Source of the DNA: Symbiodinium natans
Lineage: Eukaryota > Sar > Dinophyceae > Suessiales > Symbiodiniaceae
Length of the DNA stretch: 64,000 nt
Direction of reading: 5' to 3'
Assembly (NCBI GenBank): GCA_905221605.1
Contig: CAJNDS010002626.1
Location: forward strand, 274,315 to 338,314
Shown in pieces: positions 1 through 64,000 of this stretch. Position numbers and translations under genes: made by a program. Position 1 is the first letter of the stretch. Each line of letters begins with the position of its first letter. The notes under the pieces are model-generated. The model was not told where the DNA came from and ran no database searches. It saw only the letters and a list, made by a program, of their open reading frames with translations.

Positions 1-3000
1 CAAGATCATGAAGCGAATGGGGTGGCCGAACGAGCTGTAAGGAAGCTGAGAGAAGCACTCCAAACTTTGCGGTCCGACTTGAATCATGAGCATCTCGATG
101 TTTGTTTTAACGGTGTCGGCTTGGCGTTGGTCTTGTTGTACATATGTGGGAGCCTGAATAGGTTCTCGAAGGCCCATGGTAGTGACCTTGCGCCTTGTGA
201 TGTCGTGTTGGGACGTCAAAGCCAGAAGGGACCGTTCACCTTGTTCGGAGCGACAGTGTTGGCCGAGCTACCGCAGTCAGTAAGGGAACTGTCCCCGAAT
301 GTTTCGCGCTTTGTAGAGGCGGCTTTTCTTCATCCAGTGTTGAGCTCTCAAGCTGTGAAGGTTGTGGCGCTTGTGCGTGTGGATGGACGTATGGAGCTGA
401 AAACCTTCACTGCACAGTCTGTAAAGTTGTGCGTACCCTTGTCTTGGAAGCTTGAGTTGTTGGATGGGATCTTGGCTCCTCTTGGGAGTGGGCCTAGAGA
501 GGCTCCACCTGTGGAACCTAGAGTGACGCTGGAACCGCCCGTGTCTTTGGAACCACCTGCTTCAGGTCCACCGGCTGCATGGATCAGAGAACATGGTCCT
601 ACTGTGGGTTGCAAGGCTTGTGACAATTTGCAGGCAGGTCGTCGTGCGAATCGCACTCACAATGCGGTATGTTCGAGACGGTATGCAAGCTGGTTGCGCG
701 ATACTTTATCGCCTGAAGGAGCTGGTTTACAAGTGAGCGACAGGGATCGGGTACAGGATCAGGGAGTGCCTGTCAGTGTGCATGAGCGCATACAGCCGGC
801 AGAGGTTGCGCATGGGAATACTGAGCGTTCAGGACTGACATCTTCGGAAAGAGTGCATCCTGAAGCCACGTCCTCGAAAAGGAAAATTGAGAGTGCTAAT
901 GAGCCGAGCGGTGCACCAGGCAGTTCGGCAGATGGTGCCAAGCCTGTGGTATCTCCAGAAGGTGCTTTCGAACCCATGGATGTGGAACCTGAGGCACCCA
1001 GTGTGTCCCGAAAGTCGCTCCTAAAGAGGCCGTTGCCTGCATCATCGCATGTCACCGGCGATACCGAACCTTCATCATCAGCTATGCAAGGAGTGAAGAG
1101 AGCACCTGAGGTGGAACTTGTAGATCTGGAGAGAGAAATTGAGCAGTCAGGACATGTGGTGCCTCGTCGGTTGGAGAATCTGTTTTGGTCCTCAGATGCG
1201 AGTGTGAGTGTGTGCATTGAAGACTCAGTGACGAGCCCGGATCTCTTTGATGCCACGCTGAACAGCATTAAGTTTGCTGAGTACTCTAGCTCAAAAGGGG
1301 GATCTGAATGCCATCCACTTGCACTTGGTGGTTCGAAGGTCTTGATCTGGAAACCTCAATCTGGAGTGGATGACTCTACGTTGGAGGAACTGCCAGGGGC
1401 TCTGGTATTCCAAGGGATGTGCGAGGAGATCGGTAATCTTGAAAAATGCCAAACAGGCAAAGTCATCAGTCAGAAGGATGTTGATGACTTAAAGAACAAA
1501 CACCCCACACTGAGACTTATCCCTGCGCGTTGGGTCTGTGCCCGGAAATCACCAAGCAAAGTCAGGAGTCGCATAGTGGCCAAGGATATCGCACATGGAT
1601 CAGCACGGAAACAAGGGTACAGTTCTCCAACCCCAAGTCATGATGCGTTCATGTTGCTGATTGCACTGATGGCAGTGAACGACTTGCGAGGTTGCGCCGC
1701 GGATATTGGCCACGCGTTCATGCATTCTCCGCTGACATCCAAGGTTCCGATCATCTTGAAATTGCCTCTTTCCGTGAGTTTGTTGAATGGAGAACCAGCC
1801 TATCTTTGGTTGTATGCGGCATTGAACGGCCTGCGTGATGCATCGCAAGCGTGGCTTAGTTTGCTGTCAAGTCTTATCAAACCTCTCGGACTGAGCAGTG
1901 ACGATCGGGAACCATGTCTGTTCACTGGTTGGGTGATAACCAAGACTGTGGAAGGTCGGGCCATTGTCTTGTGTTATGTGGACGACATTCTGATTGCGTC
2001 TGAAAGTGAGGCCATTGAACAAGCAATCATTGCGGCTCTTGCGAAACGTGTGACTGTGAAGGTCACAGGAAGGATCTTGAAAAGCACTTTTGGAGGAGGC
2101 TCGGTGAACTTCATAGGTCGTACGATTCGACGATGGCCTGGACAAAAGGTTCTAGAAGTGTATGTCCGAGAGACCTATTTAGAACCGTGTTGGCAGGCAT
2201 ACCAGATCAGAAAGGGGACGAGCGCGTTCCCCAATGTGGCCCACTTGCTTGAGCAGTCAGTCTCTAGCAAACCGTTGTCGCCAGAGGCTTATGCCAAGTT
2301 CCGACGAGCCCTCGGAAAGGTGTTGTGGCTTGCCCAGACACGCCAAGATATCAAGATGTCTGTAGGCCTCATCAGTACTCAACAATCGGCGCCGACACAA
2401 GCTACCGAAGCAGGTCTACGGGCACTGCTACGGTTTTTGTATGAGGACAGAAACCTGGTGTTGCAAGTCCCTTCGGCTGAGTTGGATGAGGCATTCCTTG
2501 GAAGCCCTCAGGAGCACTGGGGATCACGTCTTCATGTGTTTGCTGATGCGTCGCATGCGCCTTACCGTTGTTTGGGTCGAAAGGGGGTTTCCGGGGGAGC
2601 ATTGTGCTACTCAGGCTGCTTGATCAGGACTGTGGCAAAAGTCCAAGGGGTAGTTTCGATGTCGTCGTGTGAGGCAGAACTTCATGCCCTTCAGTTCATG
2701 TGTCAAGAGAGCGTGGGACTTGTCATGTTAATTGAGCGAGTGTTGATGAGCGTAGAGAGAGAGTACGTGAGAGTCCAGACAGAAACGCATGTTATGAAGG
2801 ATGCCCATGATGCTGGTGAAAATGTTCATGATGAAGAAGAGGACAGTTGGAACATTGCTACTGAGCTTATGACGGACAGCCAATCTGCAATCGACTTGCT
2901 CAGTGGCCAGGACTTGCCACGAAGAAGCAGGCACGTGGAGATTAGATTGGCATGGATGCGAGCTAAGATGGCCACGGGAAGGCTGTCACTTCACTGGTTG

Positions 3001-3789
3001 GCTGGATCGGAGAATCCGGCGGACCTGTTCACAAAGAGCGTAAACACGGCCTTGTTGTTGTTGCATCGCAGACGACTTGGGTTTGTCAATGTGGATCACC
3101 ATCTTTCGGAGAGCTTGTTTGAGCTTGCAATCTCGCATGACAGGGATCGAAAAGAACATGAAGGTCGTTTTGCCTTGCTGGAAGTGTGTTGCTCAGAGAA
3201 CTCTGCTCTTTCGCGTGAATGCTCACGGCAGTCGGTGCCCTATGCAGGTATTGTGAAGAACATGCAGTCTAGGCAAGTTTTCATGCGGGCATGTGATGTC
3301 GTGAGTGCGTGGCATGAGCGAGGGTTTTGGACACACGTTCACATGTCGACGCCTTGCTCTTCAGGCTCGCCACTGAAGGGATTCACTCATGATCGTGAGC
3401 CGTCGCAGCACGATCTGGAGTGGCCTAGCATCATGCAGGTTGCGGGTAAATATCTAGCTCTGGGGAATGGAGCATCCTTTGAGTTGCCACGTTACAATCG
3501 CCTGTGGAGTCGCTTCGCCACTCAGCTTGTTCTGAAGAATGCTCGCCTTTTTCACTGGAGCTACGTGCACTTGTGTCAAACCGGAATGAAAGGAAAACAG
3601 GATTTGCCCGTGAAGAAGCAGTTGCAGTTCATGTCTACTGAGCCTGCGTTTGCACAGAAGCTTCACAAGTTGTTTGGTACATGCACATGCGCAGAGCACG
3701 AAACCTTTTTGGACACTCCTTGGCACGAGACGGGAAACTACAATCAGAAGCTAGCAAGGGGTATCCTAGATGCAGCGCGAGCTGTCTGA
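1..3789 (+). CDS. pol: copia-1 pol polyprotein (integrase C-half, RT, RNase H, methyltransferase-like tail), 5' truncated by window
   Basis: The frame is open from base 1, so the start lies outside the window. It begins in the integrase core with HEANGVAERAV, the copia integrase glutamate motif. After a low-complexity linker comes a Ty1/copia reverse transcriptase (about 1500-2360) with RIVAKDIA, AALNGLRDA and the catalytic YVDD at 1975-1986. RNase H follows at about 2530-3080 (FADASHA, SSCEAELHAL, TDSQSAIDLL, NPADLFTKS). The last ~200 residues (about 3170-3780) extend beyond ordinary copia pol and resemble a C5 DNA methyltransferase: motif-I-like LLEVCCSENSALS, a PC motif in MSTPCSSGSP, an ELP..LW segment and a C..G segment (HLCQTG). 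The frame is intact over 1,262 codons, suggesting a young copy. Retroelement assignment is secure; catalytic activity of the tail is inference. Confidence 0.93.
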   Translation, partial: QDHEANGVAERAVRKLREALQTLRSDLNHEHLDVCFNGVGLALVLLYICGSLNRFSKAHGSDLAPCDVVLGRQSQKGPFTLFGATVLAELPQSVRELSPNVSRFVEAAFLHPVLSSQAVKVVALVRVDGRMELKTFTAQSVKLCVPLSWKLELLDGILAPLGSGPREAPPVEPRVTLEPPVSLEPPASGPPAAWIREHGPTVGCKACDNLQAGRRANRTHNAVCSRRYASWLRDTLSPEGAGLQVSDRDRVQDQGVPVSVHERIQPAEVAHGNTERSGLTSSERVHPEATSSKRKIESANEPSGAPGSSADGAKPVVSPEGAFEPMDVEPEAPSVSRKSLLKRPLPASSHVTGDTEPSSSAMQGVKRAPEVELVDLEREIEQSGHVVPRRLENLFWSSDASVSVCIEDSVTSPDLFDATLNSIKFAEYSSSKGGSECHPLALGGSKVLIWKPQSGVDDSTLEELPGALVFQGMCEEIGNLEKCQTGKVISQKDVDDLKNKHPTLRLIPARWVCARKSPSKVRSRIVAKDIAHGSARKQGYSSPTPSHDAFMLLIALMAVNDLRGCAADIGHAFMHSPLTSKVPIILKLPLSVSLLNGEPAYLWLYAALNGLRDASQAWLSLLSSLIKPLGLSSDDREPCLFTGWVITKTVEGRAIVLCYVDDILIASESEAIEQAIIAALAKRVTVKVTGRILKSTFGGGSVNFIGRTIRRWPGQKVLEVYVRETYLEPCWQAYQIRKGTSAFPNVAHLLEQSVSSKPLSPEAYAKFRRALGKVLWLAQTRQDIKMSVGLISTQQSAPTQATEAGLRALLRFLYEDRNLVLQVPSAELDEAFLGSPQEHWGSRLHVFADASHAPYRCLGRKGVSGGALCYSGCLIRTVAKVQGVVSMSSCEAELHALQFMCQESVGLVMLIERVLMSVEREYVRVQTETHVMKDAHDAGENVHDEEEDSWNIATELMTDSQSAIDLLSGQDLPRRSRHVEIRLAWMRAKMATGRLSLHWLAGSENPADLFTKSVNTALLLLHRRRLGFVNVDHHLSESLFELAISHDRDRKEHEGRFALLEVCCSENSALSRECSRQSVPYAGIVKNMQSRQVFMRACDVVSAWHERGFWTHVHMSTPCSSGSPLKGFTHDREPSQHDLEWPSIMQVAGKYLALGNGASFELPRYNRLWSRFATQLVLKNARLFHWSYVHLCQTGMKGKQDLPVKKQLQFMSTEPAFAQKLHKLFGTCTCAEHETFLDTPWHETGNYNQKLARGILDAARAV

Positions 3790-3933
3790 GATCTTTTGAG
3801 CGAGAGTCATGTTTCATCTGATGCCCTACATGACTAAGTCATGTGCTGGAATTGTCTCGTCTTTGTCCATTTGAGCGTGATTGGCACTTCACTCTTTCGT
3901 TTTCTTTCTTGCAGTTAGGGAAATCTGACAGCC

Positions 3934-4317
3934 ATGGATGAGTTCTTGGTGATCATCCTATGTTTTCTTTTGCTGGGTTTCTTGATGGGCACAGCGGCTA
4001 TGATGGTTTACAGCTCTATGCAGATGAGAGCGATGCAAGGTCAGATGATCGATCTGCAGCAGCGAATGATAGATCGAATGAATGCGAGTGAGGATAGATT
4101 CGCGACATCACTGGCAGGAGCAGAGAGATCCCTTCATTCTGAGATGCCTTTGCGTGACAGAAGATCTGCAGCCCGCCAAAGGGGTGAGGAACCAAGTGGA
4201 TCAGAACACCACTCTGATGAACAGGGATTGGGAGCCTCTGCTGGTGATCATGCTTCTATAAGGATCGACACTTGCAGCCAATCTATTTGGATCATACAGA
4301 GGAGTATTTCCATGTGA
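3934..4317 (+). CDS. small membrane-anchored ORF downstream of copia-1 pol
   Basis: A 127-residue ORF begins 145 bases after the pol stop. Residues about 4-28 (FLVIILCFLLLGFLMG) form one hydrophobic helix, followed by a Met/Gln/Arg-rich segment likely to form a coiled coil (MQGQMIDLQQRMIDRM). The C-terminus becomes basic and low in complexity and overlaps the next ORF in another frame, so the two may be one gene broken by a frameshift near 4200-4290. Its place after pol is the env-like position of some copia elements, but nothing shows an envelope function. A frame-broken ORF with the same layout lies at 63040-63878. I do not recognise a family. Confidence 0.5.
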   Translation: MDEFLVIILCFLLLGFLMGTAAMMVYSSMQMRAMQGQMIDLQQRMIDRMNASEDRFATSLAGAERSLHSEMPLRDRRSAARQRGEEPSGSEHHSDEQGLGASAGDHASIRIDTCSQSIWIIQRSISM

Positions 4318-4559
4318 GTGAGCAATGCTGCAAATCCAATTGTGTGCATGAAGACATGTGTCGGTCGCTGGTGGCCTGTGGTATCTGTCGTCCCTCGCGT
4401 TCCAGAGGTGAGGAAATTGGTATATCAAAGTATGGAGATAAATATCATCTCCTGACCTGCAAACACGTATCCCAAAAGAACACAATCATCAGGCTGCTCG
4501 TTCCATGCAGTGAATGTGTGGAGGCCAAGCCGAAGGATGAGCCGCGCCGCCTTTCTTGA
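4272..4559 (+). CDS. Cys/His-rich putative zinc-binding ORF after copia-1 pol
   Basis: This 95-residue ORF overlaps the preceding membrane ORF in a different frame. It is rich in cysteine and histidine: CCKSNCVHEDMC, CGIC, then KYHLLTCKHV followed by PCSEC. The YHL..CK...PC..C layout would suit a small zinc-binding module and resembles the end of the DIRS-1 recombinase (LHLSKRC...CKLC) and the 63342-63878 ORF (FHFLGECDGL...ECQLW). It probably formed the C-terminal half of the 3934 protein before a frameshift. Function unknown. Confidence 0.45.
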   Translation: MQPIYLDHTEEYFHVSEQCCKSNCVHEDMCRSLVACGICRPSRSRGEEIGISKYGDKYHLLTCKHVSQKNTIIRLLVPCSECVEAKPKDEPRRLS

Positions 4560-4656
4560 AGTACAGCAGCAGCAATGTACGACTGGTCTGGTACAGTACT
4601 GGTATCAATGTATGCTGGTGTGGACGATGAGTATGTTGCAAGATCGAAGTCACCCC

Positions 4657-4665
4657 GAAAGGGGG
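4657..4665 (+). other. putative polypurine tract of copia-1
   Basis: The run GAAAGGGGG lies just before a possible LTR start (TATGAAAATC). It mirrors copia-2, where AAGCGGGGG precedes TGTGAAAG. Polypurine tracts prime plus-strand DNA synthesis at the 3' LTR edge. The assignment rests on position and on the parallel with copia-2. Confidence 0.5.
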
Positions 4666-5042
4666 TATGAAAATCTGTGCATTGGAGCGGAGTTACAGTA
4701 TGATGGCAACAGAGCGGGATGACTTCTGCTTTACTTGCATTTCTTTCTTGGCTTCATTGCATATTTGGGACATGGACACTTTTTCTTTACTGCAGAGATG
4801 TGCTTGGTGGGTTTACCACTACACAGAGCAGTTTTTCTGGAGAGTGAGGGCGCTGAGATGCTTGGGAGATGTTTTCACCTGTAATTTGAGTCGTTTTGTG
4901 AAGAGGACATGCGTAGAAGCGTTGCAGCTCTCATAGCGAGAGGTGTTTTTGACGCCAGTTTCGTTTTGCTTTTGGCTCAAGGCTCAAGAGCGTGTGCAAA
5001 GAACAAAGAAGCTCGAGGCAAGAAGCTGTGAAGCTTTAGGCA
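4666..5042 (+). repeat. putative 3' LTR of copia-1 (end uncertain)
   Basis: The stretch starts directly after the polypurine tract and contains TTTTGGCTCAAG at 4970-4981, 304 bases from the proposed start. The copia-2 LTR has a similar motif 347 bases from its start. The matching 5' LTR is outside the window, so neither boundary nor target duplication can be checked. The right edge is placed at a CA dinucleotide and is a guess. No convincing gene lies here. Confidence 0.35.
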
Positions 5043-5773
5043 CCTCGGTTGTGTGGCTTTGCGTGAAGCAAAAGTGACAGTCAAGCTCAGTCCTGCGTCC
5101 AGGTTCATAGTTGTGAGTTTTTACACCAAGACCACCGAAAAAGACACAGAACAAAGGACCGATCCAGCGACTCTAGAGACTCAGGGACTTCAAAAAAAAA
5201 TTTTGAATCAAAAGAGAGTCTCAAAGACCACTTTGATAATCTGACTTTTAAACCAAGGGGCGTCTCAACACCAAAGGGTGTCTTGCCCATTTTAAGTCCA
5301 GATCGAGCCCGAAGGTGTCTCAACACTGCTTGGGCAAAAAACAAAAAAAACCCAAAAACGGGTGTCTGAAAACCACTTTGACAGACTTTGAACCATGGAG
5401 TGTGTCGGATTTGCAGAGAGATCCCAAGAAATTTCTGCAGAGATGATTTTTTAGCTTGCCAGAAAGTTGCAATAGTTGGTCTGAAAAAAGGAACCTTGAA
5501 TTATAAAAAAGTGAGTCGAAAAAAAAAACAGCACAAGCAAAACCTGACAATGAACAAAAGTGAGATGATCGAAATGTCAAACCATCAAAAAACAAGCTCT
5601 GACAACAAAACACATGTCAGATGTTCTCCGGTGTTTCGCTCGCTTCGCTCGCACTTATTCACATTGTGGAAAGACACTTTGCCTTTCAAAACGGTTCGGT
5701 TTGGGCGTCGCGCGCAACATGGACGTCTCAGCAGTACAGTTGAACTCGTCTCGTCCTGCAGTTGATTTCTGTC
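5043..5773. other. non-coding flank between copia-1 and copia-2
   Basis: A-rich DNA with several poly-A runs (5191-5200, 5339-5350, 5519-5528) and a loosely repeated gtctcaa/gggtgtct phrase. Reading frames are short and without motifs. It is the DNA into which copia-2 inserted. I see no gene in it. Confidence 0.5.
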
Positions 5774-5778
5774 CAAAC

Positions 5779-6181
5779 TGTGAAAGTTCCGATTCCTGTC
5801 TAAGGACATGTTAACTTTGTTGTCCTGCATGCTGGCTCAGAGTTGTGTGTGTAGTTGTAGGAACTCCGTAGTTGTGCCTTGGAGGCTCGACGGGAGTGCT
5901 GCTTTGAGTGGGAAAGCCTTTTGAAGTGCTTGAGTTGTAGGGATGTGGGTCTTGTAGCTGTAGAAGTGACTGTGCACGTTTTTGCTTGCTTTAGGTGTAG
6001 TTGGGTAGGTCCCGAGAACTCCCACTGACGTTTGAGTTTGTTTTGTGGCTGTGGAGAACACGTGGCAGAGCAGAGTTTTCACCTGTGTGTAAAGAGTTTC
6101 ACTGACGAAGCCTCCGGCTTATGACTTTGGCTCAAGTCGTGAGAAAAAGAGGGTTCAGCGCGCTGCTGCTGTGTTTTCACA
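5779..6181 (+). repeat. copia-2 5' LTR
   Basis: A 403-bp repeat beginning TGTGAAAGTTCC and ending TTTTCACA. It matches 23487-23503 joined to 49185-49566, with a 6-base GATTCC difference near the start, a 2-base GT indel and a handful of substitutions. It contains TTTGGCTCAAG at 6126-6136, an 11-base match to the 3' end of the dinoflagellate spliced leader. Confidence 0.9.
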
Positions 6182-6193
6182 TGGTAGCGGAGC
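6182..6193 (+). promoter_or_regulatory. copia-2 primer-binding site
   Basis: TGGTAGCGGAGC follows the LTR's terminal CA with no spacer. It is the typical copia primer site, complementary to the 3' end of initiator methionine tRNA (TGGTA...GAGC class). It primes minus-strand synthesis. Confidence 0.85.
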
Positions 6194-6271
6194 GTGTGTA
6201 GCACGCTCGTAGAAACTAGAAGCCATGGCTGACCCCGGGCTGTCAACCCCTGTGCCTGAAGACGAAGAGCT

Positions 6272-9200
6272 TTGTTTGGCCCCGGTGGTGCCCAGGACGG
6301 GCAACAACCGCCAACACAACCCACTGGAGCTTCTGCTTCAGCGGGAGGACCCGCCACGGTCGTCGGACTTGACCCTCAACTCCAGCAGATGATGGTCCAG
6401 ATGATGCAGAGTCAGCAAATGATGATGCAGAATCAGCAACAGACACTTCAAGTTCTGGTGGCAAAGATGGAGGCCGACGAGAGAAGGAGACGTGAGCAGG
6501 AAGCATTGTCGGCAGCTGTGAGCAACCCATTTGGGGGTGCTTCAAGTGCAGCAGCTGCTGGAAGTCCTACGGCAAAGGCTTCTTCTCCTCCACCGGCGCC
6601 ATCACAGAACCTGCATGTTGGAAGTAACCGTGCAGAGAAGTATCTGCCAGCATTGCCGCTCATCGATAATGTGTCGATGGGAAAAGGGCGTGTGAGAGAG
6701 CTGGAGGAGTACCATCGGTGGTGCGAGGTGCTTGCTTCCTGGCTGGCGTTGATAGACGACAACTATGTCAATGAGTTGCGCCAGGCAATGACGCATGACC
6801 GTGAGATCAAGCAGTCTGACATGGCAGTTCCGGTAGCATCGCGTTCGGCAAGGTTGTTTTACTACCTGCAACAAAGTCTGCAGAAGTTCGAACGTGGGAT
6901 GGAACTGGTGAGAAGCACGTCGATGCGTCAAGGACAAGCTGCTTGTGGTTATGAGGTGATGCGTCAAATGCACCAGACCTTCAGCATTGTCTCTCGCATG
7001 GAGGCCATTGCTGTGAGAGATGAAGCCCTTCGCTTAACTTCGAAGGCGAGTTCGTACAAGCGACCGCTTGACTGCGTCCGCTTCCTTGAGGACGAGCTTG
7101 GGAAGGTAGACCAGAAGCTGCATCGGTTCCCTGAACTGAGGCTTGGAGCATCTGATCGTTCAACCCTTCTTCTTCAATCTGTCAGCCCAGAGTGTAGGCA
7201 TTACGTTGTCCTGCATGGGAAGTCTGGGAGCTGGGAGGAACTGGTTGAAAGCATTCGGTTCTACGAGGAGCAGACCCGATTGTGTGATGCTGGTTCGCTG
7301 AATGCAGTTGGGGAGCGCGGCCTCTGCTGGAACTGTGGCAAATCAGGCCATATGAGTTGGCAGTGCCCCGACAAGAGCTCTGGCAAAGGGAAGAAGAGGG
7401 ATGAACCGAAAGGTGGAAAGCCTTCTGGTTCCAAGAATCGAGAGAAGAGCCCTAAAGGGAAGGGCAAAGGCAAAGGGAAGACAGACAAAGGAAAGGGTGG
7501 AAAGCCCAAGGGGAAGCCAAAGAACAAAGGAAAGCCCAAGGGCCGAGCTGTGGAAGACGAGCAGTCTGATCAGGTGATGGCAATGCGGTCTCATCATCTG
7601 AGTGGCTTGGGTCCGGGGACAAGAACTAATGAGCCCAATGAAGCTGAGCCCCCTCGTCTCACCATGACGAACGGAGAGATCGAGAGACTGAACCAGTCAT
7701 CCTCTAGGAATAGCTCTTTCGCATGGCTCATTGATAGTGGAGCCACCTGCCACGTGTTGTCAGAGAGTGCGTTGGGTTTTTACGAAGTCGTCAAGGAGCA
7801 TTCGGGACCTCTTCCTGTGCTCATGAGTGCTAGCGATACGCCCATGGAATGTGTCAAGTTGGTTGACCTTCGGGTGAAGTTTGGGAAGTTGGGGCCCGTA
7901 GTGCTTCAACAGGTCTTGGTTTGCAAGATTGGTTTCAACGTAGTCAGTTCTTGGCAAGCGTCCCTTTCGGGATGGAATACTTGGCTCACCTCAGAGCCTG
8001 GAGCAAGCTGCTTGGTGAAGCAGACGGAACGAGGTTCCTCGATGTGGGTGCCTTTGGTTCGTGAAGCCAGGAGCTGGTGGGCGTTGGCTAAGGAGATTGG
8101 CCCTACCAAGGCAAAGCCGAAAGGAAGAAGAAGCAAAGGGGACTCACCCAAGCCGGGGTGGAGCCCGAACGACGACGCGATGGAAGTGGATAAGGTGCAG
8201 AAGAAGGCACCGCCCAACGTAGGAAGAGCATTGGAGGTGACACCTTTTAAGTTTTTGCTGCGAGCATTTTCAGTGAAGCAACATGTGGGGGAACACGATC
8301 TGCATGAGCATGTTTTACAGGAGCGTTTGAGTGGATGTGAGCATGCTGCAGTTGCGAAAGTAGGAGTAGACCTAGAAACCCCGCCCTCTGCCTGTTGTGC
8401 TGAAGCTTTATGTTCCGCCGCAGCTGTTTTGCTTAAGTCTGCAAGCAACACGTCTTTGGAGAAGCAAACCAGTAGGGACACACGCTGTGGAGAGCAGGGT
8501 TTTGAGTGCGTAGGGGTCGGGCCTGTGCCGCTCCAGCCTCAGAGTGTTTGCATTAGGAGTAGGAGTGCCTTGCGTGTAGGACGTAGGAGTGACTTGCACC
8601 CCAGCGCTTGTGTGCCTGAGTGTTTGTTGGGACAGAGTGAAGAGAGGAAGTGTGCCTTTCGGAGCTTGCGTTGGCCAGGAGTGTTTCTGAAAGCATTGCT
8701 GGTGTTGTGTGCTCTAGGAGTGTTTTGCTCAAAGCCTGGAGCCTGTGTAAGGGACCTTGGAAAGGATGGAGCTTCCGGAAGCCTCGCCTCCGCTCTGTCT
8801 TGTGAACTCCCAAAGTGGGAGTGTGGCCCAGGTGGAAGCCTTTTCGACGAGCATGATTGCTCGTCTTGCGCACCGTTTCGAGGAGGAAGGTCAGCTGTCT
8901 CTTTCGAGGCAGCTTCTCCAAAACATCGACCTTTTTACCTCGACCCCTGGCTCGGTCGAACGGCTGTTGGGGATTCCAGCCTGCCTTGGGGAGTTGGAGA
9001 CACAGGAGTTGGTGGTCAATACAAGCGGCGTTCCGGTGAAGCAACCTATGCTCATTGCCGAGCTGCGCGCCATTGCTGCTCCGACGGTGGACCAGTCGGT
9101 TTTGACGGACACCCTCGTCGAGGAGCACGACCGTCGTGCAGAGTATGCAAGGTATGGCTATGTTTTGACCACCATGGGGGTGGTAGTCGCCGATGTGAAT

Positions 9201-9802
9201 GCTACCATCCGCCAACCGCACCTTCCATGCGAGCAAAGGGGGTACTGGCGCAACAATCAGGTTGGCATCCAGCTCACCTTGAAGAAATTTCTTCTGTACT
9301 TGGAGGCGATTCGGGTGTTGCGGTGCCATCCTGCCCAATACCAGTTGTTCACGGCAGAGCTGTCAAACATCCTGCCGAACGAGCTCAAGGTCGAGCGTGT
9401 GCCGGCTGCCGACTTGAGAGCGCTTTTGGCGGACGTGCTCGTCCAGAGCCACCGCCGGGTGACTTTGGCTGCCCAACCGCCAACTATAATACCGGATGTT
9501 GCACCATCCGCGTCGGGTGGCACGGCACCGCCTCTTCACAAAAGTGCCCCAGCTCCACCTCCTTCGGGATGGGCTTTGCTCAACCAAGCGCGTGCAAAAG
9601 CCGAGGCAATGATTCGATTGCATGCCGACATGAAGAGAGCTGCAACAGCCGAGGTGGCTCCATCATCGTCGACGGGCCCCGCTTTTCCACCAGGGCCTCC
9701 GGCTTTCTTGCCGTTCAGCCCTCCTTCCCCGCTTACGCCGTCCGTCTTTTCCTATGCTCCATCTTCGGCACCAGGCACGCCTATGGAAGCAGGCATGCCT
9801 AG
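6272..9802 (+). CDS. gag: copia-2 gag-protease ORF (meaningful coding to about 8750)
   Basis: The first ATG after the LTR (6225) opens a frame that ends at about 6392. The long gag frame is open from 6233 without an early ATG, so a frameshift near 6240-6270 is likely. Features in order: Met/Gln-rich coiled coil (QQMMVQMMQSQQMMM); a capsid-like region (about 6630-7270); a CCHC zinc knuckle CWNCGKSGHMSWQC at about 7325-7366; a Lys/Gly/Pro-rich basic linker; and the aspartic protease motif WLIDSGATCH near 7723-7752. From about 8750 to the stop this frame lies under a better-looking ORF in another frame (8757-10160), and its translation there looks non-coding. The same frame resumes as integrase after 9830. 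Gag-protease identity is firm; the start and the last third are not. Confidence 0.85.
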   Translation: MFGPGGAQDGQQPPTQPTGASASAGGPATVVGLDPQLQQMMVQMMQSQQMMMQNQQQTLQVLVAKMEADERRRREQEALSAAVSNPFGGASSAAAAGSPTAKASSPPPAPSQNLHVGSNRAEKYLPALPLIDNVSMGKGRVRELEEYHRWCEVLASWLALIDDNYVNELRQAMTHDREIKQSDMAVPVASRSARLFYYLQQSLQKFERGMELVRSTSMRQGQAACGYEVMRQMHQTFSIVSRMEAIAVRDEALRLTSKASSYKRPLDCVRFLEDELGKVDQKLHRFPELRLGASDRSTLLLQSVSPECRHYVVLHGKSGSWEELVESIRFYEEQTRLCDAGSLNAVGERGLCWNCGKSGHMSWQCPDKSSGKGKKRDEPKGGKPSGSKNREKSPKGKGKGKGKTDKGKGGKPKGKPKNKGKPKGRAVEDEQSDQVMAMRSHHLSGLGPGTRTNEPNEAEPPRLTMTNGEIERLNQSSSRNSSFAWLIDSGATCHVLSESALGFYEVVKEHSGPLPVLMSASDTPMECVKLVDLRVKFGKLGPVVLQQVLVCKIGFNVVSSWQASLSGWNTWLTSEPGASCLVKQTERGSSMWVPLVREARSWWALAKEIGPTKAKPKGRRSKGDSPKPGWSPNDDAMEVDKVQKKAPPNVGRALEVTPFKFLLRAFSVKQHVGEHDLHEHVLQERLSGCEHAAVAKVGVDLETPPSACCAEALCSAAAVLLKSASNTSLEKQTSRDTRCGEQGFECVGVGPVPLQPQSVCIRSRSALRVGRRSDLHPSACVPECLLGQSEERKCAFRSLRWPGVFLKALLVLCALGVFCSKPGACVRDLGKDGASGSLASALSCELPKWECGPGGSLFDEHDCSSCAPFRGGRSAVSFEAASPKHRPFYLDPWLGRTAVGDSSLPWGVGDTGVGGQYKRRSGEATYAHCRAARHCCSDGGPVGFDGHPRRGARPSCRVCKVWLCFDHHGGGSRRCECYHPPTAPSMRAKGVLAQQSGWHPAHLEEISSVLGGDSGVAVPSCPIPVVHGRAVKHPAERAQGRACAGCRLESAFGGRARPEPPPGDFGCPTANYNTGCCTIRVGWHGTASSQKCPSSTSFGMGFAQPSACKSRGNDSIACRHEESCNSRGGSIIVDGPRFSTRASGFLAVQPSFPAYAVRLFLCSIFGTRHAYGSRHA

Positions 9803-10160
9803 AACTCCGCCTCCTCTACCTCCTCCATCTTGGGCACCAGGCACGCCTATGGAAGCAGGCCTGCCTATACCTCCGCCTCCTCTACCTCCTCCATCGACAC
9901 CGCACCCAGATACATTGAGGGAGCTTGCGGGCGAGGTTCCAATGGAGGTCGAGACGCCGATGACGCCCGTGGAGGCATTCGGTGCCCCTGGGACCCCTAT
10001 GGACGTGATTTCCGAGGTCCCAATGGAGCCAATGGTCGGTGGCATTGGAAGTCCGGGGAGCGCTTCTCCTTTGACCCCGCCGGCAGAGACGAGTATGGTG
10101 GTTCCAAACCCACCTATGGACAATTCGGATGTGGGAGACTCTGGCTCCGAGATGGATTGA
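8757..10160 (+). CDS. 467-residue ORF of unknown function embedded between protease and integrase of copia-2
   Basis: This ORF uses a different frame from gag-pol and fills the space where pol should be continuous. Residues 1-230 look like a folded helical domain (RLAHRFEEEGQLSLSRQLL, YARYGYVLTTMGVVV, QLTLKKFLLYLEAIRVL). The rest is proline-rich and contains near-identical repeats: PGTPMEAGMP..PPPLPPP, then PGTPMEAGLP..PPPLPPP, then PGTPMDV. It ends in an acidic tail. Flanking bases (about 8500-8600 and 10235-10300) share a recurrent taggagt phrase, which may mark borders of an acquired segment. It could be a captured host sequence or an accessory protein of this copia lineage. I do not recognise the family. 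Confidence 0.6.
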   Translation: MERMELPEASPPLCLVNSQSGSVAQVEAFSTSMIARLAHRFEEEGQLSLSRQLLQNIDLFTSTPGSVERLLGIPACLGELETQELVVNTSGVPVKQPMLIAELRAIAAPTVDQSVLTDTLVEEHDRRAEYARYGYVLTTMGVVVADVNATIRQPHLPCEQRGYWRNNQVGIQLTLKKFLLYLEAIRVLRCHPAQYQLFTAELSNILPNELKVERVPAADLRALLADVLVQSHRRVTLAAQPPTIIPDVAPSASGGTAPPLHKSAPAPPPSGWALLNQARAKAEAMIRLHADMKRAATAEVAPSSSTGPAFPPGPPAFLPFSPPSPLTPSVFSYAPSSAPGTPMEAGMPRTPPPLPPPSWAPGTPMEAGLPIPPPPLPPPSTPHPDTLRELAGEVPMEVETPMTPVEAFGAPGTPMDVISEVPMEPMVGGIGSPGSASPLTPPAETSMVVPNPPMDNSDVGDSGSEMD

Positions 10161-11244
10161 TATGCTTGGGTATGGGCCCTGAGGGCCTAAAAGCCGGGCA
10201 TGAGTTGCTCCGATCTTCGCCGCAATGCACAAAATTGGTAGGAGTAGGTCTGAAAGCCTTGCTGTTTGCAGTAGGAGACTGGCTGTGTGCATTAGGAGGT
10301 AGGGTCGGAGCGTTTGAGTGCTTGGTAGGTGACTGTGAGTGCAGCCTGCCTGCCGCGAATGGGTCTGCACACTGTCCCTCTGTGCCCAGGTCTTCATGGA
10401 AAGGAAGCAGTGCCTTGGCTTTAGGGTTGGCTCTGGGTTTGGTTTTCAGAGGTTGGCTGCGTAGGTGCGTGAAGCTTTTGAGTGTGCGCCGTAGGAGTAG
10501 GCTGAAGTTTTTGCGTGTAACTTTGGTAGGACGTGTGCCACGTAGGTCTTGGAGTGTTGTGCGCCGCCTGTTGTTTGTGCGTGGCGTGCTTGCTTGTGAG
10601 TTGAAAGCTGAGCCTACGGGCGAGGAAGCAAAAGGGCCAATGATGAAACGTTGGCGTGCCTTGAAGAAGTGGGCCTTGTGTGGGCTTGGGTCCCTGCGGG
10701 GGTCCGAGCAAAAGAAGGCCGTGGCACGTTCTGAGGCCCTGCGTATGCTTGCTGGTTTGCCGACCCCGGTTGTTGTGAATTCGGAGTCGGAGGAAGAGTT
10801 GATTCCTGATCCGTTGGAAGCTGAACTTGCGAAACCCAGCGGAAGTGAACCCCCTAGGCCCTCCGATGTTCGAAAGAAACCCCGTGTGGAGAATGTTCCC
10901 TCAGGTGAACCGGGTGCCCTGAGTTCCCCGGAGGTGGTGAGCGATGCTCTGGATCCTGAGGTTCCGGTCTATTTGACCTCGGAGCGGCTGAAGGCGCACC
11001 GAAATAAGGGCCACCAACCTTATCTTAGTTGCTGTGACACATGTCAAAGCGCTAGAGGGAGAGTGCCGGCTCGTAGGAAGCACATGAAACACCACCACGG
11101 ACCCGGAGAGTTGCAAGTCGACTTTGGATTTTTCGGAAAGAATGTTCGTTTCCTTCTCATGGTTCATGTGGTGTCGGGGTACATACATACCGTGGTCTTA
11201 GGACCTGAGGATGAAGTGCCCGCTGTATCGGTTTGCAAAGCCTT
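9830..11244 (+). CDS. pol: copia-2 integrase N-terminal part (pol, interrupted by DIRS-1)
   Basis: Same frame as the gag-protease ORF. Bases 9830-10160 are overprinted by the 467-residue ORF. From about 10950 comes a copia integrase zinc-binding segment (LKAHRNKGHQPYLSCCDTC), then the start of the catalytic core with the first aspartate (GELQVDFGFFG) and VVSGYIHTVVLG. The reading ends abruptly after VSVCKAL where repeat A1 of DIRS-1 begins; the core resumes at 19909. The 10170-10620 stretch is basic and Val/Leu/Arg-rich and reads poorly as protein. Confidence 0.8.
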
Positions 11245-11451
11245 ACCACTTGGGTTCCCCCAACGGGATTGTCCCTCTGTTTGAACTAGGGCGGGCTGGG
11301 ATGGGGGAAAAACTTGTGCTTTGAAAAGTCCTTTGAAAGTTGCTTCTCGCTTCGGATTCTTCAGATGCACACAAGATGGTTTTGCAGCATGCATTGACTT
11401 GTGAAATGTCAGGCCTCGTTGCCTTTGTGGCGCAAGCATAAAATTTTGTTA
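11245..11451 (+). repeat. DIRS-1 repeat A1
   Basis: 207 bp from ACCACTTGGG to AAATTTTGTTA, repeated essentially perfectly at 19502-19708. It abuts interrupted copia integrase code on its left. Confidence 0.9.
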
Positions 11452-11521
11452 GTGAGGGGGAGGGGACCTGCGGCTCATGGACTGTTGGGGATTGCTGGGC
11501 TGATGTGAGCTCTTTTCCGAC

Positions 11522-12034
11522 ATGTCTAATTGGGCTGGACTGCAGAAGATTGATGATGGTCTTTTTGCTGCTGTTTCTGACACGTACAAGAATCTTTTGC
11601 AGTTTGATGGTTCCTTCGAAGATGAAGCTGGGGCTAGATCTACTGTGGAGGAATTTCTTGCTGGAAAGAGGACAGCAGGCGATATCGAAAACATTTCAAA
11701 GGAGCTCTGGGCATGGAGGCAGTCGCGCTTGAAGAGGAGGCCGTCCGAGGTAGTGCTTTTGCAGAGACGCTTACCTGAGTTCGCTGCTAGTGTTCCACGC
11801 TCCCAGAAGGATATCACTGCGGTTTTTGAAGAGGCAGTCAACACCACCCCTGCTGTTGCGCTGTCCCTGCTGAAGCGTGCAATCAGAGCAGCTAGGGCCC
11901 ATGGGGACAAAGAGGAGGTAGAGAACAAGTTGCGTGAGAAGTGGGCCCTCGAGCTTGTCGCCATTATACAGGAGGCAGAGCTGCCTGCTGCAGAGCGGAT
12001 TGCTGCACTGGGCAATGACAATCATTTCTGGTGA
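11522..12034 (+). CDS. DIRS-1 recombinase, N-terminal part
   Basis: A 170-residue helical, charged protein starting MSNWAGLQKIDDGLFAAV. It ends at a UGA, after which plausible protein continues in another frame (GEELLDDVGEKRCEIVREL, 12030-12090), then returns to the first frame at about 12090 (RAWLQGSLGISWP) and runs into the recombinase ORF at 12107. Two compensating frameshifts in one gene fit better than two genes. It would be the DNA-binding N-terminal domain of the recombinase. Confidence 0.6.
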   Translation: MSNWAGLQKIDDGLFAAVSDTYKNLLQFDGSFEDEAGARSTVEEFLAGKRTAGDIENISKELWAWRQSRLKRRPSEVVLLQRRLPEFAASVPRSQKDITAVFEEAVNTTPAVALSLLKRAIRAARAHGDKEEVENKLREKWALELVAIIQEAELPAAERIAALGNDNHFW

Positions 12035-12106
12035 AGAGCTTTTGGACGACGTAGGGGAAAAACGCTGCGAAATCGTGCGAGAGCTTGGAAGCCGGTTAGG
12101 GCTTGG

Positions 12107-13558
12107 TTGCAGGGCTCTTTGGGAATTTCTTGGCCTGTGGATGTTGGAGTGATCTTGAGATATCTTGAGGAGAGAGATGAGATTCACAGGATGGCAAGCC
12201 TTTCACTCTTGGAAGGCGTTGGGATGGTACCGGCTGGCAAACGTCTTAGCGAGGACCCCTTGCTGCTTGAGAGCATCAAGTCTTGGACAGCCGAGCTGGA
12301 AGTCGATCAAGCTGCACCAAAGGCAGCTGCAATGTTGCCTGTTTCAGTCGTGCTAATATGCGAGCTGGTGGTTTGCAGGCCTTTGTACCCACCTGGGTTG
12401 CGATTCATGGCTTTCATTTTGCTGGTCATGGTATGGGCAAGCCTGCGCGCAGATGATATGCAAAACGTCAATCCAGCCAGTGTGAAGCTGAGCCAGGTCG
12501 GACTGAGGTTCATCCTTAGGAAGACGAAGACGAGTGGACCTGGGCGCAAGGTTGGTGAGCTGCATGGGTTCATTTCTCGGGTCGTGGGACTCAGTGGCTT
12601 TGACTGGCTCGGGGAAGGTTTCAAGCTGCTGACTTCTGAACGATTTTCATGGGCGCGAGATTTTCTTTGCCCTTGCTTTACAAATGAGTGGGATGAGCCA
12701 AAGAGAGAATACATGGACGCGGAGGGCCTCGCCTTGCAGTTGAGGCGTTTGCTGAAGGAGTTGCCTACACCGGTGAGGCAAATGGGAACCTGGAAGGTGA
12801 AACGAGAGCTGCTGCTGCCTGGCGACGTCGCAAACTTTTGGACAGGGCACAGTCCTCGTCACTTCGTGGTGAGCATTGCAGCCGCCATCGGGATATCAAA
12901 GGACCGGCGTGATTATCTGGGGCGATGGGCGTATGCTCAACATGGGTCACAGGATTACGTCCTCACTTCGCGTCAGGTGGTCCAGGCGATCCAGACCACT
13001 GTTTGCAAGACACTGCTATTGGGGGGCGATGGAGGCGGTTACATTGAGGAGGAGCTGCTTTGCACTTTAAGGAGTTTTGCTGATGACCTTGGATTGAATG
13101 GCGAGGAGATCGTCGGCGCAAATACGGTGATGCAATGGGATGGACACAAACAGACCTGGTTGCTGGGGGGACAATATCCTGCTTTTGCTGTGAACCCGGA
13201 GAGGGTTCCGATTGCCGAAGGGGAGCTCGAGGCGAAGCTCCCTGGAGAATATGAGGCTTTTGAAGCAGAGCCGGACGAGGACGAGGCGCCGTACTTCTTG
13301 ACTGTCTCTCGGAGAGGGTTCAGACGTTTGCATCTTTCCAAGCGTTGTGCAGTCCGGAGAGAGAGGTGCCTCGAGACCATTCCAGTTTTCCACCTTGGAG
13401 AGGGCATTGCTGATGCGATGTGTAAGCTGTGCAAGCCGCGGGTGGAGTTAGGCGAAGAGTCTTCAACTAGTGGCTCGGAGGACACTGTTGAGGGTGAGCA
13501 GGAAGCTCTTGAGCCAGAGCCTCTCGGTGGAGGCCTTGGCTGGAGGCTTGGGGCATGA
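12107..13558 (+). CDS. DIRS-1 tyrosine recombinase catalytic domain with C-terminal Cys/His module
   Basis: Catalyses strand exchange for integration of the circular DNA copy. Residues fitting the family: an arginine in WASLRADD, a lysine in LRKTKTSG, the HxxR box in GHSPRHF, a tryptophan in LGRWAYAQHG and the nucleophilic tyrosine in SQDYV, all in canonical order. The C-terminal extension holds an acidic linker and a Cys/His module (RRLHLSKRCAV...CKLCKP). The listed start is not an ATG; the gene is probably continuous with 11522-12034 through frameshifts. It precedes gag, unlike most DIRS elements, where the recombinase follows RT. Confidence 0.85.
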   Translation: MQGSLGISWPVDVGVILRYLEERDEIHRMASLSLLEGVGMVPAGKRLSEDPLLLESIKSWTAELEVDQAAPKAAAMLPVSVVLICELVVCRPLYPPGLRFMAFILLVMVWASLRADDMQNVNPASVKLSQVGLRFILRKTKTSGPGRKVGELHGFISRVVGLSGFDWLGEGFKLLTSERFSWARDFLCPCFTNEWDEPKREYMDAEGLALQLRRLLKELPTPVRQMGTWKVKRELLLPGDVANFWTGHSPRHFVVSIAAAIGISKDRRDYLGRWAYAQHGSQDYVLTSRQVVQAIQTTVCKTLLLGGDGGGYIEEELLCTLRSFADDLGLNGEEIVGANTVMQWDGHKQTWLLGGQYPAFAVNPERVPIAEGELEAKLPGEYEAFEAEPDEDEAPYFLTVSRRGFRRLHLSKRCAVRRERCLETIPVFHLGEGIADAMCKLCKPRVELGEESSTSGSEDTVEGEQEALEPEPLGGGLGWRLGA

Positions 13559-13899
13559 TCAAGATCTCTGATTTGCACCTTGGGCTGGAGGCGCCTGACT
13601 CTTGGATTCTTGGTAGGAAGCTCTGCAGGAGGCAGCAGAGCGCAGTGCTCGATTAGAGCAAGACGTGCCGGAAGGAGAGCACGCATTAAAGAGTGAGATT
13701 GCTGGGGAGGGGACAGCATCTAGACGAGCTTGTAGTGCTTGACCTCCTGCAACGGGGTTGCAATCACTGTTGGAGGTGCACTTGTGAGGTTCGTACGCAG
13801 ATTGATGGCTCGAATTTTCCGGGATTTTCTGCTTCTTTCATAGGTCCACTGTGCATGTGCTGAGGTGCGGGGACGCTGTGCTGAGAAGCACCTGGTGCA
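13559..13899 (+). other. spacer between recombinase and gag of DIRS-1
   Basis: No open frame with recognisable motifs. It probably holds the leader of the gag-pol transcript, but no promoter motif is evident. Confidence 0.4.
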
Positions 13900-15273
13900 A
13901 TGGCCGGAGCGGCGCCGGCTCCTGGGCCAGCAGAGTTGCCGACAGGGGTCACCCAGGACCAAGCCCTTGATTTTCTTGATAAGCAGGTAAGTTCTGATCT
14001 GGTGCATATTTTCCAAGAATGCGGAATGCCTTTGGGATTGCAGTATCGATTGGGACAAAACTTCAAATCAGTGAAGCGATTCTCGACATACGCTGACACA
14101 CGGGGCGAAGTGCGCACTGCTTTGAAAGATGATCACCAGTTGGAGGCCACTGACCAGGCGAGCAGAGCTGTCGTTGCAGCAGTAGTTTCAGCCTGGGAGA
14201 CATCGCGCGAGGTCGCCAGCAAGGAGACGGAGTTGAGGGCAGAGGCGCGCATGCTGGGCGTCAGCAGACCAGTGACGCAGACTGAGAAGCAGGCTATGAG
14301 GGTTGCGTATGAGGCAGCCCACGGGATGCTCGAGGAGGCATTCGAGCCTTCCGACGACTACATCTCTGCAAAGCTTGAGGAGGTCGAGAGTGGCGAGATC
14401 ACCGCTAGTGCCCTTTCTGAAGTGACATCCAAGAAGAAGGTGAAGACCATGGGGATACAGACGACAGTGGATACTGGAGGTCATGTCAGGATCGTCAAAC
14501 AGAAGAACAAAGGGGTAATGCCCTCACATACAGAAGAGCTGAGAACGGTGCTGAGAGTTGAGGGCAATATGTGGACATTTTTGGCATCCAAGTACAAGAA
14601 CAAGATCTTTTTCCAAGGCATGGGGCCAGATGCTTGGCTGGGATATGCAAACTACTTGCTTGGAGAACGGGTGTACTTGCTGCAGGTCCCGGTCACCGGG
14701 AAGGGCGGGAAGATGGATCAAATCCCACTGAAACCGCCATGGGTGGTGATTCTCAACTATGAATACGAGTTGAGGAAAGAAGCGATCAAGAGAGCCTTTC
14801 GTGATTCCCGCCCCTTGCGCGAGACCCTTCGGGAGGTGACAGATGATGCACAGTTGAAAGAACAGTATTTCACAGCTCCCATAGCGCTGCAAAACAGAGG
14901 AAAGCGTGGCAGTGATCAATGGGATGGCCAGCACGATGATGGAAAATGGCACCGGGACACCTGGCGAAAAGGAGCTGGCTGGGGCAAAGGCACACCGCGC
15001 AAAGGAGATGACAAAGGACGTGGCGATCAAAAGGGCAAGGACAAGAAAGGAAAGGACCCAAAGGGTCCTGGCAAAGGGAAGCGTGAGAGCGTCACCACCA
15101 CTCGAACGCCAGACGGGAGGTGGATCTGCTTTGACTACTCCGGGCCAGGATGTGATGGAAACTGCGGCATGGTACACTGCTGCATGGTCAAAGGATGCCA
15201 CGGGCCACATCCTACGTGGCAACATTGGCAACAGCATCACTCTGGCAAGACAACGGATGCTCCGAAGCACTGA
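13900..15273 (+). CDS. gag: DIRS-1 gag-like protein with CCCH zinc finger
   Basis: A 457-residue protein starting at an ATG (MAGAAPAPGPAELPTG). The helical N-terminal two thirds is followed by a Lys/Gly-rich basic tail (KGKDKKGKDPKGPGKGK) and a C-terminal Cys/His cluster (CFDYSGPGCDGNCGMVHCC) that fits a CCCH finger rather than the retroviral CCHC knuckle. The DIRS-2 gag has the same plan. The stop is UGA followed by CUC, and the same frame stays open into the pol ORF, suggesting UGA readthrough. Confidence 0.8.
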   Translation: MAGAAPAPGPAELPTGVTQDQALDFLDKQVSSDLVHIFQECGMPLGLQYRLGQNFKSVKRFSTYADTRGEVRTALKDDHQLEATDQASRAVVAAVVSAWETSREVASKETELRAEARMLGVSRPVTQTEKQAMRVAYEAAHGMLEEAFEPSDDYISAKLEEVESGEITASALSEVTSKKKVKTMGIQTTVDTGGHVRIVKQKNKGVMPSHTEELRTVLRVEGNMWTFLASKYKNKIFFQGMGPDAWLGYANYLLGERVYLLQVPVTGKGGKMDQIPLKPPWVVILNYEYELRKEAIKRAFRDSRPLRETLREVTDDAQLKEQYFTAPIALQNRGKRGSDQWDGQHDDGKWHRDTWRKGAGWGKGTPRKGDDKGRGDQKGKDKKGKDPKGPGKGKRESVTTTRTPDGRWICFDYSGPGCDGNCGMVHCCMVKGCHGPHPTWQHWQQHHSGKTTDAPKH

Positions 15274-17592
15274 CTCAGGGTCTTGGTGGGCTTCGGCAGT
15301 CACGGCGCAAACGAGCAGATGCATGTGTGTTTTAAGAATGCAGCACAGAGGACGGGGAGCGAGCTTAAGGTTGGCTTCCTGCTTGATTGCGATGATGATG
15401 CATGGTTTAAACCAGAGGCATGGGATCGCATTTTCACCGAGATTCATGAACATTCATGGGATATTGTTTTGCTTTCGCCGCCTTGCAAGACGTTCAGTCG
15501 TGCAAGAGAGCACCGCAGGACAGGGCGGCATGGGCCTGGTCCTTCCAGGTCGCACACTTATCCTTTTGGTTTTCCTTGGTTGGCAGAGAGGTCGCGTGCT
15601 GCTGTTGATCGAGAAAATTTTTACTTGCGGCAGTCTTTCAACGTAATCAAAGCGGCAATCAAATCGGGCATGGGTTGGCTACTCGTCCACCCAGAGGATC
15701 TGGGTGCTTTACATTCGGGTCAAAGGCCAGCTAGCATTTGGCAACTTGATGAGCTTCGTGCATTTGTGGAAGGTGATGAACATGCGGCAACATGGGCAGT
15801 ACACATGTGCACTTTCGGGGGCGATCTTCCTCACCCCACGAGGCTGGCAACCAATTTAGCAGGCCCTGAGGCGCAGCTCAGATGGCCGCAGTTCGATGCA
15901 ACAGGGTCCTATGTAGGGCCAATTGGCCGGTGCGAGCATTTGCATCATGGTGGGGCAGGCATAGCGCACGATGGAAGTTGGAAGACGGACACACCTCTTC
16001 CGTTGGCCTTCTGTGAACATGTGGTGCAGATGGCATGTGATTGGCAGTTGTCTGGGCGCACTACAGACGACGTCGGCCATCCGGCTGAACAGTTCGCCAC
16101 ATGCTTGCTAGAGCAGTCCGATTCGCGTAAGCTTGGGAAACATGATGGAGAAGCTCTGGCCCGCCTGCTTGAATACGAAGCACCGCATCCGGCAGCAGTG
16201 GCAGATGCGGCCACGGAGCAAAGTGGCGGTAAGGCCTTCTTCGGCGGAGCCTACACTAAGGGTGGCATCACGGGTTTGCGCCGTTCTTGCCGGGTGTTCC
16301 CTCAGTCCCTTAAGTGCCTCACCTTGCTCCTGCGTGATGCCTTCCCCAACAAGCCCTTTAGTTCCCTTGTGGTGTTCAATAACGTCAAGAGTACTATGCA
16401 CAAAGACGTGCACAACGCGCCTTATCCCAACTTGCTTCTTGCCTGGACCACTTTCCAAGATGGGCAGGTTTGGATGGAAAGCAGCCACGGTCATGTCGTG
16501 CGCATGGTTCGCGGCATCCCGCGCAAAGGCGTTCTTCTCCCAGTGGCCCAAGCTCCGCAGGAGCTCCAGGCTCACAACTGCTTCCATCAAACCGAGGCGT
16601 GGACTGGTGATCGAGTTCTCTTAGTTGGATTCACAGTCACCCGCCTTCACTCACTGTCACCGCCCATGCGTGATAACCTCCTCTCTTTGGGCTTCGTCCT
16701 TCCCCCATCTGCTCACCTGCCACAGCAAGGGGGGGAGGGGCTCGCTGATCGGGAGGCCGAAGCGGTGCCGGCGATGGCATTGCAACATGAACTCCACGCT
16801 ACTCAGGAGGGACCATCCTGGAGGCCCCGGGCCCCGTCCTTGGCACCCCTTCAGGAGGGACCATCCTGGAGGCACCTGGTTTGGCTTCCTCGTCTAGGGA
16901 CCCTTCGGTTTGCACCCCTACAGGAGGAACCCTTCTGGAGGCCCCGCATAGCACCCCAACAGGAGGGACCATCCTGCTGGCACCTGAGGCTCCCCTTTCC
17001 GACCAACCCGATGGCGAGGACGTTGGTGACTCCCAAGAGTTTGACCCACGCACATCCCGTTGCAGTGGGCCGGCCTTGCGTTGTCGGCACACACAGGTCC
17101 GGCATGAACTTGTGGATGGATTTGGCTTGTGCTCCCCGGGGAGGTGGCGACCGAAGTCACGTGGGGCATTGGCCTCCGACATCGAGCACAGCCATTCCCT
17201 TAGCATACGCAGGATTCTTGTCAGTGCGCTGCGGGAGGCCATCCCCGACAGGAAGAAAGCTGCCTTCATGCTTGCCACGGGGAGGATGGAGAGCTCACCG
17301 TTTTCCCGCAGCACCATCGCTAAGGTCAGGGAACGGATTGCTGCTTTGTTGCCAGACCCTGAGCAGGCAATGCAGATTCCCCAAGGACAACCTTTCATGT
17401 TGCACATGCTTTCCCAGTCGCTCCGGGTGTTTGGGGATCCTGACTATGCAATTCTGGACCAAGGGAAGGACTCGTTTGCAGAAGGGGTGCCCCTTGGTTG
17501 GGATAAGCCCATCGGCAGGGCTCCTCAGGTGTTCCCGAAGAGGACGCACTTCCGGAAGCTTGACGAGACCGAGTTTGATCCCTCCATGGTGA
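15274..17592 (+). CDS. DIRS-1 pol N-terminal part: C5-methyltransferase-like plus 2OG/Fe(II)-dioxygenase-like domains
   Basis: The frame follows directly after the gag UGA. The methyltransferase-like domain (about 15280-16060) shows LLSPPCKTFSRA with a PPC catalytic motif at 15478-15486, a HPEDLG segment where ENV is expected, and HMCTFGGDLPHPTRLATN, matching the C.fG...KpT.l pattern of C5 DNA methyltransferases. The second domain (about 16230-16690) has MHKDVHN with the HxD pair at 16399-16407, a distal histidine in NCFHQTEAW and an arginine nine residues later (GDRVLLVGFT), the ligand layout of 2-oxoglutarate/Fe(II) dioxygenases and close to the TET/JBP pattern. After about 16730 (a G-rich run) this frame degenerates and the RT frame takes over. 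Domain names are motif-based inference. Confidence 0.72.
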   Translation, partial: LRVLVGFGSHGANEQMHVCFKNAAQRTGSELKVGFLLDCDDDAWFKPEAWDRIFTEIHEHSWDIVLLSPPCKTFSRAREHRRTGRHGPGPSRSHTYPFGFPWLAERSRAAVDRENFYLRQSFNVIKAAIKSGMGWLLVHPEDLGALHSGQRPASIWQLDELRAFVEGDEHAATWAVHMCTFGGDLPHPTRLATNLAGPEAQLRWPQFDATGSYVGPIGRCEHLHHGGAGIAHDGSWKTDTPLPLAFCEHVVQMACDWQLSGRTTDDVGHPAEQFATCLLEQSDSRKLGKHDGEALARLLEYEAPHPAAVADAATEQSGGKAFFGGAYTKGGITGLRRSCRVFPQSLKCLTLLLRDAFPNKPFSSLVVFNNVKSTMHKDVHNAPYPNLLLAWTTFQDGQVWMESSHGHVVRMVRGIPRKGVLLPVAQAPQELQAHNCFHQTEAWTGDRVLLVGFTVTRLHSLSPPMRDNLLSLGFVLPPSAHLPQQGGEGLADREAEAVPAMALQHELHATQEGPSWRPRAPSLAPLQEGPSWRHLVWLPRLGTLRFAPLQEEPFWRPRIAPQQEGPSCWHLRLPFPTNPMARTLVTPKSLTHAHPVAVGRPCVVGTHRSGMNLWMDLACAPRGGGDRSHVGHWPPTSSTAIPLAYAGFLSVRCGRPSPTGRKLPSCLPRGGWRAHRFPAAPSLRSGNGLLLCCQTLSRQCRFPKDNLSCCTCFPSRSGCLGILTMQFWTKGRTRLQKGCPLVGISPSAGLLRCSRRGRTSGSLTRPSLIPPW

Positions 17593-19226
17593 ACTACCGG
17601 TCAGCCGAACTAAATGCTGAGCAGTTGGAAGAGAAGTTTCGTCAAGACGAACGGGAAGGCCTGATGATCTGCACCACGGAAGCTGAGGCTAAGAAGAAAT
17701 ATGGAGAGGACGCTGTGCTGATCGCTGCGATGGGAGCAGTGACCAAAGCTAATGGTGATGTGCGGCCGCTACATGACGGCACCCATGGCATCAACCTAAA
17801 CAACCGGATCGTGATCACAGACAAACTGCAGGTTCCTGGACCAGAAGACCTTCAAGAGGTGGCAGCACGCGTCAAGGAGAGCAAGGAGGCTCCTTTTTCC
17901 CTATGCGCCGACATCAGCCAGGCGCACCGACGCGTAAAGGTGCGGGAGGCCGATTGGCCACGCTTGTCGTGCAAGGCATCCTCGCAATCGCGCGTGCTTT
18001 GGCTAAATTGCGTTGGAACGTTTGGGGTCAGCTCTGCCGCATACTACTGGTCGCGCCTTTTCGGAGCCGTTGGACGGTGGACTTTCCGGGTCCTTTCCTT
18101 GGACCAATTCTACATGTTGATCTACGTGGATGATCTTCACGTCGTGGTGTTTGGCTGCGATAAGTACGATACCCTATGGCTGCTTTTCTTGGCCCTTGAG
18201 GTGATGGGGACTCCTTTCTCTTTCCACAAGTTCAAAGGGGGAGTGGAAGTGGACTACATTGGATATCACCTCAGCTACTTCACGTGGGCAGCTGGCATTT
18301 CGGAGAAGCGGGCATCCTGGATCGTTGAATGGATCGATCGAGTGGAAGCCGACGGGTGGATGGTGTCTGGCAGGCGGCTGGTGGAGTTCACCGGACGTCT
18401 CAACTTTGTGACACGCATGATCACTTGGTTGAAACCTTTCCTGGCACCATTGTTTGCTTGGAACGGGGTGCTCAGCCGCAGCACAGTGGCGCGCCTACCC
18501 GAGATGGTGATGCTAGTCCTTCGATTTTTCCGCCACCAATTTTCATCAGGAGCTCGACTTGATTCTGTGCACATGACCTGGCCAGCGCAACAGAGGCAGG
18601 CATTTCGGACGGATGCTAAGTGCGAGAGGGGGCGCATTGTGTTGGGGGGCTGGTCCTTAGATCATGGGGTTGATACTAGGCAAGCACCGTGGTTTGCTTT
18701 GGAGGTTTTCCCTAATGACTTGCCAGCACTCTTCAAACCTGATGGGTCGTCCGAGTGGGCCTCCACTGCCGCGGAGCTGCTCGGCTCATATGTCGGGCTT
18801 CATGCATTCGGGCATTTGAAGAAATCTGCCGGGCGGGACTCCTTGAAGATGCAGGTGTGCGGTGGAACTGACAACAAAGCCACCCCGGCCATCGCTGCAA
18901 AGGGTTTATCTAACAAGTGGCCCGTGCAAGGGATCCACATGCAGTTGTCGGTTGCCCTTCGTGAAGCTAATAAGGTTTGCAAGCTTGCCTGGAGGCCACG
19001 GGAAGAAAATCAGGATGCCGACGATTTGACTAACTTGAAAACTGAAAACTTTGTTCCTTCAAAAAGGGTGACAGTTGCGTTGAAAGATTTGCAAATGGGA
19101 TTGTTTCACGAGTTGCATGAGCACTACGAATCCTTCAGGGATGAACGAGCAGCCATGTCAGCTGCTAAGAAAATTGAGCCTAAGGCCACTAAGAGGCAGA
19201 AGTTGCTTGACAAAACGGAATGGTAG
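16881..19226 (+). CDS. pol: DIRS-1 reverse transcriptase-RNase H
   Basis: Open from 16791 and shifted by one frame from the preceding pol segment. The start is uncertain and it is probably one polyprotein with the upstream part. It opens with a proline/threonine-rich repeat (PTGGTILEAP copies, 16800-16990). RT follows (about 17740-18400): VRPLHDGTHGINLNN, SLCADISQAHRRV and catalytic YVDD at 18123-18134. RNase H-like sequence (about 18600-19030) includes ELLGSYVGLHAF, GGTDNKATPAI and PREENQDADDLTN. It ends in a basic tail just before B1. RT and RNase H copy element RNA into DNA. Confidence 0.88.
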   Translation: MASSSRDPSVCTPTGGTLLEAPHSTPTGGTILLAPEAPLSDQPDGEDVGDSQEFDPRTSRCSGPALRCRHTQVRHELVDGFGLCSPGRWRPKSRGALASDIEHSHSLSIRRILVSALREAIPDRKKAAFMLATGRMESSPFSRSTIAKVRERIAALLPDPEQAMQIPQGQPFMLHMLSQSLRVFGDPDYAILDQGKDSFAEGVPLGWDKPIGRAPQVFPKRTHFRKLDETEFDPSMVNYRSAELNAEQLEEKFRQDEREGLMICTTEAEAKKKYGEDAVLIAAMGAVTKANGDVRPLHDGTHGINLNNRIVITDKLQVPGPEDLQEVAARVKESKEAPFSLCADISQAHRRVKVREADWPRLSCKASSQSRVLWLNCVGTFGVSSAAYYWSRLFGAVGRWTFRVLSLDQFYMLIYVDDLHVVVFGCDKYDTLWLLFLALEVMGTPFSFHKFKGGVEVDYIGYHLSYFTWAAGISEKRASWIVEWIDRVEADGWMVSGRRLVEFTGRLNFVTRMITWLKPFLAPLFAWNGVLSRSTVARLPEMVMLVLRFFRHQFSSGARLDSVHMTWPAQQRQAFRTDAKCERGRIVLGGWSLDHGVDTRQAPWFALEVFPNDLPALFKPDGSSEWASTAAELLGSYVGLHAFGHLKKSAGRDSLKMQVCGGTDNKATPAIAAKGLSNKWPVQGIHMQLSVALREANKVCKLAWRPREENQDADDLTNLKTENFVPSKRVTVALKDLQMGLFHELHEHYESFRDERAAMSAAKKIEPKATKRQKLLDKTEW

Positions 19227-19268
19227 GTTTGGGTTGGGCTCACTGGCGCGGCATGCTCTGCTAAAGGG

Positions 19269-19374
19269 GGGACGCCTGGAGTATGCCACGCCCGTGGCTG
19301 GCTGTATGTGCCACCAGGCACACCTTCTTGTGCAAGGCCTGTAGGCTGCATGCTGCATCGGTGGGACCCAACAC
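19269..19374 (+). repeat. DIRS-1 repeat B1
   Basis: 106 bp from GGGACGCCTGG to CCCAACAC, repeated at 19803-19908. Confidence 0.88.
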
Positions 19375-19501
19375 ACGCCTTGGAAAAAGTGACGTCCGTT
19401 TCGGAGTGCGCGTGTTACACTTGTTGCAAGGGTTATGTCATGCCGTGCCTTTCCTTTTGAACCCAAGACCCCTTAGCCTTCTGGTTCAAACTTTGGGACA
19501 A
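19375..19501 (+). other. 127-bp spacer between B1 and A2 of DIRS-1
   Basis: Unlike in DIRS-2, B1 and A2 do not abut. The spacer starts ACGCCTTGG, similar to the A start ACCACTTGG, so it may be an alternative terminus or a small rearrangement. Inverted CAAA/TTTG and CCCAAG/CTTGGG words occur across the spacer and A2 start. Confidence 0.5.
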
Positions 19502-19708
19502 ACCACTTGGGTTCCCCCAACGGGATTGTCCCTCTGTTTGAACTAGGGCGGGCTGGGATGGGGGAAAAACTTGTGCTTTGAAAAGTCCTTTGAAAGTTGC
19601 TTCTCGCTTCGGATTCTTCAGATGCACACAAGATGGTTTTGCAGCATGCATTGACTTGTGAAATGTCAGGCCTCGTTGCCTTTGTGGCGCAAGCATAAAA
19701 TTTTGTTA
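19502..19708 (+). repeat. DIRS-1 repeat A2
   Basis: 207-bp copy of A1 (11245-11451). Followed by a 94-bp spacer before B2. Confidence 0.9.
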
Positions 19709-19802
19709 CCCACCCTCTCCGCCCTGAGAGCACAAGGTGCAAGTGCCGGTCTGTAACACTTGAGCAGTGGAAGGATGCCTGACTGTGCCACACCTGTGGC
19801 TT

Positions 19803-19908
19803 GGGACGCCTGGAGTATGCCACGCCCGTGGCTGGCTGTATGTGCCACCAGGCACACCTTCTTGTGCAAGGCCTGTAGGCTGCATGCTGCATCGGTGGGA
19901 CCCAACAC
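19803..19908 (+). repeat. DIRS-1 repeat B2
   Basis: 106-bp copy of B1. Copia-2 integrase code resumes at the next base, so this marks the right edge of the insertion. Confidence 0.88.
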
Positions 19909-22900
19909 TACGGAAATGGGATTGAGTGGATTGGACATTGTTGTCCACGGGGACCAAGAAAATCTCCTCGAGAGTGTTTTCCGCAATGCAGCGAAACACC
20001 GGACATTCGGGGGGAGGTCAATGCACTGGGTCCCGTTCGCGATAAACAGACCTCAAGCGAAGGGCATCGTTGAACGCCATGTTTGCCTCGTAAAAGAAGC
20101 GTTCTGGTCTGTTTGGCTGGGCTTAGAAGAGCGTGTAGGTGAAAAGTTGCCTCTAGGGAGCCATCTGTTTGTTGAGGCCATGAGGTACTCTGTGAGGATG
20201 CATAACTTGTTTCATGTGTCCAAGGAACACAGCACGCCGTTGGAGAGACTGCGTGGGTCGACAGTTCAGCCAGTGAAGAGCTGTGAGTTTGGGGTTGTTG
20301 GCTTTGGAAAGCCTCAGAAGGACTACCCGGAGCACCGCGGAAAGCGCTTGGTGAGGGCACTCTATGTAGGACCTCACGGTGCTAATGGATCCGGGATTCG
20401 GGTCTTTGTTCCAATAGGTAGTGGAAAGCCCCCTCGTTTGGAAATCTTCAGCTCTTTTCGTGCCAAAGATCCAGTGGAGTTTGACAAAGCTGCTTTGCGT
20501 GACCTTCGAGGTAATAAGGAAGACCCTGAAAGACCCATCAAGTTCGATGTTCCAATCGATGGTCCGAGTCCGCCGCTTGATTCCCCAAATATCCCTGAAG
20601 GAAGTCTTGAGTTTCCTGTTGAACGCACCGAACCACCTGCTCTTGAGGGCCCTGAAGCAATGGAAGAAGAAGGAGAGTTGGATGGGTATTCTCCGGATTT
20701 TTCGGACGTGCCTGAAGAAACAGGCATGGAGGTTGAGCCTCCCGGAGGCGTAGGTCTTGAGGACCTCGACGCCCCTATGGATCCAGGAGAAGACGATGCC
20801 ATGGAAGAGGGCCTGACGTGGCTCTATGAGCATGGCCTTAGGCAACTCTTTGATGGGCCTGACTTGAGAGTAACGACAAAAATCCGTAAGGGAGATGATG
20901 TCAAAGAGTGGTTCCGTATGAAGTTTGGTGGAAAGAAGATTTGGGTCCATGTCCCGGACAATGCGGTTTGCGAAGTTTCTGGCAAGGTTTTGCCTCGTAA
21001 GCATCTTGAAGAAGGTATGAGACTCGAGCTCTCAGAACTTGATGCTTTTGGTGTAGCTACGATTATAGGAGAAGCTGAGGCCCGTAAACGAGCTACGCGG
21101 AGAATCCATACGACTAGGTGGGTTCTGAATTCGAAACCGTCGGCCACGAACCCTGAACGCGTTCGTGCTCGTCTTGTTGTGAGGGACTATGCATTTGGAT
21201 CCAATCCTCTCGCTGATGGGATATATTCCCCCACCACGTCTTTGGAAGCCTTGAGGGGTGTCCTTGCTATTCATGCTGTCAGAGGTGGCACCTTGTTGTC
21301 AGCAGATGTGAGCGTTGCCTTCATGCAAGCGCCTGTGCAGGGAGTAGAGTGTATCCGGTTTCCGAATGGGATGTATGATGAGGAGAACAAGCCGCTGTTT
21401 GCGCAGCTACACAAAGCCATGAATGGCTTGAGAGTAGGACCACTGAGCTGGTACCTAGAGTTTACAAGCACGCTGCGTAAGCAGTTTGGGTTTGGTGAAA
21501 CTGCCGACCCTACTGTGCATCACCGGCTTGAGAAGGATGGTGCGCTGACCTTGGTGTTAGTGTATGTTGACGATCTCATCATCTTTTCCCAGAATCCGCC
21601 AATTGCCAAGGATCTGTACGCTAAGCTAGCGAAGATCTATAAAATGAAGCAGACAGGGCTTCTAGAACCTGGTAAGACCGGGCAGCTCGAGTTCTTGGGT
21701 CGAGTGATCGCCCGAACCACTGAGCACGGACCTGTGTTCTTTGGCCTGAAGCCAGGGTACTTGAAGTCGCTTGGAGAAGAGTTTGGCATTAGCGGAAAAG
21801 GTGTGAAACCAGTGCTGGGAAACCTCGAGAGGGAGTACCGGAAGAAGGAGGCTGGAACACCTATCAGCACTGAGGCGTATGAACGCTATAGACGTGTGCT
21901 TGGTAAGTTGATGTGGGCAAGCCTGACGTTGCCGCATTTGTCCTACCCGGTAGGATTTCTGGGCCGGTATCAGAGTGACCCAGATAGCCAGGCAGAAGCT
22001 TGCTTGAGACGCGTGGTTCGTTGGGTGATGGCTTTGCCTGAGTACCTTCAGCGATTTTCGGCAGAAGCGTTTGAGTATCCTTGCTGCGCTTCGGAAACCA
22101 TGCTCTCTGGCTTTGTGGATGCGTCATGGAACATTTGCTCTGTGTCTGGTGCCATTGTGAAGTGGCATGGCATCATGATCAAAACTTTCTCGCGGAAACA
22201 GTCGGTGACCGCGTTGAGTTCGGCGGAGGCCGAATTGGCAGCCCTGACTGAGGCAGCCAAAGAGTCGGTGTACTTGTCTTTGCTCATGGAAACGCTCCTG
22301 TATGGAATGCCCAAAGGAGAGACCGGTGAGTTTCCGATTCACCTGGCTTCGGATTCGGAAGCCGCTTTGTCGATTAGCAAAATGACGGGGTTGTTACGCC
22401 GTGTTCGGCACCTGGAGCTTCGTCATCGCTATCTTCAAGAGCTAGTCCACCTGGAAAGGCTGATTCTAAGCTTCATCAGTGGAGAACGGAATCCAGCCGA
22501 TGGACTGACGAAATCTCCTGAGGAGTTGTTGCTTGAGCATTTGCTGGTTGCGTGTGGACTGGAAAGAGTGTGTGAAGAAGACCTTCAGGGTCTTGTAGTT
22601 CCTGAACACCTTCGTGAACGAATGGAAGAACTTGAAGAAGTATGTGAAAAGCTTGAGAAAATCCCGACAAACCTGGCGAAGTACGAGCCAGTGGCAAGAG
22701 ACCTTGCGTTGGGATCTGTTCCTCTGCTTGTGATCGAGGTGTTTTGTTCAACGGACAGTGCGTTGTGCCGAGCGTGTGCTCGTGACCGAGTAGCATATAT
22801 AGGCATAACTGAGAAAGAAGACTTCTTAAGCAAGAGTACTCAAATGTTTCTAGGAGAGGTCTTGCTGTGTCTGTTGAGTAGGAAACCGCCCCAGATCTAT

Positions 22901-23371
22901 GTCCACATAGCTTCCCCGTGTACCGCTGGATGTAGCTACCGCTTTAAGAACTGGCATCGACCGAAGTTTCGACATCGGTGGCGAGAGCAGGTCAAGAAGC
23001 ATGTTGCATCTTGGAAAGCTTTAGGAAGACTTCTGGAGGACCGCTGCAAAGAGATCCTGGTTACCCAGGAATGGCCAAAGAACTGTGGTCTTTGGAAGGA
23101 GGAAAGTTATCTGAAAGAAAAGAAGCGCCTTGGTCTGAACTTTGGAAGGGTTGTGGACCGTTGTGCCTTCGACGGGGTCTTTAAGCGGTGGTTCTTTGCT
23201 ACTAACCGAGAGGAGTGGAGTGAAATCTTCTCTGGAAAGCCCTGTGACAAAAGTCATCAGCATGTTTCACTTGCTAGTGTCGAAGAAACAGGTATCTATC
23301 CGACTAAACTGGGTAGAGCTCTTTTGCGTGCTGCGAAAGTCACGTTAGGTCTTGTAGGAACACCTTCTTAG
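19909..23371 (+). CDS. pol: copia-2 pol, second part (integrase, RT, RNase H, methyltransferase-like tail)
   Basis: Continues the integrase core cut at 11244: second aspartate in IVVHGDQENLL and glutamate in QAKGIVERHV. An acidic linker precedes RT (about 21090-21960) with TRWVLNSKPS, HKAMNGLRVGPLSWY and catalytic YVDD at 21563-21574. RNase H spans about 22090-22520 (GFVDASW, SSAEAELAAL, SDSEAALSI, NPADGLTKS). The C-terminal ~200 residues are methyltransferase-like, as in copia-1: IEVFCSTDSALCRACA (motif I), VHIASPCTAGC (PC motif), QEWPKNCGLW (ENV position) and DRCAFDG..KRWFFATN. The frame is intact, indicating a fairly recent copy despite the two disruptions. Confidence 0.92.
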
Positions 23372-23477
23372 GTCGGCAGTAGGAGTGCTCGCTTTCGGAC
23401 TTTGCCTGGGATGAGATGTTTAAGCACTGGAAACACCGAGCTGTGAAGAAGTGCGTGGCTCTGAGGCATCACAGTCC

Positions 23478-23486
23478 AAGCGGGGG
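23478..23486 (+). other. copia-2 polypurine tract
   Basis: AAGCGGGGG lies directly before the TGTGAAAG that begins the 3' LTR, the place where the plus-strand primer is expected. Confidence 0.8.
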
Positions 23487-23503
23487 TGTGAAAGTTCCTG
23501 TCT
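23487..23503 (+). repeat. first 17 bp of copia-2 3' LTR
   Basis: TGTGAAAGTTCCTGTCT equals the LTR start, apart from the 6-base GATTCC present in the 5' LTR. The LTR is cut here by the LINE cluster; its last 14 bases are the duplicated LINE target. Confidence 0.85.
23490..23503 (+). repeat. LINE target-site duplication, copy 1
   Basis: GAAAGTTCCTGTCT. Identical copies at 44113-44126, 46244-46257 and 49171-49184 separate and bound the three LINE units. Native copia LTR sequence flanks only the outermost copies. Confidence 0.85.
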
Positions 23504-23857
23504 GGCTCAAGTTTCGGCTCAACCCCGGTGGGGTGCTCAGGTAGGGAGTGCTGTTGCCTGGAGACTGTACCTAAGGGTGGGCTCCAACAGGACTCAAACC
23601 AAAACCACTGTGTTTGCTTGGTAGTCGGCTGCCAGCAACATAGCTGCCTGAGTACGGCCTCGCCAAGTGCTGAGGGAACTTTTCGGCCTCGCTTCGGCAG
23701 AGGGTGTGTTTTCGGCCTCGCTTCGGCAGAGGGAGTGGCCAGTTTCGGCCTCGCTCCGGCTGAGGACACATAAAGTTCGGCCTCACTACGGTTGAGGGGA
23801 TCTTCCGGCCTCGCATTGCTGAGGTGCTGGTGGGACTGGCATCAGGCTGCAGCAGTC
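23504..23857 (+). promoter_or_regulatory. LINE unit 1 5' leader with hairpin words
   Basis: About 350 bp upstream of ORF1 with six GGCCTCGC...GCTGAGGG-type words between 23665 and 23825. Each can form a short CCTCGC/GC(T)GAGG stem. The first 40 bases are shared with units 2 and 3. The leader probably contains the internal promoter, but no motif proves it. Confidence 0.5.
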
Positions 23858-24829
23858 ATGGGGAAGCATTGTACTGTGTGTGCCCACTGTGAGGTGGGTT
23901 GGGTCTGGAATGAAGACTTATACTACAACCCGAACTGCTGGCATTGCGGAAAGGCGTGGAAAAAGGCCACCTACCGTGAGCGAGCATGGTCAAGCCAGCG
24001 GAAGAAGTGGCAATGGCCAAAGGAAGACGCTACTTGGTGGACAAGACCTGCCAAGAACAAAGAAGGGATGGCCGACCAAGCCCTCACGAAGGCGTGGGGT
24101 ACGCTTTCTATGGAGGCAAAGAAGGCCATCGAAGAAGCAGGATGGAAGCCGCGGACGATGGAGCCGGGGCCAATTTGGCCCCCGGGATTACCTGGCAATG
24201 GATCGCAGGCAGAAAGCATGTCACAGAAGGAGTACCATGCGGCCATTGAGACTGTGTGGCAAGGAGCCGAGCCCGCAGTGCAAAGGCTCCTCAGAGCGGC
24301 GGGTATACCCCCGCCGGGGGACTACAAGCCTGAGGACGAGACGCCAAAGCAGGAACTCAGCCGCCATGTTGGTACATACAGACGGACGACAAACAAGCTG
24401 AGAACGCTCATTGAGAAGAAGGTCCGGCTTCAAGACAAAACGGAGAAGATCAAGAGCGAGTTCGAGCAGGCCATGAAGCAGCTTGCGCAAGTCAGCCAGG
24501 CCATCCAGGCCACGGAGCTGGAGGTAGCGGAAGCACAGAAGAAGGTCCAAGCCTGTGTGAAGGATGAAGAGGACTCGCCATACAAGGACGTCGCGGCCTA
24601 CCTGGAAAAGGAAGGGATCATCCTGTCTGAGGAGCAAGCGGAGGCGCTCAAAACAAGGATGGCAGTCAAAGTCGTGGAGACAGACTGGACGGGAGTCTTG
24701 GGACCAAGAGAGCCGAGCATGCCAGTTGAACTTGGCATATATGGGCCGATGCGCATGTCTCGAGATGTGTCAGTCAGGGCAACGCCGACGGGGCGCGAAC
24801 GCTCGCCGGCGCGTGCCCAGGGCGAGTGA
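23858..24829 (+). CDS. LINE ORF1 protein
   Basis: About 323 residues from the ATG at 23858 (MGKHCTVCAHC). The N-terminus has paired CxxC motifs (CTVCAHC, CWHCGKAW) suggesting a zinc ribbon, followed by Trp/Lys-rich sequence and a long coiled coil (about 24380-24560: LRTLIEKKVRLQDKTEKIKS, QLAQVSQAIQATELEVAEAQ). LINE ORF1 proteins bind element RNA and trimerise through coiled coils; that role is inferred here. Its UGA stop is followed by an open, in-frame path of 23 codons to the ORF2 ATG, so readthrough is possible. Confidence 0.8.
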   Translation: MGKHCTVCAHCEVGWVWNEDLYYNPNCWHCGKAWKKATYRERAWSSQRKKWQWPKEDATWWTRPAKNKEGMADQALTKAWGTLSMEAKKAIEEAGWKPRTMEPGPIWPPGLPGNGSQAESMSQKEYHAAIETVWQGAEPAVQRLLRAAGIPPPGDYKPEDETPKQELSRHVGTYRRTTNKLRTLIEKKVRLQDKTEKIKSEFEQAMKQLAQVSQAIQATELEVAEAQKKVQACVKDEEDSPYKDVAAYLEKEGIILSEEQAEALKTRMAVKVVETDWTGVLGPREPSMPVELGIYGPMRMSRDVSVRATPTGRERSPARAQGE

Positions 24830-24898
24830 AACCTCAGGCTGGGACAGGAGCGGAGGGGCCGACACCTCAGGGCAGCTCCTGGTCCGAACAGCCAAAAT

Positions 24899-27800
24899 AT
24901 GAAAGCAAGACAAGTAGAGGAGTCTCAATGGGGAGACTCTGATTTCTCTTTTGACGGTGGCCGAAAGCAGTGTCACGGGGACATTGTATGGCCACAGGTA
25001 CATGGGGAAGGCAGTCAAGCTGTGTATAGTACCCAAGTGCCTAATACAAACAGCACAGTGGAAGACAGCCAAGAGAGCTGGAGTCCAGTAACGCGGGGTC
25101 CAAAGTCAGCCCGTGCTGTGGATAGCAGTTGGGCGGTCACAGGGCCCAGATACTTCGGTCTGGGAGGTGCGGACCATGAGGATGAGTGTGTGAATTCGGC
25201 CTCGCAAAAAGCAGAGGGAAGCCAAACACAGATGGGAGACCCAACTGCGGTAAGAGGGGATAGCCTAAGGGCCTCGCAGAAAGCTGAGGAAGCAAGGTTG
25301 TCGGCCTCGCAAAGTGCTGAGGGTCACCAAAGGAAGCAAAAGCCCAAGAAACGGAAAGCGCACCCAAGAGCACCACCTAAGGATCTACCACAGGAGTGGC
25401 AAATGTTGTGTCAAGTGGTGGGTAGATATGATGCTTCCAGTGAGGCTGCCGCACTCGAAGCCATTGAGAAACTGGAAGAGCAGGAACTCAACCCGCTACA
25501 ACAACGAGCATGCCACGAAGTGCTTCGTTCCTTTGTGGAGCAGGACGCACAATATGCCAAATGGATCTTGGCAGATGTGGCAAGTGGGTATCGCCAAGAT
25601 GATAAGGCCGAATGCATCAAAATCACCTCGGCTAACATCACCAGCTGGAGGAAACCCATAGCGGCATGGATACACGAACTAGGACCGGACCTGGTGGTGC
25701 TGCAGGAAACCCATCTCAAGACGGAGGGTATCCAGCAAGCCATGAGCCATTGCCAAGATATGGGATACACCTTCATTGGCATGCCAGGAAGTACAAAAAC
25801 TAAGGGTGTACAAGGAGGCCTGGCAGTGGTGGCACCCCGACATAGGAACCTGCGATACCTTACTGAGTATGGGACAGGACCGGCGGGCTTCCTGGCATGT
25901 GCCATGAGAAATAAAGGCTGGGATTTGATCATCGTCAGTCTGTATTTGGAGAGCGGGGTCGGATTCCAGGCTCCAAACAATATCCAAGTACTGGCGAGAC
26001 TGATAGCCTTTCTCAAGGGCTGCAAAGTGCCATATATGGTGCTGGGTGATTGGAATGAAGCCCAGGATACCATGAGGGGCACAACTCTGGCGACAGAAGT
26101 TGGTGGTGCATTTGTTGGAGTGGGGGAACCAACGGCCCAAGGATCGGACGAAATCGATTACGGGCTGGTTGCGAAATGCTTGGTGCCCATCCTGCAAGTG
26201 AAAACGGATTGGGAAACCCCTTTTCGGCCTCATGCTGCAATGCATTGGAGGGTAGCCCAACCGTGCAGTAGCCCTGATGTTCCCCAGATGAAGAAGGCGG
26301 GAGCACTGGTGACGGAGACTGTGGAATACGAACCAGTTCAAAACACACAGAGCATCAACATCTTGGATGAACCCAAGATGGTAGATGAGCTCAGTGAGAC
26401 ATTTGCTCACCTGAGTGCCGGTGTGGAGAGGTCGATCACAGGCCGAATCGACGGTATGGGTGTTAAATCGGAGATTGTGCGGAAGAAATTGGTGGTCAAC
26501 AACCCGGAGAACGTTGTCTGGACGGGCAAGAGGGCGGCCTTTTGGAACCGGGTCCAACAATGGGTCAAACAAGGCAGACATCATGGCGATGCACATCCGG
26601 TGGCGCGTCTGGTCCAACGCAGGCTCGGCGAGTATTACGAGGGTGATGCGCAGAACCAGGAGGATATGCTTGCGAGTATCCTGGGCCGGGGTACGGACGC
26701 TAGGCTTGTTCTGAAGCGCATCGACGAACAGCAATGCTACGCGAGAAAGGCGGATATGGAGGAGACAGCCCACCAGTACAAGCAATGGCTCAGTAAGGCC
26801 ATGGAAAAGGGCATGCGACCATTATACAATGCCTTGCGAAAAGAAGAACAAGTGGTACAAAGACCCTACATGGAATATGACATGCTGGAACGGCCACACA
26901 TTCGCCGAGACCACTGGGCGGCAGTGTGGACGACGGGCCAGCCGTTGGCAAAATCGGCCTCGCTCATGACGGAGCTTGAGGATGCAGCCAAAAAACAAGC
27001 GGCCAGCGTGGAGCCGCTGAACCCTGTCGAGGTCAAGGCAAGGATCAAAAAACTGGCACTAAAGAGCCCGGGGCCGGATGGCTGGAGGATTGACCATTTG
27101 CAGGCCATGGACGATAAAGCAGTTGAAGCCGTTGTGTCCTTCTACCATGAATGTGAGGCCAAGGCAGCATGGCCGCAGCAAATGACAGTCTCCCTTATAG
27201 CAATGCTGCCGAAGAATCTGACCCGGGAAAGACCAATCGCCTTGCTACACATCCTGTACAGGACTTGGGTCCGTCTGCGATGGGATTTGGTAAGTACTTG
27301 GCAGGCAGGCTATGCCACAACTGCCACGTACGACAAGGCAGTCCCAGGCAGTTGCTGCTTGGACGTGGCCGTAGGCAGACTACTGCGAAATGAGGTGGCA
27401 AAGACAAATGGAGTGCATGTGGTGTCACTCTTTGTGGACCTCGAGTCCTTTTTCGATACCATCCAATTTCAGCAATTGATCATGGCAGCAACGGCCCTGC
27501 AATATCCACCGCTAATCCTGAAGATGGCACTGGAAGTGTACATGGGTGCCAGATACTTGGTGGCGGATGGGGTGCTATCGGCAGGCATCAGAGCTACAAA
27601 TGGCGTGCAAGCGGGTTGCCCAGCGGCGCCATCGTTAGCAAAGGTGGCATTGCACCCGGTGATAGAAAAGATCCAAAGGCGACGAGATGTGGCAAACGTG
27701 GACTGTTGGTTGGATGATGTCTCAATTGACATCCAGCATAAGTCCTTTAAACACGTGGCGGATAGTGCCATACGAGTCTACCGCAGCTTAAAGGACGGGA

Positions 27801-30112
27801 TGGATGCTAATGGTTTCACGATTTCATCCAAGAAGACAGGGTTTGTGGCCAGCAGTACCCAGGCGAGCAAGCACCTGCGTGAACTCCTGCTGCCTCATGA
27901 GCCACAGGTGTACGACGTGATGCGTGACCTGGGCGTCGACAGTACAGGGGGGCGAAAGCGTCGCTTGGTGACGTCGGCAACGCGGGCCAAGAAAGCCCAT
28001 GCGAGACATAGCAAACTGTCTAGGCTGGGGCCGCCGCCCAGCACTAAACTCCGCGTGGTCAAGGCAGCGATCACATCAGTTGCTTTGTGGGGGCACCCCT
28101 CTGTGGGGGTTTCACCCAAAAGAATGAAATGGCTCCGAACAGTGGTAGGAAAACACCTGGGTAAATACAAGCTTGGGAGTTTGGAAACCATCTTGGACAT
28201 GGGAGCCAAGAAATGCCAGGATCCAAAGCGCACAATCCACAAGCAGCATTTCAAAGTGGTGGCCAAAGTTTTCCGTGCATGGATCGGTGGCGGAAAAGCC
28301 CACTTTGACTTGGCCTGGAAAACCACTTGGAAGAGGTTGAGTGCGGCCAAACACCACTGGCCACTGGTCACGGGGCCGATGGCAGCAACCATGGCGTACT
28401 TACTGGATCTGAAGGTAGATGCCAGTGACCCAGGCAAATGGAAGAGAGGAAGTGTCCTCAACGTTGATTGGACCCAGCCACGCATGGGTAGCCTCGCCTA
28501 CAAATGGCTTGAGGGATTCCTGGAGGAACAGAAGCGGGCTGCGATAGCGCGACAGGCAGGTGGCGCTGGTGCCCGAGAGGGGCTGGATTGGACGCCGCAT
28601 CACAAGCTGACGAAGCTGGGAGGCCTTAGCCCAGGCCTTATGGAAGGTATAAAGTCAGTGTGGCACGCGGGCGTCATCACGGAGTCCAAGCCAGGATGGT
28701 GCAAGAAGTGCCAAATGCCAGCAACTCTGGAGCATGTCCTCAAGGAATGTCCTTACTGGCGTGAACAAGGGTTCAAAGAACCCAAGCTCCAGGAATACTT
28801 GCGTCACAAATACCCATGGGAGTGTCTGTGGACAAGGGCACTCCTGCCAAAGCCGGCGGTGTGGCACCCGAAGCCGCCGGAACACCTTTTAGGTCTACGT
28901 TACCAAGGCTGCTTTGCAGCAGATGCCAAAGTGGAAGCGGAAGGCTTGATCTTCGCCACTGACGCAAGTGGAGGTCCAGGAGGAATAGACCCACGTGTAC
29001 AAACATCAGCCCTCGCAGTGGTGGCTATGACCTGGACAAAAGGTGTCCTGGTGGAAGCCGGACGGATTACAGAGCTGGTCTACCCGTGGCAGCCGGTGGT
29101 GGACATGGAGCGCCGTGCACTTTTCCGACTAATGGAGCACACGGAGGATCTGATTGATGTCACTATGGATTGCAAGCCGGCAGTCCAAGTGCTACAAAAA
29201 ACACAACCGCCGGAGGATGACCTGGAATGGAGCAAAGTGTGGAATGACAGGAAACGTATCAAGGCAACCTGGGTTCCGTCCCACAAAACTGAAGAGGAAT
29301 TCCTGGCGAAGATGGGGCCGGGCACGTTATGGCGACGTGCAGCGAATGACATGGCAGACAAAGTATGTGGTGCAGTAGCGGCGGCTGCTTACAGCCCAGC
29401 GCACAAGAGGCGTGTCAAAGAGTTGGACAATGTGGTGCGCACACTTTCCCTGGCGTACGGTGCACGCGCAGCCCACATATTGAGGAAGCGCAAAGAAGAA
29501 GACTTCCCCTTCATTCTGGACCATGCGCATTACAAAGAGAAGATGGAGGCCTCGCAGAAAGCTGAGGGATGCAAAAAAGAGAAGGGCAACGCCAAACTCA
29601 ACAAACGCCAGCGGCTATGGCAGTTGCTTAAAGACCCGGAGCGCGGGCATCAATGGGAGAAGGGCAGCGAACACCCCCGGAATTTAACACTGAAATGTCA
29701 ACTGTGCGGGTTGTATGTACAACAAACCCTCACGAACTTGGAGGTGGTCTTGGAGCAGTACTGCGTCAACCAGCCGGAGGCGCGAGTGCGTGAAGAGTGG
29801 GGTATCCACCCCTCCCATAACATGGTGAATTTGGGAATCCGTTGGGTTTGCACAAAGTGTGACCGAACACATGCACCGGTCAGCCAGAAGTGCAATAAAA
29901 GCCTGGCGGGGGAGTGCAAATCGCGGACTTCTCAGGGCAAGCTGGCTACCCAAGCGCAAACCCTTGTCAATGGTGGAAGTATGAGCAACGTCCAGTTTCA
30001 ACAGCCTCGCGTTCAGTTTGGTGGGAAACACGCCAAAGCTAAGCCCCAAGCCAGCGCACAGCAGAAGATGTCATTGTTTGTTAGGCCTCGCCAAGCTGAG
30101 GGAACGCAGTAA
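24899..30112 (+). CDS. LINE ORF2: endonuclease, reverse transcriptase, RNase H
   Basis: 1,737 residues from an ATG. Domains in order: a low-complexity N-terminus containing ASQKAEG repeats; an APE-type endonuclease (about 25620-26240: SANITSWRKP, VVLQETHL, LGDWNEAQD, DEIDYG); RT (about 27020-27900: LKSPGPDGWRIDHLQ, VSLFVDLESFFDTI, NGVQAGCPAAP, catalytic WLDD at 27707-27718); a CCHC finger (WCKKCQMPATLEHVLKECPYW, about 28700-28760); and RNase H (about 28940-29390: FATDASGG, VDMERRAL, VTMDCKPAV, WVPSHK). The C-terminus adds two further Cys pairs (CQLCGLY, CTKCDRTH). It performs target-primed reverse transcription. The frame is intact, so the copy could be recently active. RNase H suggests an I/Tad-like clade, not resolved here. 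Confidence 0.92.
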   Translation: MKARQVEESQWGDSDFSFDGGRKQCHGDIVWPQVHGEGSQAVYSTQVPNTNSTVEDSQESWSPVTRGPKSARAVDSSWAVTGPRYFGLGGADHEDECVNSASQKAEGSQTQMGDPTAVRGDSLRASQKAEEARLSASQSAEGHQRKQKPKKRKAHPRAPPKDLPQEWQMLCQVVGRYDASSEAAALEAIEKLEEQELNPLQQRACHEVLRSFVEQDAQYAKWILADVASGYRQDDKAECIKITSANITSWRKPIAAWIHELGPDLVVLQETHLKTEGIQQAMSHCQDMGYTFIGMPGSTKTKGVQGGLAVVAPRHRNLRYLTEYGTGPAGFLACAMRNKGWDLIIVSLYLESGVGFQAPNNIQVLARLIAFLKGCKVPYMVLGDWNEAQDTMRGTTLATEVGGAFVGVGEPTAQGSDEIDYGLVAKCLVPILQVKTDWETPFRPHAAMHWRVAQPCSSPDVPQMKKAGALVTETVEYEPVQNTQSINILDEPKMVDELSETFAHLSAGVERSITGRIDGMGVKSEIVRKKLVVNNPENVVWTGKRAAFWNRVQQWVKQGRHHGDAHPVARLVQRRLGEYYEGDAQNQEDMLASILGRGTDARLVLKRIDEQQCYARKADMEETAHQYKQWLSKAMEKGMRPLYNALRKEEQVVQRPYMEYDMLERPHIRRDHWAAVWTTGQPLAKSASLMTELEDAAKKQAASVEPLNPVEVKARIKKLALKSPGPDGWRIDHLQAMDDKAVEAVVSFYHECEAKAAWPQQMTVSLIAMLPKNLTRERPIALLHILYRTWVRLRWDLVSTWQAGYATTATYDKAVPGSCCLDVAVGRLLRNEVAKTNGVHVVSLFVDLESFFDTIQFQQLIMAATALQYPPLILKMALEVYMGARYLVADGVLSAGIRATNGVQAGCPAAPSLAKVALHPVIEKIQRRRDVANVDCWLDDVSIDIQHKSFKHVADSAIRVYRSLKDGMDANGFTISSKKTGFVASSTQASKHLRELLLPHEPQVYDVMRDLGVDSTGGRKRRLVTSATRAKKAHARHSKLSRLGPPPSTKLRVVKAAITSVALWGHPSVGVSPKRMKWLRTVVGKHLGKYKLGSLETILDMGAKKCQDPKRTIHKQHFKVVAKVFRAWIGGGKAHFDLAWKTTWKRLSAAKHHWPLVTGPMAATMAYLLDLKVDASDPGKWKRGSVLNVDWTQPRMGSLAYKWLEGFLEEQKRAAIARQAGGAGAREGLDWTPHHKLTKLGGLSPGLMEGIKSVWHAGVITESKPGWCKKCQMPATLEHVLKECPYWREQGFKEPKLQEYLRHKYPWECLWTRALLPKPAVWHPKPPEHLLGLRYQGCFAADAKVEAEGLIFATDASGGPGGIDPRVQTSALAVVAMTWTKGVLVEAGRITELVYPWQPVVDMERRALFRLMEHTEDLIDVTMDCKPAVQVLQKTQPPEDDLEWSKVWNDRKRIKATWVPSHKTEEEFLAKMGPGTLWRRAANDMADKVCGAVAAAAYSPAHKRRVKELDNVVRTLSLAYGARAAHILRKRKEEDFPFILDHAHYKEKMEASQKAEGCKKEKGNAKLNKRQRLWQLLKDPERGHQWEKGSEHPRNLTLKCQLCGLYVQQTLTNLEVVLEQYCVNQPEARVREEWGIHPSHNMVNLGIRWVCTKCDRTHAPVSQKCNKSLAGECKSRTSQGKLATQAQTLVNGGSMSNVQFQQPRVQFGGKHAKAKPQASAQQKMSLFVRPRQAEGTQ

Positions 30113-30345
30113 TTCCGCAGCCGTTTGGTGCAAGGAGACAGGGTTTCGGCCTCGTAGCTGAGGGTGAGGGCCTCGCAACGGGGAATTGCGATTGGTGTTT
30201 ACGGCCTCGCTTTGCTGAGGGAGTGTAGCTCGGCCTCGCGGTGCTGCGTGCTTGCGACACCGCAGAGGGTAAGAGAGGAGGCCTCGGCCTCGCAGAGCTG
30301 AGGGTGAAACAACGGCGTCCTCATCCTCAAGGCGGGCCTGTAGCA

Positions 30346-30918
30346 ATGAGGCAATGGAAGACGGATGCTACGATGAGAAGACAAGGGTCCCGACTACCAT
30401 CCTGGTTAAGGAATCGGCCGGACAAAGGCAAGGGCAAAAGCAAGAGCAAGCAGAAGGATCAGCCCCGAGAACGTTCCCCGCTTCGACAGGCCAGACACCC
30501 GGAGCAGCCTTGGGAGAGGGAAGAGGAGAGTGCTTCGGAATCTCCGGTGGGCCCGGTACGCCTACGGGAGAGAGGAGAAGACAGTGCGGCCTCGCACCAA
30601 GCTGAGGGTGTCAATACAGAGCAAGAGGCAAGCGAGCCTCGTACAGTCACGCTGGCGGAAGGGCCAGGTGCCCACAATATGGCCTCGCAGGAAGCTGAGG
30701 GAAAGGAGAAAAAGGAAGCCATGGGGCAAGCCAAGCCTGTGCACCTTTTGGTGCACAAACTGCAGAACCAGCAAAGGCCAAGGACAGCGCTCCATTGGCT
30801 TGGGGAGGTCCAATCGGTCCGCAACCCAACGGCAGGGCAAAGCTTACAGCCTAGGGTGCTTCCCTTCATAGGTGCAGCACTCGACGTGGATATGCTCTGG
30901 ATCGGCTATGGGTCATGA
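30346..30918 (+). CDS. LINE ORF3, N-terminal part
   Basis: From the ATG at 30346 (MRQWKTDATMRR). Basic, Lys/Ser/Gln-rich start (GKGKSKSKQKDQPRERSP), then Glu/Ala-rich sequence with two more hairpin-derived heptapeptides (ASHQAEG, ASQEAEG). It ends 18 bases before the satellite insert. A neighbouring frame runs on through ATG GAA CCC at the insert edge and matches the frame of 34164-34805, so the original ORF3 probably continued there after a frame slip near 30870. Function unknown; nucleic-acid binding is possible from composition. Confidence 0.5.
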   Translation: MRQWKTDATMRRQGSRLPSWLRNRPDKGKGKSKSKQKDQPRERSPLRQARHPEQPWEREEESASESPVGPVRLRERGEDSAASHQAEGVNTEQEASEPRTVTLAEGPGAHNMASQEAEGKEKKEAMGQAKPVHLLVHKLQNQQRPRTALHWLGEVQSVRNPTAGQSLQPRVLPFIGAALDVDMLWIGYGS

Positions 30919-30942
30919 AACTGGCGATGGAACCCGGGATGC

Positions 30943-31029
30943 CAATCAAAAAAAAACTTTTTTCCAATCAAGAAAAAACTTTTTTCCAATCAAAAAAAAA
31001 CTTTTCTCCAATCAAAAAAAAACTTTCCT
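30943..31029 (+). repeat. left A-rich terminal array
   Basis: About four copies of a 20-22 bp word CAATCAAAAAAAAACTTTT. The inverse occurs at the right end of the insert. Confidence 0.7.
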
Positions 31030-31225
31030 TTTTCAGAAAGGAGGACAAGAGGGAAGGGAGGAGGAAGGGAGGGACGGAAGGCAGGAAGGAAGGAAGGAAG
31101 GAAGGAGGGAGGGCAAGAAGGAAGGAAGGAAGGAAGGAGGGAGGGAGGGCAGGGAGGAAGGAAGGAAGGAAGGAAGGAAGGAAGGAAGGAAGGAAGGAAG
31201 GAAGGAAGGAAGGAAGGAAGGAAGC
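31030..31225 (+). repeat. GGAA/GGGA purine microsatellite
   Basis: Nearly 200 bp of uninterrupted purine on the plus strand, (GGAA)n with GGGAGG variants. Open frames here (Lys-Glu-Gly-Arg repeats) are artefacts of the repeat. Confidence 0.95.
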
Positions 31226-31230
31226 AATCT

Positions 31231-31600
31231 GAGGCCCCTTAACTAACTTAAAGTTGCTAAGTTTCTTGAAGCTCCTAAACTTCATTGAAGTCTCTAGGCG
31301 TTTTGAGGCCCCTAAACGTCCTTGAAGTCTCTAATAAGTGTTTTGAGGCCCATAAACTCACGTAAAGCTTCTAAGTCCCTGATGCCCCTAGTCTCTAAGC
31401 GTTTTGAGGCCCCTAAACTCCCTTAAAGTCTCGAAGTGTTTTCACGCCCCTGCACCCTCTTAAAGTTTCTCGGTTTCTTGAGGCCCCTAAACTCCCTTAA
31501 CGTCTCTGAGCAATCTGAGGCCCTTAAACTCACCTAAAGTTTCTAAGTTTCTCGAGGCCCCTAAACTCCCGTAAAGTTTCCAAGCGTTTTGAGGGGAGGG
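31231..31600 (+). repeat. degenerate ~37-bp tandem repeat
   Basis: About nine variable copies of GTTTTGAGGCCCCTAAACTC..TTAAAGTCTCTAAGC. No coding potential. Confidence 0.75.
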
Positions 31601-31763
31601 CCTATTTTTTGGTTTTTTTTGTCGATTTTCTTGGTTTGTCCTAAGAAAACCACCATTCCCTCTATATTTTTTAAAGGATTTGATGCATTTTCGTGGTTTT
31701 TCGTACGAAAAGCCGTAATTCCCTCTGTATTTTCATAGGAAAGCGTTATTTCTTGTAGGTTTT
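31601..31763. other. T-rich spacer
   Basis: Short AT-rich stretch with a twice-repeated word around ttttcttggttt...ccctctatatttt and tttcgtggttttt...ccctctgtatttt. No gene. Confidence 0.4.
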
Positions 31764-31880
31764 AGAAGGAAAGAAGGAAAGAAAGACAGGAAGAAAGGAA
31801 GGAAGGAAGGAAGAAGGACCAAAGGAAGGAAGGCAGAAAGGAAGGAAGGAGGGAAGGAAGGAAAGAAGGAAGGAAGGAAG
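31764..31880 (+). repeat. second GGAA microsatellite abutting telomere repeats
   Basis: About 117 bp of GAAA/GGAA purine repeat running directly into CCTAAACCC at 31881. Confidence 0.9.
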
Positions 31881-32192
31881 CCTAAACCCTAAACCCTAAC
31901 CCTGAACCCTAACCCTGAACCCTAAACCCTAAACCCTAAAACCCCTAAACCCCCTAAACCCTAAACCCTAAACCCTAAACCCTAAACCCTAAACCCTAAA
32001 CCCTAAACCCTAAACCCTAAACCCCTAAACCCTAAAAACCCTAAACCCTAAACCCTAAACCCTAAACCCTAAACCCTAAACCCTAAACCCTAAACCCTAA
32101 ACCCTAAACCCTAAACCCTAAACCCTAAACCCTAAACCCTAAACCCTAAACCCTAAACCCTAAACCCTAAACCCTAAACCCTAAACCCTAAC
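31881..32192 (-). repeat. interstitial telomeric repeat block 1 (CCCTAAA)n
   Basis: About 310 bp of CCCTAAA, the complement of TTTAGGG, the telomere repeat of plants and dinoflagellates. The left ~60 bp is degenerate; the rest is near perfect. It is internal here, flanked by a microsatellite and a satellite. Confidence 0.95.
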
Positions 32193-32800
32193 CAGGCGTG
32201 CTTCAAAGCCCAAGAAACTAGTTGAAAAAACATTGTGTTTGCAAGTGGGGGGGGGGGGCTGCGCCCCCCCAAACCCCCCCGCCTTTTTTTTTGAGCCGTG
32301 CAGAGCGTGACCCCCCCACGCTTCTTTTAAGCCGCACCAAGCGTGCTTCAAAGCCCAAGAAACTAGTTGAAAAACATCGTGTGAGCATTGTGTTTGCAAA
32401 TGGGGGGGGGGGCTGCCCCCCCCCCCAACCCCCCCGCTTTTTTTAAGCCGTGCAGAGCGTGCTTCAAAGCCCAAGAAACTTGTTGACACCCATCATGTGA
32501 GCAGGGTGTTTGCAAATGGGGCTGGGGCTGCGCCCCCCCCAACCCCCCCCCGCTTTTTTTAAGCCGTACCAAGCGTGCTTCAAAGCCCAAGAAACTAGTT
32601 GAAAAACATCGTGTGAGCATTGTGTTTGCAAATGGGGGGGGCTGCGCCCCCCCCAACCCCCCCGCTTTTTTTAAGCCGTGCAGAGCGTGCTTCAAAGCCC
32701 AAGAAACTTGTTGACGCCCATCATGTGAACAGGGTGTTTGCAAATGGGGGGGGGGGGCTGCGCCCCCCCGCTTTTTTTAAGCCGTACCAAGCGTGCTTCA
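32193..32800 (+). repeat. subtelomere-like satellite array 1
   Basis: Five units of 104-143 bp starting GCGTGCTTCAAAGCCC, each with a poly-G/poly-C hairpin (GGGGGGGCTGCGCCCCCCC) and a CCCCCGCTTTTTTTAAGCCG tail. Two unit types (CTAGTTGAAAAACATCG and CTTGTTGACACCCATCA) alternate. The last unit is cut by telomere repeat at 32801 through AAA homology. Confidence 0.9.
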
Positions 32801-33115
32801 AACCCTAAACCCTAAACCCTAAACCCTAAACCCTAAACCCTAAACCCTAAACCCTAAACCCTAAACCCCAAACCCTAATAAACCCTAAACCCTAACCCTA
32901 AACCCTAAACCCCCTAAACCCTAAACCCTAAAACCCTAAACCTAAAACCTAAACCCTAAACCTAAACTACCCTAAACCCTAAACCCTAAACCCTAACCCT
33001 AACCCCCTAAACCCTAAACCCTAAACCCTAAACCCTAAACCCTAAACCCTAAACCCTAAACCCTAAACCCTAAACCCTAAACCCTAAACCCTAAACCCTA
33101 AACCCTAAACCCTAA
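32801..33115 (-). repeat. interstitial telomeric repeat block 2 (CCCTAAA)n
   Basis: About 315 bp in the same orientation as block 1, with a degenerate first third and a near-perfect remainder. Confidence 0.95.
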
Positions 33116-33835
33116 CCAAGCGTGCTTCAAAGCCCAAGAAACTAGTTGAAAAAAACATTGTGTTTGCAAGTGGGGGGGGGGCTGCGCCCCCCCAAACCCC
33201 CCCGCCTTTTTTTTTTGAGCCGTGCAGAGCGTGACCCCCCCACGCTTCTTTTAAGCCGCACCAAGCGTGCTTCAAAGCCCAAGAAACTAGTTGAAAAACA
33301 TCGTGTGAGCATTGTGTTTGCAAATGGGGGGGGGGCTGCCCCCCCCCCAACCCCCCCGCTTTTTTTAAGCCGTGCAGAGCGTGCTTCAAAGCCCAAGAAA
33401 CTTGTTGACACCCATCATGTGAGCAGGGTGTTGCAAATGGGGCTGGGGCTGCGCCCCCCCCAACCCCCCCCCCGCTTTTTTTAAGCCGTACCAAGCGTGC
33501 TTCAAAGCCCAAGAAACTAGTTGAAAAACATCGTGTGAGCATTGTGTTTGCAAATGGGGGGGGGCTGCGCCCCCCCCAACCCCCCCGCTTTTTTTAAGCC
33601 GTGCAGAGCGTGCTTCAAAGCCCAAGAAACTTGTTGACACCCATCATGTGAGCAGGGTGTTTGCAAATGGGGCTGGGGCTGCGCCCCCCCCAACCCCCCC
33701 CGCTTTTTTTAAGCCGTACCAAGCGTGCTTCAAAGCCCAAGAAACTAGTTGAAAAACATCGTGTGAGCATTGTGTTTGCAAATGGGGGGGGGCTGGGCCC
33801 CCTCCAACCCCCCCGCTTTTTTTAAGCCGTGCAGA
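33116..33835 (+). repeat. subtelomere-like satellite array 2
   Basis: Near-copy of array 1 with the same unit order plus one further alternating pair, ending GCCGTGCAGAAAGGAG. Confidence 0.9.
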
Positions 33836-33969
33836 AAGGAGTGTCTGTTTTGCCGCCCAAGACATATATACACATATTTTTTCCACACGTGCACACTAAA
33901 CTATACATATCTTTGCGTCGAATGCGGTATCGTCCAAGAGAGGCAAAACCTCTTGTAGACTACCAAGGA

Positions 33970-34157
33970 TTTTTTTGATTAGGAAAAAGTTTTTTTTTGA
34001 TTCCCGCTTCTCGAATAAATTCATTCTAGATCTCTTATAAATACCCAAAGAAAGTTTTTTTTGATTGGAAAAAAGTTTTTCTTGATCTTTGGAAAGTTTT
34101 TTTTAGATTGGTCGGGAAAAGTTTTTTTTTGATTGGGAAAAAGTTTTTTTTGATGGG
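33970..34157 (-). repeat. right A-rich terminal array (inverse of 30943-31029)
   Basis: Repeats of AAAAGTTTTTTTTTGATTGG, the reverse complement of the left array, placing inverted termini on the insert. Confidence 0.7.
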
Positions 34158-34163
34158 TTTTCC

Positions 34164-34805
34164 ATGGAACCCCAGAGCTTTGGCAACGAAGCAGGGTATG
34201 GGGAACAATTCCCCACCCTGGTCACCAGGACCCTGTGGGCAGGATGGATTGGAGTCCTTTTCGACGAAGCGGTGGAGGGTTACTGCCACCACTACTTCTA
34301 TGGAAGTATCATCCGCAGGACAGAGCTGTTCAACACATGGTGGCAGGAACGTCGCCATGAAGCCGGGGTCCTCAGACAGTCCCTGTTTTACCTGGTGGCT
34401 ATAACGTCATGGCTGACCATGCAAGGAGTTGCTCTATCGGATGTCACGGTGAGCAACGTTGGGCGCGACCCAATGTCAGGATCGTTACCACGGGCAGTGT
34501 TCTTTGACACGGCGGAGTGGACGATGCTGCAGGAGGAGAGATACAAGCTATCAAGCGGCCTTGTACGCCTCCTGGAGAAGTATGATGAGGAGCTACTGGC
34601 AACCATACGTGGATTGGTCAGAACGTACGACGGCAAGGCCAGCGCGCTTTGGATGGCGTGCGTAGGCAATGTCGGGCCATTTGCCCAGCACCTGCTGGAT
34701 GCCGGGATTGCAAAACGAGGATGGGATGGAACCCTACTTTCGGTTCCGGCAACAGAGATCCAGAAAATCACGCTGGGCATGCCGTATGACGAAGCTGATG
34801 AGTGA
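34164..34805 (+). CDS. LINE ORF3, C-terminal part
   Basis: A 213-residue frame starting at the duplicated ATGGAACCC. It looks like a compact globular domain: LWAGWIGVLFDEAVEGYCHH, a hydrophobic helix (LFYLVAITSWLTMQGVAL) and a helical C-terminus (LSSGLVRLLEKYDEELLATI). Because the first codons duplicate those at 30927, this is most simply the downstream half of the ORF interrupted by the satellite insert. Family not recognised. Confidence 0.6.
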   Translation: MEPQSFGNEAGYGEQFPTLVTRTLWAGWIGVLFDEAVEGYCHHYFYGSIIRRTELFNTWWQERRHEAGVLRQSLFYLVAITSWLTMQGVALSDVTVSNVGRDPMSGSLPRAVFFDTAEWTMLQEERYKLSSGLVRLLEKYDEELLATIRGLVRTYDGKASALWMACVGNVGPFAQHLLDAGIAKRGWDGTLLSVPATEIQKITLGMPYDEADE

Positions 34806-34986
34806 GCAGCGCAAGCCAGACAAGAAACATGGATAGTGGTCAGAGAGGCACCAAAAAACCGAATCAAAATACCGCCTCGGCGTGCTGGCTGAGGAGTTTC
34901 GGCCTCGACTTCGGTCTGAGGGGTGCAAGAGAGGGAACTTCGGCCTCAGCATGGCCTGAGGGACTTTCGGCCTCGACCACGGTCTG
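34806..34986 (+). other. LINE unit 1 3' region with hairpin words, cut by DIRS-2
   Basis: Holds four GGCCTCG..CTGAGG-type words (34873-34988), the last split by DIRS-2. No gene. Confidence 0.55.
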
Positions 34987-35149
34987 AGAGCGCCTTCTCG
35001 CAAGCGAGACAGCACCTTATTTTCATTTTATACTTTTGCAATTCATGGGTGCATGAATTTTCATGAACATGATTGATTTGTTCACCATGTGAATTTTGAT
35101 CTCTCCGTCGCAGTGTGGCTGTGTGCAGCTCAGAGGATCAAAATTTTGT
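34987..35149 (+). repeat. DIRS-2 repeat A1
   Basis: 163 bp from AGAGCGCCTTC to AAAATTTTGT, identical to 43513-43675. Confidence 0.95.
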
Positions 35150-35257
35150 GTGGGGCTCCGCTAATCTCGTAAGGGTGCCGCTGCTCTAGAGGTCCTGGGC
35201 GCTAAGGGTCCTCCCTCTAGGGGTCGTGCAAGCTGAGACCCCGGGCGGTCTCAGCGG

Positions 35258-35569
35258 ATGGACACCAGCTCCTCTTCGAGCGATTCGAGCATCAGCTGGG
35301 ATTGGCCGCCTCTGCCTCAGCGTGCTGCATTTCGACCAGTCCTCATCCGGCCTCGCTGCTTCCATCTTGACCTGCTTGAGCGCCGAGTGGCTGCGCCCCC
35401 TGACCTTTTCAGTTACGTGCTCGAGAGCTCCTTTTCCGGGGTTCTGTTGTCAACTGCGGAGGGCTCCAGGGTTTTCTTGTGCCTTAGTCCCCAGGCTTGG
35501 TTCCGTTTGGCTTGCAGTGGCCACAGGATCCACGCGTGCACCCGACAGCTTCTGCAGCTGTCTGCTTGA
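35258..35569 (+). CDS. small ORF upstream of DIRS-2 recombinase
   Basis: A 103-residue frame (MDTSSSSSDSSISWDWPPLP) ending at UGA. The recombinase ATG follows 15 bases later in the same frame with no further stop, so it may be an N-terminal extension reached by readthrough, or a leader ORF. No recognised family. Confidence 0.4.
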   Translation: MDTSSSSSDSSISWDWPPLPQRAAFRPVLIRPRCFHLDLLERRVAAPPDLFSYVLESSFSGVLLSTAEGSRVFLCLSPQAWFRLACSGHRIHACTRQLLQLSA

Positions 35570-35584
35570 TCAGAGTGCCGTCTG

Positions 35585-37741
35585 ATGTCCGCGCCCGGCT
35601 CAAGTTCCGCACCGCCCATGTCTGCATCAGCTTCTCAAGGGGGGGAGGTTAGCTGCTTTGACATCGACAGGTTGCTTGTGGAGGCACAGCTTGCTGCAAT
35701 TCCTGACAACATGCCTAAATTCCCTTGGGAAACCGGATCGTTCAAGGCCATCTTTGGTGAGGGAATGGCCGGTGTGTTGTCTCCACCAGTGCTGAGGCAA
35801 CCTTCTCTTGTGCCCATACCTGGGGTTGCCTCCCCTCCGCCGGAACCTGCGCCCGTGCAGAGTGCTTCTGGGAAACGCAAGCATGCGCATTTGTTTCATG
35901 AGTGTTCTGCTAAAGCCTCCAGAGATGTAAATGCTGACAGTGATGAGCACTTGTGGAACATCGCTTTGAGCAAGTGGGTTACTGTGTTCATTTTGTGCGA
36001 GCACCAGGGAAGCACGGGTGCCATGCTTCAGGACAGCTTCTGGTCCGAGGACGGCACTGCTCGGGAAGATATCATCCGTGATGTCTTGGGGTTGAAGGCT
36101 CCAAGAACAGCGTCAAAGAGAGCCAATGACTTGTTGCGTTGTTTCCGGTGGCATGTAGAGCAAGGCAAGTCCCCGTGGCCCTGGAGCATCAAGTCTCTTT
36201 CGTGTTATATCGAGTCACTAAAGGGTACTAAAGGGTATGCAAGTGCCACTGCTACTCTGTTTCAGGCCATCAATTTTGCGCATCATGTGGTCGACATCCC
36301 CTTTAGTGCTGAGATCTTGAGCGACAGGCGCCTTCAGGGCAGGGCGAAGAGGCTGATTGCTGATAGTGGTCCCCTGAAGCAAGCCACAGCATTGCGTGTT
36401 GAGCAAGTCATCCAACTTGAAATTCGAACGACCTCCAGCGAGACTTGTGTGCAAGACAAGTTCCTTTTGGGCGGGATGCTTTTCACGCTATACTCTAGAT
36501 CGAGGTGGTCCGATCATCGCTTGCTTGATTTTATCTTGTTTGACGAATGTGGGGACCCTACTGAAGGTTTTATTGAAGCACAGACCTCCCATCACAAGAC
36601 TAGGAATTGCAAGAAAGCTGCCAAGCGTGCCATGCCACTGGTTGCCCCCATGTTCAGCTTGTCAGGCCATGACTGGGCCAGTGCATGGTACCAAGCAGGC
36701 GTCGAACTTGGGTTTCCGTGGGATGCATCCCCCTTAGGACCTTTGGTGAGGGTTCCGGGTTTTTCAGGGGTCTCTAAGCGGAAATGCAGCAGCGCAGAGG
36801 CGTCAGCCATCCTACGGAGTGCCTTGGAAGTGGATGCTTCTTCAGGGGTATCATCACACTCCCTCAAGGTCACCACTCTGAACTGGTGTGGCAAGAGGGG
36901 TTTGCCCGAGTTCGATTGTTTGATGTTGGGTCACCATGTCACTGGGTCCAAATCGCGTGCGGTCTACTCACGTGAACTTCTCAGCGCACCGCTGCGCTCC
37001 TATGTCGCCACGCTGAAGGAAATCAAAGCAGGGGTGTTCAAACCAGATGCCTCCAGGTCGGGTTGGTTGTCCGACTGCGCCGCTTTTGCACCTTCACATG
37101 CAGACTTTCGTTTTGATAACCCGAAGCGACGTGGGATCCTTGCTAGTGAACCTGCCGTGTCTCCCAGCGATATGTTGGGCCCAGATGCAGGTGCGTGCGC
37201 CCCTCGCTCCCCACAGGAGTTTCCGGAGAGCCCGCTTCTTGCACAGGATGCACCTGGCGAGTTTATGGAAGGTGGAGTTCGGGATCATGCTGATGATGAC
37301 GTTGATGAGACATCCCCTCCCTCCTGGGGGGGTGCCTTGCCTGACAACACTGCCCTGCCCGGTGTTGAGTCTGAGCGCGATGCAGGGGATGCAAGTAGCG
37401 ATGAGTCAGATAGCAGTAGCTCGAGTGACAGCAACGCGTCCTCAGGGCAATCGATTGCCGAGGAGGGCATCCTTCGGAATGCCGGAGCTGCCCAAAGTTT
37501 TGATGTGCCGGGCCCGTTATGGCAGCACAGAGGTTCAAAGATGCTGCACAAGGCGGTGCAAGGCTCGGAGATGACCAAGTGCTCGCGTAGAACGGGTGGG
37601 AATGCCTACCTGTATCTTCCTGAGGGCTCTGTGTCGAAATGGACACGCTGCTCGACATGTTTTCGTGGTGAACTGATCACCTCGAAAGGCGGTATGGTGG
37701 CTGCCTTAGACGCGCTGAGCGCACCCAGAGCATCCACATGA
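35585..37741 (+). CDS. DIRS-2 tyrosine recombinase
   Basis: 718 residues from an ATG. A helical N-terminal domain (about residues 100-270) precedes the catalytic domain: arginine in LYSRSRWSDHRLLD, a lysine-rich strand (SHHKTRNCKKAAK), an HxxK box (SHSLKVTTLNWCG, where HxxR is usual), MLGHHVTGSKSRAVYS with histidine and the nucleophilic tyrosine. After it come an acidic Ser/Asp-rich linker and a C-terminal Cys pair (RCSTC). Compared with DIRS-1 the second arginine is replaced by lysine, seen in some eukaryotic recombinases. It would integrate the element by exchange at AG. It precedes gag, the same unusual order as in DIRS-1. Confidence 0.85.
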   Translation: MSAPGSSSAPPMSASASQGGEVSCFDIDRLLVEAQLAAIPDNMPKFPWETGSFKAIFGEGMAGVLSPPVLRQPSLVPIPGVASPPPEPAPVQSASGKRKHAHLFHECSAKASRDVNADSDEHLWNIALSKWVTVFILCEHQGSTGAMLQDSFWSEDGTAREDIIRDVLGLKAPRTASKRANDLLRCFRWHVEQGKSPWPWSIKSLSCYIESLKGTKGYASATATLFQAINFAHHVVDIPFSAEILSDRRLQGRAKRLIADSGPLKQATALRVEQVIQLEIRTTSSETCVQDKFLLGGMLFTLYSRSRWSDHRLLDFILFDECGDPTEGFIEAQTSHHKTRNCKKAAKRAMPLVAPMFSLSGHDWASAWYQAGVELGFPWDASPLGPLVRVPGFSGVSKRKCSSAEASAILRSALEVDASSGVSSHSLKVTTLNWCGKRGLPEFDCLMLGHHVTGSKSRAVYSRELLSAPLRSYVATLKEIKAGVFKPDASRSGWLSDCAAFAPSHADFRFDNPKRRGILASEPAVSPSDMLGPDAGACAPRSPQEFPESPLLAQDAPGEFMEGGVRDHADDDVDETSPPSWGGALPDNTALPGVESERDAGDASSDESDSSSSSDSNASSGQSIAEEGILRNAGAAQSFDVPGPLWQHRGSKMLHKAVQGSEMTKCSRRTGGNAYLYLPEGSVSKWTRCSTCFRGELITSKGGMVAALDALSAPRAST

Positions 37742-38038
37742 TGGTGTGGAACGAGGGGAGCCGATGCAATTTTGTTTTCTGAATGTGGCTGAACGCAGCT
37801 AAAGAAACTCGTGTGCGAGTCGCTTGCATTTGATCGTGCTTGGATTTGATATATGCCGTCCACTTTGAGTGCACTCGCGTGTGGTGGTGTGCAGCCGAGT
37901 CTTGACAGTGATGTTTGTGGATTTGGTTTAGGAACGCATTACACTTGTGCTGCCTGTTATGAACTGATACAAACCACCTGGATTGGACTGCTTGCTCAGC
38001 GTGCATCTTCATAAGGCATTTTGCCTCAAGACAGCAAC
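37742..38038 (+). other. spacer between recombinase and gag of DIRS-2
   Basis: About 300 bp without a plausible frame. Likely leader for gag-pol; no promoter motif recognised. Confidence 0.4.
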
Positions 38039-39256
38039 ATGGCGGCCACTTCCGTGTTGGCATCGACGCCTGCTTTGGAGAAGCAATGTGAAAAGGTCGG
38101 CCTCTCTGATGAATGGACCAAGGCGATGATCGCTGCGCAAGTTGACACCTTGTCCAAGGTCTCCTATGCAGTCAGCTTACCAGGCACGCCCGCGACTGAC
38201 ACCAACATCGAGGACTTTGCTGGCAAACTTCGACCAGGTGTTGCTCTCTCTTTGGGCGACAATGCAGCACTTAAGCGCTTGGTCTTTGAAGCTCAGACAC
38301 TTTGCATCGCCGAGCTTCGGAGTTCGGTGCAGGTTGGTGAAGATGCTCCACGCAAGCTGCCGGCTGCAGAACGTGCTCTGCGGATAGAGCAGCAAGCAGC
38401 TCGCTTGAAGGGACTGCCTCTGGCCAAAGGTGCATGGCAATGTGCGCACAGCCTCTACGATCGTTTTGCTCACATGAGAGAGACCGAAGAGCTTCGCTTT
38501 GTCCCACCTGATGAATGCATCACCCGGGATCAGGAGTTGGCCGGCAGCAAGGCACCGAAGTCTGTGCAGCTGGATGCAAGCAAGTCGGGCCTCATCGTGA
38601 AGGATGAGGAAATCACCAATACAATGAACATCACCTCAGATCACGAGCTTTACCTGAGTTTCATGAGGCGCGCCTTGGCCATGGATCTCGTGGGCCTCGC
38701 CAGCTTTGATGTGATGCAGAAGTGGATCGAGCGTCTGTTCGATGTGATGAACCAGGATCCACCTCCAAACTTCTCCCGGGTCTCTCGTGCCCAGGTCCTT
38801 CGTGCGGATCGCCAAGTCTTCGTCGAGCTGGCCCGTAGAGCCAATGGAGGGCTGAAAGCCCTCGCCGATGGCTCGCTGCCACTGGATGCAGAGTTTCGCA
38901 ATTTGCCGGGCAACACTGAGATCATGTACTTCTTGCTGCCGACACCGGAGAAGGGCAAGGGCAAAGGCAAAGGCAAGGGAGACAAGCGCAAGCATTCGGG
39001 CGATGGCGATGAAGGTGGCGACAAGAAGAAGGCCAAGACCACTCGCGATCCCGTGCCCAAGGAGCTTCAGGGTTGCCATAGCAGGACTCCCAAGAATAAG
39101 CCGATTTGTTTCAACTATAACTTGGGCAAGTGCAAAAAGGGCAAAGCCTGCAAGTTCGAGCATGTGTGTTGCAGACCCAATTGCTATGGCAAGCACCCCT
39201 TCTCCCAGTGCCCGAAAGCCAATGAAGCTGCTGACGTTGCTACTTCTGCTGAGTGA
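38039..39256 (+). CDS. gag: DIRS-2 gag-like protein with CCCH zinc finger
   Basis: About 405 residues from the ATG at 38039 (MAATSVLASTPAL). The helical body ends in a basic Gly/Lys repeat (KGKGKGKGKGDKRK) and a CCCH finger, CFNYNLGKCKKGKACKFEH, followed by CCRPNCYGKHPFSQC. It matches the DIRS-1 gag plan. It ends UGA-CUA and the same frame runs straight into pol; UGA-CUA is a well-known leaky stop context in eukaryotes, so a gag-pol fusion by readthrough is likely. Confidence 0.8.
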   Translation: MAATSVLASTPALEKQCEKVGLSDEWTKAMIAAQVDTLSKVSYAVSLPGTPATDTNIEDFAGKLRPGVALSLGDNAALKRLVFEAQTLCIAELRSSVQVGEDAPRKLPAAERALRIEQQAARLKGLPLAKGAWQCAHSLYDRFAHMRETEELRFVPPDECITRDQELAGSKAPKSVQLDASKSGLIVKDEEITNTMNITSDHELYLSFMRRALAMDLVGLASFDVMQKWIERLFDVMNQDPPPNFSRVSRAQVLRADRQVFVELARRANGGLKALADGSLPLDAEFRNLPGNTEIMYFLLPTPEKGKGKGKGKGDKRKHSGDGDEGGDKKKAKTTRDPVPKELQGCHSRTPKNKPICFNYNLGKCKKGKACKFEHVCCRPNCYGKHPFSQCPKANEAADVATSAE

Positions 39257-42200
39257 CTATCAGCAGACCTGTGCACAGGCGACCTTGTGGCTGTCGCTGT
39301 TCCTACATCGTCCACAGATGATGTCAATTTTCCTTGTTCTGCCGTTGACCGTGCTTCGTTGCCTGCTGATTTTGATGTGCAAAGCCAGGTGCCTCGGCTT
39401 GTTAAACCCGTCACGCAATGTGTGGGCGAGACTCCGCGAGGTTTTTGCCTTGAGGTCTTTGCTAAACATGCCCAATTCACGGCTGCAGTGCGTCGTGCTT
39501 TGCCTTGTTCCTTTGGGGTGGGTTACGGGTGTTCTGCCACATCACGTGCCCCCATCGTTCATGCCGATCTCTTGAGCCCTGCAGGGCTTGCGCTGTGTGC
39601 CTCATGGGCACGTGAGGAACTGTGCTTGTGGGTGCACATTCGGTGTCCATCTACTGTCTTCCCGATTGCACACAAAGCCCACTTAAGCCCTTTGGGTGAT
39701 GATGCTTCCGCTGTGTTGTCTTTGACCCGCCAACTCATTAAACACTGCGACGACACCTCTACCCCTTGGTCCCTTGAGTGTCGTGAGCGATCTCTGTTTT
39801 GGCAAGATGGGTGGGCCAGCTCCCTGCCGTCCCTTACTGTCAACATGTGCCAGTTTGGCCATATGCACCGCTCGCCTGTCAGGTTGGCCACTCGTCATCC
39901 GGAAGCATTCCGTCATTTGGCTATTCCATGTCAGCATGTGCATGTGTCCACTGCCACAACCACCAATCGTGTGCCTCCAGAGGCTGTTGCTGCCTTTTAT
40001 GATGCTGTGGGGACTGCCATTCTCGGGTTCTTGCGGTTCCCGCCCCTCGCTCCCGGCCCCACTCCCTTGCATTTGGCACAGGTGGCTGCCGGCTTGCAGC
40101 CCCGACGTTCGCACCTTTGCCTGGTGCCTGAGTTTAAGTGCATTGCCAATGTTCGCCTCCCGGAGCTGCCCCCTCTTCAGGACGGCAAACTGAAGCACGA
40201 GCTGGTCGTGGGTGACGTGTGCGTGCCTGCAGGATCCAAGCACTTACTCCCTGGTTCTCAACGGGGGAAGGATGGCCAAGGAGCAAGTGCAGCAGTGGGG
40301 GGATCCGATTCTCCCTTCTGTGGACCTTCCCTTCCTCACCCTAAGTTAACTACGGCCTCGACGTCTGCGGCCCACTCCTTTTCCCCTAAGCTCTCTAAGC
40401 TGCCCATGGTCACGAGTTCTGAGACCGGGCGCCCTAACCCACAGAAGGTGAGTGCTGCATCGTGTGTGGACACAAATCAGGATGTTTTCTCGCATGAAGC
40501 TGAGCTGGCTGCCAGCCGTTTGGGCGATGTGCCCACACGGGAGGAGCTCTTGAGCATATTTGCTTTGCATGATGCTGACCCTTCTAAACGCATGGCCGGG
40601 ATTCGCGCGAGCGAAAAATCTTGGTCATCAGGTGCTTATGCCATGGGAGGCTGTGTCGGCGTCCGAAAGAATGCTTCCATGTTCCCTGTGTTCACCCGAG
40701 CACTGGTCCGGTTCCTCAGGCATCAGATCCCCGATGCCAGGTTTTCATGCGTTGCTATCTTTTGCGATATGTTACAGGGCATGCACAAAGATATGTGCAA
40801 TCAAGAGGGTACACTCAACTATGGGGTTGCACTTTCGGACTTTTCGGAAGGGTTTGTGTGGGCTCACGACCCGGCGGGCAAAGTTCACAAGCACACGCCA
40901 TCAGGTAAGCTGCCGGGGGTGTTGCACGACATTGCAAAAGCCCCGGTGCGCTTTGATGCGAGAAAGTTTCATTGCGTCATGCCGTGGCATGGACAAAGAG
41001 TCGTGGTGATTGGCTACACACCGCAAAGAGGTTGTGCCCTCAGTGCCAAAGAGGTTCGTTATCTGCTTAGCTTAGGCTTTCCGTTGCCGTGGGTCGACAC
41101 GCCGTCTCCTACTGTGCCTCCAGTCCACGATGCACCTGTCGAGCAACGCTTGGAAAATGTCGCCGACTCTGGTCCTGTGCACTTTAAGCTACCTTGTGCT
41201 TCTGCGGCTGCATGCGATACCCACTTGTACACCTTCGGTGTTTACCACTCTGAAGCCGAGTTCGTCCGCAAGGCCGTGCAGGTGGGGCATCCGAGGAGCC
41301 TCTATGGTAGCTTGCCCCAAGCCATGGAGGAGTGTATCGATGCGTTGCTTGTCATGCCTGAGGCTTCAGTTGTCACTAAGCGTGCGGCATGGCTTGCGCA
41401 TTGGACGGCTCGTGCCAAGGCCATCCAGGAGAACCCCGATCCTGATTGGCACATCCAAGATCCTGCAATGCGCGCTATCCTTGGACGAAAGAGGCTGCAG
41501 CTGCTTGATGAGATCCTTTTATCGGAGGGTTACGGCGATTGCACACTAGCTAGGGACATGCACCATGGTTTTGACTTAGTGGGAGTGGCGCCGCCTTCTG
41601 GTGTGCTGCCTGGCAAGGTCACCCCTGCTTCTCTTGAGCCTGAGGCCCTTAGTGCCAATGCGTGTCGTGCCAATGATGCCTTGCGTGCAAGTTTGCGTTC
41701 TTGTGGCGATCTGGAGCTCGATGAGAAGCTTTGGGAGAAGACCCTGCTGGAGGTCGAACAAGGATGGTTGCAGGGACCGCTCGAGTGGTCTGACTTAGGC
41801 CCGGGGGAGATAGCATCACCCCGCTTTCCTTTGTTGCAGAATGGCAAAGTGCGCCCGATCGACGACTACTCTCGATCTGGTGTCAATAGTTGCGTAACCA
41901 CACTTGAGCAGCCAACCGTGGACACTGCCGACGTGGCAGCCGCCATGTTCAGCAAACTCTCGAACGGCTTGTTGCGCAAGGGGAGGTCTGGTGCTCTCCT
42001 AGGTAGGTCTTACGACTTGACATCCGCATATCGACAGCTATGTGTGTCGAGGGAGTCGTCACGCTTTGCCATAGTGGCAGTGTTCTGCCCAAAGGATGGG
42101 AAATCATACCTATTTCGCCAGCCTTGCCTACCATTTGGGTCGCGTGCATCAGTCAATGGTTTCATTAGGTGCTCGAGGTGCATCCAGTGGATCGCACTCC

Positions 42201-43222
42201 GGTGCTTGCTTGTGCCGCTGACGTCCTATTACGACGACTTCATATCTGCGTCAACATGCACTCTTGCTGCCAACACCGACACGACCATGGCGATGCTGTT
42301 TCGCCTATTGGGCTGGCAGTATGATGAGGTCGGTCCAAAGGCTGACGTTTTTAGTGACCGGGTTGAAGCCCTCGGAGTGGCCTTTGATCTTTCCGAGACA
42401 TGTTCCGGTGTGGTCATCGTGGACAACACCCTCAGAAGGAAAGATGCTCTAGACAGCCTAGTTAGCGAAGCACTTGCAAGGGGGACCCTCAATCATTCTC
42501 AATCGCTCGAGATGCGCGGCAAGCTGGCCTTCGCTGATGCACAGGTCCTCGGTCACTCGGGGAAATTTGCTCTGAAGTTGCTGTCTGCGCATACCCATGC
42601 GATTCCTTTCAAGACGCGCATTGCTGATGACTTGAGCCGCGCTCTGAAGTACTTGAGACAAAGAATCGTTGAGGGCTCTCCCCGGCGTGTGTTACCAACT
42701 GCCAAGGACACGTGGTTCCTTTTTACCGATGCATGTTTCCACGACGCTGGTGATGGTGGTTTAGGCGGGGTGCTGGTGTCTTCCCTAGGTTCGGTGAAGT
42801 CGTGGTATTGCCTTCCTTTGTCAGCCGATGACATCCAGCCTCTCATTTCCCACACAGCCCGCACCGGGATTGGCGAACTCGAGACAATGGCGACCTTACT
42901 TGGCATCCAGCTATGGAGGGGCCATCTACGGAGCACCAACGTGGTAGCTTTCAATGACAACGAAGGTGCCAAGTTCGCCTTGGTCAAGGGTTATTCCAAA
43001 TCCATGTCAGTCACCAGGATTTGCCACGTGTGTGCGACTGTTTGTGAGACCGACATGATCATGCCTTGGTTCTGTCGTGTTCCCTCAGCATCCAACATTG
43101 CCGATCCGCCTTCACGCAGTATGTCCTGCGATGCCTTACCCGAAACCTTCAAGCTGCCCTGCGATCAGGTGCGGCGCGCGTACCTTAGCTTGAGGGGTCG
43201 AGTCTGCAGTATGCTCTCGTAG
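39257..43222 (+). CDS. pol: DIRS-2 pol: methyltransferase-like, dioxygenase-like, RT and RNase H in one ORF
   Basis: Open directly after the gag UGA; the first GTG at 39287 gives 1,311 codons. A methyltransferase-like region (about 39420-40000) has FCLEVFAKHAQF (motif I), WVHIRCPSTVF where PC is expected (CP, so probably inactive), LECRERSLFW and NMCQFGHMHRSPVRLAT. The dioxygenase-like region (about 40620-41090) has MHKDMCN (HxD at 40784-40792), a distal histidine in KFHCVMPWHG and arginine in QRVVVIGYT, with spacing identical to DIRS-1. RT (about 41800-42260) has PRFPLLQNGKVRPIDDYS and catalytic YYDD at 42227-42238. RNase H (about 42710-43130) has FLFTDACFHD, GELETMATLL, AFNDNEGAKFA and NIADPPSR. 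One intact frame makes this the best reference for DIRS-1. Confidence 0.88.
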   Translation, partial: LSADLCTGDLVAVAVPTSSTDDVNFPCSAVDRASLPADFDVQSQVPRLVKPVTQCVGETPRGFCLEVFAKHAQFTAAVRRALPCSFGVGYGCSATSRAPIVHADLLSPAGLALCASWAREELCLWVHIRCPSTVFPIAHKAHLSPLGDDASAVLSLTRQLIKHCDDTSTPWSLECRERSLFWQDGWASSLPSLTVNMCQFGHMHRSPVRLATRHPEAFRHLAIPCQHVHVSTATTTNRVPPEAVAAFYDAVGTAILGFLRFPPLAPGPTPLHLAQVAAGLQPRRSHLCLVPEFKCIANVRLPELPPLQDGKLKHELVVGDVCVPAGSKHLLPGSQRGKDGQGASAAVGGSDSPFCGPSLPHPKLTTASTSAAHSFSPKLSKLPMVTSSETGRPNPQKVSAASCVDTNQDVFSHEAELAASRLGDVPTREELLSIFALHDADPSKRMAGIRASEKSWSSGAYAMGGCVGVRKNASMFPVFTRALVRFLRHQIPDARFSCVAIFCDMLQGMHKDMCNQEGTLNYGVALSDFSEGFVWAHDPAGKVHKHTPSGKLPGVLHDIAKAPVRFDARKFHCVMPWHGQRVVVIGYTPQRGCALSAKEVRYLLSLGFPLPWVDTPSPTVPPVHDAPVEQRLENVADSGPVHFKLPCASAAACDTHLYTFGVYHSEAEFVRKAVQVGHPRSLYGSLPQAMEECIDALLVMPEASVVTKRAAWLAHWTARAKAIQENPDPDWHIQDPAMRAILGRKRLQLLDEILLSEGYGDCTLARDMHHGFDLVGVAPPSGVLPGKVTPASLEPEALSANACRANDALRASLRSCGDLELDEKLWEKTLLEVEQGWLQGPLEWSDLGPGEIASPRFPLLQNGKVRPIDDYSRSGVNSCVTTLEQPTVDTADVAAAMFSKLSNGLLRKGRSGALLGRSYDLTSAYRQLCVSRESSRFAIVAVFCPKDGKSYLFRQPCLPFGSRASVNGFIRCSRCIQWIALRCLLVPLTSYYDDFISASTCTLAANTDTTMAMLFRLLGWQYDEVGPKADVFSDRVEALGVAFDLSETCSGVVIVDNTLRRKDALDSLVSEALARGTLNHSQSLEMRGKLAFADAQVLGHSGKFALKLLSAHTHAIPFKTRIADDLSRALKYLRQRIVEGSPRRVLPTAKDTWFLFTDACFHDAGDGGLGGVLVSSLGSVKSWYCLPLSADDIQPLISHTARTGIGELETMATLLGIQLWRGHLRSTNVVAFNDNEGAKFALVKGYSKSMSVTRICHVCATVCETDMIMPWFCRVPSASNIADPPSRSMSCDALPETFKLPCDQVRRAYLSLRGRVCSMLS

Positions 43223-43228
43223 CCTGGA

Positions 43229-43514
43229 TGGGGGTGTAGGTGGCAACTCGAGCGACTGCGCTCTCTGGCAGCAGAGATTTTGGGAGTGCCCACTTTCTCT
43301 TGCTATATGCAAGCACTCTTCACCGTGCCACGCCCCCGTCTGTGTAAAAAGAGAAGGGTTGTCCGAGTGATTGCATGCTTTCATTTCATGTTCTTGTCTC
43401 TCACTCTTTTGCTGGGGGATGTGATGTTTTATCTTATTGCTTCCGTGTTTTTAGTTGATCGACAACTTGGCGATCTAAACTCTGGTGTGCCTTCCCAAGT
43501 ATACCGAAAATAAG
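43229..43514 (+). repeat. DIRS-2 repeat B1
   Basis: 286 bp from TGGGGGTGTAGG to CCGAAAATAAG, starting 7 bases after the pol stop; copy at 43695-43980. Confidence 0.95.
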
Positions 43515-43675
43515 AGCGCCTTCTCGCAAGCGAGACAGCACCTTATTTTCATTTTATACTTTTGCAATTCATGGGTGCATGAATTTTCATGAACATGATT
43601 GATTTGTTCACCATGTGAATTTTGATCTCTCCGTCGCAGTGTGGCTGTGTGCAGCTCAGAGGATCAAAATTTTGT
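43513..43675 (+). repeat. DIRS-2 repeat A2
   Basis: 163-bp copy of A1. It shares AG (43513-43514) with the end of B1. Confidence 0.95.
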
Positions 43676-43694
43676 CCCGCCCGCCCTCCCTGAT

Positions 43695-43980
43695 TGGGGG
43701 TGTAGGTGGCAACTCGAGCGACTGCGCTCTCTGGCAGCAGAGATTTTGGGAGTGCCCACTTTCTCTTGCTATATGCAAGCACTCTTCACCGTGCCACGCC
43801 CCCGTCTGTGTAAAAAGAGAAGGGTTGTCCGAGTGATTGCATGCTTTCATTTCATGTTCTTGTCTCTCACTCTTTTGCTGGGGGATGTGATGTTTTATCT
43901 TATTGCTTCCGTGTTTTTAGTTGATCGACAACTTGGCGATCTAAACTCTGGTGTGCCTTCCCAAGTATACCGAAAATAAG
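43695..43980 (+). repeat. DIRS-2 repeat B2
   Basis: 286-bp copy of B1 ending at the host junction; LINE 3' sequence resumes at 43981. Confidence 0.95.
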
Positions 43981-44112
43981 GGAATGGATTTCGGCCTCGA
44001 CAAATGTTGAGGGAAGTGAGGGCTAGTACCGGTAGTCTCACTGTGCAGAGTTTGTAAGTTTCACCCTAAAACCCCAGCCCCTTCGGGTGGCTACGCCAAG
44101 CAGCGTGCAGAA
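43981..44112 (+). other. LINE unit 1 3' end
   Basis: Resumes with GGAATGG after DIRS-2 and ends CCCCTTCGGGTGGCTACGCC...CAGCGTGCAGAA, the terminus shared with units 2 and 3. No poly-A tail. Confidence 0.7.
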
Positions 44113-44126
44113 GAAAGTTCCTGTCT
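44113..44126 (+). repeat. LINE target-site duplication, copy 2
   Basis: GAAAGTTCCTGTCT between units 1 and 2. Confidence 0.85.
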
Positions 44127-46243
44127 GGCTCAAGGTTTCGGCTCAACCCCGGTGGGGTGCTCAGGTAGAGAGCGTCTTTAGTGCCGTTGTGGCTGGCCCT
44201 GGGGCTTGTAACTAAGGGTAGGTTCCGTTTTGAGGCCCTGGCAAAACTGTGTTTGCTCGTAGGCCGGCTGACCGGCTAAGCTGTCATAGAGCGGCGGCCC
44301 GCCAACTGCTGCCGTCGACGAAGGGCGTGAGTGCACAGTTTTCGGCCTCGCTTCGCTGGAGGGAAGCTTTTCGTCCTCGCGTTGCTGAGGGAACCTTGTG
44401 ACCTACAGTCTGCTCTGGGTCACAGTGTGAGTTGCAGCCTCGCTTTGCTTGAGGGGTGACGCTAGCCTGTTGCTCACCAGAGATTCCTGCTGTCTCTGGG
44501 TGAGCAAAACCCACCGACCCTCATTTGGATTGAGGGCTGTGCTGAAGGTGAGTTTGGGTTCCTCGCTCACTTGTGTGGAAAACGAAGGTGAGACCGAAAC
44601 ACGGGGGAAAACGGCCAGGCACGCTGCAGACAGTGCAGGCCAACGTCGCACTGCAAGCGGCATCCTTGCAGTGGCGACAGGAGTGTCCCGAACAATTGCG
44701 GTGTGATCGAGCCCAAGCTTGCAGGTGTTCGGGGATCTGCAAGCTGAGCACAACAGGATTTTCTTCGCAGGTAGAATCAGGTAGAAAAGATTTGGCCCAA
44801 CCCTGGTGGATCTGCCTGGACACAAATAACCAGAGGCATCAGTGTCGTAAAGCTCATTGACTGGTGCTACTGAGAAACCGTTGCCAAAGAACTTGCAGTA
44901 GGACTGTGGTGCGGCGCAGTGCAAGTTGACGAGCAGCTGTTGGTGGCTGCTCCCCGGAAAACCAATAGTCCAAGAAGCCTCCTTCGGCCTCGCTCCGTGC
45001 TGAGGGTTTGTAAGGGTTGGTATTGGCCGGAAAGGATTCAGATGGAGGTTACCCGATCTTCGCGCTTTTCCCATCTGAAGGCAACCAATGGTAATCAGCC
45101 TGCTGGACATGGCAGGCCTGCTTTTGTTTACATCCACGTCTCCTGCAAGGGCTGGGGTCTGTCCGTGCACACAGACAAGGCGGAACCTTGCAGATGTTTA
45201 GGTCCTCGCGGCACGGCCGCTGGAGGTTGTTTGAAGATGTTGGCTCTCACTATCTGGTGAGTGGTTTGAATGGGCACTTGCTGGGGCAAGGCGGCTCTGG
45301 CGTCTGAGGATGGTACATGTGCTGGCTGCTGAGTACGGGCCACCGAAAGAGACCTGTGGTAAGACAAGCGATGAAAGGAGCCGAACTCCTAAACTCTAGG
45401 ACAGGCTAGCTCACGCGGACGCCACGCAGAGTATGTGTCACTATCTTCAGATGTTGGAGCCAAATTGCCTAGCCGTGTGACGTGAGATGTGGTGTTTGGA
45501 TTCGGCCTCAAGCACTGGAAGGCCTACAACAACAAATCCGAATGAAAACTGTGGTCCTAAGACACGCGGAGCAGCTGCTTATACGTGGCACCGCGGGGGT
45601 CACATAGAGATAGAGGGCTTGCCAGCAAGGGAACTCTGTCTAGAGAGAGCCCTGGCTCAGTGAGGAGCTGAGGGCCTGGCTGCGCAGATGCAGCGGAATG
45701 GTTGTTCGGCCTCGCCTCCGCTGAGGGAACAACAGTCAATGCTTCTCTGCAGTATCGGTCCGGGTTAGTAAGAGCGAGAACGCCGGGACCTCGAGCTGCA
45801 GTTTTACCATGAAGCAACCGCGTGAGATGCATTATTGGTCAACTGGTGAGTAAGAGCGAGAAAGCCAGGGTGACGCTACTTTGGGGGAGGCTGCAAGGCA
45901 CGGTTAGTAAGTGCGAGAAAGCCGGAGCTGCGGACGAACCTGGAGTAGCAGTCTTTCATACCTCACGTGTTTCACTTTGCGGCCTCGCATGCGCTGAGGA
46001 AATATGCCTCGAACAGAACATCCAGTGCTGAGTGAGGATTGCCAAACTTACGGAGGCTGATGCCACAACAAGTGCCTCAACAGCAATGCATGCGGAGGGC
46101 AAAGTTCGGCCTCGCGAGTGCTGAGGGTTGCAGCTGAGAGAGGGCCTAGCTGAGAACGCAACACCTCAAGCGAGGTAATTTTTAGTTTAGTTTCACCTTG
46201 ACCAACGGCCCCTTCGGGTGGCTACGCCTCGCAGCGTGCAGAA
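44127..46243 (+). mobile_element. LINE unit 2: short non-autonomous relative
   Basis: 2.1 kb with the same first ~45 and last ~35 bases as unit 1 but no endonuclease or RT. It carries many GGCCTCGC...GCTGAGGG words and copies of a GTAAGTGCGAGAAAGCC phrase (near 45770, 45850, 45908). It is best read as a non-autonomous derivative mobilised by the ORF2-type enzyme. No gene is supported; the frame at 44403-45170 on the minus strand has no motif. Confidence 0.65.
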
Positions 46244-46257
46244 GAAAGTTCCTGTCT
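46244..46257 (+). repeat. LINE target-site duplication, copy 3
   Basis: GAAAGTTCCTGTCT between units 2 and 3. Confidence 0.85.
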
Positions 46258-49170
46258 GGCTCAAGTCTCGGCTCAACCCCGGTGGGGTGCGCAGGTAGTG
46301 AGCGGATCGGTGGCCTGGAGGCTGTACCTAAGGGTGGGCTCCAACAGGACTCAAACCGAAACCACTGTGTTTGCTCGGTAGCTCTGCCAGCCACATAGCT
46401 GCCTGTGTACGGCCTCGCCGAGTGCTGAGGGAACTTTCGACCTCGCTGCTGAGGGTGTTGTCGGCCTCGCCTGAGCTGAGGATTGTGGAAAGTCTTCGGC
46501 CTCGCTCCGGAGGGACAACATAGTTCGGCCTCACTACGGTTGAGGGAAACACCTCCTGGAACTGAGGTGCAAGAAGATAGCAGACCTGTGCGAGCGAATC
46601 GGGTTCCGAGGCCTTAACTTCCTTTGGTGGAACAGGGCCCCGTCTCAACCCCAGAATTCCGCCCGTGGGCTATCGGCGACCAAAGTGGCCGTCCACTGTG
46701 CCCTGGACAGTGTGCCACACGCCAAAGAGACTTGCTGCAAGGCAGACGGAGAGCGACGGACCATGCCGGCAATTGCATGCTGTGTATTTGCATGGTCACA
46801 CCAGGGGCGTAGTGAAGGACTCTTCCTGGAACTGTCGCAGTCATATCGTATCCACTTTGTCCGTCGCACCAGGAGAGGCAACATAGCCTGGGGCAGCTGT
46901 GGGAATTGGAATGTCCAAAGAAGCCTGAATGCAGCTAACCTCCACTTGCAGCTCCGGAACTTCCGATGCTGTGAAGATGCGAGACTTTGGAACATCGATT
47001 TCTATGTCGATCCCACAGACCCATCCCTGATGATTGATGGCAGCGGACGTGTAATCAGATACCTGGGAAGGCTGGTGATAATGGTGTATGGCCCTGATGT
47101 GTCGAGAAGGATGCTGGCCTTGTCGGAAGATGATGAGGAATGGATGCTCCTTTGAGGTGATGGAATGTCGCCGGCCAGTAACCAGGCAAGTGGAAGTGGA
47201 TTGAATTGCGAGCACAGCCTCGCCACTAAGGGCCATGTGAGGGCAAACCCGAATGCAGGCTTAGCTTGCCGGAATGAGGGTGATCAACATACCCTCGCAG
47301 AACAATGCTTTCAGAACCCGTGAAACCAGCGGAGATGCCATGTGAGGCTATGCAAGGGCAGTTTCGGCCTCGCTATGCTGGAGCAAAGGTTCGGCCTCGC
47401 CGGGCTCAGGGAATGGATGGTTCGGCCTCGCCACGGCTGAGGGAACAACAGAAGGGTTGCGAAAACGCCTCGCTGATGAAGAACGGTGCATGAAGTTCCG
47501 GCCTCGCTTCAGCTGAGGGAAGAATGATGACAAGCAGTTCCTGGAAAAGATGCCGCATGGGCACAAGAGGGACTGATAATTGCGAGCATGACATGGAATG
47601 GGCAGACCGGGCACTGGAATGAATGGTCTGCCGGAATTGAGTCCTGGAGACTCTGGAAGCACTGCATGCAGCTTGGACGGCTGATGCTACTGGGTGCAAA
47701 GCGGTCAAGAGCTTGAAGCATAGACTCCGCGGTGCCGGTGTGTCGGAGCAATTGATAGAAGACAACCGCAGCCCAGCAGTGCTCAATCACACAAAGCAAT
47801 CATTCGGCCTCGACTTAGGTCTGAGGGAATGTGAGATATGGAAAGAGCAAACTCCAGAATATGGATAAAGGAAACTGGCCAGGCATGGAGGCCAGCAAAG
47901 AGCAGGTACCAGCATTGCACTGGAGAAGCCTCGAGTCCCAATGGCAGTGAACTTTGTGGTGAGGAATACGTCGACTGGTGAGTAAGTGCGAGAAAGCCAG
48001 GGCGATTCTGGGGAGAACAGCAAGGCACGGTTAGTAAGTGCGAGAACACCGGAGCTGCTGAGAACCCTGGATTAGCCGGGACGTACTCCGTGAAGGATTC
48101 GTTGTCACTGCTTTCAGAAATGCCCACAAGGACCAAGCATGCAGCTAACCCGTGGTTGCAGAGTGGGCCTCACTTCGGTTGAGGGTAATCGACTCCCAAG
48201 TGAGAGTATGGAGTTTTGGTGGCAAACAAGAGAGCCAGCCGACTGTCTTTGGCACAATGGCTACGGCTGGATTGGAGAATGTCAAGTCTCACAATGGATA
48301 GCGGCCTCGTACATAATATCCTCACAGGCAGGGTGGGTTTGACCTGGTAGTCGGCACCTTGCCCGGCCCCCTGTCAGGCGCCTGTACCGGCCACCTGTTG
48401 AAGGTGTGTGGCGTGGGGTCACCGGTGCGTAGCGGCGATTTCGGTCGCTTAGCGTCCTCCAGCCTAAAAAGGGGTATGTTTGGGCAGGTACTTCACCTGT
48501 TCCTCCTGCTTGGCTCGTGTTGGAGATGTGTGAATCGAGGGCATGGATCCGTCAAGGTGAGATGACGAGAAAGTGCAGAATTGGGCCTCAATCGGAACGG
48601 TCTATGTATGGGGATTGACCACCCCGCCGGTAGAGGGATAGCGGCCTCTGAGAATCGGAGGGCATGGATCACCTCCCGGCAAAAGCCACAGGAAGTATGC
48701 CCTGTGCATCAAGAGGCAGCCACCGTAACCAGAGTCCATGAAGCCTTGGGCCATGACCTGGTTTGAAGACATGTCCGGCCTCACTACGGTTGAGGGGTGT
48801 GGATGGAAGCACTCAGGACATGCAATGAGACTCGTAGAACGAGCATCTGGGTCTACAGGAATGACCTCCATTCGGTTGAGGGATAGCGGCCTCCACGAAC
48901 GAGGGCATGGATCACCTCCCGAATAGACAACACAGAGAATGTGCAAGCATACAGGCAATTTGCCTTGGCCAAAGTCTTCAAGCCAATGGCAACGACTTGG
49001 TCAAAACGACATTCCGGCCTCACTTCGGTTGAGGGTAGCGGTACGTCAAAACCGAGGACAAGGAATGAGAGGGGGAACTTACCGGCAGTTTCACCCCACA
49101 GTTTTAGTAAGCTTTTGTTTCACTTGAACCCACAGCCCCTTCGGGTGGCTACGCCTCGCAGCGTGCAGAC
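46258..49170 (+). mobile_element. LINE unit 3: short non-autonomous relative
   Basis: 2.9 kb with shared termini, hairpin words and GTAAGTGCGAGAA phrases (near 47980 and 48032, in a block homologous to 45840-45950). A near-duplicate gagggatagcggcctc...gggcatggatcacctccc phrase occurs at about 48634-48682 and 48878-48920. One possible ORF (46763-47155); the rest appears non-coding. Confidence 0.65.
46763..47155 (+). CDS. hypothetical ORF in LINE unit 3
   Basis: About 130 residues from the ATG at 46763, within a frame open from 46685. Mixed composition looks protein-like (SQSYRIHFVRRTRRGN, LHLQLRNFRCCEDARLWNID, GRVIRYLGRLVIMVYGPDVS) with an acidic end. There is no similarity to ORF1-3 that I can see. 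Possibly a remnant or an independently acquired ORF. Confidence 0.4.
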   Translation: MPAIACCVFAWSHQGRSEGLFLELSQSYRIHFVRRTRRGNIAWGSCGNWNVQRSLNAANLHLQLRNFRCCEDARLWNIDFYVDPTDPSLMIDGSGRVIRYLGRLVIMVYGPDVSRRMLALSEDDEEWMLL

Positions 49171-49184
49171 GAAAGTTCCTGTCT
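49171..49184 (+). repeat. LINE target-site duplication, copy 4
   Basis: GAAAGTTCCTGTCT followed directly by the rest of the copia-2 LTR (AAGGACATG). Confidence 0.85.
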
Positions 49185-49566
49185 AAGGACATGTTAACTT
49201 TGTTGTCCTGCATGCTGGCTCAGAGTTGTGTGTGTGTAGTTGTAGGAACTCCGTAGTTGTGCCTTGGAGGCTCGACGGGAGTGCTGCTTTAAGTGGGAAA
49301 GCCTTTTGAAGTGCTTGAGTTGTAGGGATGTGTGTCTGGAAGCTGTAGAAGTGACTGTGCACGTTTTTGCTTGCTTTAGGTGTAGTTGGGTAGGTCCCGA
49401 GAACTCCCACTGACGTTTGAGTTTGTTTTGTGGCTGTGGAGAACACGTGGCAGAGCAGAGTTTTCACCTGTGTGTAAAGAGTTTCACTGACGAAGCCTCC
49501 GGCTTATGACTTTGGCTCAAGTCGTGAGAAAAAGAGGGTTCAGCGCGCTGCTGCTGTGTTTTCACA
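49185..49566 (+). repeat. copia-2 3' LTR, remaining part
   Basis: Matches 5802-6181 of the 5' LTR with few differences and ends TTTTCACA, then the CAAAC target duplication. Contains TTTGGCTCAAG at 49511-49521. Confidence 0.9.
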
Positions 49567-49571
49567 CAAAC

Positions 49572-49919
49572 GGCACTGTCAGAGGCTTTCAAAAACGCTT
49601 GTTTCAAGCAATTTCAAATCGCGGACTTGGGAGGTCAAGAGGAGCTTTTCACGGAGAAGACGCGCTTCCTGACCATGTTCAAAGCACTTCTAAACGATGG
49701 AGCGTTGGAAGATTTGCCGGATTCCTTGGCCATTGTTTCAAGCTGCTTTTTTCATCATCTTCAAAGATGTTTGAAAGCCACTGGAACGCACCTCTTTTTG
49801 CTTTTCAGCAACCGAATCTGAGCATCGAGGTCGTGCCAGGAAAGGGGGCCTGGGGGTCCTAGTTTAGGGGGTCCATTTGGCCCGCAAAATTAACTACACC
49901 CCTCCAGCCCCCCACAGAA
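49572..49919. other. flank right of copia-2
   Basis: No convincing gene; the frame across 49506-49862 begins inside the LTR and shows no motif. It is the pre-insertion neighbour of 5773. Confidence 0.4.
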
Positions 49920-50690
49920 TGACAAAAGAAGAAAGAGAAGAAGCAGAAAGTCTTAGCAGCCAGTTGGTGTTGGAAGCTAAGAAGAGTTCTCCCTGGTCAG
50001 CGTGACGCATCGAGTCTGTGGTCAGACTATTGCGACAAACGACTGGTGAAGCAGCAAAATGCATTGTGCATGTTGATGATCTTCAGATGGCAGGAAAGCA
50101 AAAAAGACTGTTGAGCCGATTCTCAGAAGTCTCGAGAAGAAAGTCAAACTTCAGATCGAAGGTCCGTGTTTGACGGAAGAAGAGTACAGCAGAGGATATT
50201 CAGAAGTGTCAGATTCCTCAAGAGAAGTATTCCTCGAGGAACCACGAGCGTTTGTTCCGATGGAAAGTATTTTAAGAAACTGATGGAGATCCTCAATGTG
50301 CAGAAGAGGAAGAGCAAGAATAGCCCTTCCAGCATCTCAAGAACCAGATTTTTTCCAGAACTCCAGAAGAAGAAGAAGCAACGAAGTACAGGTTAGCAGT
50401 TGGCATTTTACTCCATGAATTTGTCGACGAAGAGGCAGCCGCGCAGAAGAAGGAGCTCGAGCGCCTTGCGCGACCTCGAACGGCTGACTACAGCATCACC
50501 TACAAGAAGACAGAAAAAGAAACGTTAGCTTTAAGCAGACCAAGAAACTTAAGAACTACAACCCCAAGAACAGCAGCAATAAGAAGAAAGCAGAACAAGA
50601 AGAAGAGCACCTTCTGGAATTTTTCAGCGACAGCGATTGGGCTGGTGACAAGACAGAAAGTGAGTTGCGCAACGTTCTTTCTCAACGGAA
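49920..50690 (+). pseudogene. copia RT-RNase H relic (left fragment)
   Basis: Stops and frame changes interrupt recognisable copia pieces: VHVDDLQMAG (RT catalytic motif, about 50067), VKLQIEGP, a thumb segment KYFKKLMEILNVQKRKSK (about 50270-50320), AVGILLHEF...LARPRTADYSITYK (about 50400-50515), and FSDSDWAGDKTES (RNase H start, about 50622-50660). Several frames are needed. The RNase H end lies at 54343-54540, so the copy was split by about 3.7 kb of other DNA. Confidence 0.7.
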
Positions 50691-51059
50691 GGAATTTTTA
50701 TTCCCACTCACGTTCCCAAAGAAGCATCATGGTGCGAAGCACTCTCCGTGGCAATTTTTTCAAATTTTCAAAAATGCAAGTTTCAGCACTTTTCAAGGTT
50801 TTTGGAGTTTAATTTTTATTGTTTGCAGGCATCGCTGGGTTGTTCAGCTCTCTGCAGTGGTCTTAGCCGGATTTACCCAGACGGAGTTTCTGAAAGCTGC
50901 ATATTTTCATAAATTTGGATTTTTGTTTTTGAAAACCATGAAAAAATGTTTTTTTTCTTTCGTTAAAAACTTTTTTGTTTGCTCCCATTTTACCTGGCAA
51001 GATAGCATGTAGGAATTCCAAAATGATTTGTTTTTAAACCAACCATTCCACAGAATGCA
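50691..51059. other. AT-rich spacer
   Basis: T-rich runs and degenerate sequence; no motif-bearing frame. Confidence 0.35.
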
Positions 51060-51740
51060 TTCTAGATTTTTTGGACGCCGCGTTTCTCACAATGTTTTTT
51101 GAAAATTTTCAAAATTTTAAATTTTGATCCAAACCAAGCCGGTTGGCTTAGTTGCAAAAAGTTAGTAAGGCTCATTTTTTTTTCAGATCATTTCGTTAAC
51201 AATGTTTCTCAAACAAGGAAAATTTAAAAAAAAACATCAATTGATGTTTTTAGAATTGTGCTTAAGCGATTTGAACCAAGGCATTGCAAAATCAGTATTC
51301 ACACTGCAGACTTTGAAATGCTTAAAAACAAGTTTCAAATGTTTTTTCATTTTTTGGAAATTTTGAAAACAATCTGCTTTGACCAAGGCAACTTTGAAAC
51401 CAGTGTTTTTCTGGTTTAAATGTTTTTCATGTTTGAAATTTCAAAAATAATTTGCTTTTCCAATTTGCTCAAGTTTGGTGTTGCCTTGCATGTGCAAGCC
51501 AGACAGCTGAAAAACACAGCCAAAGTTTTTTTAAGGTTATGTTTCTTTGCTGGCAGCTTTGTTCAGCCTTTTCTGCAAACAGTAAAAAATGCACGTCAAG
51601 TCAAGCAGCAGAAAAAAAAATGGGCCAAGTTTGAAGTCTTGGCTTTGACACGAACAGGGGAAACCGGTAGATGGGCAACAACCGCAATTGCAGACCGCGA
51701 CGGCGATGCGTGGGTGGTGGTGGCGGGCCGTGGACATGAG
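51060..51740 (+). repeat. AT-rich segmental duplication, copy 1
   Basis: Shared landmarks with 51945-52545: GAACGCCGCGTTT, CAAGCCGGTTGGCT, AACAATGTTTCTCAAACAAGG, GACAGCTGAAAAACACAG and CAGCCTTTTCTGCAAACAG, in the same order. Non-coding. Confidence 0.8.
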
Positions 51741-51800
51741 TCATAACTCAATAACTCATGACTCATGACTATGACATAACTCATAACTCATGACTTCCAT
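51735..51800. repeat. TCATGACT palindromic microsatellite 1
   Basis: Overlapping CATGACTCATGACT / CATAACTCATAACT words. TCATGA is its own reverse complement. Follows duplication copy 1. Confidence 0.75.
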
Positions 51801-51944
51801 GTCTTTGCACTTTCGTTTCATATTGGTTTGATGGTAGGTGCGCCGTCTCATCTCTCTTTAAATCTCATTGCTCTAGCTTACTGGGGCGCTGTTGCGTCGA
51901 AGAAGCAGTGGAGGAAAAAAAATGACTCATGACTTCCACAAAAT

Positions 51945-52545
51945 ACATTCTGTTTTTTTTGAACGCCGCGTTTTTTCTAATGTTTTTTAAGATTTTCAAT
52001 ATGTTAAATTTTGATCCAAAGCAAGCCGGTTGGCTCAGTTTCAAAAAGTTAGTATGGATCATCTTGTTCATTTCGTTGACAATGTTTCTCAAACAAGGAA
52101 AAATTAAACAAAAATCAATTAACGGTTTTTTTTGATTTTGTTTTTCAGGCAAGTTTGTTCAGAGCGATTCTGTTTCTAAACAAGGCATTCCAAAATTTTT
52201 ATTCATATTGCAGACTTTGATGCTTCGAAACCAGTTTTTTCTGTGTTTTAAACGTTTTTTCATGTTTGAAATTTTACAAACAATTTTCTTTAAAAAACGT
52301 AGCAAAAGAGCATCTCCAATTTGCATCTCAAGTATGGTGTGGCCTGCATGTGTCAAGCCAGGACAGCTGAAAAACACAGACCAAGTTCTTTGAAGTCCTG
52401 TTTCATTGCTGGTGGTTTTGTTTCAGCCTTTTCTGCAAACAGGAAAAAATGCACGTCAAGCCAAACAGCAGAAAAGAAAGATGGGCTGAGTTTGAAGTCT
52501 TGGCTGGATTCGACGCGAACAAAGCTGAAAGGAAACCAAGGCAGT
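51945..52545 (+). repeat. AT-rich segmental duplication, copy 2
   Basis: Diverged partner of 51060-51740, about 870-890 bp downstream and again followed by a CATGACT microsatellite, so the duplicated unit includes the palindromic tract. Confidence 0.8.
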
Positions 52546-52599
52546 TTTTCATTGTTCATGACCCGTGTTTGTGGCCGATGGGTTGCGGCGGCCGCAATG

Positions 52600-52800
52600 A
52601 CTCACGTGACTGCCGTGACTGTGGCTGTGACTGTGACTGATTCATGGTTCCTGATTCATGATGATCTCATGACTCATGACTCATGACTCGTGGCTCATCA
52701 TGATCTCATGTCATGAGTCATGACTGAATGAATGATTGATGACTGATGATTGATGATTCATACTTCACAATGCATAATGATTCATGATGCGATGCGATGA
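52600..52800. repeat. TCATGACT/TGATGATT microsatellite 2
   Basis: GTGACTGTGACTG, then CTCATGACTCATGACTCATGA, then TGATTGATGACTGATGATT. Low complexity; no gene. Confidence 0.8.
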
Positions 52801-52930
52801 TGCGATTATGATTGATGCCAATGCCAGGCAATGCGGCGGCAATGCCAGGCCAGGACCGCGTGCCAGCACCAGGACCGCCGGGAAGCCGGACTGCCAAGAT
52901 GCCAGGGCTCAGGACTCAGGACCTGGCAGG

Positions 52931-52950
52931 ATGATGATGACGACGATGAT

Positions 52951-52987
<37 letters not shown>

Positions 52988-53030
52988 ACAATGACACGAT
53001 GTGATGATATATGATATGCTATGATCTGAT

Positions 53031-53081
<51 letters not shown>

Positions 53082-53090
53082 CTGCTGATG
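52931..53090 (+). repeat. (GAT)n microsatellite
   Basis: Two long GATGAT tracts (about 52949-52988 and 53029-53082) in a Gly/Asp-coding-like context. The poly-Asp/poly-His frames are artefacts. Confidence 0.95.
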
Positions 53091-53139
53091 ATCTTCTGCT
53101 GAGGATCTGCTGACGCTGCTGGGCAATATGAGACTCTTG

Positions 53140-53530
53140 ATGAGACTGCCGACAGGTTTGTTAATCTGGCCCTGTGGCCCTAGAACACCATGCCGCGCCC
53201 GAAATTTCCATTTTCTGATCTGTTCGAGTTCGGCTCGAATCGAGGCCCGCCGGCCAGTCGCTTTCGCCGCCTCGCCATGGGTCGGGGCTAATTTCGTCTC
53301 GACGGTGCTCCACGCTAGTGTTTTGGAGCGATCGGGCTATGCGTGCGGGAGCCGGTTCCAAGACACTGTCGAGGCGACCGTCCAGCGAGGTGTGCGGGGG
53401 GTTTAGGATGGCCGCCGGACGGCTACCACGGGACTCTGCTGACAGAGCTCTTTTTCTGGCCCTATGACCTCAAAACATCATGCCGTGCCCCAAGTGTCGG
53501 CTTGGGCACCCTTACCCCTTTCCTTGGCCC
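53140..53530 (+). repeat. diverged ~290-bp tandem duplication
   Basis: TGGCCCT(G/A)TG(G)CC...AACA(C/T)CATGCCG(C/T)GCCC at about 53168 and 53456, each preceded by GCNGACAG. No gene supported. Confidence 0.55.
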
Positions 53531-53785
53531 CTCCTCTGCGAAGCGCCGGGTTCGTCATTTGCATTCCCTTGGTGGTACCTTGCGCAGTGTTGTTGTCCGG
53601 CCAGTTTTGTGCCAGAGCGGCGACGGCAGAATCGATGCCAGGGGACCCGCCGATTTCACTGACTTAGAGGACGCCACGTGGGGCTGGCACCGTAGGAGGG
53701 AGGTTTTGTTGTTTGTTTTTTGGTTGTTTTATTTGGTTCGTATGTTATTTTTCTTCATCTGAACTTTGTACAAGTTTTTTGGGAG

Positions 53786-53880
53786 GTACCATTGTTGGGC
53801 CGCATCATAGGACGCCAGAGCTTTCAAGGGGCGTAGCTTCCCAACTCCCAACGGCCTACAGACCTTAGCCTTAACTTTTA
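53786..53880 (+). repeat. 95-bp direct repeat, copy 1
   Basis: TACCATTGTTGGGCCGCATC to CCTTAACTTTTATC, ~95% like 53933-54027. Confidence 0.9.
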
Positions 53881-53932
53881 TCAGCCATTGCTTCCACGTC
53901 CACCCGAGTTTGAAAGGGGTGCGGCTTGGCTT

Positions 53933-54027
53933 GCCATTGTTGGGCCGCATCATAGGACGCCCGAGCTTTCAAGGGGCGTAGCTTCCCAATTCCCAACGGC
54001 CGACAGACCTTGGCCTTAACTTTTATC
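53933..54027 (+). repeat. 95-bp direct repeat, copy 2
   Basis: Partner of 53786-53880, ~50 bp apart. Function unknown; could be remnants of a short element's ends. Confidence 0.9.
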
Positions 54028-54342
54028 TCAACCCTAGACCAGAACGCAGAAACTTTCATGGTCCAGGAAGGGTTTAGGGCACGCGAAAACACGAAAGGAG
54101 CAATGGACTGGCTTCGACGTCTGTTTGTCGGTTCAAACAGAGTACCTTTTAGCCTAAAAACCCGACCCTCAAACCTGAAAATAAACCCTGGACACTTAGC
54201 TCCGTGGTAGGTAATGGGGCCATGTAATCCATGTGGCCCCCTGATTTGATGCCAAGCAGAGAGTGCTTCGCACCCCCATTTTGCCGTCAGGCAAAAAACC
54301 CAAGTTGACAGAAGCGAGATTCGGGCTACATTTGGATCCGGT

Positions 54343-54540
54343 TCTTAACCGGGGAGCCCGTGAACCTCAAAGCGTTCACTGACAGCAGTCGTGTAGAGGT
54401 ATTTACAAACCGTCAAGGAGTAGGGCGAATAAAGCACTTGCAGATCAGACTGCTTGCAGTAGTCAAAGAAGGAAGACTGACGGTACACGCAGTTCCACGA
54501 AAGAAAACACTGCGGATATAGGAACAAAGGATTGTCAGCA
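54343..54540 (+). pseudogene. copia RNase H C-terminal relic (right fragment)
   Basis: Reads LKAFTDSSRVEVFTNRQGVG then IKHLQIRLLAVVKEGRLTVH, the DSxA...R.G.G..KHL.....W.Q end of copia RNase H, with catalytic-site substitutions and a stop soon after. Complements the left fragment at 49920-50690. Confidence 0.7.
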
Positions 54541-54888
54541 AAGCTGTGAAGTTTTTACTTCACCGACTACGCAGACCCTCAGGAAGAGCAGGTCAAGAAG
54601 AACAAGAAGAATTATGGTTGAAATTGAGAAAGTTTTCAGAATAAAAAAGGTATTATTTTGGGCATTGTCAGTATGGCATGCAGTTCAGAGGCGAAGAAGA
54701 TCAAGAAGAGAGCAGAGAGCACAGTCTCAGTTTTGGGAAGCATGTTTTGCAGTTTAAGAAGTTTTGCAGCGCATGTCATGTTTGTCCTAGTAATCGTCTT
54801 GGTGTTGCTTGCAGGAAGCAAGTCAAAGAAGAGAAGAGCGGTCTTGAAGGCATTCTTAAATCAAAACGAATTCTTTCTGAACTGAATC

Positions 54889-55245
54889 TTAAGTCTGATC
54901 TCTTGCTCTTACTGCTTGACCTTCACGACGCTTCTTTTCTTTTACTGCGTCTGTCAAATCCAAGTCTTCTGGTAGTTGCCATACTGGTCCAACCTGCTTC
55001 TTGCCACTGTTGGTCGTTCCGCTCTGCTTGCTGCCATCCCCAGCCTTTGCCAGGTTTGTCGGCTTATTTCCTTTGCCCTTCTTGTTGTACTGGAGCTGTT
55101 CTTGTAGGCGTTCTTCGTGAACAAGCTTCTCCACCTTTGGTCTGTTCTTCTTGCCATCGAGTGCCATCGCACTTCCTTCTTGTTGTTCAACCAAACAGAG
55201 TGCTTCCTGTAAATGTCCACCGTTCCAGGTCTCACGTCCCTTCAC
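54889..55245 (-). CDS. hypothetical Lys/Glu-rich protein fragment
   Basis: A 118-residue frame on the minus strand (MKGRETWNGGHLQEALCLVE..., KKGKGNKPTNLAKAG) reads more like protein than the plus strand. Upstream minus-strand sequence (55260-55430) continues with Glu/Lys/Arg-rich words in shifted frames. Could be a degenerate host or gag fragment. No family recognised. Confidence 0.3.
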   Translation of the reverse strand: MKGRETWNGGHLQEALCLVEQQEGSAMALDGKKNRPKVEKLVHEERLQEQLQYNKKGKGNKPTNLAKAGDGSKQSGTTNSGKKQVGPVWQLPEDLDLTDAVKEKKRREGQAVRARDQT

Positions 55246-55745
55246 GGGCGCATTCTTGAACTCTGGGGCTTCTTTCTTGTCTTCTCGGGCTGCTCTGTAC
55301 TGCTGCGTCTATGCCGTTCTCCTTCTGCCACGCCTTCGCTTGCTCCATTCTCTCTTCAACTTCTTTCTCTCGAGCGCCAACGCTTTGTCGACTTTCTCCT
55401 GGTCAATCTAATCTCAATGTGTCTCGAGAAGTCCAGTAATTGTTTTAAGAAGTTTCCAGGAAGGCATAGGACCCCTCCTACCGGGCCTGGAGGCAAAGAG
55501 CTCAGCCTAGTGAGCCTAACTAGAAGTAGAGAAGAACAAGTGGTTGTACAGAAGTTTCGAGAAAGGATCATGTACAGTTTTTCGATCCAAGAACCAAGGG
55601 CAGAAGTACAGCCAGGTAAAAGACCAAAAGCAATGGAGACGAAAGTCCCTGGCTACAGAAAGCTTTTGACTTTTACGAGTTTTGAAGAACACGAAACCCG
55701 CAAGAACTTTCTGAGGCGGGGTGTTCGATTGTCACGTGCATGAGC

Positions 55746-56178
55746 ACCCCAAGTAGGAGCATTAGCAGTCCATGTATAGAACAGTTACAGCAGAGCATGC
55801 AAGCATGACTGAGTCATGGAAAGATTGCATGGTGACTTAGAGGCTTAAGCACCGCCCCCCAGTGCGGAGCAGGAAAAGTTAGACCGTAAGTGTTTTGTTT
55901 GTAGAGTGGGAAGATGGCTGTAGAAGCCATGATTTTCAACATGACAAGTGGCAGTGAAAGCTCTTGCTTGGACTTCGTAACGACAAAGGCATACTGAATT
56001 GCATGGAGCAAGGGAGGGCTGTCAGTGCAGGCATTTTGGTTGGCTGTGACCATTCCTCGAGAAGCTCATTTCTCTGAAGAATGTCCCTTATTCCCAGCAG
56101 CTGCGTTAGTCTATCAACCCCTTCACAACTGCCCGTAGCTATGACGTAAGGGGCCTGCTGATCAATTACAGTTCCAAG
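55746..56178. other. stretch without recognised gene
   Basis: No frame with motifs on either strand and no repeat that I can see. Confidence 0.35.
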
Positions 56179-57760
56179 TCATCCTTGTCGCAAGAGAGAG
56201 GTGGCAAGCCGGTGTTTTGCCGTCGGGTCGTATTCGTCTTGGCACCTGAGGCTCACCATCCTTCCCTGTCCAATCTTAATGGTCTTGTTCTGATTTCGAA
56301 TATAGTGCTGATATGGAGTTTCAGAAAGCGGGTTCATCGGTTTAGAAGCCCATGTAGGCGCGTCAACAACCTCTTGCAAAAGGTCGATATGACCTTCAAA
56401 AGGACCAAACTCGATGACTTTAATTTGCAACATTTCCTGCGCAAGCTGTGGTTGCGCAGTGAAATGACAGACAGGCGTAATGGTGTCGTCATCTCTCCTG
56501 ACATGTACTACACCAAGTACGCATAATCCAATCTGCAGACCACTTAGCTACAGCTCAATCGATGGGATATCAGGCATCCTTGCTGGGAGGGCAATTTGAA
56601 GGGATATCTCCTCAGAGCTTCCTGGGGCAGTGAGGGACCACTCCACCCTCCTGGTATTTTTCCGCGTATCCGAGAGGCTAAACTTTGCCGCTTTCAGCGT
56701 AATGCTGTCCGGAATATGTACGTGACAGCTGCGAAGTTCCAAAATGGCTTTCTGGAAGTTGAAGGCATCTGTGTATAATCTCAAATACTTGCCCGGAAGG
56801 CATGAAGGATCCGAAGCTGATTCAGCTTAAAATGGATTTCGAAAGCCTCAGCGCTCTTTTCTTTATTGTCAAGTGGGAAAGGGATGTCGATGTATTAGGA
56901 AAACCTTTCATGGGCGAGACTCCAAGCCAAACCTGTAACTCAACTTGGCCTGATCTGGCTGCGAGTTTGCTGAGTGCCTGATCATGCAACTGCGTCAAGT
57001 CATGATGGATTGCTTTGAGTTTGAAAGCATCAACATTGGTTGCTATCAACGCAATGTCCTGTCTGTTTGGCATATCGCTCAGAAAGCGTGGCATGGCTAT
57101 GTGGAGACTTTGAGTTCGTTGTTTTGCAGGACGATGCGTCCTGCAACCTCAGAGAGGTTGGAGTCGAAACGTCGACACCTGCGTCCGGCAATCTTCTTGG
57201 TAACGGACTCACATCTGCGCCTGAATCCAAGATCACCACATGTTGCTTTGTGTCCAACTGGACCATTCATTATTGTCGATATCCTGCTCCCAAGCTTGGC
57301 CATGCTTTGTTTGCTTTGTTTGCTTTGTTTCCTTTGTTTCCTTTGTTTCCTGTGTTTCCTGTGTTTCCTGTGTTTCCTTTGTTTCCTTTGTTTCCTTTGT
57401 TTCCTTTGTTTCCTTTGTTTCCTTTGTTTCCTTTGTTTCCTTTGTTTCCTTTGTTTCCTTTGTTTCCTTTGTTTCCTTTGTTTCCTTTGTTTCCTTTTCC
57501 ACCTCCTTTTTCGTGCACTGCATCAACTTCCATCGGTGTGGTCCTTGATCTGCATTCGAACTGCTCGCTGTGTTCGAAATTGTCTTTTGCTTCAACACCG
57601 TCTGGTAGTTCCATGTCTTGCTGCTTTGTTCGCGCGAAAGAATTGCCTGTTACACTGACATGTAGTTGGTTCCTTCGGGCATCAGTAAGGTGGTCCCTCA
57701 GTGCCTTTGGCGAACATCGAAGCAATACTCCCATCAACAAATCTCGATCGTAGGTCTTTC
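56179..57760 (-). pseudogene. minus-strand copia gag-protease relic
   Basis: Read right to left. Gag C-terminus (57760 to about 57500: YDRDLLMGVLLRCSPKAL, TTPMEVDAVHEKGGG); a basic linker made of Gly-Asn-Lys repeats (57495-57300); then, after a frameshift, the aspartic protease motif VVILDSGADVSPLP (about 57230). Further frames (57094-56822, 56784-56548, 56433-56179) look like the protease-integrase linker, e.g. VELQVWLGVSPMKGFP. Multiple frameshifts mark it as dead. It meets the plus-strand pol relic head to head at about 57750. Confidence 0.65.
57303..57498 (-). repeat. coding 9-bp minisatellite (Gly-Asn-Lys)n in gag
   Basis: About 21 copies of TTTGTTTCC on the plus strand, read as GGA AAC AAA on the minus strand, with a few variants (GGAAACACA, AACAAAGCA). 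It sits where other gag proteins of the window have Lys/Gly linkers. The 9-bp period keeps the frame. Confidence 0.9.
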
Positions 57761-57771
57761 CTGAAGCAATT

Positions 57772-58344
57772 TTGGCAGTTGAGCTGACCAAGCTGCTGTC
57801 GTACCTTGGACACAGGAAAATCACCTTACGTGCTGACCCCGAACCGTCATGCGCTGCGCTTGCAAATGCTGTCCAGGCCTTCAGGCACCGTATCGGTATG
57901 GAAACGCATATCGAACAAACCCCTGTTGGAGAGCGCCAAGGCAACCACGCTGAGGGTGCCATCGAACGCATCCGACAGCTAACAGGGACCATGTTGGCTG
58001 AGCTTGAGGATCGATTGAAAATCCAAATCAAGACGTTCGACCCGCTGCATCACTGGTGCTGGCGCCACGCCAGCTGGACTCTCCAGCTTTTTGGTGTCAC
58101 ACAAAACCTAACGCCGTGGGAGAGAGTGCATGCATCCCCATATGGAGGCAAACTTGTCCGTTTCGCAGAGTGCGTCCTGGCACGCGTGAAAACTGCCACA
58201 AAGGGCAAACCACGGTGGCTTCGGGCCATGTGGCTGGGCAAATCAGATGTTTCTGATTGTCACCTGTTTGCACTTCATCAGGTCGTCTTGTGGTTGCTAG
58301 ATCTGTCCGACGCACCACGTGTGAGTATGATCCCAGCCTTGTGA
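57772..58344 (+). pseudogene. copia integrase relic (pol part 1)
   Basis: Plus-strand frame with integrase core features: ITLRADPEPSCAALANAV (second aspartate), GNHAEGAIERIRQLTGTML (glutamate), HHWCWRHASWTLQLFG, LTPWERVHASPYGGKLVRFA. It begins abruptly near 57750, where the minus-strand gag relic ends, and shifts frame near 58260. Confidence 0.75.
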
Positions 58345-60118
58345 CAGTACTGCAAGACACACCTGACAAGCATGTGTCATTCCTTGCTGGAGGTGTCGGA
58401 GCAAGCCGAAATCAACTTCAACCAAAGCCTGTTACAGGAGAAGGTCCGGGCAGTGGGAGTGAGGTTGCAGCCAGCGACCCACCAACTGAGAATGAAGATG
58501 TCGTGGACATTCCACACGATATTGCACTTGCCCCTTCTTCTGTGAGATTGCCTGCTGAAGGCATGCCTGCAACACCTGACCAAACCCTAGGTATTCAGTC
58601 AGGCGGTTGCCGGCCTAATCTACAACCTGTGCAGGAACATTCACAACCTTCCAGACTTCCATCACGTGCAGCTGCAGCACCTCCCGAGAGTGCTTTGGCG
58701 ATAGGAGATCCCATGCCATCGCCTGCACCGACCCCGAACCCTAGTTTGGGTTTAGGCCTTAACCCAGGTCAACCAACCACCCCGCTTGATGAACTAGGTG
58801 AGCTAGATGGTTTAGACAGTGCCATGGCTGAACTTGAACAGGTTCATGAAAGGGCTGAAATTGGGGAGGATAGTCAGGAGTCCAAGCGTCAGAGGATCCG
58901 TGCAGTGAATGCCCATCACCACAACGACGAGGTTGTTCACCTTGAGGACCTAGAACTTGACTCAGATGCTGATCTCAGCGAGTCAGTTGAGGATCCACCC
59001 GCTTGGAATGCATCCGACAACTTTGAGGATGCAGGAAACATCCCTGAGGAGTTGTGGAGGCCGTCTGGGGCCGGTGAGCCTCAGCTCTCGACTGAAGAAT
59101 TGGAAGCATTCGAGTTAGCCCGACTCGAAGCCATGTGTGTTCTTGAAAGGCTGCCACAGCTGACTTCAGCGCCTCAGCACCAAAATGGTCAAAACGTGGA
59201 GAATAAAACCATCTCCACGCGGAGACGGAAAGGCATTTCTCCGTAGGGCCCGTTTTGTAGCCAGAGAGTTCAGGTGGCTCAGTGCCATGGTCGACAACGA
59301 GGTGTTTGCACCTGCCTCGTCTAATGCGCTGCTACGAGTCCTGCCGGCTTGTCGCACGGCAGCCAGAGCATTGGACAGCGCTATCCTTAGATGTCGCAGA
59401 TGCCTACCTCACGGTTCCGCAAGCCGTGGACACCGTAGTATCCATTTGGGTGCGAGGTGAACAAAGGCGCTATAGACTCCTTAGAAACCTTCCAGGTCAG
59501 CGTTCAGGTGCCAAGGACTGGTCTGAAGCATTCCAGTCATACTTGATAGAGAAGCTGGCCATTGAGCCGCTTGCAGAAGCTCCAGCCCTGTTCTTCATTC
59601 CTGGGAGTTCAGATGAGGGCTATGGCGGGGGAGGCGGGGGTCTGTGCCATGTTGATGACCTTTTCGCAGTTGGAGCCGATCCAACAACGCAAAGGCTTAG
59701 CGAATGTGTGAGGGCCAAGTACCGATGCACGATTTCCTTCTTGAAGCAGCCTGGTGATGAGATCAACTTCTTGAAGAGGAAGCACAAGTGGGCATTGAGT
59801 GACGTGCTAGCCATCATGCCCAACCCGAAGCATGTAGAAGGTCTTGCTGTGTTGCTTGGTGTTTGTGCGCAACGTCCTAGGGACAGTCCCTTGCCCACAG
59901 GCGGAACCCTTCCGCTGTGGATACAGCTTGCGCCCCTTGACGATGTCAGGTCAGGGATCTACAGAATGTGCATCGGGGTACTTCTGTATGTGTCCAGCGA
60001 TTATCCTGCAGCCCAGTTTGGCGTAAAGACGCTAAGCAGCATGTGTGGGAAGCCAAACGAAGGGGCATGGCGATGCCTCAGGCATCTGGTGAACTATATG
60101 TTCTTGCCTTCGGACTGA
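58257..60118 (+). pseudogene. copia linker and reverse transcriptase relic (pol part 2)
   Basis: Three frames joined by shifts. 58257-59246 is an acidic, Pro/Ser-rich linker (ELDGLDSAMAELEQVHERAE). 59185-59290 holds RARFVAREFRW, the RT start. 59282-60118 holds ALSLDVADAYLTVPQ and CHVDDLFAVG (catalytic VDD near 59650-59660), then NPKHVEGLAVLLG and DYPAAQFGVKTLS. Frameshifts near 59240 and 60118 mean it is not functional. Confidence 0.75.
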
Positions 60119-60185
60119 GGGTAAAGGCGCTGGCCTAGTCGTCCCGTGATGACACTCACACTTTAGAGGTGTTCGCTGATGCTGA

Positions 60186-60662
60186 TTGGTCAGGAACCGA
60201 TCGACAAGAAAGAGCACCAGTGCAGGATGCATTGCCTTTGACGGCATGGTTGTTCACACGTTTTCAAGAAGCCAAAGCTGCGTAAGCCTAAGCAGTGGTG
60301 AAAGTGCATATATTGCATGCGTGAGCGCAACATGCGACGGCATCTTCCTTCGTAGTGCCCTTCAACACATCTTACGCACCAATGTGTCCATGCATTTGTT
60401 CACAGATTCAAGTGCAGCTCGCGGCATTGTGGGCAGACAGGGATGTGGACGTCTCCGTCACATTTCTGGTCGCCTGTTATGGCTACAGGACTTCCTGTTC
60501 AAATGGAAGAAAGCATCGCTCCACGCGGTGCCGACCTTGACGAATCCAGCTGACTTGTTTACAAAGTCTTTGTCAGGGGCCCGTATCCGCACTTTGAGCC
60601 ACATCCTTGGGATCCGTGATTCGCATGACGGATTTTCTCTTGTTGGGACGACTGAGTTTTAG
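60186..60662 (+). pseudogene. copia RNase H relic (pol part 3)
   Basis: Contains CVSLSSGESAYIACVSA, LFTDSSAARGIVGRQGCG, LRHISGRLLWLQDFLFK and NPADLFTKSLSG, a complete set of copia RNase H motifs. It ends at UAG, but the same frame stays open to 60887 (EQQRREQAKKFLRAVRS...), probably an original C-terminal extension. Confidence 0.75.
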
Positions 60663-61139
60663 GAGCAGCAGCGCCGTGAGCAGGCAAAGAAGTTTCTTCG
60701 TGCTGTGAGGAGCACAGGTCGTGGAAATGCCGAGGCGTTGCAATTGCTTGCGTTGTTGGTCCAGGTCATGGGCAACAAGGCTACGGATGTTGAAGTGCGA
60801 GCAGAGTTTGTGCCTGACTCGCCAGTGTCAACTGACGAGGATTCGAGCCCGTGCTGGAAAGGGTGTGGACCCTCGGGGCGGCACTAAGGGTCGTCAGCGA
60901 CTCGACGAGCACCCCCCTTTCCCCCACTCGGCGGCGCCAGGGCGACAGTGCCTTTCCTCCCCATCTTCAGAGTCCATGATACACTCTTATTGCAAAAGAA
61001 GGTGGCCTTTCGTGGTAAGTTTCCGAGCACACAATGCAGTGATTTGATTTTGGTCACCAATTGGTGAGAGGACAAGGGAGGCTCGGAGGCAGGCGAGTTT
61101 TGTTGCGGCTACAACTGGATGTTATTAAATTTTGGTTTT

Positions 61140-61950
61140 GTTTTGCAAGCGTGGTCGCCCCTGGTGCTTTGTGCTCCCCCTGCATCTGGCGCACGCTTGT
61201 TGGGGTCTGATCCGTTTCGATCCGTTATGGTTACTTTCTCTGGCCAGTCAATGTTCTGAGAGTGGGTCCTCGTGTACTCTCTTGACATGCTGATTTGTTC
61301 ATGTGAGTTGCGTGTCGCCCCCGGTGCTGGAGCTGTGTGCTCCCCCTGCATCTGGCGCACGCTTGATCCGTTTCGATCCGCTATGGTTACTTACTCTGGC
61401 CAATCAATGTTCTGAGAGTGGGTCCTCGTGTGCTTTCTTGACGTGCTGATTTGTTCATGTGGGTTGCGTGTCGCCCCCGGTGCTGGAGCTGTGTGCTCCC
61501 CCTGCATCTGGCGCACGCTTGTTGAGGTCTGTTCCGTTTCGATCCGCTATGGTTACTTACTCTGGCCCGTCAACGTTATGAGAGTGGGTCCTCGTATGCT
61601 CTTTCGACATACTGTTTTGTTCATGTGGGTTGCGTGTCGCCCCCGGTGCTGGAGCTGTGTGCTCCCCCTGCATCTGGCGCACGCTTGTTGAGGTCTGTTC
61701 CGTTTCGATCCGCTATGGTTACTTACTCTGGCCCGTCAACGTTATGAGAGTGGGTCCTCGTATGCTCTTTCGACATACTGTTTTGTTCATGCGGGTTGCG
61801 TGTCACCCCCGGTGCTGGAACCTGCCTCTGGCGCGCTTGTTGGGGTTCGTTCCGTTCTTGGTCCGTTGTGGTTTCTCCCTCCGGCCCGTTATTGTTGTGA
61901 GAGTTGTTTTCCTCCTCGGAGCAGGGGTGAAGGTTTTCGTCGGGGTCAAG
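61140..61950 (+). repeat. tandem array 1, 156-166 bp unit
   Basis: Five units starting GTCGCCCC(C)GGTGCTGGAGC at about 61153, 61314, 61470, 61636 and 61802. Units 3 and 4 are nearly identical, so expansion is recent. Open frames through the array are repeat artefacts. Confidence 0.9.
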
Positions 61951-62745
61951 CTTGCTTTGCACTTGGCCTGATGATTCCGTGTGTTGGGTATGCTTGCTAC
62001 ATTGCTTGTTGCGACGATGTGAGGCCCTGGTTGCTACATTGGTCGATCCTCGTTTTGGGCTGGTTGTGTATGGAGTTTTTGAGCTTGCTTTGCACTTGGC
62101 CTGATGATTCCGTGTGTTGGGTATGCTTGCTGCGTTGCTTGTTGCGACGATGTGAGGCCCTGGTTGCTACATTGGTCGATCGTCGTTTTGGGCCGGTTGT
62201 GTGTGGAGTTTTTGAGCTTGCTTTGCACGGCCTGATGATTCCGTGTGTTGGGTATGATTGCCACGTTGCCTGTTGCGACGATGTGAGGCCCTGGTTGCTA
62301 TATTGGTCGATCTGCTTTGCACTTGGCCTGATGATTCCGTGTGTTGGTGTGACGATGTGAGGCCCTGGTTGCTACATTGGTCGATCGTCGTTTTGGGCGG
62401 GTGTGTGTGGGGTTTTGAGCTTGCTTTGCACTTGGCCTGATGATTCCGTGTGTTGGGTATGATTGCTGCGTTGCTTGTTGCGACGATGTGAGGCCCTGGT
62501 TGCTATATTGGTCGATCTGCTTTGCACTTGGCCTGATGATGATTCCGTGTGTTGGGTATGCTTGCTACATTGCTTGTTGTGACGATGTGAGGCCCTGGTT
62601 GCTACATTGGTCGATGGTCTTTTTGGGCCGTGTGTGCATGGTGTTTTTGAGTTTGCTTTGCACGTGGCCTGTTGATTTCGTTTGTTGTCGATGCTTGCTG
62701 GCAAATTGCTTGTTGTGACGATATTCTTTTCGCTGGGTGTGCGTG
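61950..62745 (+). repeat. tandem array 2, ~131-136 bp unit with shortened copies
   Basis: About seven units starting GCTTGCTTTGCACTTGGCCT at about 61950, 62081, 62217, 62308, 62419, 62517 and 62652; two are shortened to roughly 95-110 bp. It adjoins array 1 without sharing its unit. Confidence 0.88.
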
Positions 62746-63039
62746 CTACATTGGTCGTGGGCTGAACCCCCGCTGCAGCTGACAGTGCCTTTCTCCATGT
62801 GTAACGTTTGCACTGCCTCCTTACATCTGTTTGTGCTTTCGATGCGCTGGTAAACATACAATTTGATGAGAAAGTCGCCCTTGTTTGCTCGATTTTCGCT
62901 TGCCTTATGTTGCTGGTTGGCGACCCTTGGCTGCACTAGCTAATTCCCCCACTTGAACTCTGCGACGGAGGGGGGCGATGACGCTTGCGGAGCCCCCCTG
63001 AGAAGTTGAGAGGGACGTGGGAGGCAGGCCGCACCGTAA
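62746..63039. other. spacer
   Basis: No gene recognised. Contains a CACTCACTCACTCACTC run at about 63051-63069 just beyond. Confidence 0.35.
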
Positions 63040-63345
63040 GTGCTGGTCGACACTCACTCACTCACTCACTCGAGCCCGTGGATCAGCTTTGTCTTTGTCG
63101 TCGTCGCAACAGTGTGCATTGCGTTCCTGCTTGGCCGTGCCAGTGCGTCCCTTTTGGAGTGGTTTAGGTTTGAAGCAACAGAGGCTCAGCAGCCATTGCT
63201 AGCCGAAGCACCTGCTCTTGCAGAAAACCTTGATGTGCTTTCTGACGATAGCCATGAAAGTCTTGGTTTGCAGCATTACTCACCGCGAACTCGTGGTGCA
63301 GAGATCCTCGGTCGGTCACGAGTCGCCGCCTGTAACACCGAGTGA
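63040..63345 (+). CDS. membrane-anchored ORF, first part (frame-broken)
   Basis: About 100 residues with one hydrophobic helix near the N-terminus (WISFVFVVVATVCIAFLLG), then a cytosolic-looking acidic segment. The protein appears to change frame twice (near 63270 and 63350) before the 63342 ORF. It resembles the membrane ORF after copia-1 pol and lies about 2.4 kb after a copia pol relic, with tandem arrays in between. Confidence 0.45.
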   Translation: MLVDTHSLTHSSPWISFVFVVVATVCIAFLLGRASASLLEWFRFEATEAQQPLLAEAPALAENLDVLSDDSHESLGLQHYSPRTRGAEILGRSRVAACNTE

Positions 63346-63878
63346 ATCTGAACTTGAATCTGAGCAGCCAGACTCAGCGCCGGCAGGTGACGCCGCAGCT
63401 AAAAGATGTTCCAGCTATTCCTGTGACTCCAGCTGGTCAGACAGCTAACGTGCAGCAGCCTGCATTGCTGCAGGATGATGACATCCTTCGGGTGAGGGAA
63501 GATGCTGATGTATGGATTGCCCCAAGAAGTGGAATTCGCTTTCATTTTCTTGGTGAGTGCGATGGTCTTAGAAGGGCCTGTCAGGCTCGTAGACTGATGT
63601 ATGGCCAGCTGCAGTTTGAGTTTCCTGGTCAGTATGAGTGCCAGTTGTGGACTCGAGAGCTTGCACGTCGCCAGGACATTGCACGATTGGCCACCATGTA
63701 CCACATTCTGCATGTGCATGGCCGACAACTGCCAAATCCCATGCTTCAGATCCTTCCAGAGCCCGAGCCGCATGATGATACGTCAATGAGCCCAATCACG
63801 ATGACCCGCGTCTTTTCGTTGCATGTGTGTTTTAATGAAGCAGAATTAGATAGACGCAATTTCTTGAAACGCTCATGA
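63342..63878 (+). CDS. Cys/His-module ORF, second part of the frame-broken membrane protein
   Basis: 178 residues. A Gln/Pro-rich start precedes a module WIAPRSGIRFHFLGECDGL...ACQARRL...YECQLWTREL, which parallels the FHL..C module in the copia-1 downstream ORF and in the DIRS-1 recombinase tail. The remainder is helical, ending NEAELDRRNFLKRS. Function unknown. Confidence 0.45.
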   Translation: MNLNLNLSSQTQRRQVTPQLKDVPAIPVTPAGQTANVQQPALLQDDDILRVREDADVWIAPRSGIRFHFLGECDGLRRACQARRLMYGQLQFEFPGQYECQLWTRELARRQDIARLATMYHILHVHGRQLPNPMLQILPEPEPHDDTSMSPITMTRVFSLHVCFNEAELDRRNFLKRS

Positions 63879-64000
63879 TGTCTCTTGTGGATGCAGTCGC
63901 TGGCTGGTACCACTGTACCTGAGCTTGTGTGCAAATTTTCTTGAAGTGCAGTGGAGTAAACTCAAATCTCTAAGAGATTGGCAAATTCTGCATGTGGCCG

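Follow-up and report, generated by a model that had tools for sequence, protein, structure and literature searches.

What does a dioxygenase-like domain do inside the Pol protein of a retroelement, and is it a genuine enzyme? The question is raised by a 64,000-nucleotide stretch of Symbiodinium natans DNA (the window), in which the ORF at 15274-17592 encodes a methyltransferase (MT)-like region first and then a region containing H376-x-D378, H438, and R447. A sequence-only reading had seen here a candidate TET/JBP-like dioxygenase joined to a writer-like methyltransferase domain in a DIRS-1 tyrosine-recombinase element, a pair not known from any described element. The motifs that it named (PPC, HxD, a distal H, and an R nine residues on) were confirmed at the coordinates in Table 1, the four oxidase residues being conserved in alignment A3.

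Two retroelements with split direct repeats

Comparison of repeats within the window showed that those of element 1 are split direct repeats in the order A1-coding-B1-A2-B2. No inverted repeat pair of at least 30 nt was found between 9000 and 24000. DIRS1 itself has inverted terminal repeats (PMC3266345), and the element is thus not DIRS-1 proper. The other part of the earlier assignment, a retroelement with a recombinase-like ORF, is supported at the level of sequence. The recombinase call is drawn from a motif recognized by eye; profile (Pfam, NCBIfam) and PDB sequence searches returned no match for this ORF.

Table 1. Features of the two elements in the window
Feature	Position	Strand	Basis or remark
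Element 1 repeat A1	11245-11451	+	207 nt, 100% identity with A2
Element 1 tyrosine-recombinase-like ORF	12035-13558	+	ORF; motif HSPRHF..GRW..DY by eye
Element 1 gag-like ORF, Cys/His-rich end	13885-15273	+	ORF; no Pfam match
Element 1 MT-like domain	15274-16080	+	PPC C71 at 15484-15486; VHPEDLG, residues 138-144
Element 1 2OG/Fe(II) dioxygenase domain, TET-like fold	16204-16740	+	AlphaFold pLDDT 91.4; PDB matches; profile
Element 1 HxD, predicted iron ligands H376 and D378	16399-16407	+	invariant in alignment A3
Element 1 distal H438, predicted iron ligand	16585-16587	+	invariant in alignment A3
Element 1 R447, predicted 2OG-binding arginine	16612-16614	+	invariant in alignment A3
Element 1 reverse transcriptase (RT)/RNase H-like ORF, IYVDDL	16791-19226	+	identity to C-terminal parts of relatives
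Element 1 minisatellite linker, 36-nt units, site of frame change	16795-16986	+	
Element 1 repeat B1	19269-19374	+	106 nt, 100% identity with B2
Element 1 repeat A2	19502-19708	+	copy of A1
Element 1 repeat B2	19803-19908	+	end of element 1, within copia integrase frame
Element 2 repeat A1	34987-35149	+	163 nt, 100% identity to 43513-43675
Element 2 recombinase-like ORF	35585-37741	+	position and weak motif only
Element 2 gag-like ORF, CCCH finger	38021-39256	+	finger match below cut-off
Element 2 Pol ORF (degenerate MT-like region, oxidase 40583-41122, RT with YYDD)	39257-43222	+	oxidase profile
Element 2 repeat B1	43223-43514	+	292 nt, 99% identity with B2
Element 2 repeat A2	43513-43675	+	copy of A1
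Element 2 repeat B2	43689-43980	+	copy of B1

The RT ORF of element 1 shares 67-70% identity with the C-terminal regions of the relatives P0002, P0005, P0006, and P0007; in the first three of these, RVT_1 matches below its cut-off. It lies in a different frame from the MT-oxidase ORF, the switch falling near 16750-16806 at the minisatellite linker. In several relatives (for example P0006, P0007, and P0018) MT, oxidase, and RT form a single ORF. The family has at least seven copies in the S. natans genome, with open frames of 559 to 1,336 residues. Joining the outer flanks of element 1 restores a copia frame; the element is thus a precise insertion into a copia element and, as its repeats are identical, a recent one. 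Visual inspection suggests MT-like sequence at the C-terminus of this interrupted copia ORF (about 22750-23371; IEVFCSTDSAL, IASPCTAGCS at 22907, QEWP), but the MT profile gave no match there.

A second, distinct element of the same repeat arrangement lies at 34987-43980, with its oxidase intact (E = 2e-68 against the oxidase profile). Its MT-like region is not significant against the MT profile (E = 4). Its recombinase-like ORF has no profile match, and the motif there is weaker than that of element 1. At least nine close copies, including itself, are present in the genome. Upstream of it, 30900-34150 is occupied by large blocks of short tandem repeats with units of 8, 14, 22, 37, and about 116 nt.

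The oxidase domain: site residues and predicted fold

Alignment A3 comprises 16 oxidase domains with a mean column identity of 29%, and H376, D378, H438, and R447 are all among its 13 invariant columns. Of 36 homologous domain-bearing proteins, several of them truncated, 32 retain the first H (exceptions P, R, Q, and a gap), 34 the D (two gaps), 26 the distal H (eight gaps, I, and A), and 27 the R (eight gaps and V). The residues expected of the 2OG/Fe(II) superfamily, an HxD...H facial triad with a 2OG-binding arginine, are therefore present and conserved. Judged from these sequences, the HxD...H...R pattern exceeds chance.

AlphaFold, one of the checks that the sequence-only reading had suggested, predicted the domain with a pLDDT of 91.4. 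The best PDB matches of this model are members of the 2OG/Fe(II) superfamily, in agreement with a double-stranded beta-helix fold. NgTET1, a TET-like protein of Naegleria, is the best of them (2.5 Å over 131 residues, 14% identity), and in the search with the isolated domain it outscores every AlkB entry. TET2, AlkB, ABH2, FTO, and 6n1f follow within about 1.5 Z units, and nearly all of the best 50 matches listed are nucleic-acid oxidases. The model thus supports a dioxygenase fold whose closest solved structures are nucleic-acid oxidases, a TET-like protein first. Its fold neighbours suggest that DNA or RNA would be the substrate.

Sequence profiles see less. PF13640, which we take to be the profile for the 2OG/Fe(II) dioxygenase superfamily, reaches its curated cut-off in one of 16 relatives (L068, 27.0 against 27 bits), and the window domain falls below it. 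PF12851 (Tet_JBP) matches five of the 16, all below its curated cut-off (best E = 0.021, 14.5 against 34.9 bits). The dioxygenase part of the earlier TET/JBP assignment is supported by the fold; TET/JBP membership falls short of the Pfam cut-off. A PF12851 search of the S. natans genome gave no matches, as did the control genomes, and is uninformative on a host TET gene. PDB profile searches with alignments A2 and A3 returned chance matches only, and the window MT-oxidase ORF gave no useful match in Pfam, PHROGs, or PDB sequence searches. In viral contigs, 12 pattern matches were found, none of which proved a relative by tblastn. A viral structure library was non-discriminating, mixing phage and giant-virus 2OG proteins, viral methyltransferases, and plant-virus replicases.

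Could the domain instead be an AlkB-type demethylase, stripping m6A or alkyl groups from the RNA or cDNA of the element? AlkB, ABH2, ABH3, ALKBH5, and FTO are all close in structure, and a retrotransposon precedent exists in an orchid Ty3/Gypsy AlkB with m6A demethylase activity in vitro (PMC9289625). The features of ALKBH5, namely R277 and R283 six apart and N193 and Y195 before HxD (PMC9289625), are not conserved here, however. Alignment A3 has one invariant arginine only after the distal His, where AlkB would have two six apart, and no N-x-Y before HxD; NgTET1 also stands above all AlkB entries by score. We consider this reading unlikely. With this fold and only one arginine conserved, the domain would more probably oxidize a methyl group on a base than demethylate in the AlkB manner.

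A protein hydroxylase of the PHD/P4H kind, with Gag, Pol, or some protein of the host as its substrate, is less probable still. No PHD/P4H entry occurs among the best 50 structural matches of the isolated domain, an absence that excludes nothing, and the domain is repeatedly paired with a DNMT-like one.

The methyltransferase-like domain and the spread of the pair

The MT-like domain of element 1 carries the PPC expected of the catalytic PC motif of C5 methyltransferases. PPC is also found in 17 of 21 oxidase-bearing relatives, the others having PPG (three) or PPS (one). The Glu of the ENV-type motif VI is Val in the window (VHPEDLG); the 21 relatives have E in 11, V in nine, and L in one, the motif assignment at this position being our own. 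PF00145 matched one of 24 members (E = 0.13), short of its curated cut-off, and a PDB profile search with alignment A1 listed DNMT2 at E = 3.1. That a DNMT-like domain adjoins the oxidase is supported. A working writer in element 1 is doubtful on sequence grounds, because Val replaces the ENV-like Glu here and 4 of the 21 relatives have Gly or Ser at the position of the catalytic Cys.

The oxidase is present in many other retrotransposons of two differing kinds in the S. natans genome. Both domains occur together in 23 of 36 oxidase-bearing proteins, in most families fetched, and also in copia, in three domain orders. The pair is therefore not peculiar to one element, and a reading of it as unique to element 1 was rejected. 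So was a fixed order with the MT N-terminal, since it is C-terminal to the oxidase in L011-L022, L035, L046, L062, L063, and L065. A strict PPx..SRA pattern occurs in 26 of 56 S. natans ORFs; it misses MTs of the PPCGTASLAR type and those placed elsewhere, so that the other 30 do not signify absence. Seven MT-type relatives without an oxidase (P0065, P0068, P0071, P0072, P0076, P0080, and P0092) carry PF14216 in precomputed annotation, possibly another cargo enzyme.

The copia case is seen at locus C868. There RVT_2 (E = 1.6e-10, above cut-off) follows the integrase (rve, E = 0.0012, below cut-off) in one ORF with terminal repeats of 219 and 212 bp (89.6%), as in Ty1/copia. In this polyprotein (L075:3083-8000 and L067:3-4355) an MT-like domain precedes the integrase, and the oxidase lies between integrase and RT. 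An initial view from L067 that copia elements have no MT was dropped, since one is present in L075. The direct repeats adjoin TTTAGGG-like repeats. Two further loci differ in context. L068 (C2501; residues 649-768 and 1171-1352 of the part of the ORF examined) is a giant 4,751-residue ORF with Torus and CCCH zinc-finger matches, an oxidase, and RVT_2 below cut-off. L034:1253-2161 (C1424) is a 303-residue ORF with the oxidase alone and near-identical matches in at least three more contigs; it is possibly domesticated or a separate gene.

The recombinase ORFs of elements 1 and 2 show no resemblance (best E = 0.44), and their RTs have no detectable similarity (best E = 0.039). Yet the oxidase of element 2 is 37% identical to a copia oxidase, and in a small tree it groups with both copia oxidases (support 0.93). 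The oxidase has therefore probably moved between element classes.

If both domains worked in sequence, the MT-like domain would methylate cytosine in the cDNA and the adjoining oxidase would convert it to 5hmC or further. Their frequent co-occurrence, in copia as well and in three orders, fits such a coupling, and phages do combine C5 methyltransferases with TET/JBP enzymes (PMC12730594). We nevertheless regard it as very unlikely. Of the 21 oxidase-bearing proteins, four read PPG or PPS at motif IV and ten have V or L in place of the ENV-like Glu; the MT match of element 2 is not significant, and no MT was found in L034 or in the 3,245 residues examined of the L068 ORF. Several families combine a degenerate MT site with an oxidase site that is not degenerate, so that the oxidase cannot in general depend on an MT product.

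Selection, proposed role, and known systems

A captured host domain with no present catalytic role is the weakest alternative and highly improbable: truncated copies do exist, and L009 and L010 lack an internal stretch of the domain, but the four site residues, the dN/dS, and the rarity of stop codons all argue against it. In 70 aligned S. natans rows (68 loci, some of them duplicates of one place; a hand count gives about 56 separate places) these residues have no substitutions, only gaps (2, 2, 4, and 2). Within families, dN/dS of the oxidase, pooled over non-independent pairs, is 0.19, 0.19, 0.20, 0.11, 0.11, and 0.14; it is undefined in one family (no differences) and 0 in one pair (two synonymous changes). 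Flanking values reach 0.56-0.99 in several families, partly owing to short or badly aligned stretches. Among segregating changes, 52 synonymous ones stand against 35 nonsynonymous ones, or 0.22 when taken per site (one-sided binomial 5e-12), counted unaligned in the 33 of 38 copies of equal length (five dropped) with transition bias ignored. In two overlapping lists of 150 scored matches each, three matches of one list and none of the other contain a stop codon. Both tests of selection are crude; combined with the predicted fold, they make a dead domain improbable.

The reading we put first, at about an even chance, is that Pol carries a genuine, selected TET/AlkB-type 2OG/Fe(II) dioxygenase beside a DNMT-like domain, and that it most likely oxidizes a pyrimidine methyl group on the element's own cDNA or new copy, altering silencing marks. 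As part of Pol, the oxidase would be present where cDNA is made. Its product, on the cDNA or the newly integrated copy, would be 5hmU from thymine or 5hmC from 5mC; any 5mC would come from a methyltransferase of the element itself or of the host. The oxidized copy would then gain or lose base marks by which the host recognizes and silences repeats, with camouflage, demethylation, or self-recognition as possible outcomes. Dinoflagellate DNA is known for 5hmU. The thymine route is attractive here because a 5hmU pull-down in Breviolum enriched multimapping (repeat-type) reads about two-fold (PMC11071213) and the Naegleria TET-like enzyme acts on thymine too (PMC12344493).

Capture of nucleic-acid-modifying enzymes by mobile elements is already a published kind of event: a DNMT in Symbiodinium DIRS, AlkB in orchid Gypsy, and TET/JBP in fungal DNA transposons. 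SymbioDIRS-Dnmt3 (PMC5890265) is alike in its dinoflagellate host, A-coding-B-A-B repeats (an arrangement of the SymbioDIRS/PAT/Ngaro type, shared by both window elements), recombinase ORF (recombinase-like by motif here), and DNMT within Pol (DNMT-like here), in two reported domain orders. Its DNMT was found with PF00145, whereas here that profile stays below cut-off. The portions of that paper cited here mention no dioxygenase, and "TET" and "hydroxymethyl" are absent from its main text. The fungal elements with TET/JBP (PMC12730594) are likewise mobile, with HxD...H intact; they are DNA transposons and Helitrons with the oxidase as a separate gene, whereas here it is fused into Pol. According to the sections of that 2025 survey cited here, no TET/JBP was found in retrotransposons. 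The orchid element (PMC9289625) shares a retrotransposon-borne 2OG dioxygenase, active in vitro there, but its oxidase is AlkBH5-like with both arginines and N-x-Y, in a separate ORF of a Gypsy element, and close to host genes. In the literature searched we found no report of a Pol-fused, TET-like oxidase of retrotransposons that is paired repeatedly with an MT-like domain across two superfamilies. NgTET1, to our knowledge, is not part of a Pol protein.

As far as this literature goes, no TET-like oxidase would have been reported from a retrotransposon before this one. Its presence beside RTs without detectable similarity suggests that the cargo itself transfers among retrotransposons. A broader reading, tentative and somewhat doubtful, is that at least two superfamilies have exchanged and kept a cassette of DNMT-like writer and TET-like oxidase; a sizeable share of hydroxymethylated bases would then be laid by retroelements on their own DNA. 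With repeats that carry their own oxidase, a small domain would allow a direct test of which party places modified bases on transposons and which of them gains by it.
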